Shown here: piece after piece, positions 1 through 45,872 of the stretch
Layout: the number at the start of each line of letters is the position of its first letter
Numbering within the stretch: position 1 is the first letter of the stretch
NCBI RefSeq assembly: GCF_001646865.1
Contig: NZ_LRRB01000059.1
Location: forward strand, 1-45,872
DNA: 45,872 bases
Source: Aldersonia kunmingensis
GTDB lineage: Bacteria; Actinomycetota; Actinomycetes; Mycobacteriales; Mycobacteriaceae
Direction: 5' to 3'
The notes under the pieces: generated by a model
What the model was told of the DNA's origin: nothing
Databases searched by the model: none
What the model saw: the letters and a program-made list of their open reading frames with translations, nothing else
Position numbers and translations under genes: made by a program

Positions 1-450
1 GTAATTGCGGTCCCAGTTGCTGCCGAGTTTGTGGTCGCGGCCATCCGACAGCGGCGGGAGCGGTGGCTCGGCAGCGTGCAAGACATCACGCGTGTCCTGA
101 GTCTGCAGCCGCCAGCCGGAGGCACGGGCGACCGGTCGCGGCGAACCATCCGGCCCGATCGCGAGCAGCTCCGCACCGACCAGTTCGATCTGGCGGCCCG
201 GCCGGAGGACCTCCGACCGCACCCAGAGGTCACCCTCGACGGGCACGGGACCGAGCAGGTCGACGGCGACCCGGCTCAGTCGGGTGTCCGGGCGTGCTTC
301 GCAACGTTCGAGCGCGCGCACGAGCAGCGCCGACGGCGGCGCACCGTGCTGGATGGTCGCGACCCAGGTGCTGATGGTGAACTCGGTCGCGCGGAACTTC
401 TCGCCGAGCGAGTCATCCGCGTCAATCAGCTCGTAATACGAATCAGCCAA
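1..450 (-). CDS. Acyl-CoA thioesterase, hotdog (TesB-like) type, 3' end cut by the window edge
   Basis: The 150 codons inside the window read MADSYYELIDADDSLGEK at the start and end at an Asn-Arg-Tyr sequence at base 1. The fold is the N-terminal half of a double-hotdog thioesterase of the 4HBT_3/TesB kind, with the hallmark HGAPPSALLVRALE helix and the VDLLGPVPVEG strand followed by RPGRQIELVGAELL. Such enzymes hydrolyse acyl-CoA to free acid and CoA. The start is a TTG eight bases after a strong AAGGAGGA site; no ATG is available. It lies 39 bases downstream of the SMP-30-like gene on the same strand, so the two are probably co-transcribed. The C-terminal hotdog lies outside the window. The family call rests on recalled motif patterns. 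Confidence 0.85.
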   Translation of the reverse strand, partial: MADSYYELIDADDSLGEKFRATEFTISTWVATIQHGAPPSALLVRALERCEARPDTRLSRVAVDLLGPVPVEGDLWVRSEVLRPGRQIELVGAELLAIGPDGSPRPVARASGWRLQTQDTRDVLHAAEPPLPPLSDGRDHKLGSNWDRNY

Positions 451-489
451 CTGGAGCTCCTCCTTAATTCGATTGCGTAGCAGCGTGAT

Positions 490-1320
490 TTACGGAAGAC
501 CAGCGCCCGGCACACCCACGGTGACGACATCCAGTTGCGCCTTGTCGGTGCCGATCAGGCGTTCCGGATAAGCCTCGGTAGTCGACAGCAGGAACAGGTC
601 GCGACGCTCCGCACCACCGAGCGCGCACGCGATGGCGATGCGCTCGCCGATGTCGATTCGGTCGGTCACCTCTCCGCCCTCGACGATTCGCTCGAACCGG
701 TTGGCCAGCGTGAGCGCGGTCCACACACCACCGTCCGCATCGAGCGCGATGCCGTCCGGTGGGCCCGAGAGGTTGTCTGCGAAGGCGCGGCGATCCGTGA
801 GGCTGCCGTCCGCGCCGATGGTGAAGGCGGTGAGCCGCCGCCCGGTGGACTCGGCGACGATCAACGTCTCGCCATCGGCGGTGATGACCATGCCATTGGG
901 AAAGTCCAGGTCATCCGCGACAACTGTCGCCGGGTTCTCGCCGTCGTCGCCGGGATCGACGCGCACGATCACTCCGCCGCTGCGCGCCTGCGAGCCGATG
1001 TACGCACGTCCGTGCACGTCCACGACCATGTCGCCGAGCGCCGCAGGCACGAGACTGGAGAGGTCGGCAGCGGCGGTGACGTTGTCACCGTCATAGCGCA
1101 GCAGCTGCCGCGTTTCGGTGGACACGATCAGCAGCGAGCCGTCGGGCCGGAAGCCGAGTCCGGCCGGCCGATGGCCGGGAATCGGCAGTGCGGTCATGGC
1201 CCCGGCCATGGTCACCGTGTGCACCGTCTCGCCGAGCAAATCGGAGAACCAGAGCAGTCCTTCGAACCAGCGGGGACCTTCGCCGAAGCAAAAGCCGTTC
1301 GCCAAGGGTGTGGGCGTCAT
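490..1320 (-). CDS. SMP-30/gluconolactonase/LRE-family protein (probable lactone hydrolase)
   Basis: A 276-residue beta-propeller protein of the SMP-30/gluconolactonase family, which hydrolyses lactones with one bound divalent metal. The family metal ligands are visible: Glu in FCFGEGPRW near residue 15, Asn in DFPNGMV near 145 and Asp in SGPPDGIALDADG near 195. I chose the ATG at 1320 because GGAGGGG precedes it by 5 bases; an in-frame ATG 24 bases upstream has no ribosome site. It is divergent from the long catabolic operon and followed by a thioesterase. Beside a Baeyer-Villiger monooxygenase, a lactone formed by ring expansion is a sensible substrate (inference). Confidence 0.85.
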   Translation of the reverse strand: MTPTPLANGFCFGEGPRWFEGLLWFSDLLGETVHTVTMAGAMTALPIPGHRPAGLGFRPDGSLLIVSTETRQLLRYDGDNVTAAADLSSLVPAALGDMVVDVHGRAYIGSQARSGGVIVRVDPGDDGENPATVVADDLDFPNGMVITADGETLIVAESTGRRLTAFTIGADGSLTDRRAFADNLSGPPDGIALDADGGVWTALTLANRFERIVEGGEVTDRIDIGERIAIACALGGAERRDLFLLSTTEAYPERLIGTDKAQLDVVTVGVPGAGLP

Positions 1321-1346
1321 CGGGTCCCCTCCGGCTGGTCGCATGC

Positions 1347-1375
1347 TTTACAAAACACTGCCCAAGTGTCACGCT
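1347..1375. promoter_or_regulatory. Conserved 29-bp promoter element, copy 1
   Basis: Form TTTACA-N14-TGTCACGCT, between the divergent SMP-30 and NIPSNAP-like genes. The same first six and last nine bases, with identical 14-base spacing, recur at 13104-13132 in the other divergent promoter of this block. TTACA and TGTCA make an imperfect inverted repeat. Copy 1 also holds ACACT-N5-AGTGT (1356-1370). It could be a shared operator or promoter core; the regulator is unknown. Confidence 0.55.
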
Positions 1376-1458
1376 CGTCGGGTGTTCATGTCAACGATTT
1401 CCCCGGCATGCGACATCAATTCCTGCGCACCTGCGACGGCCATCAGTCGGGAGTGACG

Positions 1459-2163
1459 ATGCGGAAGTACCACGAGCACACGCTGCTCTATTTGCACGAG
1501 ACCATCTCGCTCGGCACCGGTCGCAGCGATGGGTTCGTCGAGGTTTTCACCGACATCTATCAGCCGATGATGTCCGAGCTCGGCGCCCGACTGTTCGCGA
1601 CGTGGGAGACCACGCCATACAACGGGCACTGGCCGCAGGTGACCGTGATCTGGGAGATCGACAACTTCGCCGACTACAGCCGGATCGGCCGGGCGCAGGC
1701 GCGCGGCGGCAGCCACGAAGCGGCCTTCGCGAAATGGTCGATGTACCTGTCCGAGATCGGCGCATCGGGCGAGGGCCGCATCATGTACCCCGGCCCGAGC
1801 AACAAGACCTTGGCGCAGCTGCGCGAAGCGAATTTCGGTGCAGGACTGGTGATTCAAGAAATCATGCAGACCAAGCCCGGTAAGCAGGACGATTACATCC
1901 GGGAACTCGAGCGGTTGTACGTGCCATGGTCCGAGCGCACCGGGAAGCGCTGGCTCGGCTCCTTCACCACGACCTTCCGGTTCAACGAGGTGATCCATTA
2001 CTGGGCCCTCGACGGCGACTGGGACTGCTTCGCCGAGCACTACCCGTCGTGGAAGGGTTCCCCGCCCGCCGAGATTGTCACCTGGATGAGTGTCGCTCCC
2101 GCGTTGCGCGACGGCTGGGAGGACGCGATCATGCAGGCGCTCCCGCCGTCGCCGCTGCAGTGA
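1459..2163 (+). CDS. NIPSNAP-like tandem dimeric alpha/beta-barrel protein
   Basis: 234 residues, first gene of a long operon. Two similar halves can be seen: residues about 5-95 (LLYLHETISLGTG, then VTVIWEIDNFADYSRIG) and about 130-215 (LVIQEIMQTKPGKQ, then VIHYWALDGDWDCF). Each has the strand-helix-strand-strand pattern of NIPSNAP/EthD-like ferredoxin-fold domains. Such proteins often sit beside P450 or degradation genes, but their chemistry is rarely known, so no function is assigned. The open frame extends far upstream through the antisense of the SMP-30 gene; the ATG at 1459 is preferred because it begins just after the divergent promoter and the homology-like sequence starts there. The P450 start follows 11 bases after the stop. 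Confidence 0.7.
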   Translation: MRKYHEHTLLYLHETISLGTGRSDGFVEVFTDIYQPMMSELGARLFATWETTPYNGHWPQVTVIWEIDNFADYSRIGRAQARGGSHEAAFAKWSMYLSEIGASGEGRIMYPGPSNKTLAQLREANFGAGLVIQEIMQTKPGKQDDYIRELERLYVPWSERTGKRWLGSFTTTFRFNEVIHYWALDGDWDCFAEHYPSWKGSPPAEIVTWMSVAPALRDGWEDAIMQALPPSPLQ

Positions 2164-2174
2164 AGGTGGTTGCA

Positions 2175-3389
2175 GTGGAAGAATTTTCATACGACCCGTT
2201 CGATTCGGCGGTGATGGCGGACCCGCTGCCCTACTACAAGGTGCTGCGCGATCGCCACCCCGTTTACTACCTGCCCGAGTGGGACACGTACGCGCTGTCC
2301 CGATTCGACGACATCTGGCGAGTCCTCGAGGTTGGCGAGGGCACGTTCGTCGCCTCCGAGGGGACGCTGCCGCCAGCCACCACGTTGGCCAAGCACAACG
2401 ACGGACCGGTGCCGGACCCGCCGTGGCACCCGATGCCGTTCCACGCCGTCTTCGACGCTCCGCTCTACGGAGAAATCCGCCAGGCGCACGGTGCGCCGCT
2501 ACGGCCGCGGTCGGTCACAAAGATGGAAGAGCGGATCCGCACTCTGGCCAATGAGCGGCTCGACGTCCTGCTGGAGCGGGGCACCTTCGACCTCACCCAG
2601 GAGTACGGGGGGATCGTCGCCGCGACGATCGTCTGCGAATTGCTTGGTCTGCCAGAAGAATTGGCCTCGGAAGTGCTTGCCACGGTGAACGCGGGAAGCC
2701 TTGCGAAGCCGAAGAGCGGTGTCGATACGTCGACCGCACGACCCGGATACCTCGAATATCTGGTCCCGGTGGTCCAGCGCCGGCGGGCCGATCGCTCGCA
2801 CGGACCGCTGCCCATCGTGGACGGCCTGATCGACTACCGACTCCCGGACGGCAGTGCGTTCGATGATGTCGAGGCCGCTACCCAACTGCTCGGCATCTTC
2901 ATCGGTGGCACCGAGACAGTGCCGAAGATCGTCGCCCACGGGCTGTGGGAGCTACAGAATCGGCCGGAGCAGCGGGCAGCGGTGGTCGCCGACCTCGAGG
3001 CCAATGTTCCGCTGGCCCGCGACGAGATGATCCGGTACTGCGCACCCGCTCAATGGTTCGCCAGGACCGCCCGCAAGCCGTTCACTTTGCGCGACCACAC
3101 GATCCAGCCGGGGCAACGCATCATCACCCTGATCGCATCGGCCAACCGGGACGAGCGTGAATACCCGGAGCCGGACGAATTCGTCTGGGACAGAGCGAAT
3201 ATTCGCCAACTCGCGTTCGGGCGCGGGCAGCATTTCTGCATCGGCTTCCACCTCGCGCGGCTCGAAATATCGGTCCTTGTATCGGAATGGCTCAAGCGGG
3301 TGCCCGAGTTCGCCGTCGATGAGAAGGGTGCGCAGCGACCCCCGTCGAGTTTCCAGTGGGGCTGGAACAGCGTCCCCGTGGAGGTGTGA
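2175..3389 (+). CDS. Cytochrome P450, first of four in the window
   Basis: 404 residues, a soluble class I bacterial P450. Visible motifs: I-helix GIFIGGTETVPK (the usual acidic-Thr pair is Glu-Thr), K-helix ExxR in DEMIRY, the NRDERE turn, and the heme-thiolate loop FGRGQHFCIG with the Cys ligand. The GTG at 2175 follows AAGGTGG by 5 bases; a GTG at 2160 overlaps the preceding stop but has no ribosome site. No ferredoxin or ferredoxin reductase is encoded nearby, so its electron partners must come from elsewhere. As the first enzyme of the operon it probably hydroxylates the growth substrate (inference). The substrate cannot be read from the sequence. Confidence 0.92.
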   Translation: MEEFSYDPFDSAVMADPLPYYKVLRDRHPVYYLPEWDTYALSRFDDIWRVLEVGEGTFVASEGTLPPATTLAKHNDGPVPDPPWHPMPFHAVFDAPLYGEIRQAHGAPLRPRSVTKMEERIRTLANERLDVLLERGTFDLTQEYGGIVAATIVCELLGLPEELASEVLATVNAGSLAKPKSGVDTSTARPGYLEYLVPVVQRRRADRSHGPLPIVDGLIDYRLPDGSAFDDVEAATQLLGIFIGGTETVPKIVAHGLWELQNRPEQRAAVVADLEANVPLARDEMIRYCAPAQWFARTARKPFTLRDHTIQPGQRIITLIASANRDEREYPEPDEFVWDRANIRQLAFGRGQHFCIGFHLARLEISVLVSEWLKRVPEFAVDEKGAQRPPSSFQWGWNSVPVEV

Positions 3390-3390
3390 C

Positions 3391-4359
3391 ATGTGGTCCT
3401 ACCGACTGGTCGCGCCGTACACATTCGCACGCACCGAGGTACCCGACACCACGGCGGAGCAGCTCGATGATGGGCAGGTGCTGCTTCGCTTCCTCGCGGC
3501 CGGGGTGTGCGGCAGCGACCTGCCGGGATTCCGAGGTACGCAGGGCCGGCTGCCCGGTGACACCGGAACGAACGCCGCGGACATGGCCGGATTTCCGATC
3601 CACGAGATCGTCGGTGAGGTTCTCGCGACCCGCCATCCCGAGCATCGAGTTGGCGATCGAGTGGTCGGGTGGGCGTCGGGATTCAACGGTCTCCAGGAGT
3701 ACGTCTCGGCGGATGGTGACGGGCTCGTCGGGTACGACGCGCGCCTCGAGCCCGCGCACGCCGTGGCGCTGCAGCCGCTCGCCTGTGTGCTCTATGCGCT
3801 CGAGCAATTGCCCGAGATCGACGGGCGCGATGTCGCTGTCATCGGCCAGGGCTCGATCGGCCTGTTGTTTTCCTATGCCGCGAAAGCCCGAGGCGCGCAG
3901 CATGTTACCGGGATCGATCCCATAGAGCGCGCCGATGTCGCGAAGTTGTTCGGAGTCGATACCGCGATACACGCGACAAGTGATCGCTGGGTTCGGCACC
4001 TCGCCGTGGAGGACCGCCCAGATGTCGTCATCGAGGCGGTCGGTCACCAGGTCGCGACGCTGAACCATGCGATCGAGGCGGTCGCGCCGGGCGGCACGGT
4101 CTTCTATTTCGGGGTCCCCGACGACGACAGCTACCCGATCAGCATGCGAACGATGTTGCGCAACAACCTGACCCTGAAGTCGGGTGTCACCCTCGACCGT
4201 CGCAGAGTCCTCGGGCTCGCCGACGAATTCGCCCGCGAACACCCGGGCCTGCTCGCGGACTATGTCACGCATACGTTTGCCGTGAGCGAGACTCAGGACG
4301 CGTTCGAGTTGGCAAGCCGCCCGGTCGCGGGCCGCGTGAAGATCGCGATCGTGCCTTGA
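3391..4359 (+). CDS. Zinc-type medium-chain alcohol dehydrogenase (MDR family)
   Basis: 322 residues. The catalytic-zinc Cys is in GVCGSDLPGFRG (about residue 38) and the usual GHE motif appears as FPIHEIVGEV near residue 71. The four-cysteine structural zinc lobe is absent. A Rossmann segment with VAVIGQGSIGLL lies near residue 149. It is likely to oxidise a secondary alcohol to a ketone, or reduce one, with NAD(P). It begins 1 base after the P450 stop, and its own stop overlaps the TTG of the aldolase gene (TTGA), so expression is probably coupled. It may act on the alcohol made by the P450 (inference). Confidence 0.88.
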   Translation: MWSYRLVAPYTFARTEVPDTTAEQLDDGQVLLRFLAAGVCGSDLPGFRGTQGRLPGDTGTNAADMAGFPIHEIVGEVLATRHPEHRVGDRVVGWASGFNGLQEYVSADGDGLVGYDARLEPAHAVALQPLACVLYALEQLPEIDGRDVAVIGQGSIGLLFSYAAKARGAQHVTGIDPIERADVAKLFGVDTAIHATSDRWVRHLAVEDRPDVVIEAVGHQVATLNHAIEAVAPGGTVFYFGVPDDDSYPISMRTMLRNNLTLKSGVTLDRRRVLGLADEFAREHPGLLADYVTHTFAVSETQDAFELASRPVAGRVKIAIVP

Positions 4360-5147
4360 GCGCGGCGGGTCGTTTCGGCGCTGGATTTGCCGAGCGGGCG
4401 ACGCTCTGGGGTGGCTGGGTGACCGGGCCGAGTTGGCTCGGACCCGAGGAGTTCGCGAAGGCCGGTTACGACTACGTCGGCTTCGACACCCAGCATGGCT
4501 ATCTCGACGATGCCGATGTCGCCATGGTGCTGCGGCGGCTCGAGCATGTCCCGATTGCCACGGCGGTGCGCCTGCCGTCGGCGGCACCCGCGCCGATCGG
4601 GCGCGTCCTCGACGCGGGTGCCGATGCGGTCGTCATCGCCATGGTCGAATCCGCCGAGCAGGCAGCCCAAGCGGTGGCGGCAACCCGGTACGCGCCGCGG
4701 GGCGTGCGCAGTTTCGGTCCATTGCGGGCCGACCTCGGCTATGACATCGACGTGCTCGAGGCGCGCGCCCAGGTTTTCGCGATGGTCGAGACGGCCGTCG
4801 GTGTGGCGGCGGTCGGCGAGATTTGCGCCGTCCCGGGCTTGGCGGGTGTTTACGTCGGCCCCGCCGACCTGGCGATAACGCTGGGTGCGAATCCGGTTCG
4901 CGCGCTGACGGAACCGACAGTGCTCGATGCGATGGCGCGGATCGAGGTGGCGGTGAGTGCGGCAGGGCTAGTTCTCGGCATCCACGCCGGTAGCGGAGCC
5001 GCCGGAAAAGGTCTGGCACAAAGGGGCTATCGAATGATCACGCTTGCGGCGGAATCGCAGGCGCTGCGGCGAGGCGCGGCTGCGCACCTCGCAGAGGCAA
5101 CCGCAGTGGACAACGAGGCCGTCACGGCGCCGGGTGGATACCAATGA
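4356..5147 (+). CDS. HpcH/HpaI-family (class II) aldolase
   Basis: 263 residues. Members cleave or form hydroxy-oxo-acids with a divalent metal and often release pyruvate. Seen here: FDTQHG with the catalytic His near residue 48, LPSAAPAPIGRVLDAGAD carrying the Arg-less substrate loop, metal-site Glu in VFAMVETAVG, and metal-site Asp in YVGPADLAITLG. The start is a TTG overlapping the previous stop; there is no clear ribosome site, consistent with translational coupling. It ends in an ATGA overlap with the next gene. Placed next to an acyl-CoA dehydrogenase pair, it could carry out the final aldol cleavage of a side product (inference). A related 2-dehydro-3-deoxy-sugar aldolase role is possible. 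Confidence 0.85.
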   Translation: MSAAGRFGAGFAERATLWGGWVTGPSWLGPEEFAKAGYDYVGFDTQHGYLDDADVAMVLRRLEHVPIATAVRLPSAAPAPIGRVLDAGADAVVIAMVESAEQAAQAVAATRYAPRGVRSFGPLRADLGYDIDVLEARAQVFAMVETAVGVAAVGEICAVPGLAGVYVGPADLAITLGANPVRALTEPTVLDAMARIEVAVSAAGLVLGIHAGSGAAGKGLAQRGYRMITLAAESQALRRGAAAHLAEATAVDNEAVTAPGGYQ

Positions 5148-6118
5148 CGGTAATCACCTCCACTGAACTGGATTTGCTGCGGGCGGCGACACGAGAGTTG
5201 CTTGCCGAGCGCTTCGCCGGCGACACCGAACCGACACCCGACGAGTGGTCCGCGAGTTGGGCTGCGCTGGCCGAACTCGGGGCGTGGTCGACGCTCGAAC
5301 CGCCGGACGGCTCGTTGGCCGCCGCATGCGTAGTAGCCGAGGAGCTCGGCCGGGCGCTGTATGCGGGACCTGCCGCGGAGACGCTTGCCGCCACGGTGCT
5401 GGCCACCCAGCTCGAGCGCGTAGCGCAGTCTGCCGCTTCGGCCGTCTTCATCGGCGGCATCGAGGGTGAACAGATCGTGGCGCCGGCGCCGAACACGTCG
5501 GTCATCGCTGCGACCGAGGGCGGGAATCTCGTTGCAGTGCATTTCGACGCGGTCGAGAGCAAGCCGGTAACGACTCTCGACGTCACTCGGACGTTCTCGG
5601 CGATTCGCATCGACCCCACGGCACCTCGTGTGGTGACAAACGTCGCGGAGACCGCGAGGGACGCGGCCGCGGTCCGCCGACTGCTCTACTGCGCGGACAC
5701 CGCGGGAGCGATCACGCGGGTTCTCGACCGCACCGTCGAGTACGCCGGGCAACGAACGACATTCGGCGTACCGATCGGCAAGTACCAGGCAGTGGCGCAC
5801 CGGCTCGTCGACCACACCATCACGCTGCGTCAGCTTGGGCTGCTCATCGCCGACGCAGGCGCGGCATACGACAACCCCGCCGGCAGCGACGGCGATTTCG
5901 CGGACCGCGTTGCCATGGCCGAGACGTTCTGCTGCGACCGTTCCGCCGACCTGCTCAGCGACTGCATTCAGCTCAGCGGCGCGATCGGCTTCACCTGGGA
6001 GTACGGGCATCACTTCGCGCTACGGCGCGCGGTGCAGAACACCGTGGTTCTGGGCGGTTCGCGTTCGGCGCGCACTCGGCTCGCCGAGGCCGAATCGTGG
6101 GGAAAGGCGACGCGATGA
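5144..6118 (+). CDS. Acyl-CoA dehydrogenase, short subunit of a probable heteromer
   Basis: 324 residues, shorter than the usual 380-400. The N-terminal helical and beta-barrel regions are weakly conserved, but the C-terminal FAD motif is present: YAGQRTTFGVPIGKYQAVAH, where Arg and Phe-Gly belong to the FAD-pyrophosphate site. The C-terminal catalytic Glu position is LGGSRS, with Gly. The neighbouring long subunit lacks this RxxFG motif. In mycobacterial steroid degradation such split pairs form alpha2beta2 enzymes in which each FAD site is completed by both chains (known for the ChsE/FadE heteromers). It overlaps both neighbours by ATGA, favouring equal synthesis. Confidence 0.85.
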   Translation: MTVITSTELDLLRAATRELLAERFAGDTEPTPDEWSASWAALAELGAWSTLEPPDGSLAAACVVAEELGRALYAGPAAETLAATVLATQLERVAQSAASAVFIGGIEGEQIVAPAPNTSVIAATEGGNLVAVHFDAVESKPVTTLDVTRTFSAIRIDPTAPRVVTNVAETARDAAAVRRLLYCADTAGAITRVLDRTVEYAGQRTTFGVPIGKYQAVAHRLVDHTITLRQLGLLIADAGAAYDNPAGSDGDFADRVAMAETFCCDRSADLLSDCIQLSGAIGFTWEYGHHFALRRAVQNTVVLGGSRSARTRLAEAESWGKATR

Positions 6119-7287
6119 CCGCGGACATTGACGAGTTCCGCACACAGGTCCGGAAGTTCATCGAGGCAAATGCTCCAGACGGGACCTGGAGTGACGGCGT
6201 TCGAGTGCCGCGTGACGCGGAAACCGAACGGCGAGTGCGTGATTGGTACGTGGCGCTGTTCGAGGTTGGCTACATCGGCGGCGGCTGGCCGGAACGGCAC
6301 GGCGGCCGTGCCGGTCACACGCCGCGCCACGACGCGGTCGTGATGGAGGAAATCGTCCGCGCTCGCGTGCCGCGCCCGATCGATCAGGTGCTGCTCGCCG
6401 CGCATCTGATCATCACGTTCGGCACCGATGAACAGCACCAGCGCTACCTGCCGCGGATCCGTTCAGCCAAGGACATCTGGTGCCAGCTCTTCAGCGAGCC
6501 CGGTGTCGGCAGTGACCTCGCGCGGTTGACCACGAAGGCGATCCGGCTGCCCGACGGAAACTTTCGCGTCGACGGGCAGAAGGTGTGGACGACCGATGGC
6601 CAGTGGGCTCAGGGAGGTGTGCTGCTCGCGCGAACGGACTCCGCAGCGAAACCGCATGCCGGACTGACGGTGTTCCTGCTCGATATGAGTACACCGGGCG
6701 TCGACGTTCGGCCGATCCGCGAAATGACCGGCTCGGCCGAGTTCTGCGAGGTCTATCTCGACGATGTCATCGTTCCCGAGACGCAGGTGCTCGGCGAAGT
6801 CAACCGCGGTTGGGGCGTGGTCAATTCGGGGCTCGCATCGGAACGCGCCTACGTCGGCGCGAACGCGGTGATGCTCGACCTGCTATTCGATGACCTCATC
6901 GAGCTGGCGCAGTACATCGAGTTACCCGGCGGGACCAGCGCCATCGAGGATCCGGTCATCCGCGACGGGATCGCCGGAATCCGCGCGAGGGTGGGCGCGG
7001 TCGCGCTCATCGCCGCCGAAGCGGTGGAGAAGCTGGGCACCGGTACCGACGACCCCGCCGACGGCCTGATCGCCAAGCTCGCCTATACCGAGTTGAACGT
7101 GGCCATGTGTGCCCACGCCATGACGATTCTGTCCGCGGGAGTGCTGCGCCCCGAAGGCGAGCCCGTGCATGCGCGTTGGCGACAGGCATTTCTGTGGTCG
7201 CGCGCGCTCACCATCTCGGGGGGCTCATCGGAGATCGTGCGCAATGTGTTGGCGACGCAGCTACTAGGGCTGCCCAGGTCGTGGTGA
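6115..7287 (+). CDS. Acyl-CoA dehydrogenase, long subunit of a probable heteromer
   Basis: 390 residues with the complete acyl-CoA dehydrogenase layout: N-terminal helices with GGWPERHGG near residue 60, the central substrate/FAD barrel with CQLFSEPGVGSDLA and KVWTTDGQWA, and a C-terminal helical domain ending in ISGGSSEIVRNVLA. The classical catalytic Glu of the YEG motif is Gly here; Glu243 in ASERAY aligns by eye with the alternative base of isovaleryl-CoA dehydrogenase-like enzymes. It lacks the RxxFG motif that the short partner has. The ATG at 6115 overlaps the previous TGA and follows GGGGAAAGG. Probable role: alpha,beta-desaturation of a bulky acyl-CoA made from the opened ring (inference). 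Confidence 0.9.
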   Translation: MTADIDEFRTQVRKFIEANAPDGTWSDGVRVPRDAETERRVRDWYVALFEVGYIGGGWPERHGGRAGHTPRHDAVVMEEIVRARVPRPIDQVLLAAHLIITFGTDEQHQRYLPRIRSAKDIWCQLFSEPGVGSDLARLTTKAIRLPDGNFRVDGQKVWTTDGQWAQGGVLLARTDSAAKPHAGLTVFLLDMSTPGVDVRPIREMTGSAEFCEVYLDDVIVPETQVLGEVNRGWGVVNSGLASERAYVGANAVMLDLLFDDLIELAQYIELPGGTSAIEDPVIRDGIAGIRARVGAVALIAAEAVEKLGTGTDDPADGLIAKLAYTELNVAMCAHAMTILSAGVLRPEGEPVHARWRQAFLWSRALTISGGSSEIVRNVLATQLLGLPRSW

Positions 7288-7292
7288 GGACG

Positions 7293-7688
7293 ATGACCGA
7301 TTACGAACGAATCCGCGATCTGCTGGCCGGGTACGCGCTGCTGCTCGACGCCGACGATATCGACGGTTGCCTCGAATTATTCACCGACGACGCCGAATTC
7401 GCGGTATTCGGCAGGGTGCTCGGCGGGCGCGAAAAGATCCGCCGGATGCTGACCGGCGCTCCGCGCGGCGTGCATCTCACCGGTGCGCAGCTGATCGAGG
7501 TGCGTGACCACACGGCGACCGCTCGGACCCAGTTGCTGTTCGTGGACGCGGGCACCCACGAAATGCGACCGGCCTTGTACGACGACGAATTGGTAGTCAC
7601 CGATGGCGCTTGGCGTTTCCGGCGAAGGCAGTGCCGATTCATCACCACCGAGGGACTGCGCGACACCCCGCAGGAGCGTGTGCTGTGA
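7293..7688 (+). CDS. SnoaL-like (NTF2-fold) protein
   Basis: 131 residues. The cone-shaped NTF2 fold is indicated by IRDLLAGYALLLDADDIDG, then CLELFTDDAEFAVFGRVLGG and the final strands with WRFRRRQCRFI. Members are isomerases, hydratases or cyclases in polyketide and steroid pathways, or small non-catalytic partners. A GTG at 7284 overlapping the previous stop (GTGA) is an alternative start; both choices give nearly the same protein. Its last codons overlap the SDR start. An isomerase or hydratase role after desaturation is possible but cannot be read from the sequence. Confidence 0.78.
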   Translation: MTDYERIRDLLAGYALLLDADDIDGCLELFTDDAEFAVFGRVLGGREKIRRMLTGAPRGVHLTGAQLIEVRDHTATARTQLLFVDAGTHEMRPALYDDELVVTDGAWRFRRRQCRFITTEGLRDTPQERVL

Positions 7689-8422
7689 ACGCGGAAGACA
7701 ACCGGGTAGCGCTCGTCACGGGCGCCGCGCGCGGGCAGGGCGCTGCGATTGTGACGCAACTGCTTGCCGACGGGTTTCGGGTCGCGGCCTGCGACGTGCT
7801 CGTCGATGAAATGAAGGACAGTGTTGCAGCGCACAATGATTCGCGGGTCATCGCGATACCGCTCGATGTCACCAGCGAGGAGCAGTGGGCTGCTGCGGTG
7901 CGTCGAACGGTCGACGAGTTCGGTGCGCTGACCGGGCTGGTCAACAACGCAGGCGTGCTGCATCGTGCCTCGATCGCGGACGAAACCGTCGCCGGGTTCG
8001 AGGGCAGCTGGCGAGTAAATTGCCTTGGTCCCTTCCTCGGGACGCGCGCGGCATTGGACGAACTACGCCGCGCAGAGAGCGGCGCCATCGTCAACACGAG
8101 CAGCACTAGCGCGGTGCGACCGTTCCCGAACCACACCGCCTACGGTTCGGCGAAATGGGCGCTGCGCGGGCTGACCCAGATCACCGCGGCCGAATTGGCG
8201 CCGTCGGGCATCCGCGTCAACGCTGTCATTCCCGGAGCGGTCGACACACCCATGCTGGACGAGTCGGTCATCGCGGGACTCGCGGCACGGGCCGTGGCGG
8301 GACGGATAGCCAGTCCAGTCGAGATCGCGGACGCGGTCGCCTTTTTGCTCTCCGATCGCGCGAAGTTCATCAACGGCGCGGAACTCGTAATCGACGGTGG
8401 CCAGTCGCTGCAAATCGGCTGA
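7685..8422 (+). CDS. Short-chain dehydrogenase/reductase (SDR)
   Basis: 245 residues of the classical SDR type. Seen: cofactor loop TGAARGQG at about residues 12-19, NNAG near 82, catalytic Ser in VNTSSTS, and YGSAK with catalytic Tyr and Lys near 145. The C-terminal INGAELVIDGG is the usual ending. The start GTG overlaps the SnoaL-like stop. It probably oxidises a hydroxyl to the ketone used by the downstream Baeyer-Villiger enzyme, or reduces a ketone (inference). It lacks the extra insert of the mycofactocin-type SDR at 17533. Confidence 0.9.
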   Translation: MNAEDNRVALVTGAARGQGAAIVTQLLADGFRVAACDVLVDEMKDSVAAHNDSRVIAIPLDVTSEEQWAAAVRRTVDEFGALTGLVNNAGVLHRASIADETVAGFEGSWRVNCLGPFLGTRAALDELRRAESGAIVNTSSTSAVRPFPNHTAYGSAKWALRGLTQITAAELAPSGIRVNAVIPGAVDTPMLDESVIAGLAARAVAGRIASPVEIADAVAFLLSDRAKFINGAELVIDGGQSLQIG

Positions 8423-8461
8423 CCAACCACTATCCCGGACCACACTGATACGGAGGCTCGA

Positions 8462-9991
8462 ATGATCGGTGCAGGCGGCAAAACCCTGTCGGTGGGCATT
8501 ATCGGCGCCGGCCCCGGTGGCCTTGCGCTGGGAATCTTTCTGCGCAAGGCAGGGTTTCGCGACTTCACTATCTTCGACCGCGAGGACGGCGTCGGCGGCA
8601 CCTGGCGGATCAACCACTACCCCGGCCTCGCGTGCGATGTGAAGTCGCACCTTTACTCGTTCTCTTTCGACCTGAATGCGAACTGGTCGCGATTGTGGTC
8701 CGGGCAGGCGGAGATCCTCGAGTACTTCGAGCGGTGCGCCGACCGCTATGAACTCGGCAAGCATTTGCGACTGAATACCGAAATCACCTCGGCAGCCTGG
8801 GATTCCGTCAGCGAAACATGGCTGTTGACCACGAGCGCCGGAGCTGAGCACCGCTTCGATGTCGTGATCTCCGCTGTGGGACTGTTTACCCAGCCGGTGA
8901 TGCCAGACCTCGTCGAGGAGGAGCCGTTCACCGGCACTCTGATGCACTCGTCGCGGTGGGACGATTCGGTGCAGATCGAAGGGGCCCGGGTCGCGGTATT
9001 GGGCACCGGTTCCACTGCTGCACAGGTAATTCCGGAGCTTGCGAAGGTAGCCGAGCAGGTCTACTCGGTGCAGCGATCGCCCACCTGGATCCTGCCGAAG
9101 CCGGACCGGCCCTACACCGACCGAGAGCGGTGGGTCTTTGCCAACGTGCCGTTCGCGAAGAAGTACTACCGAACTCGACTGTGGCTCACGAGCGAACAGA
9201 ACATCGGGGTGATCGAGCACGGCAGCGACAAGACGCAGGCGTTCAAGGGCGTTGCGGAGCGAATGCTGGCGAGGACGGTCGCGGACGAGGAACTGCGACA
9301 GCGACTGACACCGGAGCACCCGCTTGGCTGCAAGCGGTTGGTGTTCTCCTCGGATTTCATCAAGGCGCTCACCCGGCCGAATGTCGAGGTCGTGTCCAGT
9401 CCGGCCCGAGTACTGCGGGCCCGCTCGCTGGTCACGGCGGACGGTACCGAACGTGAGGTCGACGTCGTGGTGTGCGCGACCGGCTACGCGGCCGCCGACT
9501 ATCTCGGCGAGATCGACGTGCGCGGCGAGGGCGGTGCGGCACTGCACGACGTCTGGCGTGACGGTGCCTTCGCGTACCTGGGCATGGCGGTACCGGGATT
9601 CCCGAACTTCTTCATGCTCTACGGCCCGAACACGAATGTGGGGTCGAACAGCGTCATCTTCGTGCTCGAGGCTCAGGCGCGCTACATCGTCCGGGCGCTG
9701 CGCCATATGCGCCGCCGCCGCAAAACGTATGTCGCCGTCCGGCCGGAGGCGATGGCGGAGTTCGGCCGCAAGATCGACAAGTGGATGGTCGGCACCGTGT
9801 GGACGACGCGGTGCAGCAGCTACTTCCGGAGCGCCAACGGCAGAGTCGTGACGCAATGGCCGCGCAGCGCGCGGGCGTTCTGGGGCATGACACGTAGATT
9901 CCGGCCCGCGGACTATTACCTCGAGGCGGCGCCGGCGCAGCCCGGCGAGACGACGTGGACACCGCAAACACACTCGATCATGACGGGATAG
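8462..9991 (+). CDS. Baeyer-Villiger-type flavin monooxygenase
   Basis: 509 residues. Two Rossmann motifs, GAGPGGLALG (FAD, about residue 16) and VLGTGSTAAQ (NADPH, about 180), flank the type I fingerprint FTGTLMHSSRWDD (FxGxxxHxxxW). The segment NHYPGLACDVKSHLYSFSF is also typical. Such enzymes insert one oxygen of O2 next to a ketone, giving an ester or lactone. The start is supported by GGAGG 7 bases upstream. The esterase gene begins 4 bases after its stop, and an SMP-30 lactonase gene lies in the divergent operon, so ketone to ester or lactone to hydroxy acid is the obvious reading (inference). Confidence 0.92.
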   Translation: MIGAGGKTLSVGIIGAGPGGLALGIFLRKAGFRDFTIFDREDGVGGTWRINHYPGLACDVKSHLYSFSFDLNANWSRLWSGQAEILEYFERCADRYELGKHLRLNTEITSAAWDSVSETWLLTTSAGAEHRFDVVISAVGLFTQPVMPDLVEEEPFTGTLMHSSRWDDSVQIEGARVAVLGTGSTAAQVIPELAKVAEQVYSVQRSPTWILPKPDRPYTDRERWVFANVPFAKKYYRTRLWLTSEQNIGVIEHGSDKTQAFKGVAERMLARTVADEELRQRLTPEHPLGCKRLVFSSDFIKALTRPNVEVVSSPARVLRARSLVTADGTEREVDVVVCATGYAAADYLGEIDVRGEGGAALHDVWRDGAFAYLGMAVPGFPNFFMLYGPNTNVGSNSVIFVLEAQARYIVRALRHMRRRRKTYVAVRPEAMAEFGRKIDKWMVGTVWTTRCSSYFRSANGRVVTQWPRSARAFWGMTRRFRPADYYLEAAPAQPGETTWTPQTHSIMTG

Positions 9992-9995
9992 CGAC

Positions 9996-10952
9996 ATGGA
10001 CACCACCGATGTGCTGGCGCGGCTCGATCCGGCGCTCGTGCACCTTGCCGCAGCGCGGACCAACCTGTCGACGGAACTCATTCCAGCCATACGGGATTCG
10101 ATCAATCTCCGTCGACGAGAGGGTGTGGCCGCGATCTCTGCGACCGGCGTCCGGATCGAGGATGCCGTCGTCCCCGGTTCGGGAGAGATCCGGGTGCGGA
10201 TCTACCGCGGTGGTCCGGCACCCGCTCCGGCCGTGCTCTACCTGCACTCAGGGGCCTTCGTACTGGGCAATCTCGACACCGATCACCGGCAGTGCGTGGA
10301 ACTCGCACGCCGCGCGGAGTGCACCGTCGTGTCGGTCGACTATCGCCTGGCCCCGGAGCACCCGTTCCCCGCTGCACTCGACGACGCGATCGACACGCTG
10401 AACTGGATTGCCGCGGAAGCAGAGTCGCTTGGCATCGATGCGGGCCGCATAGCGGTGGCAGGCAACAGCGCCGGCGGCGCGCTGGCAGCGCTGTTGGCTC
10501 AACAGTCCACGGACGGGTCGGTTCCGTCGCTCGTGTTTCAGCTGCTGCATCAACCGGTGCTCGATGACCGGCCCATGCCGTCCAAGGAGGAATTCGATAT
10601 CACGCCCGGATTCGACGGTCCGGCAACCGAACTCATGTGGCAGCACTATCTGCACGACACCCGGCCGAGTGACGCGTCGGTTCCCGGTCGCCGCGAGGAA
10701 CTGGCCGGATTGCCGCGAGCCTTTGTGTCCTGCTCCGAGCTCGATCCGCTGCGCGACGAGGCGATCGACTACGCCGTGCGGCTGCTGATGGCAGGTGTCG
10801 CGACGGATCTCCATGTGTTCGCGGGTACCTGCCACGGATTCGATTCGCTGGTTCCCGGGTGGGAAACAAGCGAGCGGCTATTCGAGATGCAGGGCACCGC
10901 GCTGCGGGCGGCGCTGCATTCGAGCAACCTTGCGGTGCACATACCCGCGTGA
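9996..10952 (+). CDS. Alpha/beta hydrolase of the HSL esterase family
   Basis: 318 residues. Nucleophile elbow GNSAGG near residue 155, catalytic Asp in ELDPLRDEA and His in TCHGFDSL. The oxyanion-loop HGG motif of the family reads YLHSGAF, so the second residue is Ser rather than Gly. Members hydrolyse carboxylic esters in the cytoplasm. It starts 4 bases after the monooxygenase stop and very probably hydrolyses that enzyme's product (inference from the well-known BVMO-esterase pairing). Confidence 0.9.
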   Translation: MDTTDVLARLDPALVHLAAARTNLSTELIPAIRDSINLRRREGVAAISATGVRIEDAVVPGSGEIRVRIYRGGPAPAPAVLYLHSGAFVLGNLDTDHRQCVELARRAECTVVSVDYRLAPEHPFPAALDDAIDTLNWIAAEAESLGIDAGRIAVAGNSAGGALAALLAQQSTDGSVPSLVFQLLHQPVLDDRPMPSKEEFDITPGFDGPATELMWQHYLHDTRPSDASVPGRREELAGLPRAFVSCSELDPLRDEAIDYAVRLLMAGVATDLHVFAGTCHGFDSLVPGWETSERLFEMQGTALRAALHSSNLAVHIPA

Positions 10953-10964
10953 TGCAGTGATTCC

Positions 10965-11345
10965 ATGCAGTTGAATCAGGTGACGATCGGAGCGACGGAC
11001 CTCGAGCGCGCCGAACACTTCTACACGCTGCTGGGCCTGCACTTGATCGTTCGCGACGACGACTATCTGCGATTCGAATGCCCGACGGGAGGCAGTACCT
11101 TTTCCGTCGAACGAGTTCCGGCGGTCAGCGCAAACGAGCAGGTAAGCGTCTATTTCGAAACCGACCACCTCGACAGCGAATGCGAGCGTCTGCGGGAAGC
11201 TGGTGTCGTCTTCAGTCTGCCGCCCACCGATATGCCGTGGCTCTGGCGCGAAGCCCGACTCCATGACCCCGAGGGCCACAATCTCGTCCTCTTCCATGCC
11301 GGGGACAACCGCCGAAATCCGCCCTGGCGACTGACGGACGCCTAG
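10965..11345 (+). CDS. VOC-family (glyoxalase/dioxygenase fold) protein
   Basis: 126 residues, last gene of the operon. The two beta-alpha-beta-beta-beta modules begin with LNQVTIGATDLERAEHFYTLLG and VSVYFETDHLDSECERLREAG, and it ends with the usual HDPEGHNLVLFH. Metal-site candidates include Glu in the last module (PEGH) and Glu154-type residues missing from the short chain, so activity is uncertain. Superfamily members are isomerases, epimerases, dioxygenases or binding proteins. It is convergent with the SRPBCC gene, only 18 bases away, with no obvious terminator between them. Confidence 0.8.
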   Translation: MQLNQVTIGATDLERAEHFYTLLGLHLIVRDDDYLRFECPTGGSTFSVERVPAVSANEQVSVYFETDHLDSECERLREAGVVFSLPPTDMPWLWREARLHDPEGHNLVLFHAGDNRRNPPWRLTDA

Positions 11346-11363
11346 TGCCGGACGGGCTGAAGG

Positions 11364-11849
11364 TCAGTTCGCTGCCGCGACGAGTGCGTCGAGTTCACGC
11401 GCGATTGCCTCATGGTAGGAGTCGATATGTGCGGGGTTGACGGTCCGGAACCAGCCGTCAGGGAACGGCGCGTGCTTGTACGTCTCTAGGGCCATCGACC
11501 GCGTGAACAGCGTGACTCCTTCACCCGGCTCGGTGAACTGATAGGTAATCGTCATCCGGCCTTCGCGGCCGCCATTGCCATCGCGGTCGTGCGCGAGGCG
11601 GCCAACGGAGTTGAACACGAACATGCGTGGCCGCATGGCAATTGCGCAGTGCCAACTGAAGATCCGATCCCCATCGGGGCCGGCTTCCTCCCACGTGTCG
11701 CCCACCTGCAGCGGCCGGTCGGGAACGTTCCCGACATGGACGCTGTTCGGATAGGTTTTGGTCCAGTTCGCCGGGTTGGTGACGAAGTCGTAGATCGTCT
11801 CGGCCGAGTGAGTGAACGCGGTGGACGAACTCGTGGTGACGATACCCAA
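11364..11849 (-). CDS. SRPBCC-family (START-like ligand-binding) protein
   Basis: 161 residues with the polyketide-cyclase/START-like pattern: a first strand SSSTAFTHSAETIYDFVTNPANW, then strands MFVFNSVGR and MTITYQFTEPGEGVTLFTRS, and a long C-terminal helix. These proteins hold hydrophobic ligands in a deep pocket; some are cyclases or aromatases. The TTG start follows AAAGGGA. The gene begins 12 bases after the kinase-like gene and is probably its operon partner. No catalytic residue can be assigned. Confidence 0.75.
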   Translation of the reverse strand: MGIVTTSSSTAFTHSAETIYDFVTNPANWTKTYPNSVHVGNVPDRPLQVGDTWEEAGPDGDRIFSWHCAIAMRPRMFVFNSVGRLAHDRDGNGGREGRMTITYQFTEPGEGVTLFTRSMALETYKHAPFPDGWFRTVNPAHIDSYHEAIARELDALVAAAN

Positions 11850-11861
11850 CGTAAATCCCTT

Positions 11862-13082
11862 TCAGACTTCGTGCGTTGAATCGGCGCGAACACTGCTGTC
11901 GCGCAGGCCTTCCCGTAGCGCGGCGACGGTGTCGAGGTCGTCGAGTGCCGCGACCGTGCGGTCGAGTCCGGTGAGTGCGATCTCCTCGTCCTGCATTCCA
12001 CCGAGTCCAGCCGTGATCAGCGCGGCGACAAAGGCGTAGGACGCGGCCTGGCGATAGCGATAGCGCAGTTCGTCGTAGTCGAACAGTGGGCCGCCCGCGG
12101 CGGAGAGAGCGTGCCGGTATCGCTCGAGCAGATCACGCTCGTGCGCTCGCCGATCGACTGTGGTCATCCCGGTAACCAGCGTGTATGCCAAGTCTCGGGT
12201 GGGGTGACCGCGCCGAACCGCCTGCCAGTCGAGCAGGCCGACCCGGTCACCGCGGATATAGCAGTTGCCGGGGTGCGCGTCACCGTGCAGGACGGTGTGC
12301 GGCGCGGCGTCGATCAGCCGAGCCACCGGGATGTAGTTGTCGATGATGAAGCGGCCGGTCTCGATCGGGATCGGGGTCTTCCCGGACAGGCTCTTCACCG
12401 ATCGCCGCATCATCGAACCGACGAGCGGGACGCTCGGGTCTGCCGATCCGGCATGCAACCAGCCGAGTGGCGCACCGGCGTGTCCCTCCGCCGGCAACCG
12501 GCCCCAGAAGGTGCCATGCACGTGCGCGAGTGTGTCCACTAGTTGTGCCGCCCGATTCGGATCGAGCGGGTGCACAGTGTCGGGGAATTCGCAGCCAAGG
12601 ACCGCGAGATCCTCCAGCACGATGACGAATCGCCCTGTGGCGGAGTCGAATGCGGACCCGTGCATGCGCGGAACGCCTTCAAGCTCACCGGAGAGTTCGG
12701 TGTAAAAGCGCACTTCGGTCTCGGCAAGCCGAGCGAGTTCGCCGATGAATCGGTTACCGAGCGTCTTGGCCGTCACCTTCACGAACACTGTGCTCGGCAC
12801 GCCTTCACCAGTGAGTGCCAGTCGGGCATGCGTGGTTGTACCGGCGGTGCCGCCGAGCCGGGTCACCGAGGCGACCGGTCGCCGCAGTATCTCCGACAGC
12901 GTCGTGGCGTCGAGATCTTCCACCCCGCGCGGGAACGCCCGCGCGCCGCGTAGCACGCCGTCGGTGGCGATCCGTGCCGCGCCGCGGCCAAGATGAGCGG
13001 CCAGTGCGACCAGCGGAACGGCCCGCTCCCGGGCACGCGCGGCCATCGATCCGGATCCGGCGTTAGCGCTCAAATCGACCAC
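11862..13082 (-). CDS. Phosphotransferase-family (APH/ecdysteroid-kinase-like) protein
   Basis: 406 residues. The kinase catalytic loop VLHGDAHPGNCYI and the metal-binding segment GLLDWQAVRRGHP near residue 290 mark an aminoglycoside-phosphotransferase-like fold. Neighbours in degradation gene sets suggest a small-molecule hydroxyl as substrate rather than an antibiotic (inference). The GTG at 13082 is the longest choice; a TTG at 13073 sits at better spacing after AAAGGGTGG, and an ATG at residue 13 is also possible. A second member of the family lies at 30259. It is divergent from a P450 gene, sharing a promoter with the conserved 29-bp element. Confidence 0.8.
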   Translation of the reverse strand: MVDLSANAGSGSMAARARERAVPLVALAAHLGRGAARIATDGVLRGARAFPRGVEDLDATTLSEILRRPVASVTRLGGTAGTTTHARLALTGEGVPSTVFVKVTAKTLGNRFIGELARLAETEVRFYTELSGELEGVPRMHGSAFDSATGRFVIVLEDLAVLGCEFPDTVHPLDPNRAAQLVDTLAHVHGTFWGRLPAEGHAGAPLGWLHAGSADPSVPLVGSMMRRSVKSLSGKTPIPIETGRFIIDNYIPVARLIDAAPHTVLHGDAHPGNCYIRGDRVGLLDWQAVRRGHPTRDLAYTLVTGMTTVDRRAHERDLLERYRHALSAAGGPLFDYDELRYRYRQAASYAFVAALITAGLGGMQDEEIALTGLDRTVAALDDLDTVAALREGLRDSSVRADSTHEV

Positions 13083-13103
13083 CCTTTCGACGCAAACCCA
13101 ACC

Positions 13104-13132
13104 TTTACAGATCGGGTCATAAATGTCACGCT
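13104..13132. promoter_or_regulatory. Conserved 29-bp promoter element, copy 2
   Basis: Same TTTACA-N14-TGTCACGCT layout as 1347-1375, again midway between divergent catabolic genes (kinase-like protein to the left, P450 to the right). The 14 spacer bases differ between copies, so the shared ends look selected rather than copied. Confidence 0.55.
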
Positions 13133-13181
13133 AGGTTCTGCGCCGAACCGGGCGCTAAGACGACTGCGGAAGGGTGTCGCG

Positions 13182-14387
13182 GTGACGATTTCGAAGGTGA
13201 ATTTCGATCCGTTCTCCGAGGATTACTTCAACGATCCGCACGAGACGTACCGGCGCCTTCGGGACGAAGCGCCCCTTTTCTACAGCGAGCAATACGACTT
13301 CTATGCGCTGAGCCGGCACGAGGATGTCGCGGCCGCGTTCAAGGACTTCGAGACCTTTTCCTCGGCTGACGGCATCACGCTGGCGGACTTCCAGGAGGAC
13401 CGCCCGCCCAATCAACCCTCGATCATCATGATGGATCCGCCCGACCACCGGCAGTTGCGCAGCCTGGTCAACAAGGTGTTCACTCCGCGCGCGATCCAGG
13501 CTCAAGAGCCGCTGGTCCGTCAGTTGGTTGGCCACTACCTGTCGCAGGTCGATCCGGCCGGCTTCGACGCCGTAGCGGATTTCTCGGCGCTGTTCCCGGT
13601 CGAAGTCATCACCACGATGCTCGGCGTGCCGGAGGAGCACCACCAGAACATTCGGACCTGGCTGGACGTCAGCTTGACGCGCCAGCCGGGCGAAATCGGC
13701 GTGAGCCAGGCGGGCCTCGACGCGATGATCCAGACGGCGATGGTCTACTTCGGCGTCATCGGAGACCGTCGCGCAGAGCCGCGCGACGACATGATTTCCC
13801 GATTGATCTCCACCGAGGTCGAACGCGACGACGGAGGGTCGAAGACCCTCGATGACATCGAGATCGCGGGCTTCGCGACACTGCTCGGCGGTGCCGGTGC
13901 GGAGACGGTGACCAAGCTCGTCGGCTCCGCAGTGGTCCTATTCGCGCGCCATCCAGATCAGTGGGCACAGTTGCTCGCGGATCGATCCCTTATCCCGTCC
14001 GCCATCGAAGAAGTGCTGCGCTATGCCGCGCCCGCGCAGTACGCCATGCGATCGACCCGCCGCGACGTCGAACTGCACGGCACGACGATTCCGGCCGGGA
14101 AGCCGGTCATGCTGATCGAGGCGTCGGCCAACCGTGACGAGCGGGCGTTCACCGACGCCGACCGCTTCGATATCAGTCGCGACCGTTCGCAGGCGCAGAA
14201 CCTCGGGTTTGGCTACGGCATCCACAGTTGCCTCGGCGCGGCCCTTGCGCGGATGGAAAGTGCGATCGCATTCGAGCATCTGCTCGATTTCATGCCGGAA
14301 TACGAGGTCGACTTCGACAACCTGCGTCGCGTGAATATGACCAGCGTTGCCGGCTATTCGAATGTCCCTGTCCACGTGCGACGTTGA
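13182..14387 (+). CDS. Cytochrome P450, second of four
   Basis: 401 residues. I-helix GGAGAETVTKL, ExxR in EEVLRY, the NRDERAF turn and heme loop FGYGIHSCLG are all present. The MMDPPDHRQLRSLVNKVFTPR segment is typical of bacterial P450s acting on small lipophilic molecules. The GTG at 13182 follows GGAAGGG by about 8 bases. No redox partner is adjacent. It heads a short transcript with the unknown gene at 14450. The substrate is unknown; shared promoter element with the first operon suggests a related pathway (inference). Confidence 0.92.
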   Translation: MTISKVNFDPFSEDYFNDPHETYRRLRDEAPLFYSEQYDFYALSRHEDVAAAFKDFETFSSADGITLADFQEDRPPNQPSIIMMDPPDHRQLRSLVNKVFTPRAIQAQEPLVRQLVGHYLSQVDPAGFDAVADFSALFPVEVITTMLGVPEEHHQNIRTWLDVSLTRQPGEIGVSQAGLDAMIQTAMVYFGVIGDRRAEPRDDMISRLISTEVERDDGGSKTLDDIEIAGFATLLGGAGAETVTKLVGSAVVLFARHPDQWAQLLADRSLIPSAIEEVLRYAAPAQYAMRSTRRDVELHGTTIPAGKPVMLIEASANRDERAFTDADRFDISRDRSQAQNLGFGYGIHSCLGAALARMESAIAFEHLLDFMPEYEVDFDNLRRVNMTSVAGYSNVPVHVRR

Positions 14388-14449
14388 GCCGCTAAACCGC
14401 GAACACGTACCCGCAAACCGTGACCACCCTTCGAACGAAACGGGAATCG

Positions 14450-14977
14450 ATGCCTGCGCAAACCATCGAACTGGCCACCGCCCGGCAGGTCCGCCGCAAC
14501 GGCGCGAGCCGTGCTGCTCACCGGCTCGACGTGATCGCCCACGATGTCGCGGAGGTGATCTCCTCAGCGGGCGGAACCCTCTTCGATCGGGCGCTCGGTG
14601 GCTGGGAAGTCTGCGTCTACACCGCTGACGCAGAAGGCTCCCGGGCGCTGCGCATTCTCGGCGTGACCGGGTTGCCGTTCGAGCAGGGCATCGCGTCCGC
14701 CGGTCGGGGCCCACAGGCACTCGCGGTGTCGGCTGCCGCGCTGGCAACCGACGAACGGGTGCGCGATTACCTCTCGGCCGTGCTCGAGCTCGGCGATATC
14801 GAGGTGACGATCTTCGGCGAGGGGCTTCCCACGATGCGGACCGCAGCGGGTCCGGCTCTTCGTCGAATGAGCTTGGCGGCGAAGGCTTTCAAGGGCCACG
14901 CCCTCGACGCCGCGGCAATTCCGCACGGCGACATCGAGCGCGAGGAGTACTTCGCGGCGGAGTGTATCGGCTTCTAG
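14450..14977 (+). CDS. Protein of unknown function, 175 residues
   Basis: I do not recognise this family. The ATG at 14450 follows a weak GGGA; a GTG at 14420 would add ten residues. The chain has no signal peptide or membrane segment. It looks mixed alpha/beta, with RAAHRLDVIAHDVAEVISSAGG as an amphipathic helix, the strand WEVCVYTADA, an Ala-rich helix at about 85-110, and LELGDIEVTIFGE. It lies 62 bases after the P450 stop and may be co-transcribed with it. Its compact, Gly-Ala-rich make-up resembles small regulatory or binding domains, but no function is proposed. Confidence 0.55.
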   Translation: MPAQTIELATARQVRRNGASRAAHRLDVIAHDVAEVISSAGGTLFDRALGGWEVCVYTADAEGSRALRILGVTGLPFEQGIASAGRGPQALAVSAAALATDERVRDYLSAVLELGDIEVTIFGEGLPTMRTAAGPALRRMSLAAKAFKGHALDAAAIPHGDIEREEYFAAECIGF

Positions 14978-14999
14978 TCCCGGACCGACCTGCCCGCAG

Positions 15000-15455
15000 T
15001 TAGTCGCGGACCCTGTCCCTGCGGAACGGAATACCGTCCTCATCGACGGGCACGGCGAAGTCGACCTGCCGGCGAGCGTTGGACAACGTGGTCACGACGC
15101 ACGTGCCGAGGGGGCCGCACCGGTCGTAGATGGTGGCCGTGCCGATCGAAATCCCGTCGGCAGCAATCGCATTGTCGGCCCGCAGCCCGATCTCGTGTCC
15201 GATGGGTAGCCGCGACAGGGTGAGCGTCATATCAGTGTTGATATAGCCGGCGCCCTGAGAACCCCAGTGGCATACGTGGTTGGTGGTATCGCCGACCAAG
15301 GCCGCGTGCTGGAATGGTGAAAGCGGTTCGCCCGCAATGAGGGCAGGCATGCTCTGCCACGAAGTCTTGCGATCCGCGTTCTGGTTTGCGGCGAAGTCAT
15401 GTGTCCAGTCGCGATCACCGCTCTTGAACAGTGGGGGCGATCCCTCGGGCGACAT
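15000..15455 (-). CDS. C-terminal hotdog domain of a TesB-like thioesterase (probable gene fragment)
   Basis: 151 residues that correspond to only the second hotdog of a roughly 260-residue acyl-CoA thioesterase. The family pattern is visible: PALIAGEPLSPFQHAALVGD, then GYINTDMTLTLSRLPIGHEIGLRAD and GISIGTATIYDRCGPLG. In the neighbouring +1 frame, a GTG at 15537 behind AGGGAG encodes VVSFLSRNGDQLVAEELAV, which resembles the last two strands of the first hotdog, so a frameshift near 15456-15475 seems to separate the two pieces. The rest of the N-terminal half is absent; TetR begins right behind. It is probably a decayed gene, though a small single-domain protein cannot be excluded. Confidence 0.5.
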   Translation of the reverse strand: MSPEGSPPLFKSGDRDWTHDFAANQNADRKTSWQSMPALIAGEPLSPFQHAALVGDTTNHVCHWGSQGAGYINTDMTLTLSRLPIGHEIGLRADNAIAADGISIGTATIYDRCGPLGTCVVTTLSNARRQVDFAVPVDEDGIPFRRDRVRD

Positions 15456-15624
15456 CAGACCCTCCGCCGTGGCTCACCGCCAGTTCTTCCGCGACGAGCT
15501 GATCGCCATTCCGGCTGAGAAAACTGACCACGCCCACTCGACTCTCCCTAAGTCCGCCAACGCAATTGACGATATCGGTCGACCGTACTCGCGCACCGAT
15601 CCGCCGCGAACACGAGCTAGCGGC

Positions 15625-16131
15625 TTACGACCGAGACTTCGTACTCTCGTTTGTCAGCTCTCGCATCTCTGCAATCGCTTGGCCGGCCGACGGCGCGTTG
15701 TCCGGATCGATGAGCGACTGAACCATCAGCCCGATCAGGATCGCCAGCGGGATCGAGCCGCCCATTTCGCCGCGTGCTCGGCGCTGTCCCTCGGCCAGTC
15801 GGGTGCGCAGTTCGTCATTGCGCTGGGCAGCGACGATCGCTTCGAGTTGAGACAGCCACAGCGCCTTGTCGGATGTGAAGGACTCGATCAGCGTGCGCCA
15901 GCGATCAGCCGCCGCGGCCGACTGGCCATCGGGCGCCATCCTGGCGTCGAGCTCGTCGAGTTCCTCAACGAGCGCCTCGACGAGCAGGCGTTCGCGGCTG
16001 CCGAAGTGGTAGCCGATGGCGGCATGACTGACACCCGCGCTGGCGGCGATGTCGCGCACCGTCGTGTTCGACCAGCCGCGTTCGACGAGGCACTGCTTGG
16101 CGCCGCGCAGCAAGTCCTCCCGGTTTCCCAT
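15625..16131 (-). CDS. TetR-family transcriptional regulator
   Basis: 168 residues. The N-terminal helix-turn-helix reads TTVRDIAASAGVSHAAIGYHF at about residues 22-42, followed by GSRERLLVEALVEEL; the C-terminal ligand domain is variable. The ATG at 16131 has no ribosome site and lies close to the likely transcript start, so the message may be leaderless; a TTG at 16137 is an alternative. Four TTGACCA half-sites lie in the gap to the divergent HsaA-like hydroxylase, making that gene and itself the likely targets (inference). Confidence 0.88.
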   Translation of the reverse strand: MGNREDLLRGAKQCLVERGWSNTTVRDIAASAGVSHAAIGYHFGSRERLLVEALVEELDELDARMAPDGQSAAAADRWRTLIESFTSDKALWLSQLEAIVAAQRNDELRTRLAEGQRRARGEMGGSIPLAILIGLMVQSLIDPDNAPSAGQAIAEMRELTNESTKSRS

Positions 16132-16194
16132 GGTCAAAGGCTACTGCACGAATTGCACAGATGGTTTGACCATATGGATTGACCATTTGGTCAA
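16131..16194. promoter_or_regulatory. Putative TetR operators, TTGACCA half-sites
   Basis: A perfect inverted repeat TTGACCA-TT-TGGTCAA lies at 16179-16194. Further half-sites are TTGACCA at 16166-16172 and TGGTCAA at 16131-16137, the last overlapping the TetR start. The cluster lies between the divergent TetR and hydroxylase genes, where a self-regulating repressor would bind. Confidence 0.65.
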
Positions 16195-16259
16195 GATGCC
16201 GCTACGGTGGGAATCGATGGTCGGCCGAACCGACCGCCTTGCCCTTCAGGAGGACAGCC

Positions 16260-17438
16260 ATGACACATCAAGTTCTCGAGCGCGTTGAAGAGGTCGCCGC
16301 GAAACTGGCATCGACTGCCGAGGAAACCGAAGGTCTCGGCAAGCTCTGCGACGAAAGCGTGGCGCTGATCCGTCAGGCCGGCGTGATGCGGATGCTGCAG
16401 CCGACCGACTTCGGCGGCTACGCCGCGCACCCTCGCGACTTCGCCGAATCGGTCATGGCGGTGGCCGCCCAATGCGGTTCGACCGGTTGGGTGTGTGGCG
16501 TCGGCGGAGTGCATCCGTGGGAGATGGCGCTGATGGACCGCCGCCTACAAGACGAAGTGTGGGGCGAGGATCCCGATACCTGGATCGCCTCCCCGTACGC
16601 GGCCCAGGGCATCGCTACGCCCGTCGACGGCGGTTATGTCCTGACCGGCAAATGGAATTTCTCCTCCGGCACCGATCATTGCGACTGGATCTTCCTGGGC
16701 GCGCTCGTCGGCGCCGCGGACGGGTCTCCGGCCGAGCCGCGGCAGATGCTGCATGTGGTGTTGCCGCGCACCGACTACACGATCGTCGACGACTCGTGGG
16801 ATGTCATCGGTCTGTCGGGCACCGGAAGCAAGGACATCATTGTCGACCGCGCCTTTGTGCCGTCTTATCGGACGATCGATCCCGGCCAACTGGAGTCGGG
16901 TGATCCAGAGCAGCGCGGCCGCGACGAAACGCTGTACAAGCTGCCGTTCTGGGCAATGTTCCCGCTGGGAATTACCGCCGCGGTCATCGGTATCACTGAG
17001 GGGGCACTCGCTGCCCATCTCAACTATCAGCGCGACCGTGTCGCAGCGACCGGCACCAGAATCAAGGACGACCCCTACGTCCTCTATGCAATCTCGGACG
17101 CCGCGTCCGAAATCGCGGCGTCCCGAACGCAATTGCTTGCCGGGATCAGTCGCCTGTACGACCGGGCAGATGCCGGAAAACCCATTACCTTCGAAGACCG
17201 GGCGGTGGTGCGGCGGGACCAGATTCGCTGTGCGTGGCGCGCCGTCTCCGCTGCGGATGAGATCTTCGCCAGGTCAGGTGGTAACGCCGCACGCAAAACC
17301 AATCCCCTACAACGCTTTTGGCGCGACGCGCACGTTGGATTGGGGCACGCGATTCATGTCCCTGGAACGATCTACCATTCAACGGCTCTCACCACCATGG
17401 ACATCGATCCGCCGGCACGCCTTCGCGCCATGATCTGA
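16260..17438 (+). CDS. HsaA-like flavin-dependent hydroxylase (acyl-CoA dehydrogenase fold)
   Basis: 392 residues, the length of HsaA, the oxygenase component that hydroxylates 3-HSA in steroid ring degradation. Features shared with HsaA from memory: QCGSTGWVCGVGGVHPWEMA, DEVWGEDPDTWIASPYAAQG, GKWNFSSGTDHCDW, GLSGTGSKDIIVDRAFVP and the C-terminal QRFWRDAHVGLGHA. Such enzymes use reduced flavin from a separate reductase; no HsaB-like reductase is in this window. Start: AGGAGG 6 bases before the ATG. It is divergent from a TetR gene with clear operators. The substrate is probably a phenol or another cyclic compound, not necessarily 3-HSA. Confidence 0.82.
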   Translation: MTHQVLERVEEVAAKLASTAEETEGLGKLCDESVALIRQAGVMRMLQPTDFGGYAAHPRDFAESVMAVAAQCGSTGWVCGVGGVHPWEMALMDRRLQDEVWGEDPDTWIASPYAAQGIATPVDGGYVLTGKWNFSSGTDHCDWIFLGALVGAADGSPAEPRQMLHVVLPRTDYTIVDDSWDVIGLSGTGSKDIIVDRAFVPSYRTIDPGQLESGDPEQRGRDETLYKLPFWAMFPLGITAAVIGITEGALAAHLNYQRDRVAATGTRIKDDPYVLYAISDAASEIAASRTQLLAGISRLYDRADAGKPITFEDRAVVRRDQIRCAWRAVSAADEIFARSGGNAARKTNPLQRFWRDAHVGLGHAIHVPGTIYHSTALTTMDIDPPARLRAMI

Positions 17439-17469
17439 CGCAGACATGCCTGTGCTCGACTGGAATGGA

Positions 17470-17514
17470 AATGGCCGGCAACAACAGCCGATTCGCGTGT
17501 TGTTGCCGGCCATT
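17470..17514. terminator. Hairpin between convergent genes
   Basis: A perfect 17-bp stem, AATGGCCGGCAACAACA (17470-17486) with its complement at 17498-17514, and an 11-base loop. It lies between the stops of the hydroxylase and the convergent SDR. There is no U-tract on either side, so it would act as a shared stem-type terminator or 3' end protector. Confidence 0.7.
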
Positions 17515-17532
17515 CCACGTGCGCCAGTCGAA

Positions 17533-18369
17533 CTACTTCAAGCAGCTACCGGCGTCGACGGGCATCGTGAGTCCGGTGATGTAGCGCGACTCGTCCGAGG
17601 CGAGGAACAGCACTGCGTTGCTGATGTCCTCCGGCTCGACCCACGGGATCGGCAGGGTGTGGAACATCTGGCAGATCGGCGCCATGTCCTCGGGGCCCGG
17701 GTTCTCCAGGTCCGGACGGAACATCGCGAAAGTGCCCTCGTTCAGCAGCATCGGCGTGCCCACATGCGTCGGGTGAATCGAGTTGCAGCGGATCATCTCC
17801 TGGCCCAACTCGACCGCGAAGGTGCGCATGAGGCCGACAACGCCGTGCTTGGCGGCGATGTACTGACCGCAGTGCGGGTAGGCCTTCAGGCCGCCGACCG
17901 AGCTGGTGAGGATGATCGAACCGCCGCGTCCACCCGCGCGGATGTGCGGAACGGCAGCCTTGACCGACTTCCACACACCGGTCAGGTTGGTGTCGATCAT
18001 GACCTGGAAGTCTTCTTCGGGCGTCTTGTCCAGCGGTTCGCCACCATTGCCGATACCGGCATTGGCAACGACGATGTCGAGGCGACCGAGCTGATCCACA
18101 CCCGCGTCAACCGCGCTCTTGAGTGCGTCGTAGTCGCGTACGTCCACCTCGGCGTGGTAGATCCGGCGGTCGAGAGCCTTGACCAGCTCCACGGTCTGCG
18201 CCAGATCGTCCGGAGTGGAAGCTGGAATCGCGCTGTCCACCACCGGCTTACAGATGTCGACCGCAATGATGTCGGCACCCTCCGCGGCCAGCTTGAGTGC
18301 GTGGCTGCGGCCCTGGCCGCGGGCCGCACCCGTGATGAACGCGACCTTGCCCTCTACACGTCCCGTCAT
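17533..18369 (-). CDS. Mycofactocin-coupled SDR oxidoreductase
   Basis: 278 residues, longer than ordinary SDRs. The N-terminal GRVEGKVAFITGAARGQGRS and DIIAVDICKP, the insert between strands 2 and 3 (PASTPDDLAQTVELVKALDR), and the YPHCGQYIAAKHGVVGLMR region are the pattern of the mycofactocin-dependent SDR subfamily (carveol-dehydrogenase-like). These hold NAD tightly and pass electrons to the peptide-derived cofactor mycofactocin. Catalytic Ser (LTSSVGG), Tyr and Lys (YIAAK) are present. It starts 7 bases after the P450 stop on the same strand, so P450 product alcohols are likely substrates (inference). Confidence 0.9.
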   Translation of the reverse strand: MTGRVEGKVAFITGAARGQGRSHALKLAAEGADIIAVDICKPVVDSAIPASTPDDLAQTVELVKALDRRIYHAEVDVRDYDALKSAVDAGVDQLGRLDIVVANAGIGNGGEPLDKTPEEDFQVMIDTNLTGVWKSVKAAVPHIRAGGRGGSIILTSSVGGLKAYPHCGQYIAAKHGVVGLMRTFAVELGQEMIRCNSIHPTHVGTPMLLNEGTFAMFRPDLENPGPEDMAPICQMFHTLPIPWVEPEDISNAVLFLASDESRYITGLTMPVDAGSCLK

Positions 18370-18376
18370 TGGTTCC

Positions 18377-19654
18377 TCACTTCTTTTCGTCGAACTCGAT
18401 ATGCAGCTCAGTCAGGCCGCGAAGGATGAAGGTTGGCTCGTAGCTGTAGCTGCGGTCGTCGACCGGACCGTGCTTTTCCTCGTTGATCCGGATGTCGGAC
18501 ATGCGGTCGAGCAATCGCTCGATCGTGACGCGGCCCTCGACGCGGGCGAGCGGGCCACCCGGGCAGGAATGCGCGCCGCGCGCGAATGCCATGTGCTCGC
18601 GGACGTTCTTGCGATCGAGCTTGAACGTGTGCGGATCCTCGAACCGGCGCGGATCGCGGTTGATCGCGCCGGCGGCGTACATGACGACAGAGCCGACCGG
18701 AATATCGACGCCGCCGAGCGTGGTGTCCTTCTTGGCCAACCGGAACCCGCTCTTCACCGGTGCGTCCATCCGCAGCGACTCTTCGACGAAGTTCGGGATG
18801 AGGCTCCGGTCCTCGCGCAGCGCCTGCTGCACGTCGGGCCGGTCGCCGAGCACGCGGACCGACGCGGACAACAGCTTCGTCGTGGTTTCCTGGCCGGCCG
18901 CGAAGAGGAAGGTGGCCGAACGCACGACGTCGATGACCTCGGGGGTCGATCCGTCCGGGTACAAGGCGGTGGCGAGGGCGGTCAGGATGTCGTCCTGCGG
19001 GTTCGCTCGCCGATCGGAGATGAATTCGCTGAACTTCTCATCGAGCCACTCGAGCGGGTTGATCGCCACGGCCTCCTTCTGGAGGCTGCCCACGGTCGAA
19101 CCGGGGCGAGGCGCGCCGAGCACGTTGCGGAACTCGTCGTGGTACTCCTCGGGAACGCCGAGCATATCGGCAATCACCAACAGCGAGAACGGCTTGGCGT
19201 AGGCCTCGAGGAAGTTGCACTTGCCATCGGCGATGAACTCGTCAAGCTGCTGGTCGGCGAGCTTCCACATGAACTCCTCGTTCTCCTTGAGCCGCTTCGG
19301 CGTCAGGAGCTTGAAGAGGACCGACCGCGCATTCGTGTGCTCGGGCGGATCCATGGTCACCATGTGCTCGTTCATCGGCATCAGGTGACGGTTCTGCGCG
19401 ATCAACTCGGTGATGTCGTCACCGACCACCTCGAACGGGAGCGGCGGAAACGGGCCGGCCACCGCGACGCACGAAGAGAAGGTCTCGTGGTCCTTGAAGA
19501 CCACGTTCGCCTCTTCGGCGCCGGTCACGGCGTAGACGCCGTGGTGCGGTTCCTGGCTGACCGGGCACTTCGCGCGCATGTAGTCGAAGTACGGATGCGG
19601 GTCAGGCACCAGGGACGGATCGGTGAAATAGTCGACCGTTTCGAAGTCGGTCAC
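18377..19654 (-). CDS. Cytochrome P450, third of four
   Basis: 425 residues. I-helix FLFAAGQETTTKL, ExxR in EESLRM, and heme loop FARGAHSCPGGPLAR with the thiolate Cys. The first Gly of the usual FGxGxHxC motif is Ala. The long insert PLPFEVVGDDITELIAQNRHL before the C-helix resembles P450s that act on bulky terpenoid or lipid substrates, but the substrate cannot be named. The GTG start follows AAGGAGA by 5 bases. It is transcribed ahead of the mycofactocin-type SDR. Confidence 0.92.
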   Translation of the reverse strand: MTDFETVDYFTDPSLVPDPHPYFDYMRAKCPVSQEPHHGVYAVTGAEEANVVFKDHETFSSCVAVAGPFPPLPFEVVGDDITELIAQNRHLMPMNEHMVTMDPPEHTNARSVLFKLLTPKRLKENEEFMWKLADQQLDEFIADGKCNFLEAYAKPFSLLVIADMLGVPEEYHDEFRNVLGAPRPGSTVGSLQKEAVAINPLEWLDEKFSEFISDRRANPQDDILTALATALYPDGSTPEVIDVVRSATFLFAAGQETTTKLLSASVRVLGDRPDVQQALREDRSLIPNFVEESLRMDAPVKSGFRLAKKDTTLGGVDIPVGSVVMYAAGAINRDPRRFEDPHTFKLDRKNVREHMAFARGAHSCPGGPLARVEGRVTIERLLDRMSDIRINEEKHGPVDDRSYSYEPTFILRGLTELHIEFDEKK

Positions 19655-19704
19655 GGGGTTCTCCTTACCGGGGCCGGCTGTGCGGCGGCATTGCGAGTAC
19701 GTCG

Positions 19705-19736
19705 TTCTTGAATTGCAAGAATAGTACTACCGGTAG
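19705..19736. promoter_or_regulatory. Inverted repeats upstream of the P450-SDR operon
   Basis: TTCTTG-N5-CAAGAA (19705-19721) and the perfect 10-bp palindrome CTACCGGTAG (19727-19736) lie 51-82 bases upstream of the P450 start. These are operator-like, but no matching site appears at the nearby TetR genes. Nothing coding is seen in 19655-19951. Confidence 0.4.
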
Positions 19737-19856
19737 CGGAGAGGAATACTTCAGCTAGAACTCCTTCCTACCCCTCCCATGTGCGCACGTAGTTGAGAAC
19801 AAGAGCCGCAGGTCAGCACCGCCCTAACCGCGCTCGCTTCGGGGAGGCGCTGCCCT

Positions 19857-19932
19857 CGCCGCACACTTCCTGACGATTCGCAAACGTGGTGGCATGCAAA
19901 TGCTTGTGCGGCTCGACAGAAAGTGTGCGGCG
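19857..19932. repeat. 12-bp perfect inverted repeat downstream of the TetR gene
   Basis: CGCCGCACACTT (19857-19868) and AAGTGTGCGGCG (19921-19932) pair across a 52-base loop just after the TetR stop at 19952. It may end the TetR transcript before the P450 promoter; there is no U-tract. Confidence 0.4.
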
Positions 19933-19951
19933 GGATGGGTGCGGTTGCGTA

Positions 19952-20560
19952 TCAGTGCGCGGGGTGGGTGCCCATGCCGAACAGGGTTTCGGCGAGGAAC
20001 GCGATCATCTCGTCCTTGTCCACCGCGATCGTCTGGGTCTGCACCGTGTGCCAGGCCCGGTCGAGTAGGCCGAGCGCCGCGATTCCGACGACCTCGGGTG
20101 AATGCTCCGAACCCGCGCTGATCGCCTGGCCGAGGATCCACGCCACGCGGGTCTGCATGCGCGTATTGCCGCGGCGGAAATCCTCGGTGTCCGGCGCGGA
20201 GAACGATGCGGCCAGGGCAAAAGCACCGTGCCGGTCCATGTAGTCGAAGTAGGCCCGCACGAAGTCCCGCACGTCCGAACGTCGGCGCGGTTCGGGGTAG
20301 GTGTCCCATAGCGCGAGCACTACACGCAGGTCGCGATACGCGCTGTCGCCGAGGTATCCGAACACCTCGCGCTTGTCCTTGAAGTAGGTGTAGAAGCCGG
20401 CGCGGGAAATCCCGCAGGCCTCGGTGATCGCGTTGACGGTCGTACCTGCGTAGCCGCGTTCGAGAAACAGCTGCCGGGTCGCCGCGACGATCAGCGCGCG
20501 AGTGCGCTCGGCTCGGCCCAGTGGTGCGTCGCCGGAGTGGGCATCCTCGATCACCGTCAC
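19952..20560 (-). CDS. TetR-family transcriptional regulator
   Basis: 202 residues. The helix-turn-helix lies at about residues 38-62 (TTVNAITEACGISRAGFYTYF), preceded by RALIVAATRQLFLERGYAG. The C-terminal domain is typical of larger TetR ligand domains. The start is a GTG at 20560. Two matching operator-like sequences lie between it and the divergent amidohydrolase gene, so it probably controls that operon and itself (inference). The ligand is unknown. Confidence 0.9.
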   Translation of the reverse strand: MTVIEDAHSGDAPLGRAERTRALIVAATRQLFLERGYAGTTVNAITEACGISRAGFYTYFKDKREVFGYLGDSAYRDLRVVLALWDTYPEPRRRSDVRDFVRAYFDYMDRHGAFALAASFSAPDTEDFRRGNTRMQTRVAWILGQAISAGSEHSPEVVGIAALGLLDRAWHTVQTQTIAVDKDEMIAFLAETLFGMGTHPAH

Positions 20561-20575
20561 GCAGCGACCTTATCC

Positions 20576-20656
20576 GACGATAGCGTCAATATGTGTTAAT
20601 GCAGGCCAAGCTAATTATGGGGAGCTAGGCAAGTAGTTCTTGACACTATCGTCAAG
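20576..20656. promoter_or_regulatory. Paired TetR operator candidates
   Basis: TTGACGCTATCGTC (minus strand, 20576-20589) and TTGACACTATCGTC (20641-20653) share 13 of 14 bases. The second extends to a palindrome, CTTGAC-N6-GTCAAG at 20639-20656. Both lie between the TetR start and the amidohydrolase start. Confidence 0.6.
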
Positions 20657-20700
20657 ATGGTGCGAATCTCGAACGAACGCGGTGCGGACGAGGAGACCCA

Positions 20701-21930
20701 ATGGTTCAGTTCACCGAGGCGCCGATCTTCGACGCCGATCAGCACATGTACGAGACCCCCGAAGCGCTGACCAAGTTCCTGCCCGAGCGCTATGCGCATG
20801 CGGTGCAGTTCGTGCAGATCGGCAAGCGAACGCGGATCGCGATCAACAACCGGATCACAGACTTCATCCCGAATCCGACGTTCGAACGCGTCGCCGCGCC
20901 TGGTGCGCACGAGAAGTTCTTTGCCGGCGAGAACACCGAGGGGTTGACCCTCCGTGAAATGCAGGGACCAGCCATCGAGGCGCCTGCGGCGACCCGCAAC
21001 CCCGAAGATCGGGTGAAGGAACTCGACCGGCAGGGCGTCACCGAGGCGCTGGTCTATCCGACGCTGGCCAGCCTCGTCGAGCATTCCGCCGCCGACGACC
21101 CAGAGCTGACCATGGCGATAATCCACGCGCTCAACGAATGGATGGCCGAGCACTGGACCTACGCCTACGAGAACCGGGTGTTCACGACCCCGGTCATCAA
21201 CTGCGCCGAAGTGGCGGGTGCGCAGCGAGAGCTCGACTACATCCTCTCCCGAGGTGCGCGCGCCGCGCTGATCAAGCCCGCGCCGGTGAAGGGCGTCAAC
21301 GGCTGGCGCTCACCGGCTTTGCCGGAGTTCGATCCGTTCTGGCGCGACGTCGAAGCCGCAGGGTTACCGATCGTCCTACACGCCAGCCAGCCGCCGCTCG
21401 ACGAGTACGTCAACAAATGGGAGCCGCCGAGCACACAGAACTTCATGGCGATGAGCGCGTTCCGCTGGCTCGTACTCGGTCACCGCGAAATCGCCGACAT
21501 GCTGGGCAGTCTCATCTGCCACGGCACATTGACCCGGTTCCCGAAGCTGCGCATTGCCAGCGTGGAGAGCGGTAGCTCGTGGATTCATCCGCTGTTCCAC
21601 GACCTCGCCGACCTGCAGAAGAAGATGCCGCAAAACTTCCCGGAGGACCCGCTCGAGGTGTTCCGCCGCAACATCTGGGTGAGCCCGTTCTGGGAGGGTG
21701 TTGTCGCTGATGTGGTGGAGACGGTCGGCTGGGACCGGGTGCTGTTCGGCTCGGACTATCCGCATCCGGAGGGTTTGCCCGAGCCAAAGGGCTTCTGGCG
21801 CTACGCCGAAGGCATGGACGTGCGGCGCACCTACGACTTCATGGGTGACAACGCGCGCCGGTTCATGGGGCTTCCGATCGCCAACCCGGACCCGGCCGCG
21901 GCTCAGCCCCCGGCGCTCGCGGGCGCCTGA
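20701..21930 (+). CDS. Amidohydrolase family 2 (ACMSD-like) metal-dependent hydrolase or decarboxylase
   Basis: 409 residues. The N-terminal metal site reads IFDADQH instead of the usual DxHxH, a form common in actinobacterial relatives. Later ligands are His in IVLHASQPP near residue 225 and Asp in FGSDYPHPEG near 350. Family members are decarboxylases or hydrolases in the breakdown of aromatic and heterocyclic compounds. The start follows GAGGAGA at 5 bases. It is divergent from a TetR gene and 53 bases upstream of a luciferase-like oxidoreductase, likely one operon. Confidence 0.85.
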   Translation: MVQFTEAPIFDADQHMYETPEALTKFLPERYAHAVQFVQIGKRTRIAINNRITDFIPNPTFERVAAPGAHEKFFAGENTEGLTLREMQGPAIEAPAATRNPEDRVKELDRQGVTEALVYPTLASLVEHSAADDPELTMAIIHALNEWMAEHWTYAYENRVFTTPVINCAEVAGAQRELDYILSRGARAALIKPAPVKGVNGWRSPALPEFDPFWRDVEAAGLPIVLHASQPPLDEYVNKWEPPSTQNFMAMSAFRWLVLGHREIADMLGSLICHGTLTRFPKLRIASVESGSSWIHPLFHDLADLQKKMPQNFPEDPLEVFRRNIWVSPFWEGVVADVVETVGWDRVLFGSDYPHPEGLPEPKGFWRYAEGMDVRRTYDFMGDNARRFMGLPIANPDPAAAQPPALAGA

Positions 21931-21983
21931 GCGCTCCGGATCACCGAGGCTAACAACTGCGGCTATAAGGAAGGGATCTGGGC

Positions 21984-23042
21984 ATGAGCGGAACCGAACG
22001 GGTGCTCGACGAGCTCGGCTACTACCTGCTCGCCGGTGCGGGCGGCACCGGCCCGGCGTCCTTGATGGACGAAGCGCGCCAGGGTGAGGAACTCGGCTTC
22101 GGCACCGCTTTCATCTCCGAGCGGTGGAATATCAAGGAGGCGTCCTCGCTCGTCGGTGCCGCGTGCGCGGTGACGAGCCGGATGCAGATCGCCACGGCCG
22201 CGACGAATCACAACACCCGCCACCCGCTGATCACCGCCTCGTGGGCCACGACGATGCACCGACTCTCCGGTGGCCGGTTCACGCTCGGGCTCGGCCGCGG
22301 TGTCGCCGCGATGTACAAGGCGTTCGGGGTGCCATCGGTGACCACCGCGCAACTCGAGGACTTCGCGCAGGTGATGCGGAAACTGTGGCATGGCGAGGTG
22401 ATCTTCAACCACGACGGACCGATCGGCAAGTACCAGGTGCTGTTTCTCGATCCGGACTTCCGCGAAGACATCCGGCTGGGGCTCGTGGCGTTCGGGCCGC
22501 AGACCCTCGCCCTGGGTGGGCGGATGTTCGATGACGTCATCCTGCACACGTACTTCACGCCCGAAACCCTGCAGCGGTGCGTGAAGACCGTGAAGGACGC
22601 GGCCGAACTGGCGGGCCGCGACCCGGACAGCGTGCGAGTGTGGTCCTGTTTCGCGACGGTCGGCGACCATCTGCCCGAAGAGGTACGGCTGAAGAAGACT
22701 GTCGCCCGCCTCGCCACCTATCTGCAGGGCTACGGCGACCTGCTGGTGAACACCAACCAGTGGGATCCGGCTGTGCTGCAACGCTTCCGGGAAGACCCGG
22801 TGGTGACTTCGATCCCGGGCGGAATCGACGCGAAAGCGACAGCCGACCAGATCGAGCACATCGCAACCCTGATCCCCGAGGAATGGCTCGAACCCTCGGC
22901 GACCGGATCGGCACAGCAGTGCGTGGACCGGATACGTAAGGAATTCGCTTACGGCGCAGACGCATTGATCATGCACGGGTCGACGCCCGACGAGCTGGAA
23001 CCGGTCGTCAAGGCCTATCGCGCGGTCCCCGCGGGGGCGTGA
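21984..23042 (+). CDS. Luciferase-like (F420-type) oxidoreductase
   Basis: 352 residues of the LLM class. Seen: ELGFGTAFISERWNIKEAS, NHNTRHPLITASWATTMHRL and LSGGRFTLGLGRG, the flavin or F420 phosphate-binding part of the TIM barrel. Actinobacterial members of this subgroup mostly use cofactor F420. Start: AAGGAAGGG precedes the ATG. It is the second gene of the amidohydrolase operon. The C-terminus, with TGSAQQCVDRIRKEFAYGADALIMHG, is the usual family end. The substrate is unknown. Confidence 0.85.
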   Translation: MSGTERVLDELGYYLLAGAGGTGPASLMDEARQGEELGFGTAFISERWNIKEASSLVGAACAVTSRMQIATAATNHNTRHPLITASWATTMHRLSGGRFTLGLGRGVAAMYKAFGVPSVTTAQLEDFAQVMRKLWHGEVIFNHDGPIGKYQVLFLDPDFREDIRLGLVAFGPQTLALGGRMFDDVILHTYFTPETLQRCVKTVKDAAELAGRDPDSVRVWSCFATVGDHLPEEVRLKKTVARLATYLQGYGDLLVNTNQWDPAVLQRFREDPVVTSIPGGIDAKATADQIEHIATLIPEEWLEPSATGSAQQCVDRIRKEFAYGADALIMHGSTPDELEPVVKAYRAVPAGA

Positions 23043-23044
23043 AG

Positions 23045-23560
23045 CTACTTGACGTTGACGTCGATGCAGCTATAGAGGGCGTTTGCGGTGTCCTCGATGT
23101 TCCACACGGCCAGGACCTTCTGCTTGCCGGTCAGGTTGCCGAAGTCCAGCGTGTGAGTCACGGTCTCGATGCCGACTTCCTTTCCGGCTTCGGTGAACTC
23201 GGCGATCCGCCTGCCGCCAACGAAGTACTGGAAGCTGCTGGTCTTGTGTGGCGCCGACACCTTCCACGCGAACTGCTGCATGCGGCCTACCGGGGTGGCC
23301 TTCCACTCCTTGGAGTCGTCGTTGAGTTCGGCAAATCGTTCGTTGCCGCCGCTGCAGTCGGTGAGTCCCTTCGGGCCCTCGACGCTCAGTTGCTCGCCCT
23401 GGACCGAATCGCAGCCAACCGTTCCGGCCGCGCACTGTGCCTGCCTACTCGGCGGGTTGGAAATGTACTCGTTGGCACTCGCGATGCCCGGCACGCTCAG
23501 GGCGACAACTGGGGCGACCAGTGCGCCGACGGCAAGAGCGATCTTCGACTTCGCGTGCAT
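23045..23560 (-). CDS. Secreted AA10/LPMO-like (CBM33) protein lacking the first copper histidine
   Basis: 171 residues. A Sec signal peptide of about 29 residues ends in GIASA, giving a mature N-terminus of Asn30-Glu-Tyr-Ile-Ser. The rest matches chitin- and cellulose-active AA10 lytic polysaccharide monooxygenases: NPPSRQAQCAAG, EGPKGLTDCSGGN, FAWKVSAPHKTSSFQYF with the second brace His105, and VLAVWNIEDTANALYSC with the axial Tyr163. In active enzymes mature residue 1 is His, part of the copper histidine brace; here the codon AAC gives Asn, so the normal copper site cannot form. Four Cys (43, 50, 69, 165) could form two disulphides. It may be a binding protein or have another role. Confidence 0.85.
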   Translation of the reverse strand: MHAKSKIALAVGALVAPVVALSVPGIASANEYISNPPSRQAQCAAGTVGCDSVQGEQLSVEGPKGLTDCSGGNERFAELNDDSKEWKATPVGRMQQFAWKVSAPHKTSSFQYFVGGRRIAEFTEAGKEVGIETVTHTLDFGNLTGKQKVLAVWNIEDTANALYSCIDVNVK

Positions 23561-23600
23561 TTCTTTTCCTCACGTTGACCCCGGGACGTGCGCGAGGAAC

Positions 23601-23614
23601 TAGAACACGTGCTA
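23601..23614. promoter_or_regulatory. KstR-like box, 13 of 14 bases
   Basis: TAGAACACGTGCTA resembles the KstR consensus TNNAACNNGTTNNA (known from mycobacterial steroid regulons), with one mismatch. It lies 41-54 bases upstream of the LPMO-like start. One match alone is weak. Confidence 0.3.
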
Positions 23615-23641
23615 GAAGGAGCCGTCAAGACCTACCGTGAG

Positions 23642-24235
23642 TTAGTCGGTCTTGCGTGACGCGGGGCGGGCGCGCAGATGAGCGCGTTCGCCCTGTTTGC
23701 CGAACAGGCTGAGGAACTCCACCGGCTCGTCGTCGGCTGCGCCGAACCAATGCGGAACGCGGGTGTCGAACTCGGCAGCCTCGCCCGGCGCGAGGATGAT
23801 GTCGTGCTCGCCGAGGACGACGCGGAGCCGCCCGTTGAGCACATAGAGCCACTCGTAGCCCTCATGCGTTTTCGGGGCCGGCTCGCGCCGGGAGCTGTCG
23901 GGCGCGATGACCAGCTTGTAGGCCTGGATCCCGCCCGCCCGCTTGGTCAGCGGCAGCATGGTCATCCCGTGCATGGTCACCGGGCGCAGGTGGATCCGGG
24001 GGTCGCCGGTCGCAGGCGCATCCACGAGTTCGTCCAGCGTGACGCCGTGCGCCCGTGCCAGCGGCAACAGCTGCTCGAGCGACGGTCGTCGTTCGCCGGA
24101 CTCGAGGCGGGACAGGGTGCTCACCGAGATACCCGTCGTCGCGGACAGTTCGGCCAGTGTGGTCTCGCGTTGTTTGCGCAGCGCACGCAGCCGGGGACCG
24201 ACCGCGTCGAGTGCTTCATCGATGCTGTCTGTCAT
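23642..24235 (-). CDS. XRE-family regulator with C-terminal cupin domain
   Basis: 197 residues. The helix-turn-helix reads TLAELSATTGISVSTLSRLESG at about residues 26-47, and GERRPSLEQLLPLARAHG completes the XRE fold. The cupin barrel spans about 90-180, with THEGYEWLYVLNGRLRVVLGEHD and LAPGEAAEFDTRVPHWFG. His and Glu of the cupin metal motif are present. The ATG at 24235 is preferred over an upstream TTG or ATG because the operator repeats lie directly upstream. It is divergent from the flavoprotein gene and probably represses it in response to a small ligand or metal (inference). Confidence 0.88.
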   Translation of the reverse strand: MTDSIDEALDAVGPRLRALRKQRETTLAELSATTGISVSTLSRLESGERRPSLEQLLPLARAHGVTLDELVDAPATGDPRIHLRPVTMHGMTMLPLTKRAGGIQAYKLVIAPDSSRREPAPKTHEGYEWLYVLNGRLRVVLGEHDIILAPGEAAEFDTRVPHWFGAADDEPVEFLSLFGKQGERAHLRARPASRKTD

Positions 24236-24242
24236 GCACCCA

Positions 24243-24270
24243 GTTTGCCACATTGGCAAACTTGTTTGCC
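24243..24270. promoter_or_regulatory. Putative XRE-cupin operator, GTTTGCC repeats
   Basis: GTTTGCC (24243-24249), GGCAAAC (24255-24261) and a second GTTTGCC (24264-24270). The first two form a perfect inverted repeat with a 5-base spacer. A related GTTTGC lies at 24296-24301, next to the flavoprotein ribosome site. All sit in the divergent gap. Confidence 0.6.
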
Positions 24271-24312
24271 GTTCTGAGTGATTAGTGGTCATCCTGTTTG
24301 CAGGAGGTGGTC

Positions 24313-25293
24313 ATGGTGACCGACGAATTGCGCGACGAGTATGACGTGGTGGTGATCGGCGGCGGCGCCGCGGGGTTGGCCGGCGCAGTGACGCTGGCGC
24401 GGGCCCGCCGATCGGTGGTCGTGCTCGATGCCGGCGAGCCGCGCAACGCACCCGCCGAGGGTGTGCACGCACTGCTGGGCCGAGAGGGGATCGCACCCGC
24501 CGAACTGCTCGAACAGGGCCGGGCCGAGGTTCGCCAGTACGGCGGATCGGTCGTCGATGCTCGGGTCACGGAGGTGGCGCGGGGCACCGATGCCAACGGC
24601 GACGACGACTTCACCGTTGGGCTTGCCGATGGGCGGTCCGTACGGGCGCGGCGAATCCTTGTCACCACGGGCCTCGTCGACGAACTCCCCGACATCCCGG
24701 GCATCCGCGAGCGCTGGGGTAACGACGTGATCCATTGCCCGTACTGCCACGGGTGGGAGCATCGCGATCAGGCGATCGCGGTGTTGGCGAGCGGGCCGAT
24801 GGCCGTACACAAAGCGCTCCTCCTGCGGCAGTGGAGCGAGAACACCGCGCTGCTCACGCACACGATTGACGGGCCGGATACCGAGGAAGCGGAGCAGTTG
24901 GCTGCGCGCGATATTCGGGTCGTAGACGGTGAGGTTGCCGGACTCGACGTGGTCGATGGCGCGCTGCGTGGGGTGTTCCTCGCGGACGGTACGCGGGTCG
25001 CGTGCGACGTGCTCGTGGTCGCACCGCGCATGGTCGCCCGTGCGGGACTGCTTGCCGCACTTGGGCTCCAGCCGATCGAGCATCCGTCGGGCATGGGCGA
25101 GTACATTCCCGCAGACCCAATGGGACGCACCGAGTCGCCCGGTGTGTGGGCGGCAGGCAATATCAGCGACATCATGGCGCAGGTCGGAACTGCCGCTGCC
25201 GCAGGTACATTCGCGGCCGCTGCGCTCAACGCCGACCTCGTCATGGCGGACACCCGCCGTGCCGTCGCAGCCCGCGCGGGGGTGATGGCATGA
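24313..25293 (+). CDS. Thioredoxin-reductase-like FAD/NAD(P) oxidoreductase
   Basis: 326 residues. FAD Rossmann motif VVVIGGGAAGLAGAV at about 18-32, redox-active CPYC in HCPYCHGWE near residue 141, NAD(P) domain, and C-terminal PGVWAAGNISDIMAQVGTAAAAG. This is the layout of the low-molecular-weight thioredoxin-reductase family, but the mycobacterial-type enzyme has CATC, so this is a paralogue with another partner. AGGAGG precedes the ATG at 24313 by 5 bases. It is translationally coupled to the methyltransferase by an ATGA overlap. Related pairs occur in other actinobacteria; a detoxification role is only a guess. Confidence 0.88.
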   Translation: MVTDELRDEYDVVVIGGGAAGLAGAVTLARARRSVVVLDAGEPRNAPAEGVHALLGREGIAPAELLEQGRAEVRQYGGSVVDARVTEVARGTDANGDDDFTVGLADGRSVRARRILVTTGLVDELPDIPGIRERWGNDVIHCPYCHGWEHRDQAIAVLASGPMAVHKALLLRQWSENTALLTHTIDGPDTEEAEQLAARDIRVVDGEVAGLDVVDGALRGVFLADGTRVACDVLVVAPRMVARAGLLAALGLQPIEHPSGMGEYIPADPMGRTESPGVWAAGNISDIMAQVGTAAAAGTFAAAALNADLVMADTRRAVAARAGVMA

Positions 25294-25931
25294 CGGCACA
25301 CGAGCACGACCACCCGGTCTTCGACCGTGAGTTCTGGGAGCAGCGCTACGCGGACGGTATGGGGAGTGCCGGCGTAAATCCCCAGTTGATCGAGTACACC
25401 GCCGACCTGGTTCCCGGTCGGGCCCTCGACGCCGGGTGCGGCGTCGGTTCGGACGCGATCTGGCTTGCCGAGCGTGGTTGGCAGGTGACGGCGACCGATA
25501 TCGCGGAGGGCGCACTGAAGTTGGCGCGCGAACGGGCCGAGGTGCTCGATCCCGCTGTCGCAGCCCGGATCGATTGGCAGCGAGCCGATCTCACCGAGTC
25601 GGAGCCGGTGGGAGAATTCGAGCTGGTCTGCAGCCATTACGTCCATCCCACCGGATCGCATACCGAGTTCGTTGGACGGCTCGCGGCCGCGGTCGCACCG
25701 GGCGGGACGCTGCTGCTCGTCGACCATCAGCCGGGTGGAGACCACAAGCACCGCGACGAGCGGGCGCCGATGGTCTTCCGGTCTGCTGCTGAACTCGGTG
25801 CAGCGCTCGATCCCGATCGCTGGGAGATCGTCTTCGCCGGGGAACGAACCCGAACGGTCACAGGCCACGATGGTCACGAGCACACGCTCGATGACGCGAT
25901 CCTGGTGGCGCGGAACACTGCCGCTCGCTAA
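25290..25931 (+). CDS. Class I SAM-dependent methyltransferase
   Basis: 213 residues. The SAM-binding loop is ALDAGCGVGSDAIWLA at about residue 46, with the acidic strand end VTATDIAEGAL and post-II region WQRADLTE. The N-terminal FDREFWEQRYADG is the usual start of this small-molecule group. Later there is a His-rich stretch, GGDHKHRDERAP and GHDGHEHTLD, that could bind metal or be chance. It overlaps the flavoprotein stop by ATGA. The acceptor is unknown; thiol or metalloid methylation would fit a redox partner (inference). Confidence 0.85.
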   Translation: MTAHEHDHPVFDREFWEQRYADGMGSAGVNPQLIEYTADLVPGRALDAGCGVGSDAIWLAERGWQVTATDIAEGALKLARERAEVLDPAVAARIDWQRADLTESEPVGEFELVCSHYVHPTGSHTEFVGRLAAAVAPGGTLLLVDHQPGGDHKHRDERAPMVFRSAAELGAALDPDRWEIVFAGERTRTVTGHDGHEHTLDDAILVARNTAAR

Positions 25932-25945
25932 CTGACCCCCTTCGC

Positions 25946-26158
25946 GGGTGCAAAACTTGCATACGGGGCCGAAGTTTTGCACCCGGGTACACAATTCGAC
26001 CAGGTTTAACCGGGCTTCGCGGGTGCGAATTGTGTTCGTAGGGGCGAAGTCTTGCACCCGTTTACGAGTTTTACACCCGTTTTGGGCACCCTTCCTGGGT
26101 GCGAATTGTGTTCGTGGGGACGAAGTTTTGCGCCCGTTTACGAGTTTTGCACTCGTTT
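25946..26158. repeat. Three tandem 75-76 bp repeats
   Basis: Units begin with GGGTGC at 25946, 26021 and 26097 (spacings 75 and 76). Units 2 and 3 are close copies over 62 bases: GGGTGCGAATTGTGTTCGT, a G-rich stretch, CGAAGT(C/T)TTGC(A/G)CCCG, then TTTACGAGTTTT. Unit 1 differs more and holds the inverted repeat CGGGTGCAAAACT and AGTTTTGCACCCG. The stretch 25932-26181 holds no gene that I can support. Confidence 0.75.
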
Positions 26159-26181
26159 GCGGTCCGGAACCGACCGAACGC

Positions 26182-26223
26182 AAAAACGCTCGGCGCGACC
26201 GGATAGTCGCGCCGAGCGTTTTT
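26182..26223. terminator. Intrinsic terminator, bidirectional
   Basis: A perfect 17-bp stem AAAAACGCTCGGCGCGA (26182-26198) and its complement (26207-26223) with an 8-base loop and a T-run. It ends the thiolase transcript (leftward) and can also stop rightward transcription. Confidence 0.9.
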
Positions 26224-26234
26224 GTCGTACTGAC

Positions 26235-27380
26235 TTACAGCGACAGGATGGTCGCCGATGCGGTGCCGGGTGCGCCGTAGACCTGTGCGAGGCCGATCTT
26301 CGGCTCGCCGGGCACCTGGCGCTCGCCGGCCTCGCCACGCAGCTGACGAACCAGCTCGTGCATCTGCCGCAGACCGGATGCGCCGATCGGCTCACCGTTG
26401 GCGATCAAGCCACCATCGGTGTTGATCGGGATCGAGCCGTTGATCTCGGTCGCGCCCTCGGCCAGCAGCTTCTCCTGGTCGCCGTCGGCACACAGCCCGG
26501 TCTCGGCCATGTGGATGACCTCGGCACCGGCGTCGGTGTCCTGCAGCTGCGCGATGTCGACATCCTCGGGCCCGATACCGGCCGCTTCGTAGGCAGCCTT
26601 CGCGGCGTACACGGTGGGCGATACGTCCTCGTCCAGCGGAGCAGAGGTCGCGTGCACCTCGTAGGCGCCAAAGGTGCGGGTCCGGATCTCGGAGGCGCGC
26701 ACGTACACCGGCTTGTCGGTGTAGCGGTGTGCAATATCGGCGCGGCACATGATGACCGCGGCCGCACCCTCATCCGGCGCGCAGAACATGTACTGCGTCA
26801 GCGGGTAGTTCAGCACCGCCGAGTTGAGGATCTCTTCCTCGGAGATCGGCTTGCGGCGGAACGCGTTCGGGTTGAGCTCGCCGTTGCGGAAGTTCTTCGC
26901 CGCAACCTTCGCCAGCGTCGCCTGCGAGATGTTGTGCTCGTGGATGTAGCGGTTCGCCTTCATGCCGAAGAACTTCGTGGTGACGAACTGCCCGTTCTCG
27001 GCGTACCACTGCGGCAGGGCCAGCTTGGCCGGGTCGTCGGTGAACGCGCCGCGCGGGTGCTTATCCAGGCCGATCGCGATACCAATGTCGTACTTGCCGA
27101 GCCGGATGGTGTCCGCGGTCTGCTGGATCGCGCTCGCCGAGGTGGCGCAGGCGTTGAAGACGTTGGTGAAGGTGATGCCAGTCAGCCCGACGAGGCGGGT
27201 GACGGCGTCGGGGTTCGAGACCTCGTAGCTACCGCCGAAGCCGAACTGGATGTCCTTCCACTCCAGGCCGGCGTCCGCCAGTGCGAGGCCGATGGCGTCT
27301 GCGCCCATCTCCATGGCGGTCTTGTCGAACCGGCCGAACGGGTGCAGGCCGACACCGATGATGGCGACGTCGTTGGTCAT
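26235..27380 (-). CDS. Thiolase-like lipid-transfer protein (Ltp type)
   Basis: 381 residues of the SCP2-thiolase fold. The N-terminal VAIIGVGLHPFGRF and the nucleophile region NACATSASA with Cys78 are present. The usual GHP histidine is replaced: NTDGGLIANGEPIGASG. The C-terminal Cys-Gly motif is replaced by VYGAPGTASA. Losing these two residues argues against normal thiolysis and resembles Ltp proteins that work as aldolases with a DUF35 partner. The DUF35 gene lies 19 bases upstream on the same strand. In M. tuberculosis a similar arrangement of ltp genes, DUF35 gene and F420-type oxidoreductase lies in the steroid regulon. Confidence 0.85.
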   Translation of the reverse strand: MTNDVAIIGVGLHPFGRFDKTAMEMGADAIGLALADAGLEWKDIQFGFGGSYEVSNPDAVTRLVGLTGITFTNVFNACATSASAIQQTADTIRLGKYDIGIAIGLDKHPRGAFTDDPAKLALPQWYAENGQFVTTKFFGMKANRYIHEHNISQATLAKVAAKNFRNGELNPNAFRRKPISEEEILNSAVLNYPLTQYMFCAPDEGAAAVIMCRADIAHRYTDKPVYVRASEIRTRTFGAYEVHATSAPLDEDVSPTVYAAKAAYEAAGIGPEDVDIAQLQDTDAGAEVIHMAETGLCADGDQEKLLAEGATEINGSIPINTDGGLIANGEPIGASGLRQMHELVRQLRGEAGERQVPGEPKIGLAQVYGAPGTASATILSL

Positions 27381-27399
27381 ATCTGAATGCCCTCTCCTG

Positions 27400-27813
27400 T
27401 TAGACCGGCTGGAAGGCGAACGTGATGATCTCGTTGCCCTCCGAGTCGGTGGTGAACGGCACCATGATCAGCTCGACTTCCTGGCCGAACTTCAGCTTTT
27501 CGGGGTCGTTCTCGGTCAGCCGGCCCTCGACGCGGACGACGTCACCGAGCTGGACAAGTCCGACGCCGAACGGCACGAAATCCTTGCCGGTCGGGCCCGC
27601 GTAGGGCGCACCGGGCGGGAAGCCCTGCGTGGTCCACGCGATCACGGTGCCGCGACGCGGCAGCTTGACCTCGGACATCTCGGTGCTGCTGCACTTGGCG
27701 CAGCGGTCCTGGACGGGAAAGAGGGTGGCCCCACACTTCCCGCATTCACTGCCGATGAGCTGCGGGTTCTCATCGGGCCAGGTGGAAATCTGGGGCGCCA
27801 GCGCCTTCTGCAT
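27400..27813 (-). CDS. DUF35 OB-fold / zinc-ribbon protein, partner of the thiolase
   Basis: 137 residues. The zinc ribbon is CGKC near residue 24 with CAKC near 39. The OB-fold follows, with GTVIAWTTQGFPPGAPYAG and VEGRLTENDPEKLKFGQEVELIM. DUF35 proteins bind acyl-CoA or activate Ltp partners (known for ChsH2 and Ltp2). The ATG at 27813 follows AAGGAA; an upstream GTG would add 18 residues from the promoter region. It is the first gene of the operon with the thiolase. Function as a thiolase/aldolase accessory is inferred from neighbourhood. Confidence 0.88.
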   Translation of the reverse strand: MQKALAPQISTWPDENPQLIGSECGKCGATLFPVQDRCAKCSSTEMSEVKLPRRGTVIAWTTQGFPPGAPYAGPTGKDFVPFGVGLVQLGDVVRVEGRLTENDPEKLKFGQEVELIMVPFTTDSEGNEIITFAFQPV

Positions 27814-27859
27814 ATCAGCGTTCCTTCGCCATCGGTCAACAGCCGGTTCTGCGTCAGCG

Positions 27860-27884
27860 TACAACACGTTTCCGTTTGCGGAAA
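27860..27884. promoter_or_regulatory. KstR-like box and adjacent palindrome
   Basis: TACAACACGTTTCC (27860-27873) matches 13 of 14 positions of TNNAACNNGTTNNA, the last base being C. It overlaps the inverted repeat TTTCCG-N4-CGGAAA (27869-27884). Both lie between the DUF35 start and the divergent oxidoreductase gene. Confidence 0.4.
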
Positions 27885-27961
27885 TGGCATTCTCGCAGGA
27901 AGGCGAGACCCGGGCTGCCGAGATCGGATGTCTGGACCACGCGCTCGGCTAGGTTCTTGCC

Positions 27962-28963
27962 ATGCAGGTGATGACCGCGATCTACGGGCCGGGCGAAGCG
28001 ATCGAGCGATCCCGACAGCTGCGCGAGGCCGGCGCGAGCGGCGTGTTCACGTTCGAGGGCCCGCACGACGTCTTCACTCCGTTGACCCTCGCGGCCACGG
28101 TGGGTGGGCTGGACCTCCTGACGAACGTTGCGATCGCGTTCCCGCGCAACCCGATTCACCTGGCTCACCAGGCCAATGACCTGCAACTGCTCAGCGAGGG
28201 CCGATTCTTCCTCGGCCTAGGCACGCAGATACGTACCCAGATCGAGAAGCGGTTCGGCGCCGATTTCGACCGCCCGGCGGCACGCATGAGCGAACTTGTC
28301 GCCGCGCTGCGGGCGATCTTCCACGCCTGGGAGACCGGGGAACGTCTCGACTTCCGCGGGGAGTTCTATCGGCACACCCTCATGACGCCGACGTTCTCGC
28401 CCGGATCGAATCCCTATGGGCCACCGCCGATCTACGTCGGTGCGCTCGGTCCGGTACTGACCAAGGCCGTTGCTGCGAGTGCAGACGGACTGCTGGTGAT
28501 GCCGTTCGGCACCAAGCGGTACCTGCACGAGCACGTCATGCCGCGGGTCCGCGACGGTCTCGACGCGGCCGGTCGGGGTGAAGCAGATTTTGCCGTCCTC
28601 CCGGAAATCATCGTCGCCACCGGGACGACCGAAGAGGAATACCAGCGCGCCCTGGGCTCGGCGCGCACCCTCATCGCCTTCTACGGATCGACCCCCGCCT
28701 ACGTTCCGGTGCTCGCGGCGCATGGTTGGGAGGCCCTGCAACCCGAACTCCACGCGCTGTCCAAGCAGGGTCGCTGGGCGGAAATGGGCGGGTTGATCGA
28801 CGACGAGGTGCTGCGCACGATCGTGGCGTGCGGAACCCCGAAAGAGGTTGCGGCGCATGTCCGCGATCGGGTCGATGGCATCTCCGAGCGCATCTGTCTG
28901 TATCAGCCGTCACCGATTGGAATCGATGCGTTCGCGGAAATTACTGCTGCCCTTGATAGTTGA
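27962..28963 (+). CDS. Luciferase-like F420-type oxidoreductase
   Basis: 333 residues, LLM class. Seen: TIM-barrel start VMTAIYGPGEAIERSRQLREAGASGVFTFE, NPIHLAHQANDLQLLSEGRFFLGLG with the phosphate-binding part, and PPPIYVGALGPVLTKAVAASADG. The sequence resembles the subgroup that includes the divergent gene next to DUF35 and ltp genes in mycobacterial steroid clusters. It is divergent from the DUF35-thiolase operon over a 148-base promoter region. No strong ribosome site precedes the ATG. The substrate is unknown. Confidence 0.85.
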   Translation: MQVMTAIYGPGEAIERSRQLREAGASGVFTFEGPHDVFTPLTLAATVGGLDLLTNVAIAFPRNPIHLAHQANDLQLLSEGRFFLGLGTQIRTQIEKRFGADFDRPAARMSELVAALRAIFHAWETGERLDFRGEFYRHTLMTPTFSPGSNPYGPPPIYVGALGPVLTKAVAASADGLLVMPFGTKRYLHEHVMPRVRDGLDAAGRGEADFAVLPEIIVATGTTEEEYQRALGSARTLIAFYGSTPAYVPVLAAHGWEALQPELHALSKQGRWAEMGGLIDDEVLRTIVACGTPKEVAAHVRDRVDGISERICLYQPSPIGIDAFAEITAALDS

Positions 28964-29131
28964 GCTTCGAGGTCAGCTCCCGTTGCCGCGGGGCTCGTTT
29001 CGGTTTGTGCTGTCACGTCGGCACCTCGTTGGGCGCGTCGAGTTTGCCGGATGCACATTCAGGCCGCGACCCGGCTGTTATCTCCGGGCCGTTACTGAAT
29101 CAGGGTGCCGACGTGTCAGTGATACTAGGCG

Positions 29132-30247
29132 TCAGGGCGCCACGGTGAGCCAGTCGGCAAACCCGGACGGATCGTGCCGGCCGAGCGCGCCGTGTTCGAA
29201 CAGCCCCCAGCCCTCCTTCGCAGGGCCGTCGCCGTCGCGGCACACCGCACGTCCGACGTGGTCGACCATGCCGAACATCGCCCGCCCCCACACCGAAGGG
29301 TCGGTGAGGTCGTAGCTCAGTCGTTCGACGAACTTCTCGCCCTTCCACATGCCGTGCAGCCAGTCCGCGTCTCCGCCGTACCCACCGCCGAGGTGCAGCG
29401 GCACCGGCAGCTTCGACTCCACCTCGAGCACGACGGGTGTGCCGTCACGGGTGGTCGTGGAGATGGTCGCGCCGTAGGGAATCCGCGTACCGGAGGTGTA
29501 GTGGATCTGCACCTGCGGCCAGCCGAGCTGTTCCACCCGGCCATCACTCCAGATTCGGGTGCAGTCATTCAGCGAACGGAAGCCGCTCGGTTCCTCCTGA
29601 ATGATCATCACCACGGCGAAGTCCTCGAAGGCCATCGGTACGTATAGCCACCACATTCCCTCGAACGGCGGATCGGCCGGGCGCCCAGCAGGTTCCGCTT
29701 CGCCGATCGGCCGGATACCCCACGACCGGTCGCGGCTACCCAGCCACACCGCCGGGTCGACGGTGATGTCCTCACCGTCGATCGAGATCGTGCCCTCCCA
29801 CGACCCGAGCTGGGCAAAACGCTGAGCGTCCAACGTGATTCGGTTGCCGGAACGCAGCACATGTGGCTGTTCCTGCACGGCGTCGTACAGGCCGTTCCAG
29901 GTCAGGTCGAGGCCAATGCCTTCGGTCTCGTCCATCACCACCCGCAGTTTGTGGAGCGGTTCGGTGACCTCGAGCCGATAGGAGTTGACGCGCTGATTGA
30001 ACCGGTCTTGATCGATGGCGTCGGACAGGTGCACGCCGGTCTGGGTGTCGCCGCGGCGGATCAGGACATAGGCGTCTTTGACTCCGAGGTTCGGGTAGTA
30101 GCCGATTCCGGTAATCAGGAAGATGTCACCGGTCCGGTCGTGGGCGTTGAGGTAGCTGCGATCGTAGAAGTTGCGATCCGACGATCCCGGCCACGCGATC
30201 GGCTGCGGAATCTGATGAATCGGGAATTCGTCTGCAGGACCAAGCAT
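29132..30247 (-). CDS. Protein of unknown function, probably a lipocalin-like double beta domain
   Basis: 371 residues with no signal peptide, rich in Trp and in beta-strand stretches such as GDIFLITGIGYYPNLGVKDA and YVPMAFEDFAVVMIIQEE. The pattern of two beta domains with FAQLGSWEGTISIDG and DRSWGIRP resembles CrtC/AttH-like lipocalin-fold proteins that handle terpenoids or lipids, but I cannot assign a family with certainty. It follows the kinase-like gene by 11 bases. The ATG has AAGGAGA 5 bases upstream. Similar pairs of an APH-like protein and such a protein occur in steroid- or lipid-degrading actinobacteria. The 168 bases to the left (28964-29131) hold nothing I can name. Confidence 0.6.
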   Translation of the reverse strand: MLGPADEFPIHQIPQPIAWPGSSDRNFYDRSYLNAHDRTGDIFLITGIGYYPNLGVKDAYVLIRRGDTQTGVHLSDAIDQDRFNQRVNSYRLEVTEPLHKLRVVMDETEGIGLDLTWNGLYDAVQEQPHVLRSGNRITLDAQRFAQLGSWEGTISIDGEDITVDPAVWLGSRDRSWGIRPIGEAEPAGRPADPPFEGMWWLYVPMAFEDFAVVMIIQEEPSGFRSLNDCTRIWSDGRVEQLGWPQVQIHYTSGTRIPYGATISTTTRDGTPVVLEVESKLPVPLHLGGGYGGDADWLHGMWKGEKFVERLSYDLTDPSVWGRAMFGMVDHVGRAVCRDGDGPAKEGWGLFEHGALGRHDPSGFADWLTVAP

Positions 30248-30258
30248 TACGGTTCTCC

Positions 30259-31395
<1,137 letters not shown>

Positions 31396-31514
31396 TCACC
31401 CTCAACTGAAATTTGGACTCTCGGTAGGCGGGGGCGGCTCCGCAGGCTCCGCGCCCGTGTCGCTCGAACGTATGGCAACCGATGGGCGCTTGTCAGTAGT
31501 TTTCCGGCGGAAAT

Positions 31515-31528
31515 TGAAACGCGTTCTA
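31515..31528. promoter_or_regulatory. Perfect KstR-type operator
   Basis: TGAAACGCGTTCTA fits all fixed positions of TNNAACNNGTTNNA, the KstR box of mycobacterial and rhodococcal steroid regulons. It lies 120 bases upstream of the kinase-like start and overlaps the stop of the C39-like gene. Confidence 0.65.
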
Positions 31529-32221
31529 GCGCCGGACCCCGAAAACTCTGTCCACGAGTCCACGGACCAGGGCAACGATCGCCCAGCCACGGTCTTCCTC
31601 GGACGTGGCGGTGACCAGGGCGGCGTCGGGATCGACCAGGTTCGGGTCGGGGTCATCGGCGACGCGGATCGCGTTGTTGGAGCCGGCCCACGCGTCCTCG
31701 AACTGCTCGATGGGGATCGTCAGTTCGTTGCCGATCGGGTTACCGCTGTCGGACAAGACGACGACGCCGCGCGCTTCGTCGATAGCGGTCACGACCAGGA
31801 CGTGGTTGGCGGTGTTGTCTTCGACTTTCTCGCCGTCCCGATTCCAGATCTCTCCCGAGTCGACCATGGCGATCACGCCGTAGCCCGCGTCGAGCTTCTG
31901 TTCGAGGTCCTCGAGGGTGCCGCCGCGCTCGATATGGGCCGGCACGCCCTGATCCGCTAGCAGCGTCTCGATCCCGCGCAGAGTCATTCCAAGACCGGGA
32001 TCTCCCTCGGCCCACAGTCCGAGTTCGGTGACGCGATACGCGAGCTGTTCGGGATCTTTGATGTCGAGGCCGGTGTACTCCGACAGAATCTGCGCGGCGG
32101 TCGACGGGCCGCAGTAGCCCTGCTTCTCCTGATAGAACCAGTTGTCCGCGAAGGCATCCGGGTTTCCGTGAACGTCGTCCGTCCCCGGCTCCGAATCGAG
32201 AACCGGCCCGAGGTCGGGCAC
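31526..32221 (-). CDS. C39-like cysteine peptidase domain protein, with probable N-terminal frameshift
   Basis: 231 residues from a GTG start. The papain-like (C39-like) motif KQGYCGPSTAAQIL carries the oxyanion Gln and nucleophile Cys near residue 37. His is in NHVLVVTAID near 140 and an Asp is in SDSGNP. There is no signal peptide. The GTG has no ribosome site, but an ATG at 32267 with AAGGAA 6 bases upstream encodes MTNPTNPTTVTIPF in another frame. Removing one T from the TTT at 32226-32228 would join this to EVPDLGP of the main frame. So the gene is either frameshifted or the sequence has a one-base error. Role unknown; perhaps protein processing. Confidence 0.65.
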   Translation of the reverse strand: MPDLGPVLDSEPGTDDVHGNPDAFADNWFYQEKQGYCGPSTAAQILSEYTGLDIKDPEQLAYRVTELGLWAEGDPGLGMTLRGIETLLADQGVPAHIERGGTLEDLEQKLDAGYGVIAMVDSGEIWNRDGEKVEDNTANHVLVVTAIDEARGVVVLSDSGNPIGNELTIPIEQFEDAWAGSNNAIRVADDPDPNLVDPDAALVTATSEEDRGWAIVALVRGLVDRVFGVRR

Positions 32222-32373
32222 CTCGAAACGGGATGGTGACGGTGGTGGGGTTGGTGGGGTTCGTCATTGGGGTTCCTTCCGGGGTGGCGGTTGCCGCGCT
32301 GTGGGCTTCACACCGTCAGATGCGGGTCGGTCGCCAAAAGTTCCCCGGGTTGAAAGAAATTCTTCGCGGCAGT

Positions 32374-32890
32374 TCAGCCGGCGTGCCGGACCGCAGTGAG
32401 GTCGGCGATCAGCGTCTCGATCTCGGCGATCTTGGCGTTCACGGTGCGCTGGTTGCCGGTCAGCTTCGTCAGGGTCTGCTCGCGGGTGGCGGCATCGAGT
32501 CGGGCCGCCTCTTTGGCGTCGACGATCTGTTGCTGCACCTGTTCCATGTTCGTGCGCAGCTGGTCGCGGTAGCGGATGACGATCTCGGGACGGGCCGTGG
32601 ACAGTGCGACCTCGAGCATGCGCGCGGTACTGCCACGAGCGGTGCCGAACGTCTCGCGTAACCAGTTGATCAGGTTCTGTTTCCGGTCCGCATCGCCTTG
32701 TAGTCGAGGTTCACGCCGATCCACACCACGCCGGCGATCGCGCCGACACCAAGGACCTCCGAGCATGCTGGTACCAACCATGCCCATGGTCAGCAGCGTC
32801 GGGTCGATGCTCGTCTCGATGCTCGCCCCCGCCTGACTGATCGCGGCGGTCGCACGCGGAGAGCGGCGGCTCAGTAGCTGAACGGCGTTC
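32374..32890 (-). pseudogene. Remnant of a dynamin-like GTPase (C-terminal part only)
   Basis: In one frame: SIETSIDPTLLTMGMVGTSM, then an Arg-rich stretch, then INWLRETFGTARGSTARMLE and ALSTARPEIVIRYRDQLRTN, and a coiled-coil end. The middle 23 codons read in another frame as LGVGAIAGVVWIGVNLDYKA, the Gly-rich hydrophobic segment expected there. So two compensating one-base shifts, near 32745 and 32680, disrupt it. Dynamin-like proteins of actinobacteria (IniA/IniC type) have this membrane-inserting region. The GTPase domain is missing: a P450 gene begins right upstream. Upper limit is approximate. Confidence 0.6.
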
Positions 32891-32923
32891 GCGGGCGGAC
32901 GGCATCCGCACCCGGGAATCGGC

Positions 32924-34294
32924 CTAGGCCGACTCGGCCGGCGTGCTGGCGACCGGCTGCCCGAGCGTCACCGGAAGTGATGTCCAGCCGCGCAATACGC
33001 GCGTCGGTCGGCGCTCCGCGGGACCGGCGAGGCCCATGCTCGGGTAGCGGTCGAACAGTGTCCGCAGGCCTACCTCGCCCTCGGCCCTGGCCAGCGCGGC
33101 CCCGAGGCAGAAGTGCCTGCCGCCTGAGAACGACAGGTGCTTGTTCGCGTTCGGCCGCTCGACATCGAAGCTATTCGGATCGGTGAACACGGCGGGATCG
33201 CGGTTGGCCGCCGCGAGGTAGGCCACCACCGCCTGCCCCTTCCGCACACGGACGCCTTCGATCTCGGTGTCTTCGCGGGCCAGCCGCGCGCTCAGCTGGA
33301 TCGGTGAATCGAACCGCAGGATCTCCTCGACGGCGTTCGGCCACAGCTCGGGGCGTTGTTGCAGCTTGGCGAGCTGATCGGGGTTGTCGAGCAGCAGGCG
33401 GATGCCGTTGCCGAGCAAATTCACCGTTGTCTCGAATCCGGCACCCAGTACCAGGCCCGCGGTGGCCTCGAGCTCGAGGTCGGTGAGGTACTCGCCGTCC
33501 TGAGAGGTGCGGATCAGCCGACTCAGCAGGTCATCGCCATTGGCGCGCTTCAGATTCTGGATATGCCCTTGCAGCCAGGCGTTGAAATCGGCGATGCCCC
33601 GCTCGACCTCGAGGTACGTCGGCCAATCCAGTCCGATATCGAGGCTCGGCGCCGCCAGCTCGCCGAGGACGAGCACCTTCGAGCGGTCGGCTTCCGCCAC
33701 GCCGAGGATCTCGCTGATGATGGCAACCGGTAGCTGGGAGCAGTACTCGTGCACGAGATCGATTGTGGAGTCGGGGTTTTCGCGCGCACAGGCATCCAGT
33801 CCGGCGAGCAGTCCGGTGGCGGTCAGCTTTACGCTGTCTTCGAGCTCCGTTACCGCCCGGCGGGTGAAAACCGCGGATACCGTCTTGCGGTAGCGAGTGT
33901 GGTCCGGCGGTTCCACCGCGAGCAGCGACGGTGGCCGCAGCGGATGCAACCGGGCCACCCGGGTGCTTTCCTCCAGGCGCCGTAACGGTTTTGGCATCCG
34001 CCCGCCGTACGGAAGTGTCGTGAAGGCGTCGGACCGCAGCACCTCGTAGGCAGCGTCATAGCCGACCGCGATGTGCCCGATCCTGCTGCGCACCATCGAA
34101 CCGCGCGCACGCAGTTCGTCGTAGAACGCCACCGGGTTCTCGCGCACCTTCGGGTCGGCCAGCAGTCGCGCCTGTAACTCGCCGTGCCGGAGGCCGACCG
34201 AGGTCGCGGCGCGGATAACCCCGTGCAGGGATAGCCAATTGATCCGCTGCCGTAGCCGTGCCCGCCGGCTACCCGGCGGCGCTTCAGTCCACAC
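32924..34294 (-). CDS. Cytochrome P450, fourth of four
   Basis: 456 residues, longer at the N-terminus by about 45 residues (MWTEAPPGSRRARLRQRINW and HGELQARLLADPKV). I-helix LVLGAGFETTVNLL, ExxR in EEILRF, NRDPAVF, and heme loop FSGGRHFCLGAALAR with the Cys ligand. The thiolate loop has Ser where FG is usual. The GTG start overlaps the last codons of the saccharopine-dehydrogenase-like gene by 11 bases, so the two are co-translated. Substrate unknown; operon partner suggests lipid modification (inference). No ferredoxin is adjacent. Confidence 0.92.
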   Translation of the reverse strand: MWTEAPPGSRRARLRQRINWLSLHGVIRAATSVGLRHGELQARLLADPKVRENPVAFYDELRARGSMVRSRIGHIAVGYDAAYEVLRSDAFTTLPYGGRMPKPLRRLEESTRVARLHPLRPPSLLAVEPPDHTRYRKTVSAVFTRRAVTELEDSVKLTATGLLAGLDACARENPDSTIDLVHEYCSQLPVAIISEILGVAEADRSKVLVLGELAAPSLDIGLDWPTYLEVERGIADFNAWLQGHIQNLKRANGDDLLSRLIRTSQDGEYLTDLELEATAGLVLGAGFETTVNLLGNGIRLLLDNPDQLAKLQQRPELWPNAVEEILRFDSPIQLSARLAREDTEIEGVRVRKGQAVVAYLAAANRDPAVFTDPNSFDVERPNANKHLSFSGGRHFCLGAALARAEGEVGLRTLFDRYPSMGLAGPAERRPTRVLRGWTSLPVTLGQPVASTPAESA

Positions 34295-35384
34295 GTTTCA
34301 ATCCGATACTGGCACAGCCGCTTTCGAGTTCATCGAGCCCGAAGGCGTCCACCGGGCCGACCGCGCCGACGTCCTTGGCTACGCCGCCGAGCAACTGGTC
34401 CGCGCCCCAGGCGAGCGCCTTGGCAGTGAACCCGTAGACGCTCGGTCCCTCGAGCACCACACGGGAGAGTTCGGTGCCGTCCGCGGCGGAGGCATGCGCG
34501 GTGACCAGGCAGCCGGACGTGGCGTTGTGCTCCTCGCTCGGACCGCCGCCGGACCCGGGCAGCCGTGCGATGACGACATTCCGCACGCGATCACGCAGAC
34601 CCGGGATGCGGAGCACCTCCTGGCTCACGCGGCCGAGCGCCCACACCACCGGCGTGGCCGCGCCCAGGGCGCCGAGACCGACCCGGACCTCGCGGAGCTG
34701 CGGATACACCCGCGGCAACGCGAAATGTTCGGTGGACGACACCGAAACCGTGCTGCGGGTCCGGCCGCCGGGCATCCGGTGCCGGAGCAGGTCGTGGCCC
34801 ACGGTCTCGGTGCGCAGCTCACCCGACTTCCAGCTGAAGCCGGGCTCGAGCATCGCCTGGGCGGCGCTGGTGACGGTGCCCTTGCTGACATCCGCGCGAC
34901 CGCGGGTGAAATAGCCGACGACGACCGACGTGGCATCCTTGCCCGCCTCGTCCAGCGCGAGCGCCGCAGCGAGATTTCCGGGTACGTAATCGAATCCGAA
35001 CGCGGTCAGCAATGAGACGCCGGCAGTGCGAGCCTGCGGGCCCCACTCTTCGAACACCCGGCGAATGAAGGCCTGCTCGCCGGTGGAGTCGATGTAATGC
35101 GCACCGGCGGCGATGGCGGCCTCCGCTGCGGGTGCGCCGAATCGGTGGAACGGGCCGACGGTGGAGAGCAGCACATCGCCGCGCCCGACCAGGTTCCGTA
35201 CGGAATCGGGGTCCGCGGCGTCGGCGGTCGCCGTCGGCAGCCCACCGAGTTCATTGGCAAGCTGGCGCACCGCAATCGCGTTTCGCCCAGCGAGCACCGG
35301 TTCGAGGCCGCGCGCCACCAATTCCGTGGCAGTGAGTCTGCCGGTATAGCCAGTGGCTCCGTACAGCACGATTCGTGACGTCAT
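34284..35384 (-). CDS. Saccharopine-dehydrogenase-like NAD(P) oxidoreductase (trans-enoyl-reductase type)
   Basis: 366 residues. Rossmann motif LYGATGYTGRL at about residues 7-17, with the segment VVLAGRN-like EPVLAGRNAIAVRQLA. GDVLLSTVGPFHRFGAP and AHYIDSTGEQAFI are the family marks. Members in mycobacteria act as separate enoyl reductases for polyketide synthases or in lipid modification, not in lysine metabolism. The ATG at 35384 is supported by GGGGAGGA 6 bases upstream; longer starts have no ribosome site. It overlaps the P450. A divergent promoter region with several palindromes lies upstream. Confidence 0.85.
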   Translation of the reverse strand: MTSRIVLYGATGYTGRLTATELVARGLEPVLAGRNAIAVRQLANELGGLPTATADAADPDSVRNLVGRGDVLLSTVGPFHRFGAPAAEAAIAAGAHYIDSTGEQAFIRRVFEEWGPQARTAGVSLLTAFGFDYVPGNLAAALALDEAGKDATSVVVGYFTRGRADVSKGTVTSAAQAMLEPGFSWKSGELRTETVGHDLLRHRMPGGRTRSTVSVSSTEHFALPRVYPQLREVRVGLGALGAATPVVWALGRVSQEVLRIPGLRDRVRNVVIARLPGSGGGPSEEHNATSGCLVTAHASAADGTELSRVVLEGPSVYGFTAKALAWGADQLLGGVAKDVGAVGPVDAFGLDELESGCASIGLKRVD

Positions 35385-35474
35385 TGCATCCTCCCCGGAC
35401 GACGCTGCGTGCCGTCGACCGACTACGCACCGACCTCCAATTCGCCGGCGTACACCGACGAGTCTGCGCTCTTG

Positions 35475-35634
35475 TTGGCGAATCGCCAATGCCGTGGGTC
35501 GCGGTGAACAAATCATTCGCCGCACGCCTTTTCCCGGGAGCGCGCATGTCTGGGCATGCGCGGTGGCGGGAAATTGTGCGCGTCCGTCGGCGATTTGCCA
35601 ATCCTGGACATCACTGCGAACAGAATCGTTCGCA
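35475..35634. promoter_or_regulatory. Divergent promoter region with several palindromes
   Basis: The 357-base gap 35385-35741 contains no gene that I can support. It holds the perfect palindrome TTGGCGAATCGCCAA (35475-35489) and a near copy, TTGGCAAATCGCCGA, on the minus strand (35587-35601). Two further inverted repeats are GCGCATG-N6-CATGCGC (35542-35561) and TGCGAAC-N6-GTTCGCA (35615-35634). No regulator gene is adjacent. Confidence 0.6.
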
Positions 35635-35741
35635 GCGCGTAACGCCCTCTCGGGTTAGTGCGAGGATTGTCAACGGGGGTTTCGGCGGCGACCTACGGGT
35701 GTGCCGTTGAACGAGGGTTTTGCAGGGGAGGAAACACAATC

Positions 35742-36737
35742 ATGACCAGGTTCGGCTACACAATGATGACCGAGCAAAGCGGACCGAAGGAACTCGTTCG
35801 ATACGCGGTCGAAGCAGAGCGAGCCGGGTTTGATTTCGCGGTCAGCAGCGATCACTTTTCACCGTGGTTGACTGCGCAGGGACATGCGGCCTACGCATGG
35901 TCGGTGCTGGGCGCGGCCGCGCACGCCACCGAGCGCATCGAGCTGATGACCTACGTGACATGCCCGACCATGCGCTACCACCCGGCGGTGGTGGCGCAGA
36001 AGGCCGCGACGATGCAGATCCTGGCCGATGGCAGGTTCACGCTCGGTCTCGGCAGCGGAGAGTCGCTCAACGAGCACGTGGTGGGGCGCGGGTGGCCCTC
36101 GGTGCGCACCCGCCAGGACATGCTCGACGAGGCTGTGCGGCTGATCCGCCGGCTGCACAGCGGCGAGCTGGTCGACTGGCACGGCAAGCACTTTCAGGTG
36201 GATTCGGCACGGATCTGGGATCTGCCCGACCAGCCGGTGCCGATCGCGGTAGCGGTTTCCGGCCCGGAGGCAGCGACTCGCTTCTCGACCTCCGCCGATC
36301 ACCTCATCGCTGTGGAGCCGGAAAGCGACTTGGTGGAGGCGTGGCATCACGGGCGGCGTCAGTGCACCGAATTACCAGGTGGCACAAGGTCGATCGGGCA
36401 GATTCCGATCTCGTGGGATCCGGACCGCGAGCGAGCGATCGAGCGGGCGCATGAACAGTTCCGCTGGTTCGGCGGCGGCTGGCCGGTGAATGCGGATCTG
36501 CGGACTCCGGCTGGATTCTCGGCCGCTCCGCAGTTCGTCCGGCCCGAGGATGTCGCCGAGAATATCGCCTGCGGACCGGATCTCGATGCCATCGTGGAAT
36601 CCGTGCGCCCATTCTGGAAGGCCGGGTTCACCGATATCGCGCTCGTTCAGATCGGCGATGAGGGGCAGGAACTGTTCTTCAAGGAGGCGGCCGAACCGCT
36701 GCTCGACAAACTGCGCACCGCGTACGCACGGAACTGA
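35742..36737 (+). CDS. Luciferase-like F420-type oxidoreductase (G6PDH-like subgroup)
   Basis: 331 residues. RFGYTMMTEQSGPKELVRYA, FDFAVSSDHFSPWL, ATMQILADGRFTLGLGSGES and SLNEHVVGRGWPSV are the pattern of the F420-dependent glucose-6-phosphate dehydrogenase-like subgroup. True F420-G6PDH binds a sugar phosphate; this member lies outside that context, so it may act on another hydroxyl compound. The ATG at 35742 follows GGGGAGGAAA. A shared palindrome-rich promoter faces the saccharopine-dehydrogenase-like gene. Confidence 0.88.
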   Translation: MTRFGYTMMTEQSGPKELVRYAVEAERAGFDFAVSSDHFSPWLTAQGHAAYAWSVLGAAAHATERIELMTYVTCPTMRYHPAVVAQKAATMQILADGRFTLGLGSGESLNEHVVGRGWPSVRTRQDMLDEAVRLIRRLHSGELVDWHGKHFQVDSARIWDLPDQPVPIAVAVSGPEAATRFSTSADHLIAVEPESDLVEAWHHGRRQCTELPGGTRSIGQIPISWDPDRERAIERAHEQFRWFGGGWPVNADLRTPAGFSAAPQFVRPEDVAENIACGPDLDAIVESVRPFWKAGFTDIALVQIGDEGQELFFKEAAEPLLDKLRTAYARN

Positions 36738-36751
36738 AAACCTGGACGCAG

Positions 36752-36781
36752 CACGGCCCGGCGCCGAGACGCCGGGCCGTG
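36752..36781. terminator. Hairpin terminator between convergent genes
   Basis: A 12-bp perfect stem CACGGCCCGGCG (36752-36763) with its complement (36770-36781) and a 6-base loop. It lies between the F420-type gene and the convergent HdeD gene. No clear U-tract. Confidence 0.7.
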
Positions 36782-36790
36782 TCGCACTTG

Positions 36791-37366
36791 TCAGACGGTT
36801 GTGTCTTCGGCCCTGTTCAACTCGGTCTTGAGCTGGAACCCCGCCGCAGTCAGCAGGATTCCGAAGAATATCGCCCAGCCGCCGAGCAGGTAGACGAAAA
36901 TCTTGACGCTGAAGTCCGGGTGCACCAACAGAATGATGCCGAAGATGATTGCCAGGACACTCGCCGCGATCTGCAGGAACCAGGCTGGACCGGGCGTCTT
37001 GCGCCGGGAGATCGCCGAGGCGAGACCGATCACACCGAACAGGATGGCGTAGAAGGCGACGATGTATACCAGGACGAGAACGGTGATGTCCGGCCAGACA
37101 ATGCAGACGATGCCGGCGCCGACCGCGACGAGGCCGAGAAGTAGCGACCAGACCCAGTGTTCGGCCTTTTCGCCCCGCAAGACGTGGACCAGGGCGATGA
37201 TTCCGTCGATGATCGCGTATATGCCGAACACCCAGACGATCGCCCACAGCGTGATTTCCGGCCAGATCAGCGCGATGAAGCCGAAGATGATGCCGATCAG
37301 GCCGCGCACCACCATGATCCACCAGATGTTCCTGTTGAACTCGATGACTTCGACACGTGTGGTCAT
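36791..37366 (-). CDS. HdeD-family (DUF308) integral membrane protein
   Basis: 191 residues, almost entirely six membrane helices: IWWIMVVRGLIGIIFGFIAL, ITLWAIVWVFGIYAIIDGII, WSLLLGLVAVGAGIVCIVW, a fourth near residues 93-115, LQIAASVLAIIFGIILL and VYLLGGWAIFFGILLTA. Short charged loops include LRGEKAEH and SRRKTPGP. Family members are linked to acid tolerance in E. coli, but their function in actinobacteria is not settled. The ATG follows GAGGGAG by 5 bases. It is a single gene. Confidence 0.9.
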   Translation of the reverse strand: MTTRVEVIEFNRNIWWIMVVRGLIGIIFGFIALIWPEITLWAIVWVFGIYAIIDGIIALVHVLRGEKAEHWVWSLLLGLVAVGAGIVCIVWPDITVLVLVYIVAFYAILFGVIGLASAISRRKTPGPAWFLQIAASVLAIIFGIILLVHPDFSVKIFVYLLGGWAIFFGILLTAAGFQLKTELNRAEDTTV

Positions 37367-37551
37367 CGCGCACTCCCTCGGTTCGGGCGGACCCGGCTAC
37401 CGAACGCGCGGCAGCGGTTGTTCTGGGGCGCTCCGCTGGCTGCGCGCCGGTCCGGGTCGGGACACCCGAATTATGCACCGATGGCTCCGAAATGGGCGGA
37501 TTAACAATCGAAGCGATCCGATACCGAATTTGCGAATACGGTGCGTCGACG

Positions 37552-37590
37552 AAAAAAGCATCGGCCGCCGAGCATTTCGCTCGGCGGCCG
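37552..37590 (-). terminator. Intrinsic terminator of the carboxylase gene
   Basis: On the minus strand, stem CGGCCGCCGAG with its complement (37562-37572 and 37580-37590, 7-base loop), then GATGCTTTTTT (T-run at 37552-37557). It starts 22 bases after the carboxylase stop. Confidence 0.88.
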
Positions 37591-37612
37591 GTGCTGTCAC
37601 TTCGGGTGGTGG

Positions 37613-40600
37613 TTAGCCCTTCTTGGCCAGCGTCCGGCCCATGCCGCGCTCGACGGCCGCGGCGATCTGCGGGCGCAGCTCCACCGCAGGCACGATCGTG
37701 TGCACCGAACCGACCTCGCGGGCGCGATCGATGTTGTGGATCGCCTCGAACTCCTGTGCAACCTCGCCCAGCTTGTCTGAGCGCACCGCAGTCCGCTTGG
37801 TGGCCAGTTCGATCCGCAGGTCCGAGCGGCGTGCCTCGTCCGTGGTCGCGGCGAGTTCCGTCTCGAGTGCCTTCACGTCCGGGTCGGCGGCGGTGCGCGC
37901 GTTCACCTCTCGGGTGAACACCACCGCGGCGGCGGGCGCGCCACCGATGACCGAGGCGTAGGAGCCCTCGACCGCGAGCACCTCCATGTTGTCGTTCAGC
38001 GTTCCGGAGAACACCACGAACGCGCCACCGTGGTACCGCGAGACAACGCAGAACACGATCGGGCCGTCGAAGTTGACGATCGCACGGCCGATCTCAGCGC
38101 CGTACTCGAGCTGGATGTTGCGCAGCGACTCGGGCGAACCGTCGAAGCCGGAGAGATTGGCCAGTACGACAACCGGGCGGTTGCCGCTCGCGGCGTTGAT
38201 CGCGCGGGCCGTCTTCTTCGACGACTGCGGGAACAGCGTGCCCGAGGTCCAGGTGTCCGGGCCGTCCGCGGGGGTCCAGCCCTTGCGCGGCACCGAGCGA
38301 GACTCGATGCCGATCACCGTGATCGGGTTGCCGGCCAGATGCGCGTCGAACACCACCGAGGTCTCGGCGCCGACCATATCGGCCCAGCGCTCGAGCACGG
38401 CGTGGTCCTGGTCGACAACCGCGCGCATCACCGTGCGGATGTCGAACGGCTTCTTGCGTTCGGCGTTCGTCTCCTTGGAGAAGATGTCGCCAACCGTGGT
38501 GAAGTCGCTGGACGGGTGAACGTGCGGGAAGGTGCACACATCGCGGTCGACCGGGTCGGCCGACGGCGCGAGGCGCGGGAACCGTTCGCCCGGAGCGATA
38601 TACGCGTGCTCGTAGTGCGCGAACAGCACCTCGCACGCCGCGGTCAGGTTCGGCGCCCAGTACTGCGCCTGGCCGTTCGGACCCATGACGCGGTCGTAGC
38701 CGCCGATGCCGTAGTTGTCCTCGGCGGAGACGCCACCGGAGTAGTCCAGCGACTGCTTGCCGGTCAGCACCATTGCACTGTCCGGCGTCATGACCAGGAT
38801 GCCCTTGGTGTGCTGCAGCATCGTGGCTTCGGCGTTCCAGTACGGCTGTGCGCCGACGTTGATGCCGGCCACGATGATGTTGATCTCGCCACCGTTCTGG
38901 GTGAACGTGATGATCCGCCGCAGACCGCGCGACACCCAGTCCATGTTCTCGGTGCCGCTGTGCATCGCGATCGTCGCGCCGGATGAGAGCGCGAACCATT
39001 CGACCGGGACACCGAGCTGCTCGGCGAGGTCGATACCGGCCACGATGCGCGAGCACTCCGCCTCGGCGACCGTGCCAAGCGCGCGGGTCGGGTCACCGAA
39101 CAGCGCGACGCGGGTCATGCCCTCGGGGTAGCGATCGGTCGGGGTGGTGACGAGACCGGCGATGATGCCGGCCTTGTTCTGGCCGTACGGCCGGTCGACC
39201 GCGACGAACTTGCCCGACGCGTCGAAGTCGTACTCGGTGAACGATCCCTGCGTTCCGGTGAGGATCGGCACCAGCTCGTACGGGTAGACGGTGCCGCGCG
39301 CCCGGGAGCGCTGGACCTTCTGGGTGTACTCATCGAGCGGACGCATCGGCTCGGTGGGCGGCTCGGTGGCCAGCGCCACGACGCCTGCACCGGACCGGTA
39401 CGACAGACGCACCGCGTGGTCCTGCGGCACCGCGTCGGCGGATTCCCGCACGCGGCAAATGAAGGTGACTTCCTCGAGTCCCGCACCGCTGGTCAGCGGG
39501 GCGAAACGCTTTGCAATGGAAGTGAATTGGTCAACCGGTACGTCGAGGACGGGCCACACGTAGAGCACCACGCGGTTGTTATCGATCCGCTTGTTGCCAC
39601 GCTTGGCCTGCTCACGCCGGATGCCGTCCATGCAGGACGCAACCGCACGCTCGATACCGGGGATCGTGATGATCTCGCCGGCGTCGTCGCGCTGGATGGT
39701 GACGTCCCGGATCTCAGCCATCGCGATGAGCCGCTCGTCGGTCGAATTCTCCTTGGCCACAACGTGGTACAGGTAGGAATCGGCCGGGGCGGTGAGCCGC
39801 GTGAGGTCGAAGTTCTTGAGCCGCCACAGGTTCAGGCGCTGACCGGTGAGCGGGTGCATGTCACGCACGAGCAAGTCTTCGGCGACACCATCCGCGGTCC
39901 GGCGGAAGGTGACGTGGCGAATCTCGGTCTCGTCACTGCCGAGAACGGTGAACGTGGTGCGACGCCAGCCCAGTGCGGCGGGGTGCGCGGTGAGCAGACC
40001 CCGCAGGGTCGTAACGAGCTCGTTGCGGTCGCTCGGCGCGTCGGCCCAGCGTAGGTAGACATCCACCACGCGGTTCTCCGGCGCGGGGCTGGACAGCTCG
40101 GCGAGCAGGTCCAGCGTCGCCGGCAGCGAATCGCGCTTCGCCACCGCCGACGCAAGCTCGACCGGCTCGCCGGCGAGGACGAACGTGCCCGTGACGACGT
40201 GGACGCCGTCGCGATCGAACGCCTTCACGTCCTCGAGGCCGCGGATCCGGTAGTACTGCCGAGTGATGGCCTCGAGCAGAGGAGCCGGGTCCGAGTTCCA
40301 CGCGCTGAGCATTCCGGCGAGCGGCTCGGTGGTCTCGACGATGCGCTCGATGCGCTCGGTGTAGTCCGCCGTGGACGGGTTCTCGACGAGGTATTGCAGG
40401 CTGCCGCGCACACCGTCGTAGACCGGACGCCGGTCGCGCCGGATGGCGGGCTCGTCGAAGTAGCGGAAGCGCAGGTTACGCGCGATGTCGCCGATCACCG
40501 GGAAGCGGACCTGGGTCGCGATGATGACCCGGTCGAGTACCTCGGCAAGGGTGGCCGGCGGCTCGATCTGAGCCGGCAGGTCGGCCAGCGCCCGCTCGAG

Positions 40601-43120
40601 CAGCCCGGCAATCACCGGCGCCTGGTTATCGATGCGCTGCAGAGCCAGGAAGAGGCGGTAGACGGCCTCCTCCAGCTCGGAGCTGCGGGTGAGATCCGCG
40701 ACGTCGTAGTGGCGCAGGGCGTGCGCGAGCCGGGTCTTGAACGACTCGGGCAGCTTCTCCACGTCCACGTCCAGCGACAGGAGGTACGAGTGGAAGAACT
40801 CGCGGGGGCTGTGCACAGCCTCCGCCTCGTCGTCCTCGGTCGTCGGACGGTTGCGGGACAGCTCGCAGATATCGGCGAACACGGTGAGCAGCGCAAGTTC
40901 GGCGCCGATCAGCTCCGAGTCGTTGGTCGGCAGCTCGGAGCGCAGCGCCTCGTACTCGGCAAGCAGCGCGCGGGCCCGCTCGGCGCTCACGTCGAAGCCG
41001 GTGATCAGTGAGGTCAACGAGTCGAGCTTGGCCAGCGCCTCGCACCGGGCGTTGCCCGCGGTGGCGTGGACTCCGTTGAACTCGACGCGCTTGGCCGGTG
41101 CGGCGGCCTCGTCGGCGAGGTTCATGTCGAAGCCGAGCTTGCGGCGGGTCGGCTCGGCCTTGTCCACGCGAAGCAGCGCGGCACCGGCGTCGACCTGCGA
41201 GTTGACGATCGCGTTGATCTCGCGAACCCGGCCGGCGTAGGGCGCACGGACCGCGGTCTCCATCTTCATGGACTCGAGCACGACCAGCGTCGCACCGGCC
41301 TCGACGGTGTCGCCGATGGCGACCGGGACGGCAACGACCACGGCGGGCGCGGGTGCGCGCACGAGACCGGCCTCGTCCTGGCTGACCTGATGGGAGACAC
41401 CATCCACCTCGACGAGGTAGTGGGTCGGGCCCGCGATGGAAACGACCTGATGCGAACGATCGCCCACGGTGAGGCGGCTCTCGTACTCACCGAGTACGTC
41501 GCGGCCGACCTCGAAGTCGGTGGTGTCGGTCTCGATCCGGTACCGGTGCGGTCCGGTCTGGCCGACCACGAACTTGTAGCTCTGGCCAAGGTAGCTCAGC
41601 TCGACCTTGCGGCCGATGGCATGGCTGGCGCGGGGGCGGCCACCGCGCGCGGACGACAGGAAGGCAGCGCGCTCGCGGGCCTCCTCGCCGTCGTAGACCT
41701 GGACCGCGGCCGCGATCAGCGCGACGTTCGCCAGGGCGGTCGGGCCGTTGCTCGTGCCCGCGCCGGTGCGGTCGAGCCAGCCGGTGTCGGCCGAGCCCGA
41801 GATGACTTCCTCGCGGTCGAGCAGGTTGAGCAGGAAGGACTTGGTGGTGGTGCCGCCGTCGAGCACGACGGTGGTATCGCGCAGCGCGCGACGGAGGCGG
41901 CCCAGCGCCTCGGAGCGGTCCTTGCCCCACGCGATGACCTTGGCGACCATCGAGTCGTAGTCCGGCGGGATGACGTCGCCGTCGGCGATACCGGTGTCGA
42001 CGCGGACGCCGGAGCCGAGCGGGAAGCGCAGCAGCTGCACCGAGCCCGGCGCGGGCGCGAAGCCGTTGTCGGCGTCCTCGGCGTTGAGCCGCGCCTCGAT
42101 CGCGTGGCCCCACTCGCCCGGGCACTCACCTTCGAGCTTGTCGCCGGAGGCGACCTTGATCTGCAGTTTCACCAGGTCGAGTCCGGTGGTGACCTCAGTG
42201 ATCGGGTGCTCGACCTGCAGGCGGGTGTTCACCTCGAGGAAGGTGAAGACTTTCTGCTCGGGCTGGTAGAGGAACTCGACGGTGGCCGCACCGCAGTAGC
42301 CGGCCGCCTTGATGAGATCGCGCGAAACTTGGCGCAGGTGATCGGCCTGCTCCTTGCTCATCACCGGGGAGGCAGACTCCTCGATGACCTTCTGGTTCTT
42401 GCGCTGGATCGAGCAGTCGCGCACGCCCGGTGCCCAGACATTGCCGTGCGAGTCGGCGATGCACTGCACTTCGACGTGGCGGGCGTCGGTGACGAGGCGC
42501 TCCAGGAAGACGACAGGGTCGCCGAACGAGCGCTCGGCCTCACCCTGGGTGCGCTCGAGCGCGAGCTCGAGCTCGTCCTCGGCGAAGACCTTGCGGATAC
42601 CGCGGCCACCGCCACCGGAGCGGGCCTTGATGATGAGCGGGTAACCGATCGCGTGGGCGTGCCGACGGGCGTCCGCACGGGTCTCCACGGGGCCGCCCGA
42701 CCAGGGGGCAACGGGAACGCCGACCTTCTCTGCGAGGAGCTTGGCCTCGACCTTGTCGCCGAGCAGCTGCATAGCCTTGGCAGACGGGCCGATGAAGGTG
42801 ATGTTGAGTTTGGCACACAGCGTCGCGAACGCCGGGTCCTCTGCGACGAAGCCCCAGCCGACCCACACGGCGTCGGCTTTGGCCTCGATCAGCGCACGCT
42901 CGAGCTCGGCGTGGTCGAGGTACGGGGTGGCGGCAGCGCCGGTCTTACGAAGCAGGACGCCCTCGTCGGCCTGGCGGACGAACATCGCCCGGCGCTCGGC
43001 CTCGGTGTGCAGCGCGATCGCGCGGATGCCGTAGTCGAATTCGGCATTGAGCTCACGCACGGCCTTGATGAGGCGGACCGCTGCCTCACCGCGGTTGACT
43101 ACCGCAATCCGTTTGAACAT
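37613..43120 (-). CDS. Single-chain multidomain acyl-CoA (acetyl-CoA) carboxylase
   Basis: 1835 residues with all parts of a biotin carboxylase in one chain, in eukaryotic order. Biotin carboxylase: about 1-450 (IAVVNRGEAAVRL; ATP-grasp loop IIKARSGGGGRG; EVNTRLQVEHPITE). Biotinyl domain: LVVLESMKMETAV, with Lys619 as biotin site. Middle region about 690-1250. Carboxyltransferase: about 1300-1800, with ESSGATIAMHSG-like SSGATIAMHSGTEN, NGGEINIIVAGINVGAQPYW and GAEIGRAIVNFDG. Such chains make malonyl-CoA or longer-chain alpha-carboxy products (LCC type). It stands alone, with a long upstream region of palindromes and a hairpin in the leader. Confidence 0.92.
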   Translation of the reverse strand: MFKRIAVVNRGEAAVRLIKAVRELNAEFDYGIRAIALHTEAERRAMFVRQADEGVLLRKTGAAATPYLDHAELERALIEAKADAVWVGWGFVAEDPAFATLCAKLNITFIGPSAKAMQLLGDKVEAKLLAEKVGVPVAPWSGGPVETRADARRHAHAIGYPLIIKARSGGGGRGIRKVFAEDELELALERTQGEAERSFGDPVVFLERLVTDARHVEVQCIADSHGNVWAPGVRDCSIQRKNQKVIEESASPVMSKEQADHLRQVSRDLIKAAGYCGAATVEFLYQPEQKVFTFLEVNTRLQVEHPITEVTTGLDLVKLQIKVASGDKLEGECPGEWGHAIEARLNAEDADNGFAPAPGSVQLLRFPLGSGVRVDTGIADGDVIPPDYDSMVAKVIAWGKDRSEALGRLRRALRDTTVVLDGGTTTKSFLLNLLDREEVISGSADTGWLDRTGAGTSNGPTALANVALIAAAVQVYDGEEARERAAFLSSARGGRPRASHAIGRKVELSYLGQSYKFVVGQTGPHRYRIETDTTDFEVGRDVLGEYESRLTVGDRSHQVVSIAGPTHYLVEVDGVSHQVSQDEAGLVRAPAPAVVVAVPVAIGDTVEAGATLVVLESMKMETAVRAPYAGRVREINAIVNSQVDAGAALLRVDKAEPTRRKLGFDMNLADEAAAPAKRVEFNGVHATAGNARCEALAKLDSLTSLITGFDVSAERARALLAEYEALRSELPTNDSELIGAELALLTVFADICELSRNRPTTEDDEAEAVHSPREFFHSYLLSLDVDVEKLPESFKTRLAHALRHYDVADLTRSSELEEAVYRLFLALQRIDNQAPVIAGLLERALADLPAQIEPPATLAEVLDRVIIATQVRFPVIGDIARNLRFRYFDEPAIRRDRRPVYDGVRGSLQYLVENPSTADYTERIERIVETTEPLAGMLSAWNSDPAPLLEAITRQYYRIRGLEDVKAFDRDGVHVVTGTFVLAGEPVELASAVAKRDSLPATLDLLAELSSPAPENRVVDVYLRWADAPSDRNELVTTLRGLLTAHPAALGWRRTTFTVLGSDETEIRHVTFRRTADGVAEDLLVRDMHPLTGQRLNLWRLKNFDLTRLTAPADSYLYHVVAKENSTDERLIAMAEIRDVTIQRDDAGEIITIPGIERAVASCMDGIRREQAKRGNKRIDNNRVVLYVWPVLDVPVDQFTSIAKRFAPLTSGAGLEEVTFICRVRESADAVPQDHAVRLSYRSGAGVVALATEPPTEPMRPLDEYTQKVQRSRARGTVYPYELVPILTGTQGSFTEYDFDASGKFVAVDRPYGQNKAGIIAGLVTTPTDRYPEGMTRVALFGDPTRALGTVAEAECSRIVAGIDLAEQLGVPVEWFALSSGATIAMHSGTENMDWVSRGLRRIITFTQNGGEINIIVAGINVGAQPYWNAEATMLQHTKGILVMTPDSAMVLTGKQSLDYSGGVSAEDNYGIGGYDRVMGPNGQAQYWAPNLTAACEVLFAHYEHAYIAPGERFPRLAPSADPVDRDVCTFPHVHPSSDFTTVGDIFSKETNAERKKPFDIRTVMRAVVDQDHAVLERWADMVGAETSVVFDAHLAGNPITVIGIESRSVPRKGWTPADGPDTWTSGTLFPQSSKKTARAINAASGNRPVVVLANLSGFDGSPESLRNIQLEYGAEIGRAIVNFDGPIVFCVVSRYHGGAFVVFSGTLNDNMEVLAVEGSYASVIGGAPAAAVVFTREVNARTAADPDVKALETELAATTDEARRSDLRIELATKRTAVRSDKLGEVAQEFEAIHNIDRAREVGSVHTIVPAVELRPQIAAAVERGMGRTLAKKG

Positions 43121-43150
43121 CTATTTGCCCGCCGTTCCCTCGTTCGTGCA

Positions 43151-43183
43151 GGGCTCCTGGGCCGTTTTGGCACACAGGAGCCC
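43151..43183 (-). promoter_or_regulatory. Leader hairpin of the carboxylase gene
   Basis: GGGCTCCTG (43151-43159) and CAGGAGCCC (43175-43183) form a 9-bp stem with a 15-base loop, 31-63 bases upstream of the carboxylase start. Inner GCC and GGC can extend the stem. It lies in the likely 5' leader and could affect translation or mRNA stability. Confidence 0.5.
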
Positions 43184-43427
43184 CAGTGTCGTCATAAGTG
43201 CTCTGGCATACGCCGCCGGCTTTAGGAGTGGTTCGAACCTCATCGATCCCTCGTTACGGGTGCGGATCGGGGTGTCGAGCCTGGCGGCCCGTCAACATGC
43301 GCCGGTGCCTGCTGTCGGTCGGAACCTCGCTCGGCGTCGTCGCCGGCGTGGCCCCTCGGGACTCAGAATGACGCATTTATTGGCCGCTGTCACGCTGGTC
43401 GTTTGCCCCGGAAGGGGTCCTACCAGC

Positions 43428-43622
43428 ACTTACGCAAACCTACGGAAGCGTAAGTTGTTGCGATTCAAGATATTTCGAGAAATGGCCCAGCCGAGGGGGT
43501 GCTCGGACATTGATTCCAACTTGACGCCGTACTCGCGAGTAGGGTTGTGCCGGTTGAGATTTCCTCGGTGGTGACGTCTGCAGTGGTAGCGGGCAGCTAG
43601 CACCCTTATCTACTCGCGAGTA
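43428..43622. promoter_or_regulatory. Palindrome-rich region upstream of the carboxylase gene
   Basis: The 547-base gap 43121-43667 has no gene that I can support. It contains two identical perfect 12-bp palindromes TACTCGCGAGTA (43530-43541 and 43611-43622) 81 bases apart. A further inverted repeat is ACTTACG with CGTAAGT (43428-43434 and 43449-43455). The paired palindromes look like operators of a TetR-type regulator that is not in the window. Confidence 0.6.
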
Positions 43623-43667
43623 CGGGGAGCGAGCCGAGGGTATTACGCCAATTCGTTGTGAATCAGA

Positions 43668-44078
43668 TCACAAATCGGTGGTGGGCTCGCCATGCAGGAG
43701 CTTGTCGATCTCGCGGCGGTCACGTTTCGTGGGTCTTCCGGTGCCGCGATCCCGGCGCGGGAGTGACGCCAGCACCTCGGGCGGGGGCGGCGGCGGGCTC
43801 TTGTCGATCAGGCATTCCGCGGCGATCGGCGCCCCGACCCGCTTGTTGACGATCCGCTCGACAACGACGATGCGCTCGCGGCCACCCTCCCGGATCCGGA
43901 CCTCGTCGCCACGCCGCACATGCTGCGCCGGCTTGGCGGACGCACCATTGACCCGCACGTGTCCCGAGCGGCACGACGCGGCGGCCGCAGACCTGGTTTT
44001 GAACAGCCGAACGGCCCACGTCCATGCATCGACGCGGGCCGTTTCGGAGGTATTCGTGGCGGGGTGTGCGGAGCTCAC
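43668..44078 (-). CDS. S4-domain RNA-binding protein (HslR/Hsp15-like)
   Basis: 136 residues. The S4 domain is at about residues 15-75: RVDAWTWAVRLFKTRSAA, GHVRVNGASAKPAQHVRRGDEVRI. The C-terminal part is basic and Pro-rich (PPPPPPEVLASLPRRDRG, RPTKRDRREIDKLLHG), as in Hsp15-like proteins that bind stalled 50S subunits. The GTG start lies almost directly after an AAGG, with short spacing, so the start is uncertain. It is 28 bases downstream of the NlpC/P60 gene on the same strand and might be read through from it. Confidence 0.88.
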   Translation of the reverse strand: MSSAHPATNTSETARVDAWTWAVRLFKTRSAAAASCRSGHVRVNGASAKPAQHVRRGDEVRIREGGRERIVVVERIVNKRVGAPIAAECLIDKSPPPPPPEVLASLPRRDRGTGRPTKRDRREIDKLLHGEPTTDL

Positions 44079-44106
44079 CTTCGCAGGCTAACTCGCTCCC
44101 GAGAAG

Positions 44107-44787
44107 CTAGACGCGACGCGCGGTGTAAACCGCGATCTCGCTGATCGGCGTGTACTTGACCGGAACGCCGGAGGTCGATGCCTCCAGAATGTTGCCGTTG
44201 CCCGCGTAGACCGAGGCGTGGTTGCCGCCGTTGCTGATGACGATGTCGCCGGGCTGGAGCTGCTCGACCGGAATCGGGATGCCGGCGTTGGCCTGCTCGA
44301 AGCTGGTCCGCGGGATGTTCACGCCGGCCTGCTTGTAGGCCCACTGCACGAGGCCGGAGCAGTCGAAGGAGTTCGGGCCGGTCGCGCCCCAGACGTACTG
44401 GGCGCCGACTTTGGTCTTGGCGGCTTCGAGGGCGCGCTGGCCGACCGAGTGCATGATGTCCGGGATGCCGGGGAGGGTCGGCGGTGCGACCTGCGGAAGC
44501 TGGCCGGTGAAGGCCTGCACCTGGGGAAGCTTCGCGATCTCCTGGACCTGCGGAAGCTCTGCGAGCTGCTTCACCTGCGGGAGGTCGGCGAGCGCCTGGA
44601 GCTCGTCGAGCTGCTGGGTCGGCAGGTCCGGGACGTTGATGTCACCGAGGCCGGGAACGTTGATCGTGGCGGCCATCGCCGGCGCAGCGGGGGCGATTAC
44701 CGCTCCAGCGGTGACAGCGCCAAGGACGATTGCGCCACGAACCGGCGTAGATACTCGTGATTCGCGCTGCACACTGTGCTTGCCCAC
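44107..44787 (-). CDS. Secreted NlpC/P60 peptidoglycan endopeptidase
   Basis: 226 residues. Signal peptide of about 38 residues (GAIVLGAVTAGAVIAPAAP, cleaved near AMA). A repeat-rich linker follows, with PQVKQLAELPQVQEIAKLPQ and related PQV units. The NlpC/P60 domain is at about 115-226: catalytic Cys in NSFDCSGLVQWAYK, His in NGGNHASVYAG, and a third polar residue after it. These enzymes cut peptide cross-links of peptidoglycan during cell division and resuscitation. Start is a GTG with no strong ribosome site. A ydaO-type riboswitch precedes it, as for related rip and rpf genes in actinobacteria. Confidence 0.92.
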   Translation of the reverse strand: MGKHSVQRESRVSTPVRGAIVLGAVTAGAVIAPAAPAMAATINVPGLGDINVPDLPTQQLDELQALADLPQVKQLAELPQVQEIAKLPQVQAFTGQLPQVAPPTLPGIPDIMHSVGQRALEAAKTKVGAQYVWGATGPNSFDCSGLVQWAYKQAGVNIPRTSFEQANAGIPIPVEQLQPGDIVISNGGNHASVYAGNGNILEASTSGVPVKYTPISEIAVYTARRV

Positions 44788-44805
44788 GAAAGACGCACTC
44801 CGATC

Positions 44806-44950
44806 TTCCTCTGGTCCGCCGACCGAGTTAGCTGACGGGTTCGGGCTAAGGAAGTAGCCCTACCCCTCTGTCGCAAGCGACTGAGGAGATTCACCCCAAG
44901 GAACCTGGGTCCCCGGCTCGGCACCGAGGTGCCGATTAAGCGGTACTTCG
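44806..44950 (-). promoter_or_regulatory. ydaO/yuaA-type (c-di-AMP) riboswitch
   Basis: On the minus strand the leader contains the conserved pieces of this riboswitch class: GCCGAGCCGGGGACCCAGG, then GGGGTGAATC, GTAGGGC, and AGCCCGAACCCGTCAGCTAA in the usual order, upstream of a secreted NlpC/P60 gene. In actinobacteria the class binds c-di-AMP and turns off cell-wall hydrolase genes. Ends are approximate. The 343-base gap 44788-45130 also contains the divergent promoter of the next gene. Confidence 0.85.
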
Positions 44951-45130
44951 TGAGGTCGGATCTGGTGATCCGGCTGTGTCTCACTAAGTCACGGAAACAT
45001 TACGACCGGAAACCTTCGTTGTCTAGTCGTTACCGAACGTGTCGCGGGTTGGTTACAGCAACCGCAGGTGGACGGCTGTCCAGGGTGTTAACGTCCGGCG
45101 GGAAAGCGCCGGTGACATGCGGAGGTGGGC

Positions 45131-45872
45131 ATGGATCGATCCCGTACGGCTCGAAGTGGTGCTGCCTTCGGTGCGGCGGTGGTTTTTGCCGCTGGAACCC
45201 TTTTGATCGCGGAGGACAGAACTGCTCAGGCGGTGCCTCCGGAGTCTGGCGGTGTCCCCGTTGCGACCACCTCGACACCGTCGCCGACCACCGTCGCCGG
45301 CACCGGGCCGTGCGTCACCGACCCGTCGCCGACGCACGAGCCACTTGTCGGCAAGACGCAGGAATTGATCATCCCCTTCCCCGCGGTCACCGCTGTGCCG
45401 TTCCCCGCGCCGACCACAGTGCCGACCAGGACTGTGCAGGCGCTGCCGCCCAACCCGTGCGACAACCCCTGTCCCGACCTGACGGACCTACCTGCCGATC
45501 AGAGCGGATCGAACGGGTCGAGCGGCTTGGACGGGTCGGCCGGGTCGAGCGGGTCCAGCGGGTCGAGCGGCTCGAGCTTGTTTTTCGGTTCGGGCGGCTC
45601 CAACGAATCCAGCCTGTCCGCGCTGCTGAACGTTCCGGACAGGGTCATCTTCAGCTTCAAGCCCTTCTGGTTCGGTATCCCGATCCCCGGCCCGCCGCAG
45701 GACCAGCCGCCACCGCCCGCCCCGGCGGCGCCGCCGATCGAGAGCGCGCCGGTGCAGCCGGCTCCTCCGCTGCCGCGGATCGGCGCCGTGACCGAGGTAG
45801 CAAAGCTGACCGGGGCAAGCTCGATCAACCGCACCGACAAGCGGTGGCAGGTGAACGGCACCGATCTCGGCA
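45131..45872 (+). CDS. Secreted Ser/Gly- and Pro-rich protein, probably DUF4185 type, 3' end cut by the window
   Basis: 247 codons are inside the window. GGAGGTGGGC precedes the ATG. A short signal-like segment, GAAFGAAVVFAAGTLLIAED, is followed by a Thr/Pro linker, a Cys pair (NPCDNPCPD), and a low-complexity Ser-Gly stretch at about 130-150 (GSSGSSGSSGSS). Then VIFSFKPFWFGIPIPGPP and a Pro-rich stretch, followed by KLTGASSINRTDKRWQVNGT, which resembles the start of DUF4185 domains in mycobacteria and nocardiae. Probably exported to the cell wall or beyond. Role unknown. Confidence 0.7.
   Translation, partial: MDRSRTARSGAAFGAAVVFAAGTLLIAEDRTAQAVPPESGGVPVATTSTPSPTTVAGTGPCVTDPSPTHEPLVGKTQELIIPFPAVTAVPFPAPTTVPTRTVQALPPNPCDNPCPDLTDLPADQSGSNGSSGLDGSAGSSGSSGSSGSSLFFGSGGSNESSLSALLNVPDRVIFSFKPFWFGIPIPGPPQDQPPPPAPAAPPIESAPVQPAPPLPRIGAVTEVAKLTGASSINRTDKRWQVNGTDLG

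Follow-up and report, generated by a model that had tools for sequence, protein, structure and literature searches.

Routes for camphor, 1,8-cineole and cyclohexanone proceed by hydroxylation, an alcohol dehydrogenase, a type I Baeyer-Villiger monooxygenase (BVMO) and hydrolysis of a lactone or ester. Non-phosphorylative sugar-acid pathways use a short-chain dehydrogenase (SDR), an SMP-30 lactonase, an MR/MLE dehydratase and an HpcH aldolase. For SAR202, an excerpt of PMC5395668 outlines a hypothetical scheme in which a P450, a dehydrogenase, a BVMO and a lactonase or esterase act on a sterol-type lipid, the BVMOs being of type II.

The initial annotation of a 45,872-nucleotide stretch of Aldersonia kunmingensis DNA (contig NZ_LRRB01000059.1, positions 1 to 45,872; here called the window) singled out a gene combination that it did not recognize. 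We likewise found no described equivalent among the open-access literature matches listed, judged by title and the start of the abstract. Neither NIPSNAP with a Baeyer-Villiger enzyme and a P450 in Mycobacterium, nor a Mycobacterium gene cluster with BVMO and aldolase for terpenoids, was found in the open-access literature. Further matches listed were one unrelated item and two Rhodococcus genome papers. We tentatively read the locus as a catabolic operon that belongs with a small regulon common to Aldersonia and Mycobacterium and that has a CoA-free ring-opening core and an aldolase end step.

Layout and distribution of the operon

Eleven coupled genes at positions 1459 to 11345, with a divergent lactonase and a partial thioesterase, form a real operon. 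All the genes first named are present, and the tight coupling described for them is borne out by a maximum intergenic gap of 39 bases and by five start/stop overlaps, at the P450 and SDR genes (GTGA), the aldolase gene (TTGA) and the genes of the small and large acyl-CoA dehydrogenase (ACAD) subunits (ATGA each). The divergent lactonase and thioesterase were found on the minus strand at 490 to 1344 (SMP-30/gluconolactonase type, SGL; PF08450, E = 6.4e-44; an alternative start near 1320 is possible) and at 1 to 450 (thioesterase-like 4HBT_3 protein, partial at the contig end; PF13622, E = 9.6e-17). The plus-strand set opens with a NIPSNAP-like protein (1459 to 2163; PF07978, E = 3.4e-6) and ends with a VOC/glyoxalase-like protein (10965 to 11345; PF00903), whose gene occurs in none of the best 80 of 567 loci described below.

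We compared gene neighborhoods around the best 80 of 567 confirmed BVMO relatives (the named loci), a sample in which BVMO is present by construction, BVMO-less loci are left out and contigs with truncated flanks are counted. The 44 genomes with aldolase and P450a in a 401-genome sample of the family correct this query bias. Orthology is defined by identity thresholds chosen in this analysis, and raw site counts are slightly inflated because some loci repeat one genome (L023/L041, L044/L142 and L153/L154).

A synteny comparison had been suggested across Nocardia and Rhodococcus; the orthologs lie instead in Aldersonia and Mycobacterium. Mycobacterium shows the order of the core genes again among the named loci, with 52 to 88% protein identity, and a chance arrangement is therefore unlikely. 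In the best 80 of 567 loci, the BVMO is accompanied by the SDR in 80, the esterase in 79, the alcohol dehydrogenase (ADH) in 78, the aldolase in 77 (it is absent from L091 and L101), P450a in 69, NIPSNAP in 66 and SGL in 53, with a thioesterase near the operon in 52. Among the 69 loci with full flanks, a thioesterase and an SGL ortholog are present in 48 each. The conserved core is NIPSNAP, P450a, ADH, aldolase and SDR; the BVMO, a LipW-type esterase, the lactonase and the thioesterase are found in most of the loci examined. From the linked oxidative set initially proposed, the ADH, BVMO, esterase and, in 53 of these loci, the lactonase stay together across Mycobacterium; the ACAD pair is present in 2 of the best 80 of 567 loci.

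A BVMO ortholog is present in 38 of the 44 genomes and absent from six, in three of which (L132, L136 and L137) the esterase is also absent from the stretch examined. Because BVMO, esterase or aldolase is absent from some genomes or loci, one identical chain everywhere is impossible. A plasmid collection, searched for a named equivalent, gave best matches of 48% for the BVMO and 42% for the aldolase, and the plasmid neighborhoods L114 to L116 held no further core gene at the ortholog level. A 417-residue gene downstream of the esterase in fast growers, grouped with the CoA-transferases by single linkage, was rejected as a different protein, MinD/ParA-type ATPase-like by eye.

Probable oxidation, ring opening and aldolase step

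The gene set probably oxidizes and opens a cyclic compound, the product of which the aldolase would split; we infer the substrate and the order of the steps. P450a (2160 to 3389; PF00067), with the heme motif in 68/68 orthologs and CYP130 as its best solved chains, would hydroxylate a probably cyclic, hydrophobic compound. It is encoded at a second locus, in trans, in three of the 44 genomes (G029, G151 and G216), and in G029 it carries its own copy of the promoter-like element described below. The hydroxylated product would be converted to a ketone by the ADH, a zinc-type medium-chain alcohol/polyol dehydrogenase without the structural-zinc loop (3391 to 4359; PF00107, PF08240). CGSD occurs in 76 of its 76 orthologs, HExxG in 57 (a strict pattern, not universal) and the structural-zinc pattern CxxCxxCx7C in none. 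The BVMO (8462 to 9991) is predicted from its sequence to insert oxygen into this ketone. Its annotation as a Baeyer-Villiger enzyme can be narrowed to type I by the FxGxxxHxxxW(P/D) fingerprint, present in 81/81 orthologs (GxGxxG in 80/81), and among solved structures it is matched best by cyclohexanone, steroid and phenylacetone monooxygenases. The ester or lactone may then be opened to a hydroxy acid by the SMP-30 lactonase (GEGP and PNG motifs in 48/48 orthologs, PDG(I/M) in 40/48) and by an HSL-family esterase (9996 to 10952; PF07859), close kin of LipW (3qh4, 'Esterase LipW', E = 4.3e-117), in which GxSAGG, also a strict pattern rather than a universal one, is found in 39 of 72 orthologs.

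P450, ADH, BVMO and esterase are also the four enzymes of acetone and methyl-ketone pathways, and the HSL-type esterase adjoins the BVMO, as would suit subterminal oxidation of an open-chain compound through a secondary alcohol, a ketone and an ester to an acid plus an alcohol. Such a route would, however, leave no task for the lactonase, the SDR and, above all, the aldolase, and the solved relatives of the BVMO listed above speak against it; we consider it distinctly unlikely.

In the ring-opening route that we favor, the SDR (7685 to 8422; PF13561; YxxxK in 78/78 orthologs), joined where present by an enolase-superfamily acid dehydratase, would take the hydroxy acid to a 4-hydroxy-2-oxo acid, which the aldolase (4356 to 5147) would split into an aldehyde and a 2-oxo acid, either pyruvate or one like it. 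PF03328 (E = 2.2e-27) and motifs for His, Arg and Asp (77/77 orthologs) and Glu (68/77), which we take to be the catalytic residues of class II HpcH/HpaI aldolases, assign the enzyme to that family. It groups with 2-oxo-acid aldolases (solved kin 6r62, E = 5.7e-33), and its scores against the named equivalogs HpaI, GarL and 2-keto-3-deoxy-L-rhamnonate aldolase, 65 to 104, fall below the cutoffs of 369 to 441. P450a and the aldolase each occur in 44 of the 401 genomes, and the two lists, compared by eye, are identical.

An SDR, an SMP-30 lactonase and an HpcH aldolase match the usual non-phosphorylative set, and the ADH is nearest to alcohol, threonine and polyol dehydrogenases (its best match among solved structures is distant, E = 3e-16). 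The operon might accordingly degrade a sugar acid, cyclitol or decorated polyol, the SDR forming a lactone that passes to the SMP-30 enzyme, an acid dehydratase and the aldolase, while the P450 and BVMO only strip a decorating group. An acid-dehydratase-like MR/MLE gene (solved kin 1rvk) is consistent with this, as it occurs in six of the 44 genomes, always adjoining the operon, and replaces BVMO and esterase in two. Yet this gene as query found no relative at E ≤ 1e-40 in the other 38 genomes, including that of the window; moreover, the strictest partner of the aldolase is P450a, and several P450, thioesterase and ACAD genes lie behind the promoter-like element. A polar substrate fits the sugar-acid-like enzymes as well as an alicyclic one does, and we rate this pathway as unlikely but worth keeping in view.

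Several P450 genes and a phosphotransferase nearby would suit a tailoring cluster that serves biosynthesis or detoxification and not growth. We give that reading little credence, as the eleven genes come without a synthase core and a 2-oxo-acid aldolase with dehydrogenases indicates breakdown.

The acyl-CoA dehydrogenase pair and CoA chemistry

The initial annotation had led from an alicyclic ketone to a hydroxy acid and, after CoA activation, through a heteromeric ACAD to an acyl-CoA cleaved by the aldolase. Translational coupling in the window is in line with this chain, as it includes the small ACAD subunit (5144 to 6118; only the C-terminal ACAD domain recognized by Pfam), the large subunit (6115 to 7287; PF02770, PF02771 and PF00441), an SnoaL-like protein (7293 to 7688; PF13577, E = 2.7e-21; its gene in 24 of the best 80 of 567 loci) and other genes. 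The pair is nevertheless rare: an ortholog of the large subunit (at least 60% identity) is found in 2 of the 44 aldolase and P450a genomes, the window's included, with relatives of 41 to 48% only in 14 more, and the other Aldersonia genome (G001) has no match to the pair. In genome G138 it lies at a separate locus with P450b, SnoaL and an AMP-forming CoA ligase, and its presence changed at least three times on a tree of ADH, SDR and BVMO. On these counts we rejected the pair as a core step, and the claim that the aldolase needs it as a preceding step is not supported. Aldolases of the 2-oxo-acid type are not known to act on acyl-CoA. Given the rare pair and the type of the aldolase, acyl-CoA cleavage is therefore unsupported as core chemistry.

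Two candidate activators were also rejected, as the A. kunmingensis genome has no ortholog of the CaiB-type CoA-transferase (best 39%) or of the CoA ligase from the G138 module (best 34%). A CoA phase could still take place in some form: of the best 80 of 567 loci, 41 have the CoA-transferase close to the operon and 44 have another ACAD, c11, there, and many have the thioesterase. The full acyl-CoA chain seems to us decidedly improbable. According to the CoA-free reading, the core would work without CoA, and the ACAD pair and SnoaL would be a separate module inserted in this copy; the acyl-CoA step first proposed looks like an add-on to the gene set.

A promoter-like element upstream of the operon

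The sequence CTTTACA-N14-TGTCACGCT lies 5′ of the operon in 69 of the 69 full-flank loci and reads as a putative promoter of a small regulon. The window holds an exact copy in the SGL|NIPSNAP region (1346 to 1375, plus strand), against a chance expectation of 0.14 matches at up to three mismatches. This copy starts a conserved 50-base block (1346 to 1395) that is gap-free in all 46 regions aligned, 44 of them distinct. A second exact copy (13103 to 13132, plus strand) stands 49 bases 5′ of another P450 gene, P450b (13182 to 14387, plus strand; PF00067), a 67% relative of which is the first gene at the separate ACAD locus in G138. The spacing is strict, with 207 matches at a 14-base gap and none at 8 to 13 or 15 to 22. 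Across the 69 loci, the element lies no more than 120 bases from the first gene in 47, is separated from it only by the gene c8 in 21 and is 1357 bases away in one.

Other P450, ACAD and thioesterase genes also follow the element. Five of five operon-bearing genomes scanned contain it, with three to seven copies each, versus 1 of 10 other genomes. A TetR-type gene, c14, a candidate for the regulator, has the element in common with c16 in all 22 divergent c14|c16 regions. The commonest gene 3′ of it is c8 (55 of 177 sites), which in the window lies downstream of P450b (14450 to 14977, plus strand). A structure model (pLDDT 84.3) predicts an LmbE/PIG-L-like fold for c8 (Z 13.6, rmsd 2.7 over 147 residues to 6iiy); its longer frame, 14420 to 14977, has no Pfam match. 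HPDD, the zinc motif of LmbE/PIG-L deacetylases, is not in the majority consensus of 36 c8 sequences.

A related reading, TTTACA-N17-CACGCT, has a sigma70-like 17-base spacer and ends 6 to 7 bases from the called start in 10 of 26 c16 and 7 of 8 c11 genes, distances that depend on an automatic gene caller, which misplaced the NIPSNAP start in the window; CACGCT is a poor −10 box. The element contains a weak dyad, matching at 12 of 30 positions. Among the open-access matches listed, TGTCACGCT in the promoter literature led to ECF41 promoters and a primer, and CTTTACA as a mycobacterial motif to nothing relevant. Membership in an ECF41 regulon was rejected, since 11 of 177 sites have CGTC where the ECF41 spacing would place it and 7 of 177 have it at a control spacing. 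Possibly, although we hold it doubtful, a dedicated regulator or alternative sigma factor with this unrecorded signature controls the CoA-free ring-opening operon, and optional modules (ACAD pair with SnoaL, acid dehydratase, CoA-transferase) adapt it to substrates of a similar kind. With the element, the members of the regulon can be listed in each genome, and the regulator and inducer become testable.

Comparison with known systems

The operon is found repeatedly in environmental and opportunistic mycobacteria and, if our reading is true, would provide them with a ring-opening route whose last stage is a 2-oxo-acid aldolase rather than beta-oxidation. Its element shares TGTCAC with ECF41 promoters, given in the excerpt of PMC3426412 as TGTCACA-n16-CGTC, but in this element TGTCACG forms the right-hand box, CTTTACA precedes it at a distance of 14 bases and CGTC is near the control level. 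As in the heteromeric mycobacterial ACADs IpdE1-IpdE2, a short partner with only the C-terminal domain recognized adjoins a full-length one; in contrast, the small subunit scores 94 against a cutoff of 450 for its best curated model, IpdE2 (NF050027), and the pair is accessory in this operon. The proposed order of chemistry resembles the SAR202 scheme as excerpted from PMC5395668, which has type II BVMOs, whereas a type I enzyme and an aldolase share one operon here. Three of the four enzyme families of the non-phosphorylative sugar-acid pathways are in the operon, and the fourth has a relative in 6 of 44 genomes, but a P450, a BVMO and an esterase are added. With the camphor, 1,8-cineole and cyclohexanone routes the locus has its proposed chemistry in common, and cyclohexanone monooxygenase and OTEMO are among the enzymes to which its BVMO can be aligned; unlike those routes, it includes a class II aldolase, a NIPSNAP-like protein and an SMP-30 lactonase.

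Distribution and composition of the operon

The eleven coupled genes at 1459-11345 are present with the overlaps reported in the initial annotation, and the enzyme families named for them there were matched. The window is a complete contig (C29) of a 5.6-Mb draft genome; a gene for an SMP-30-type lactonase (SGL; 490-1344, - strand) and a thioesterase gene incomplete at the contig end (1-450, - strand) are divergent from the operon. A scan of genome contigs with the BVMO yielded at least 567 relatives, the best 80 of which are our named loci; by title, these 80 represent 54 Mycobacterium, 22 Mycolicibacterium, 3 Mycobacteriaceae, and 1 Aldersonia. The BVMO of the same-genus relative, G001, is 83% identical to that of the window.

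Among these best 80 loci, some of them incomplete, SDR is found in 80, the esterase in 79, ADH in 78, the aldolase in 77, P450a (2160-3389 in the window) in 69, NIPSNAP in 66, SGL in 53, the thioesterase in 52, SnoaL in 24, the ACAD pair in 2 (L057 and L104), and VOC (10965-11345 in the window) in none. The corresponding counts for the 69 loci with full flanks are ADH 69, aldolase 67, P450a 60, NIPSNAP 59, SGL 48, and ACAD pair 2. The operon is wider in distribution than any single genome could reveal. A gene for an APH/ecdysteroid-kinase-like phosphotransferase (11862-13082, - strand), located between the operon and P450b, is represented by orthologues close to the operon in 10 of the 80 loci. 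Elsewhere in the window, a very long open frame (37613-43120, - strand) spans 1835 codons.

Orthologues of the aldolase (E ≤ 1e-50) occur in 44 of 401 genomes of the family, belonging to 2 of 31 genera, and those of P450a (E ≤ 1e-150) occur in the same 44; in a class-wide sample, the 23 genomes of 394 with the aldolase all belong to this family. In the M. sphagni/M. rhodesiae group (nine named loci and G029), the operon starts with ADH, and NIPSNAP and P450a are absent from the operon site. Three of the 44 genomes (G029, G151, and G216) harbor P450a at another genomic site, where it is accompanied by its NIPSNAP partner and by a further P450, c16. Of the indications that P450a and the aldolase act in a common task, this joint inheritance in trans is the strongest. 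A distant aldolase (42%) is found on a plasmid of Rhodococcus sp. USK10 (L114, 6497-14184), beside genes whose translations, judged by eye, resemble two amidohydrolases, an oxidoreductase, an MFS transporter, and an SDR.

A BVMO orthologue (E ≤ 1e-180) is present in 38 of the 44 genomes, and the other six retain NIPSNAP-P450a-ADH-aldolase-SDR. In two of those six, an enolase-superfamily, acid-dehydratase-like gene occupies the position of the BVMO and the esterase (L136, 5853-7046, - strand; L137, 10857-12050, + strand). Its closest solved relative is 1rvk (E = 6.7e-68), and its top curated models are acid-sugar dehydratases, all scoring far under cutoff. Relatives of this gene occur in 6 of the 44 genomes, always a few kilobases at most from the operon; in the four genomes other than those of L136 and L137, it is near the BVMO.

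Enzymes and the ACAD module

The solved relatives of the BVMO are cyclohexanone, steroid, and phenylacetone monooxygenases and OTEMO, and its fingerprint is found in 81 of 81 orthologues. Those of the aldolase are HpcH/HpaI hydroxyketoacid aldolases, and the catalytic residues His, Arg, Glu, and Asp align with theirs; the protein falls under the cutoff for all named equivalogs that it matched. The esterase matches LipW (E = 4.3e-117). ADH is far from every solved chain, and none of 76 orthologues has the structural-zinc loop. The closest solved chain to SGL is at E = 3e-11.

The initial annotation had proposed a ring opening followed by the formation of an acyl-CoA cut by the aldolase. An oxidative opening by ADH, BVMO, and hydrolases is consistent with our results, but the acyl-CoA end is not; that last step rests on the ACAD module and an acyl-CoA aldolase, neither of which is supported as core. 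We infer instead a chain that would lead from the substrate to pyruvate.

The large ACAD requires three changes on a tree built by a quick method from the concatenated ADH, SDR, and BVMO sequences (82 rows, with 17 of the 78 inner branches open), and the carriers of this subunit, the window, L057, and L104, form no clade. The module is absent from the other Aldersonia, G001. In G138 it is free-standing, with a TetR gene, P450b, the small and large ACAD, SnoaL, and an AMP-forming ligase (P450b to CoA ligase at 5368-10747 of L138, on contig C5), and a degenerate form of the element described below is located upstream, at 5225. Identities to the window proteins are 67% for P450b, 47% for the small ACAD, 67% for the large ACAD, and 61% for SnoaL. 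The window P450b (13182-14387) is 1.8 kb downstream of the operon. As the module is scattered on the tree, absent from the other Aldersonia, and alone in G138, the window copy appears to be the main operon carrying an additional module (small ACAD, 5144-6118; large ACAD, 6115-7287; SnoaL, 7293-7688) between the aldolase and SDR.

A shared upstream element

Alignment of 46 SGL|NIPSNAP intergenic regions (44 distinct) revealed a 50-base block without gaps, and a scan with this block found a shorter core, CTTTACA-N14-TGTCACGCT, before other genes as well. Like the conserved gene set, this element is a computed result; no earlier description of it was found among the literature matches listed. Two exact matches are present in the window, at 1346-1375 and 13103-13132 (both + strand), with 0.14 expected even at three mismatches. 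Across 2.2 Mb in 114 loci, CTTTACA and TGTCAC are paired 207 times at a 14-base gap and never at gaps of 8 to 13 or 15 to 22. All 69 full-flank loci have the element upstream of the operon: at most 120 bases from its first gene in 47, with c8 in between in 21, and at 1357 bases in one (L084). As the loci are related and not independent, such counts reflect conservation, not separate origins.

The 177 exact sites precede c8 (55), NIPSNAP (35), P450 c16 (26), ADH (10), ACAD c11 (8), P450b (2), unclustered genes (18), or singletons (7), with no gene called in range for 16. The protein c8, often encoded first behind the element (14450-14977 in the window), has a predicted LmbE/PIG-L-like fold (model pLDDT 84.3, Z 13.6); its consensus contains no LmbE/PIG-L zinc motif.

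We scanned 15 genomes, five with the operon and ten without, allowing at most one mismatch. Sites number four in this genome, four in the other Aldersonia, seven in G138, three in G029, one of which serves the separate c16-NIPSNAP-P450a locus, and four in G051. Nine of the ten operon-less genomes have none; in the tenth, a Mycobacterium (G124), three sites adjoin SGL, c8, and TetR c14 (L156 on C1), a locus from which the operon has probably been lost. A reversed control pattern gave 2 matches across the 15 genomes. The two remaining sites of this genome, at C11:53302 (exact) and C30:14267 (one mismatch), precede amidohydrolase genes (PF04909); on C11 the amidohydrolase is followed by a DUF427 gene, with a divergent thioesterase (L149, 6376-9361; L150, 7375-8670 for C30).

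The strict letters of the element may reflect either recognition by an alternative sigma factor or binding of a repressor such as TetR c14; the element is present in 22 of 22 c14|c16 regions. The ECF41 signature does not match the element. From its letters, the element is a candidate promoter, with TTTACA, 17 bases, and CACGCT, preceded by TGT. The distance from CACGCT to the start codon is 23 to 83 bases before NIPSNAP. In 10 of 26 c16 and 7 of 8 c11 cases, CACGCT ends 6 to 7 bases before the called start codon, which is the geometry of leaderless mycobacterial transcripts.
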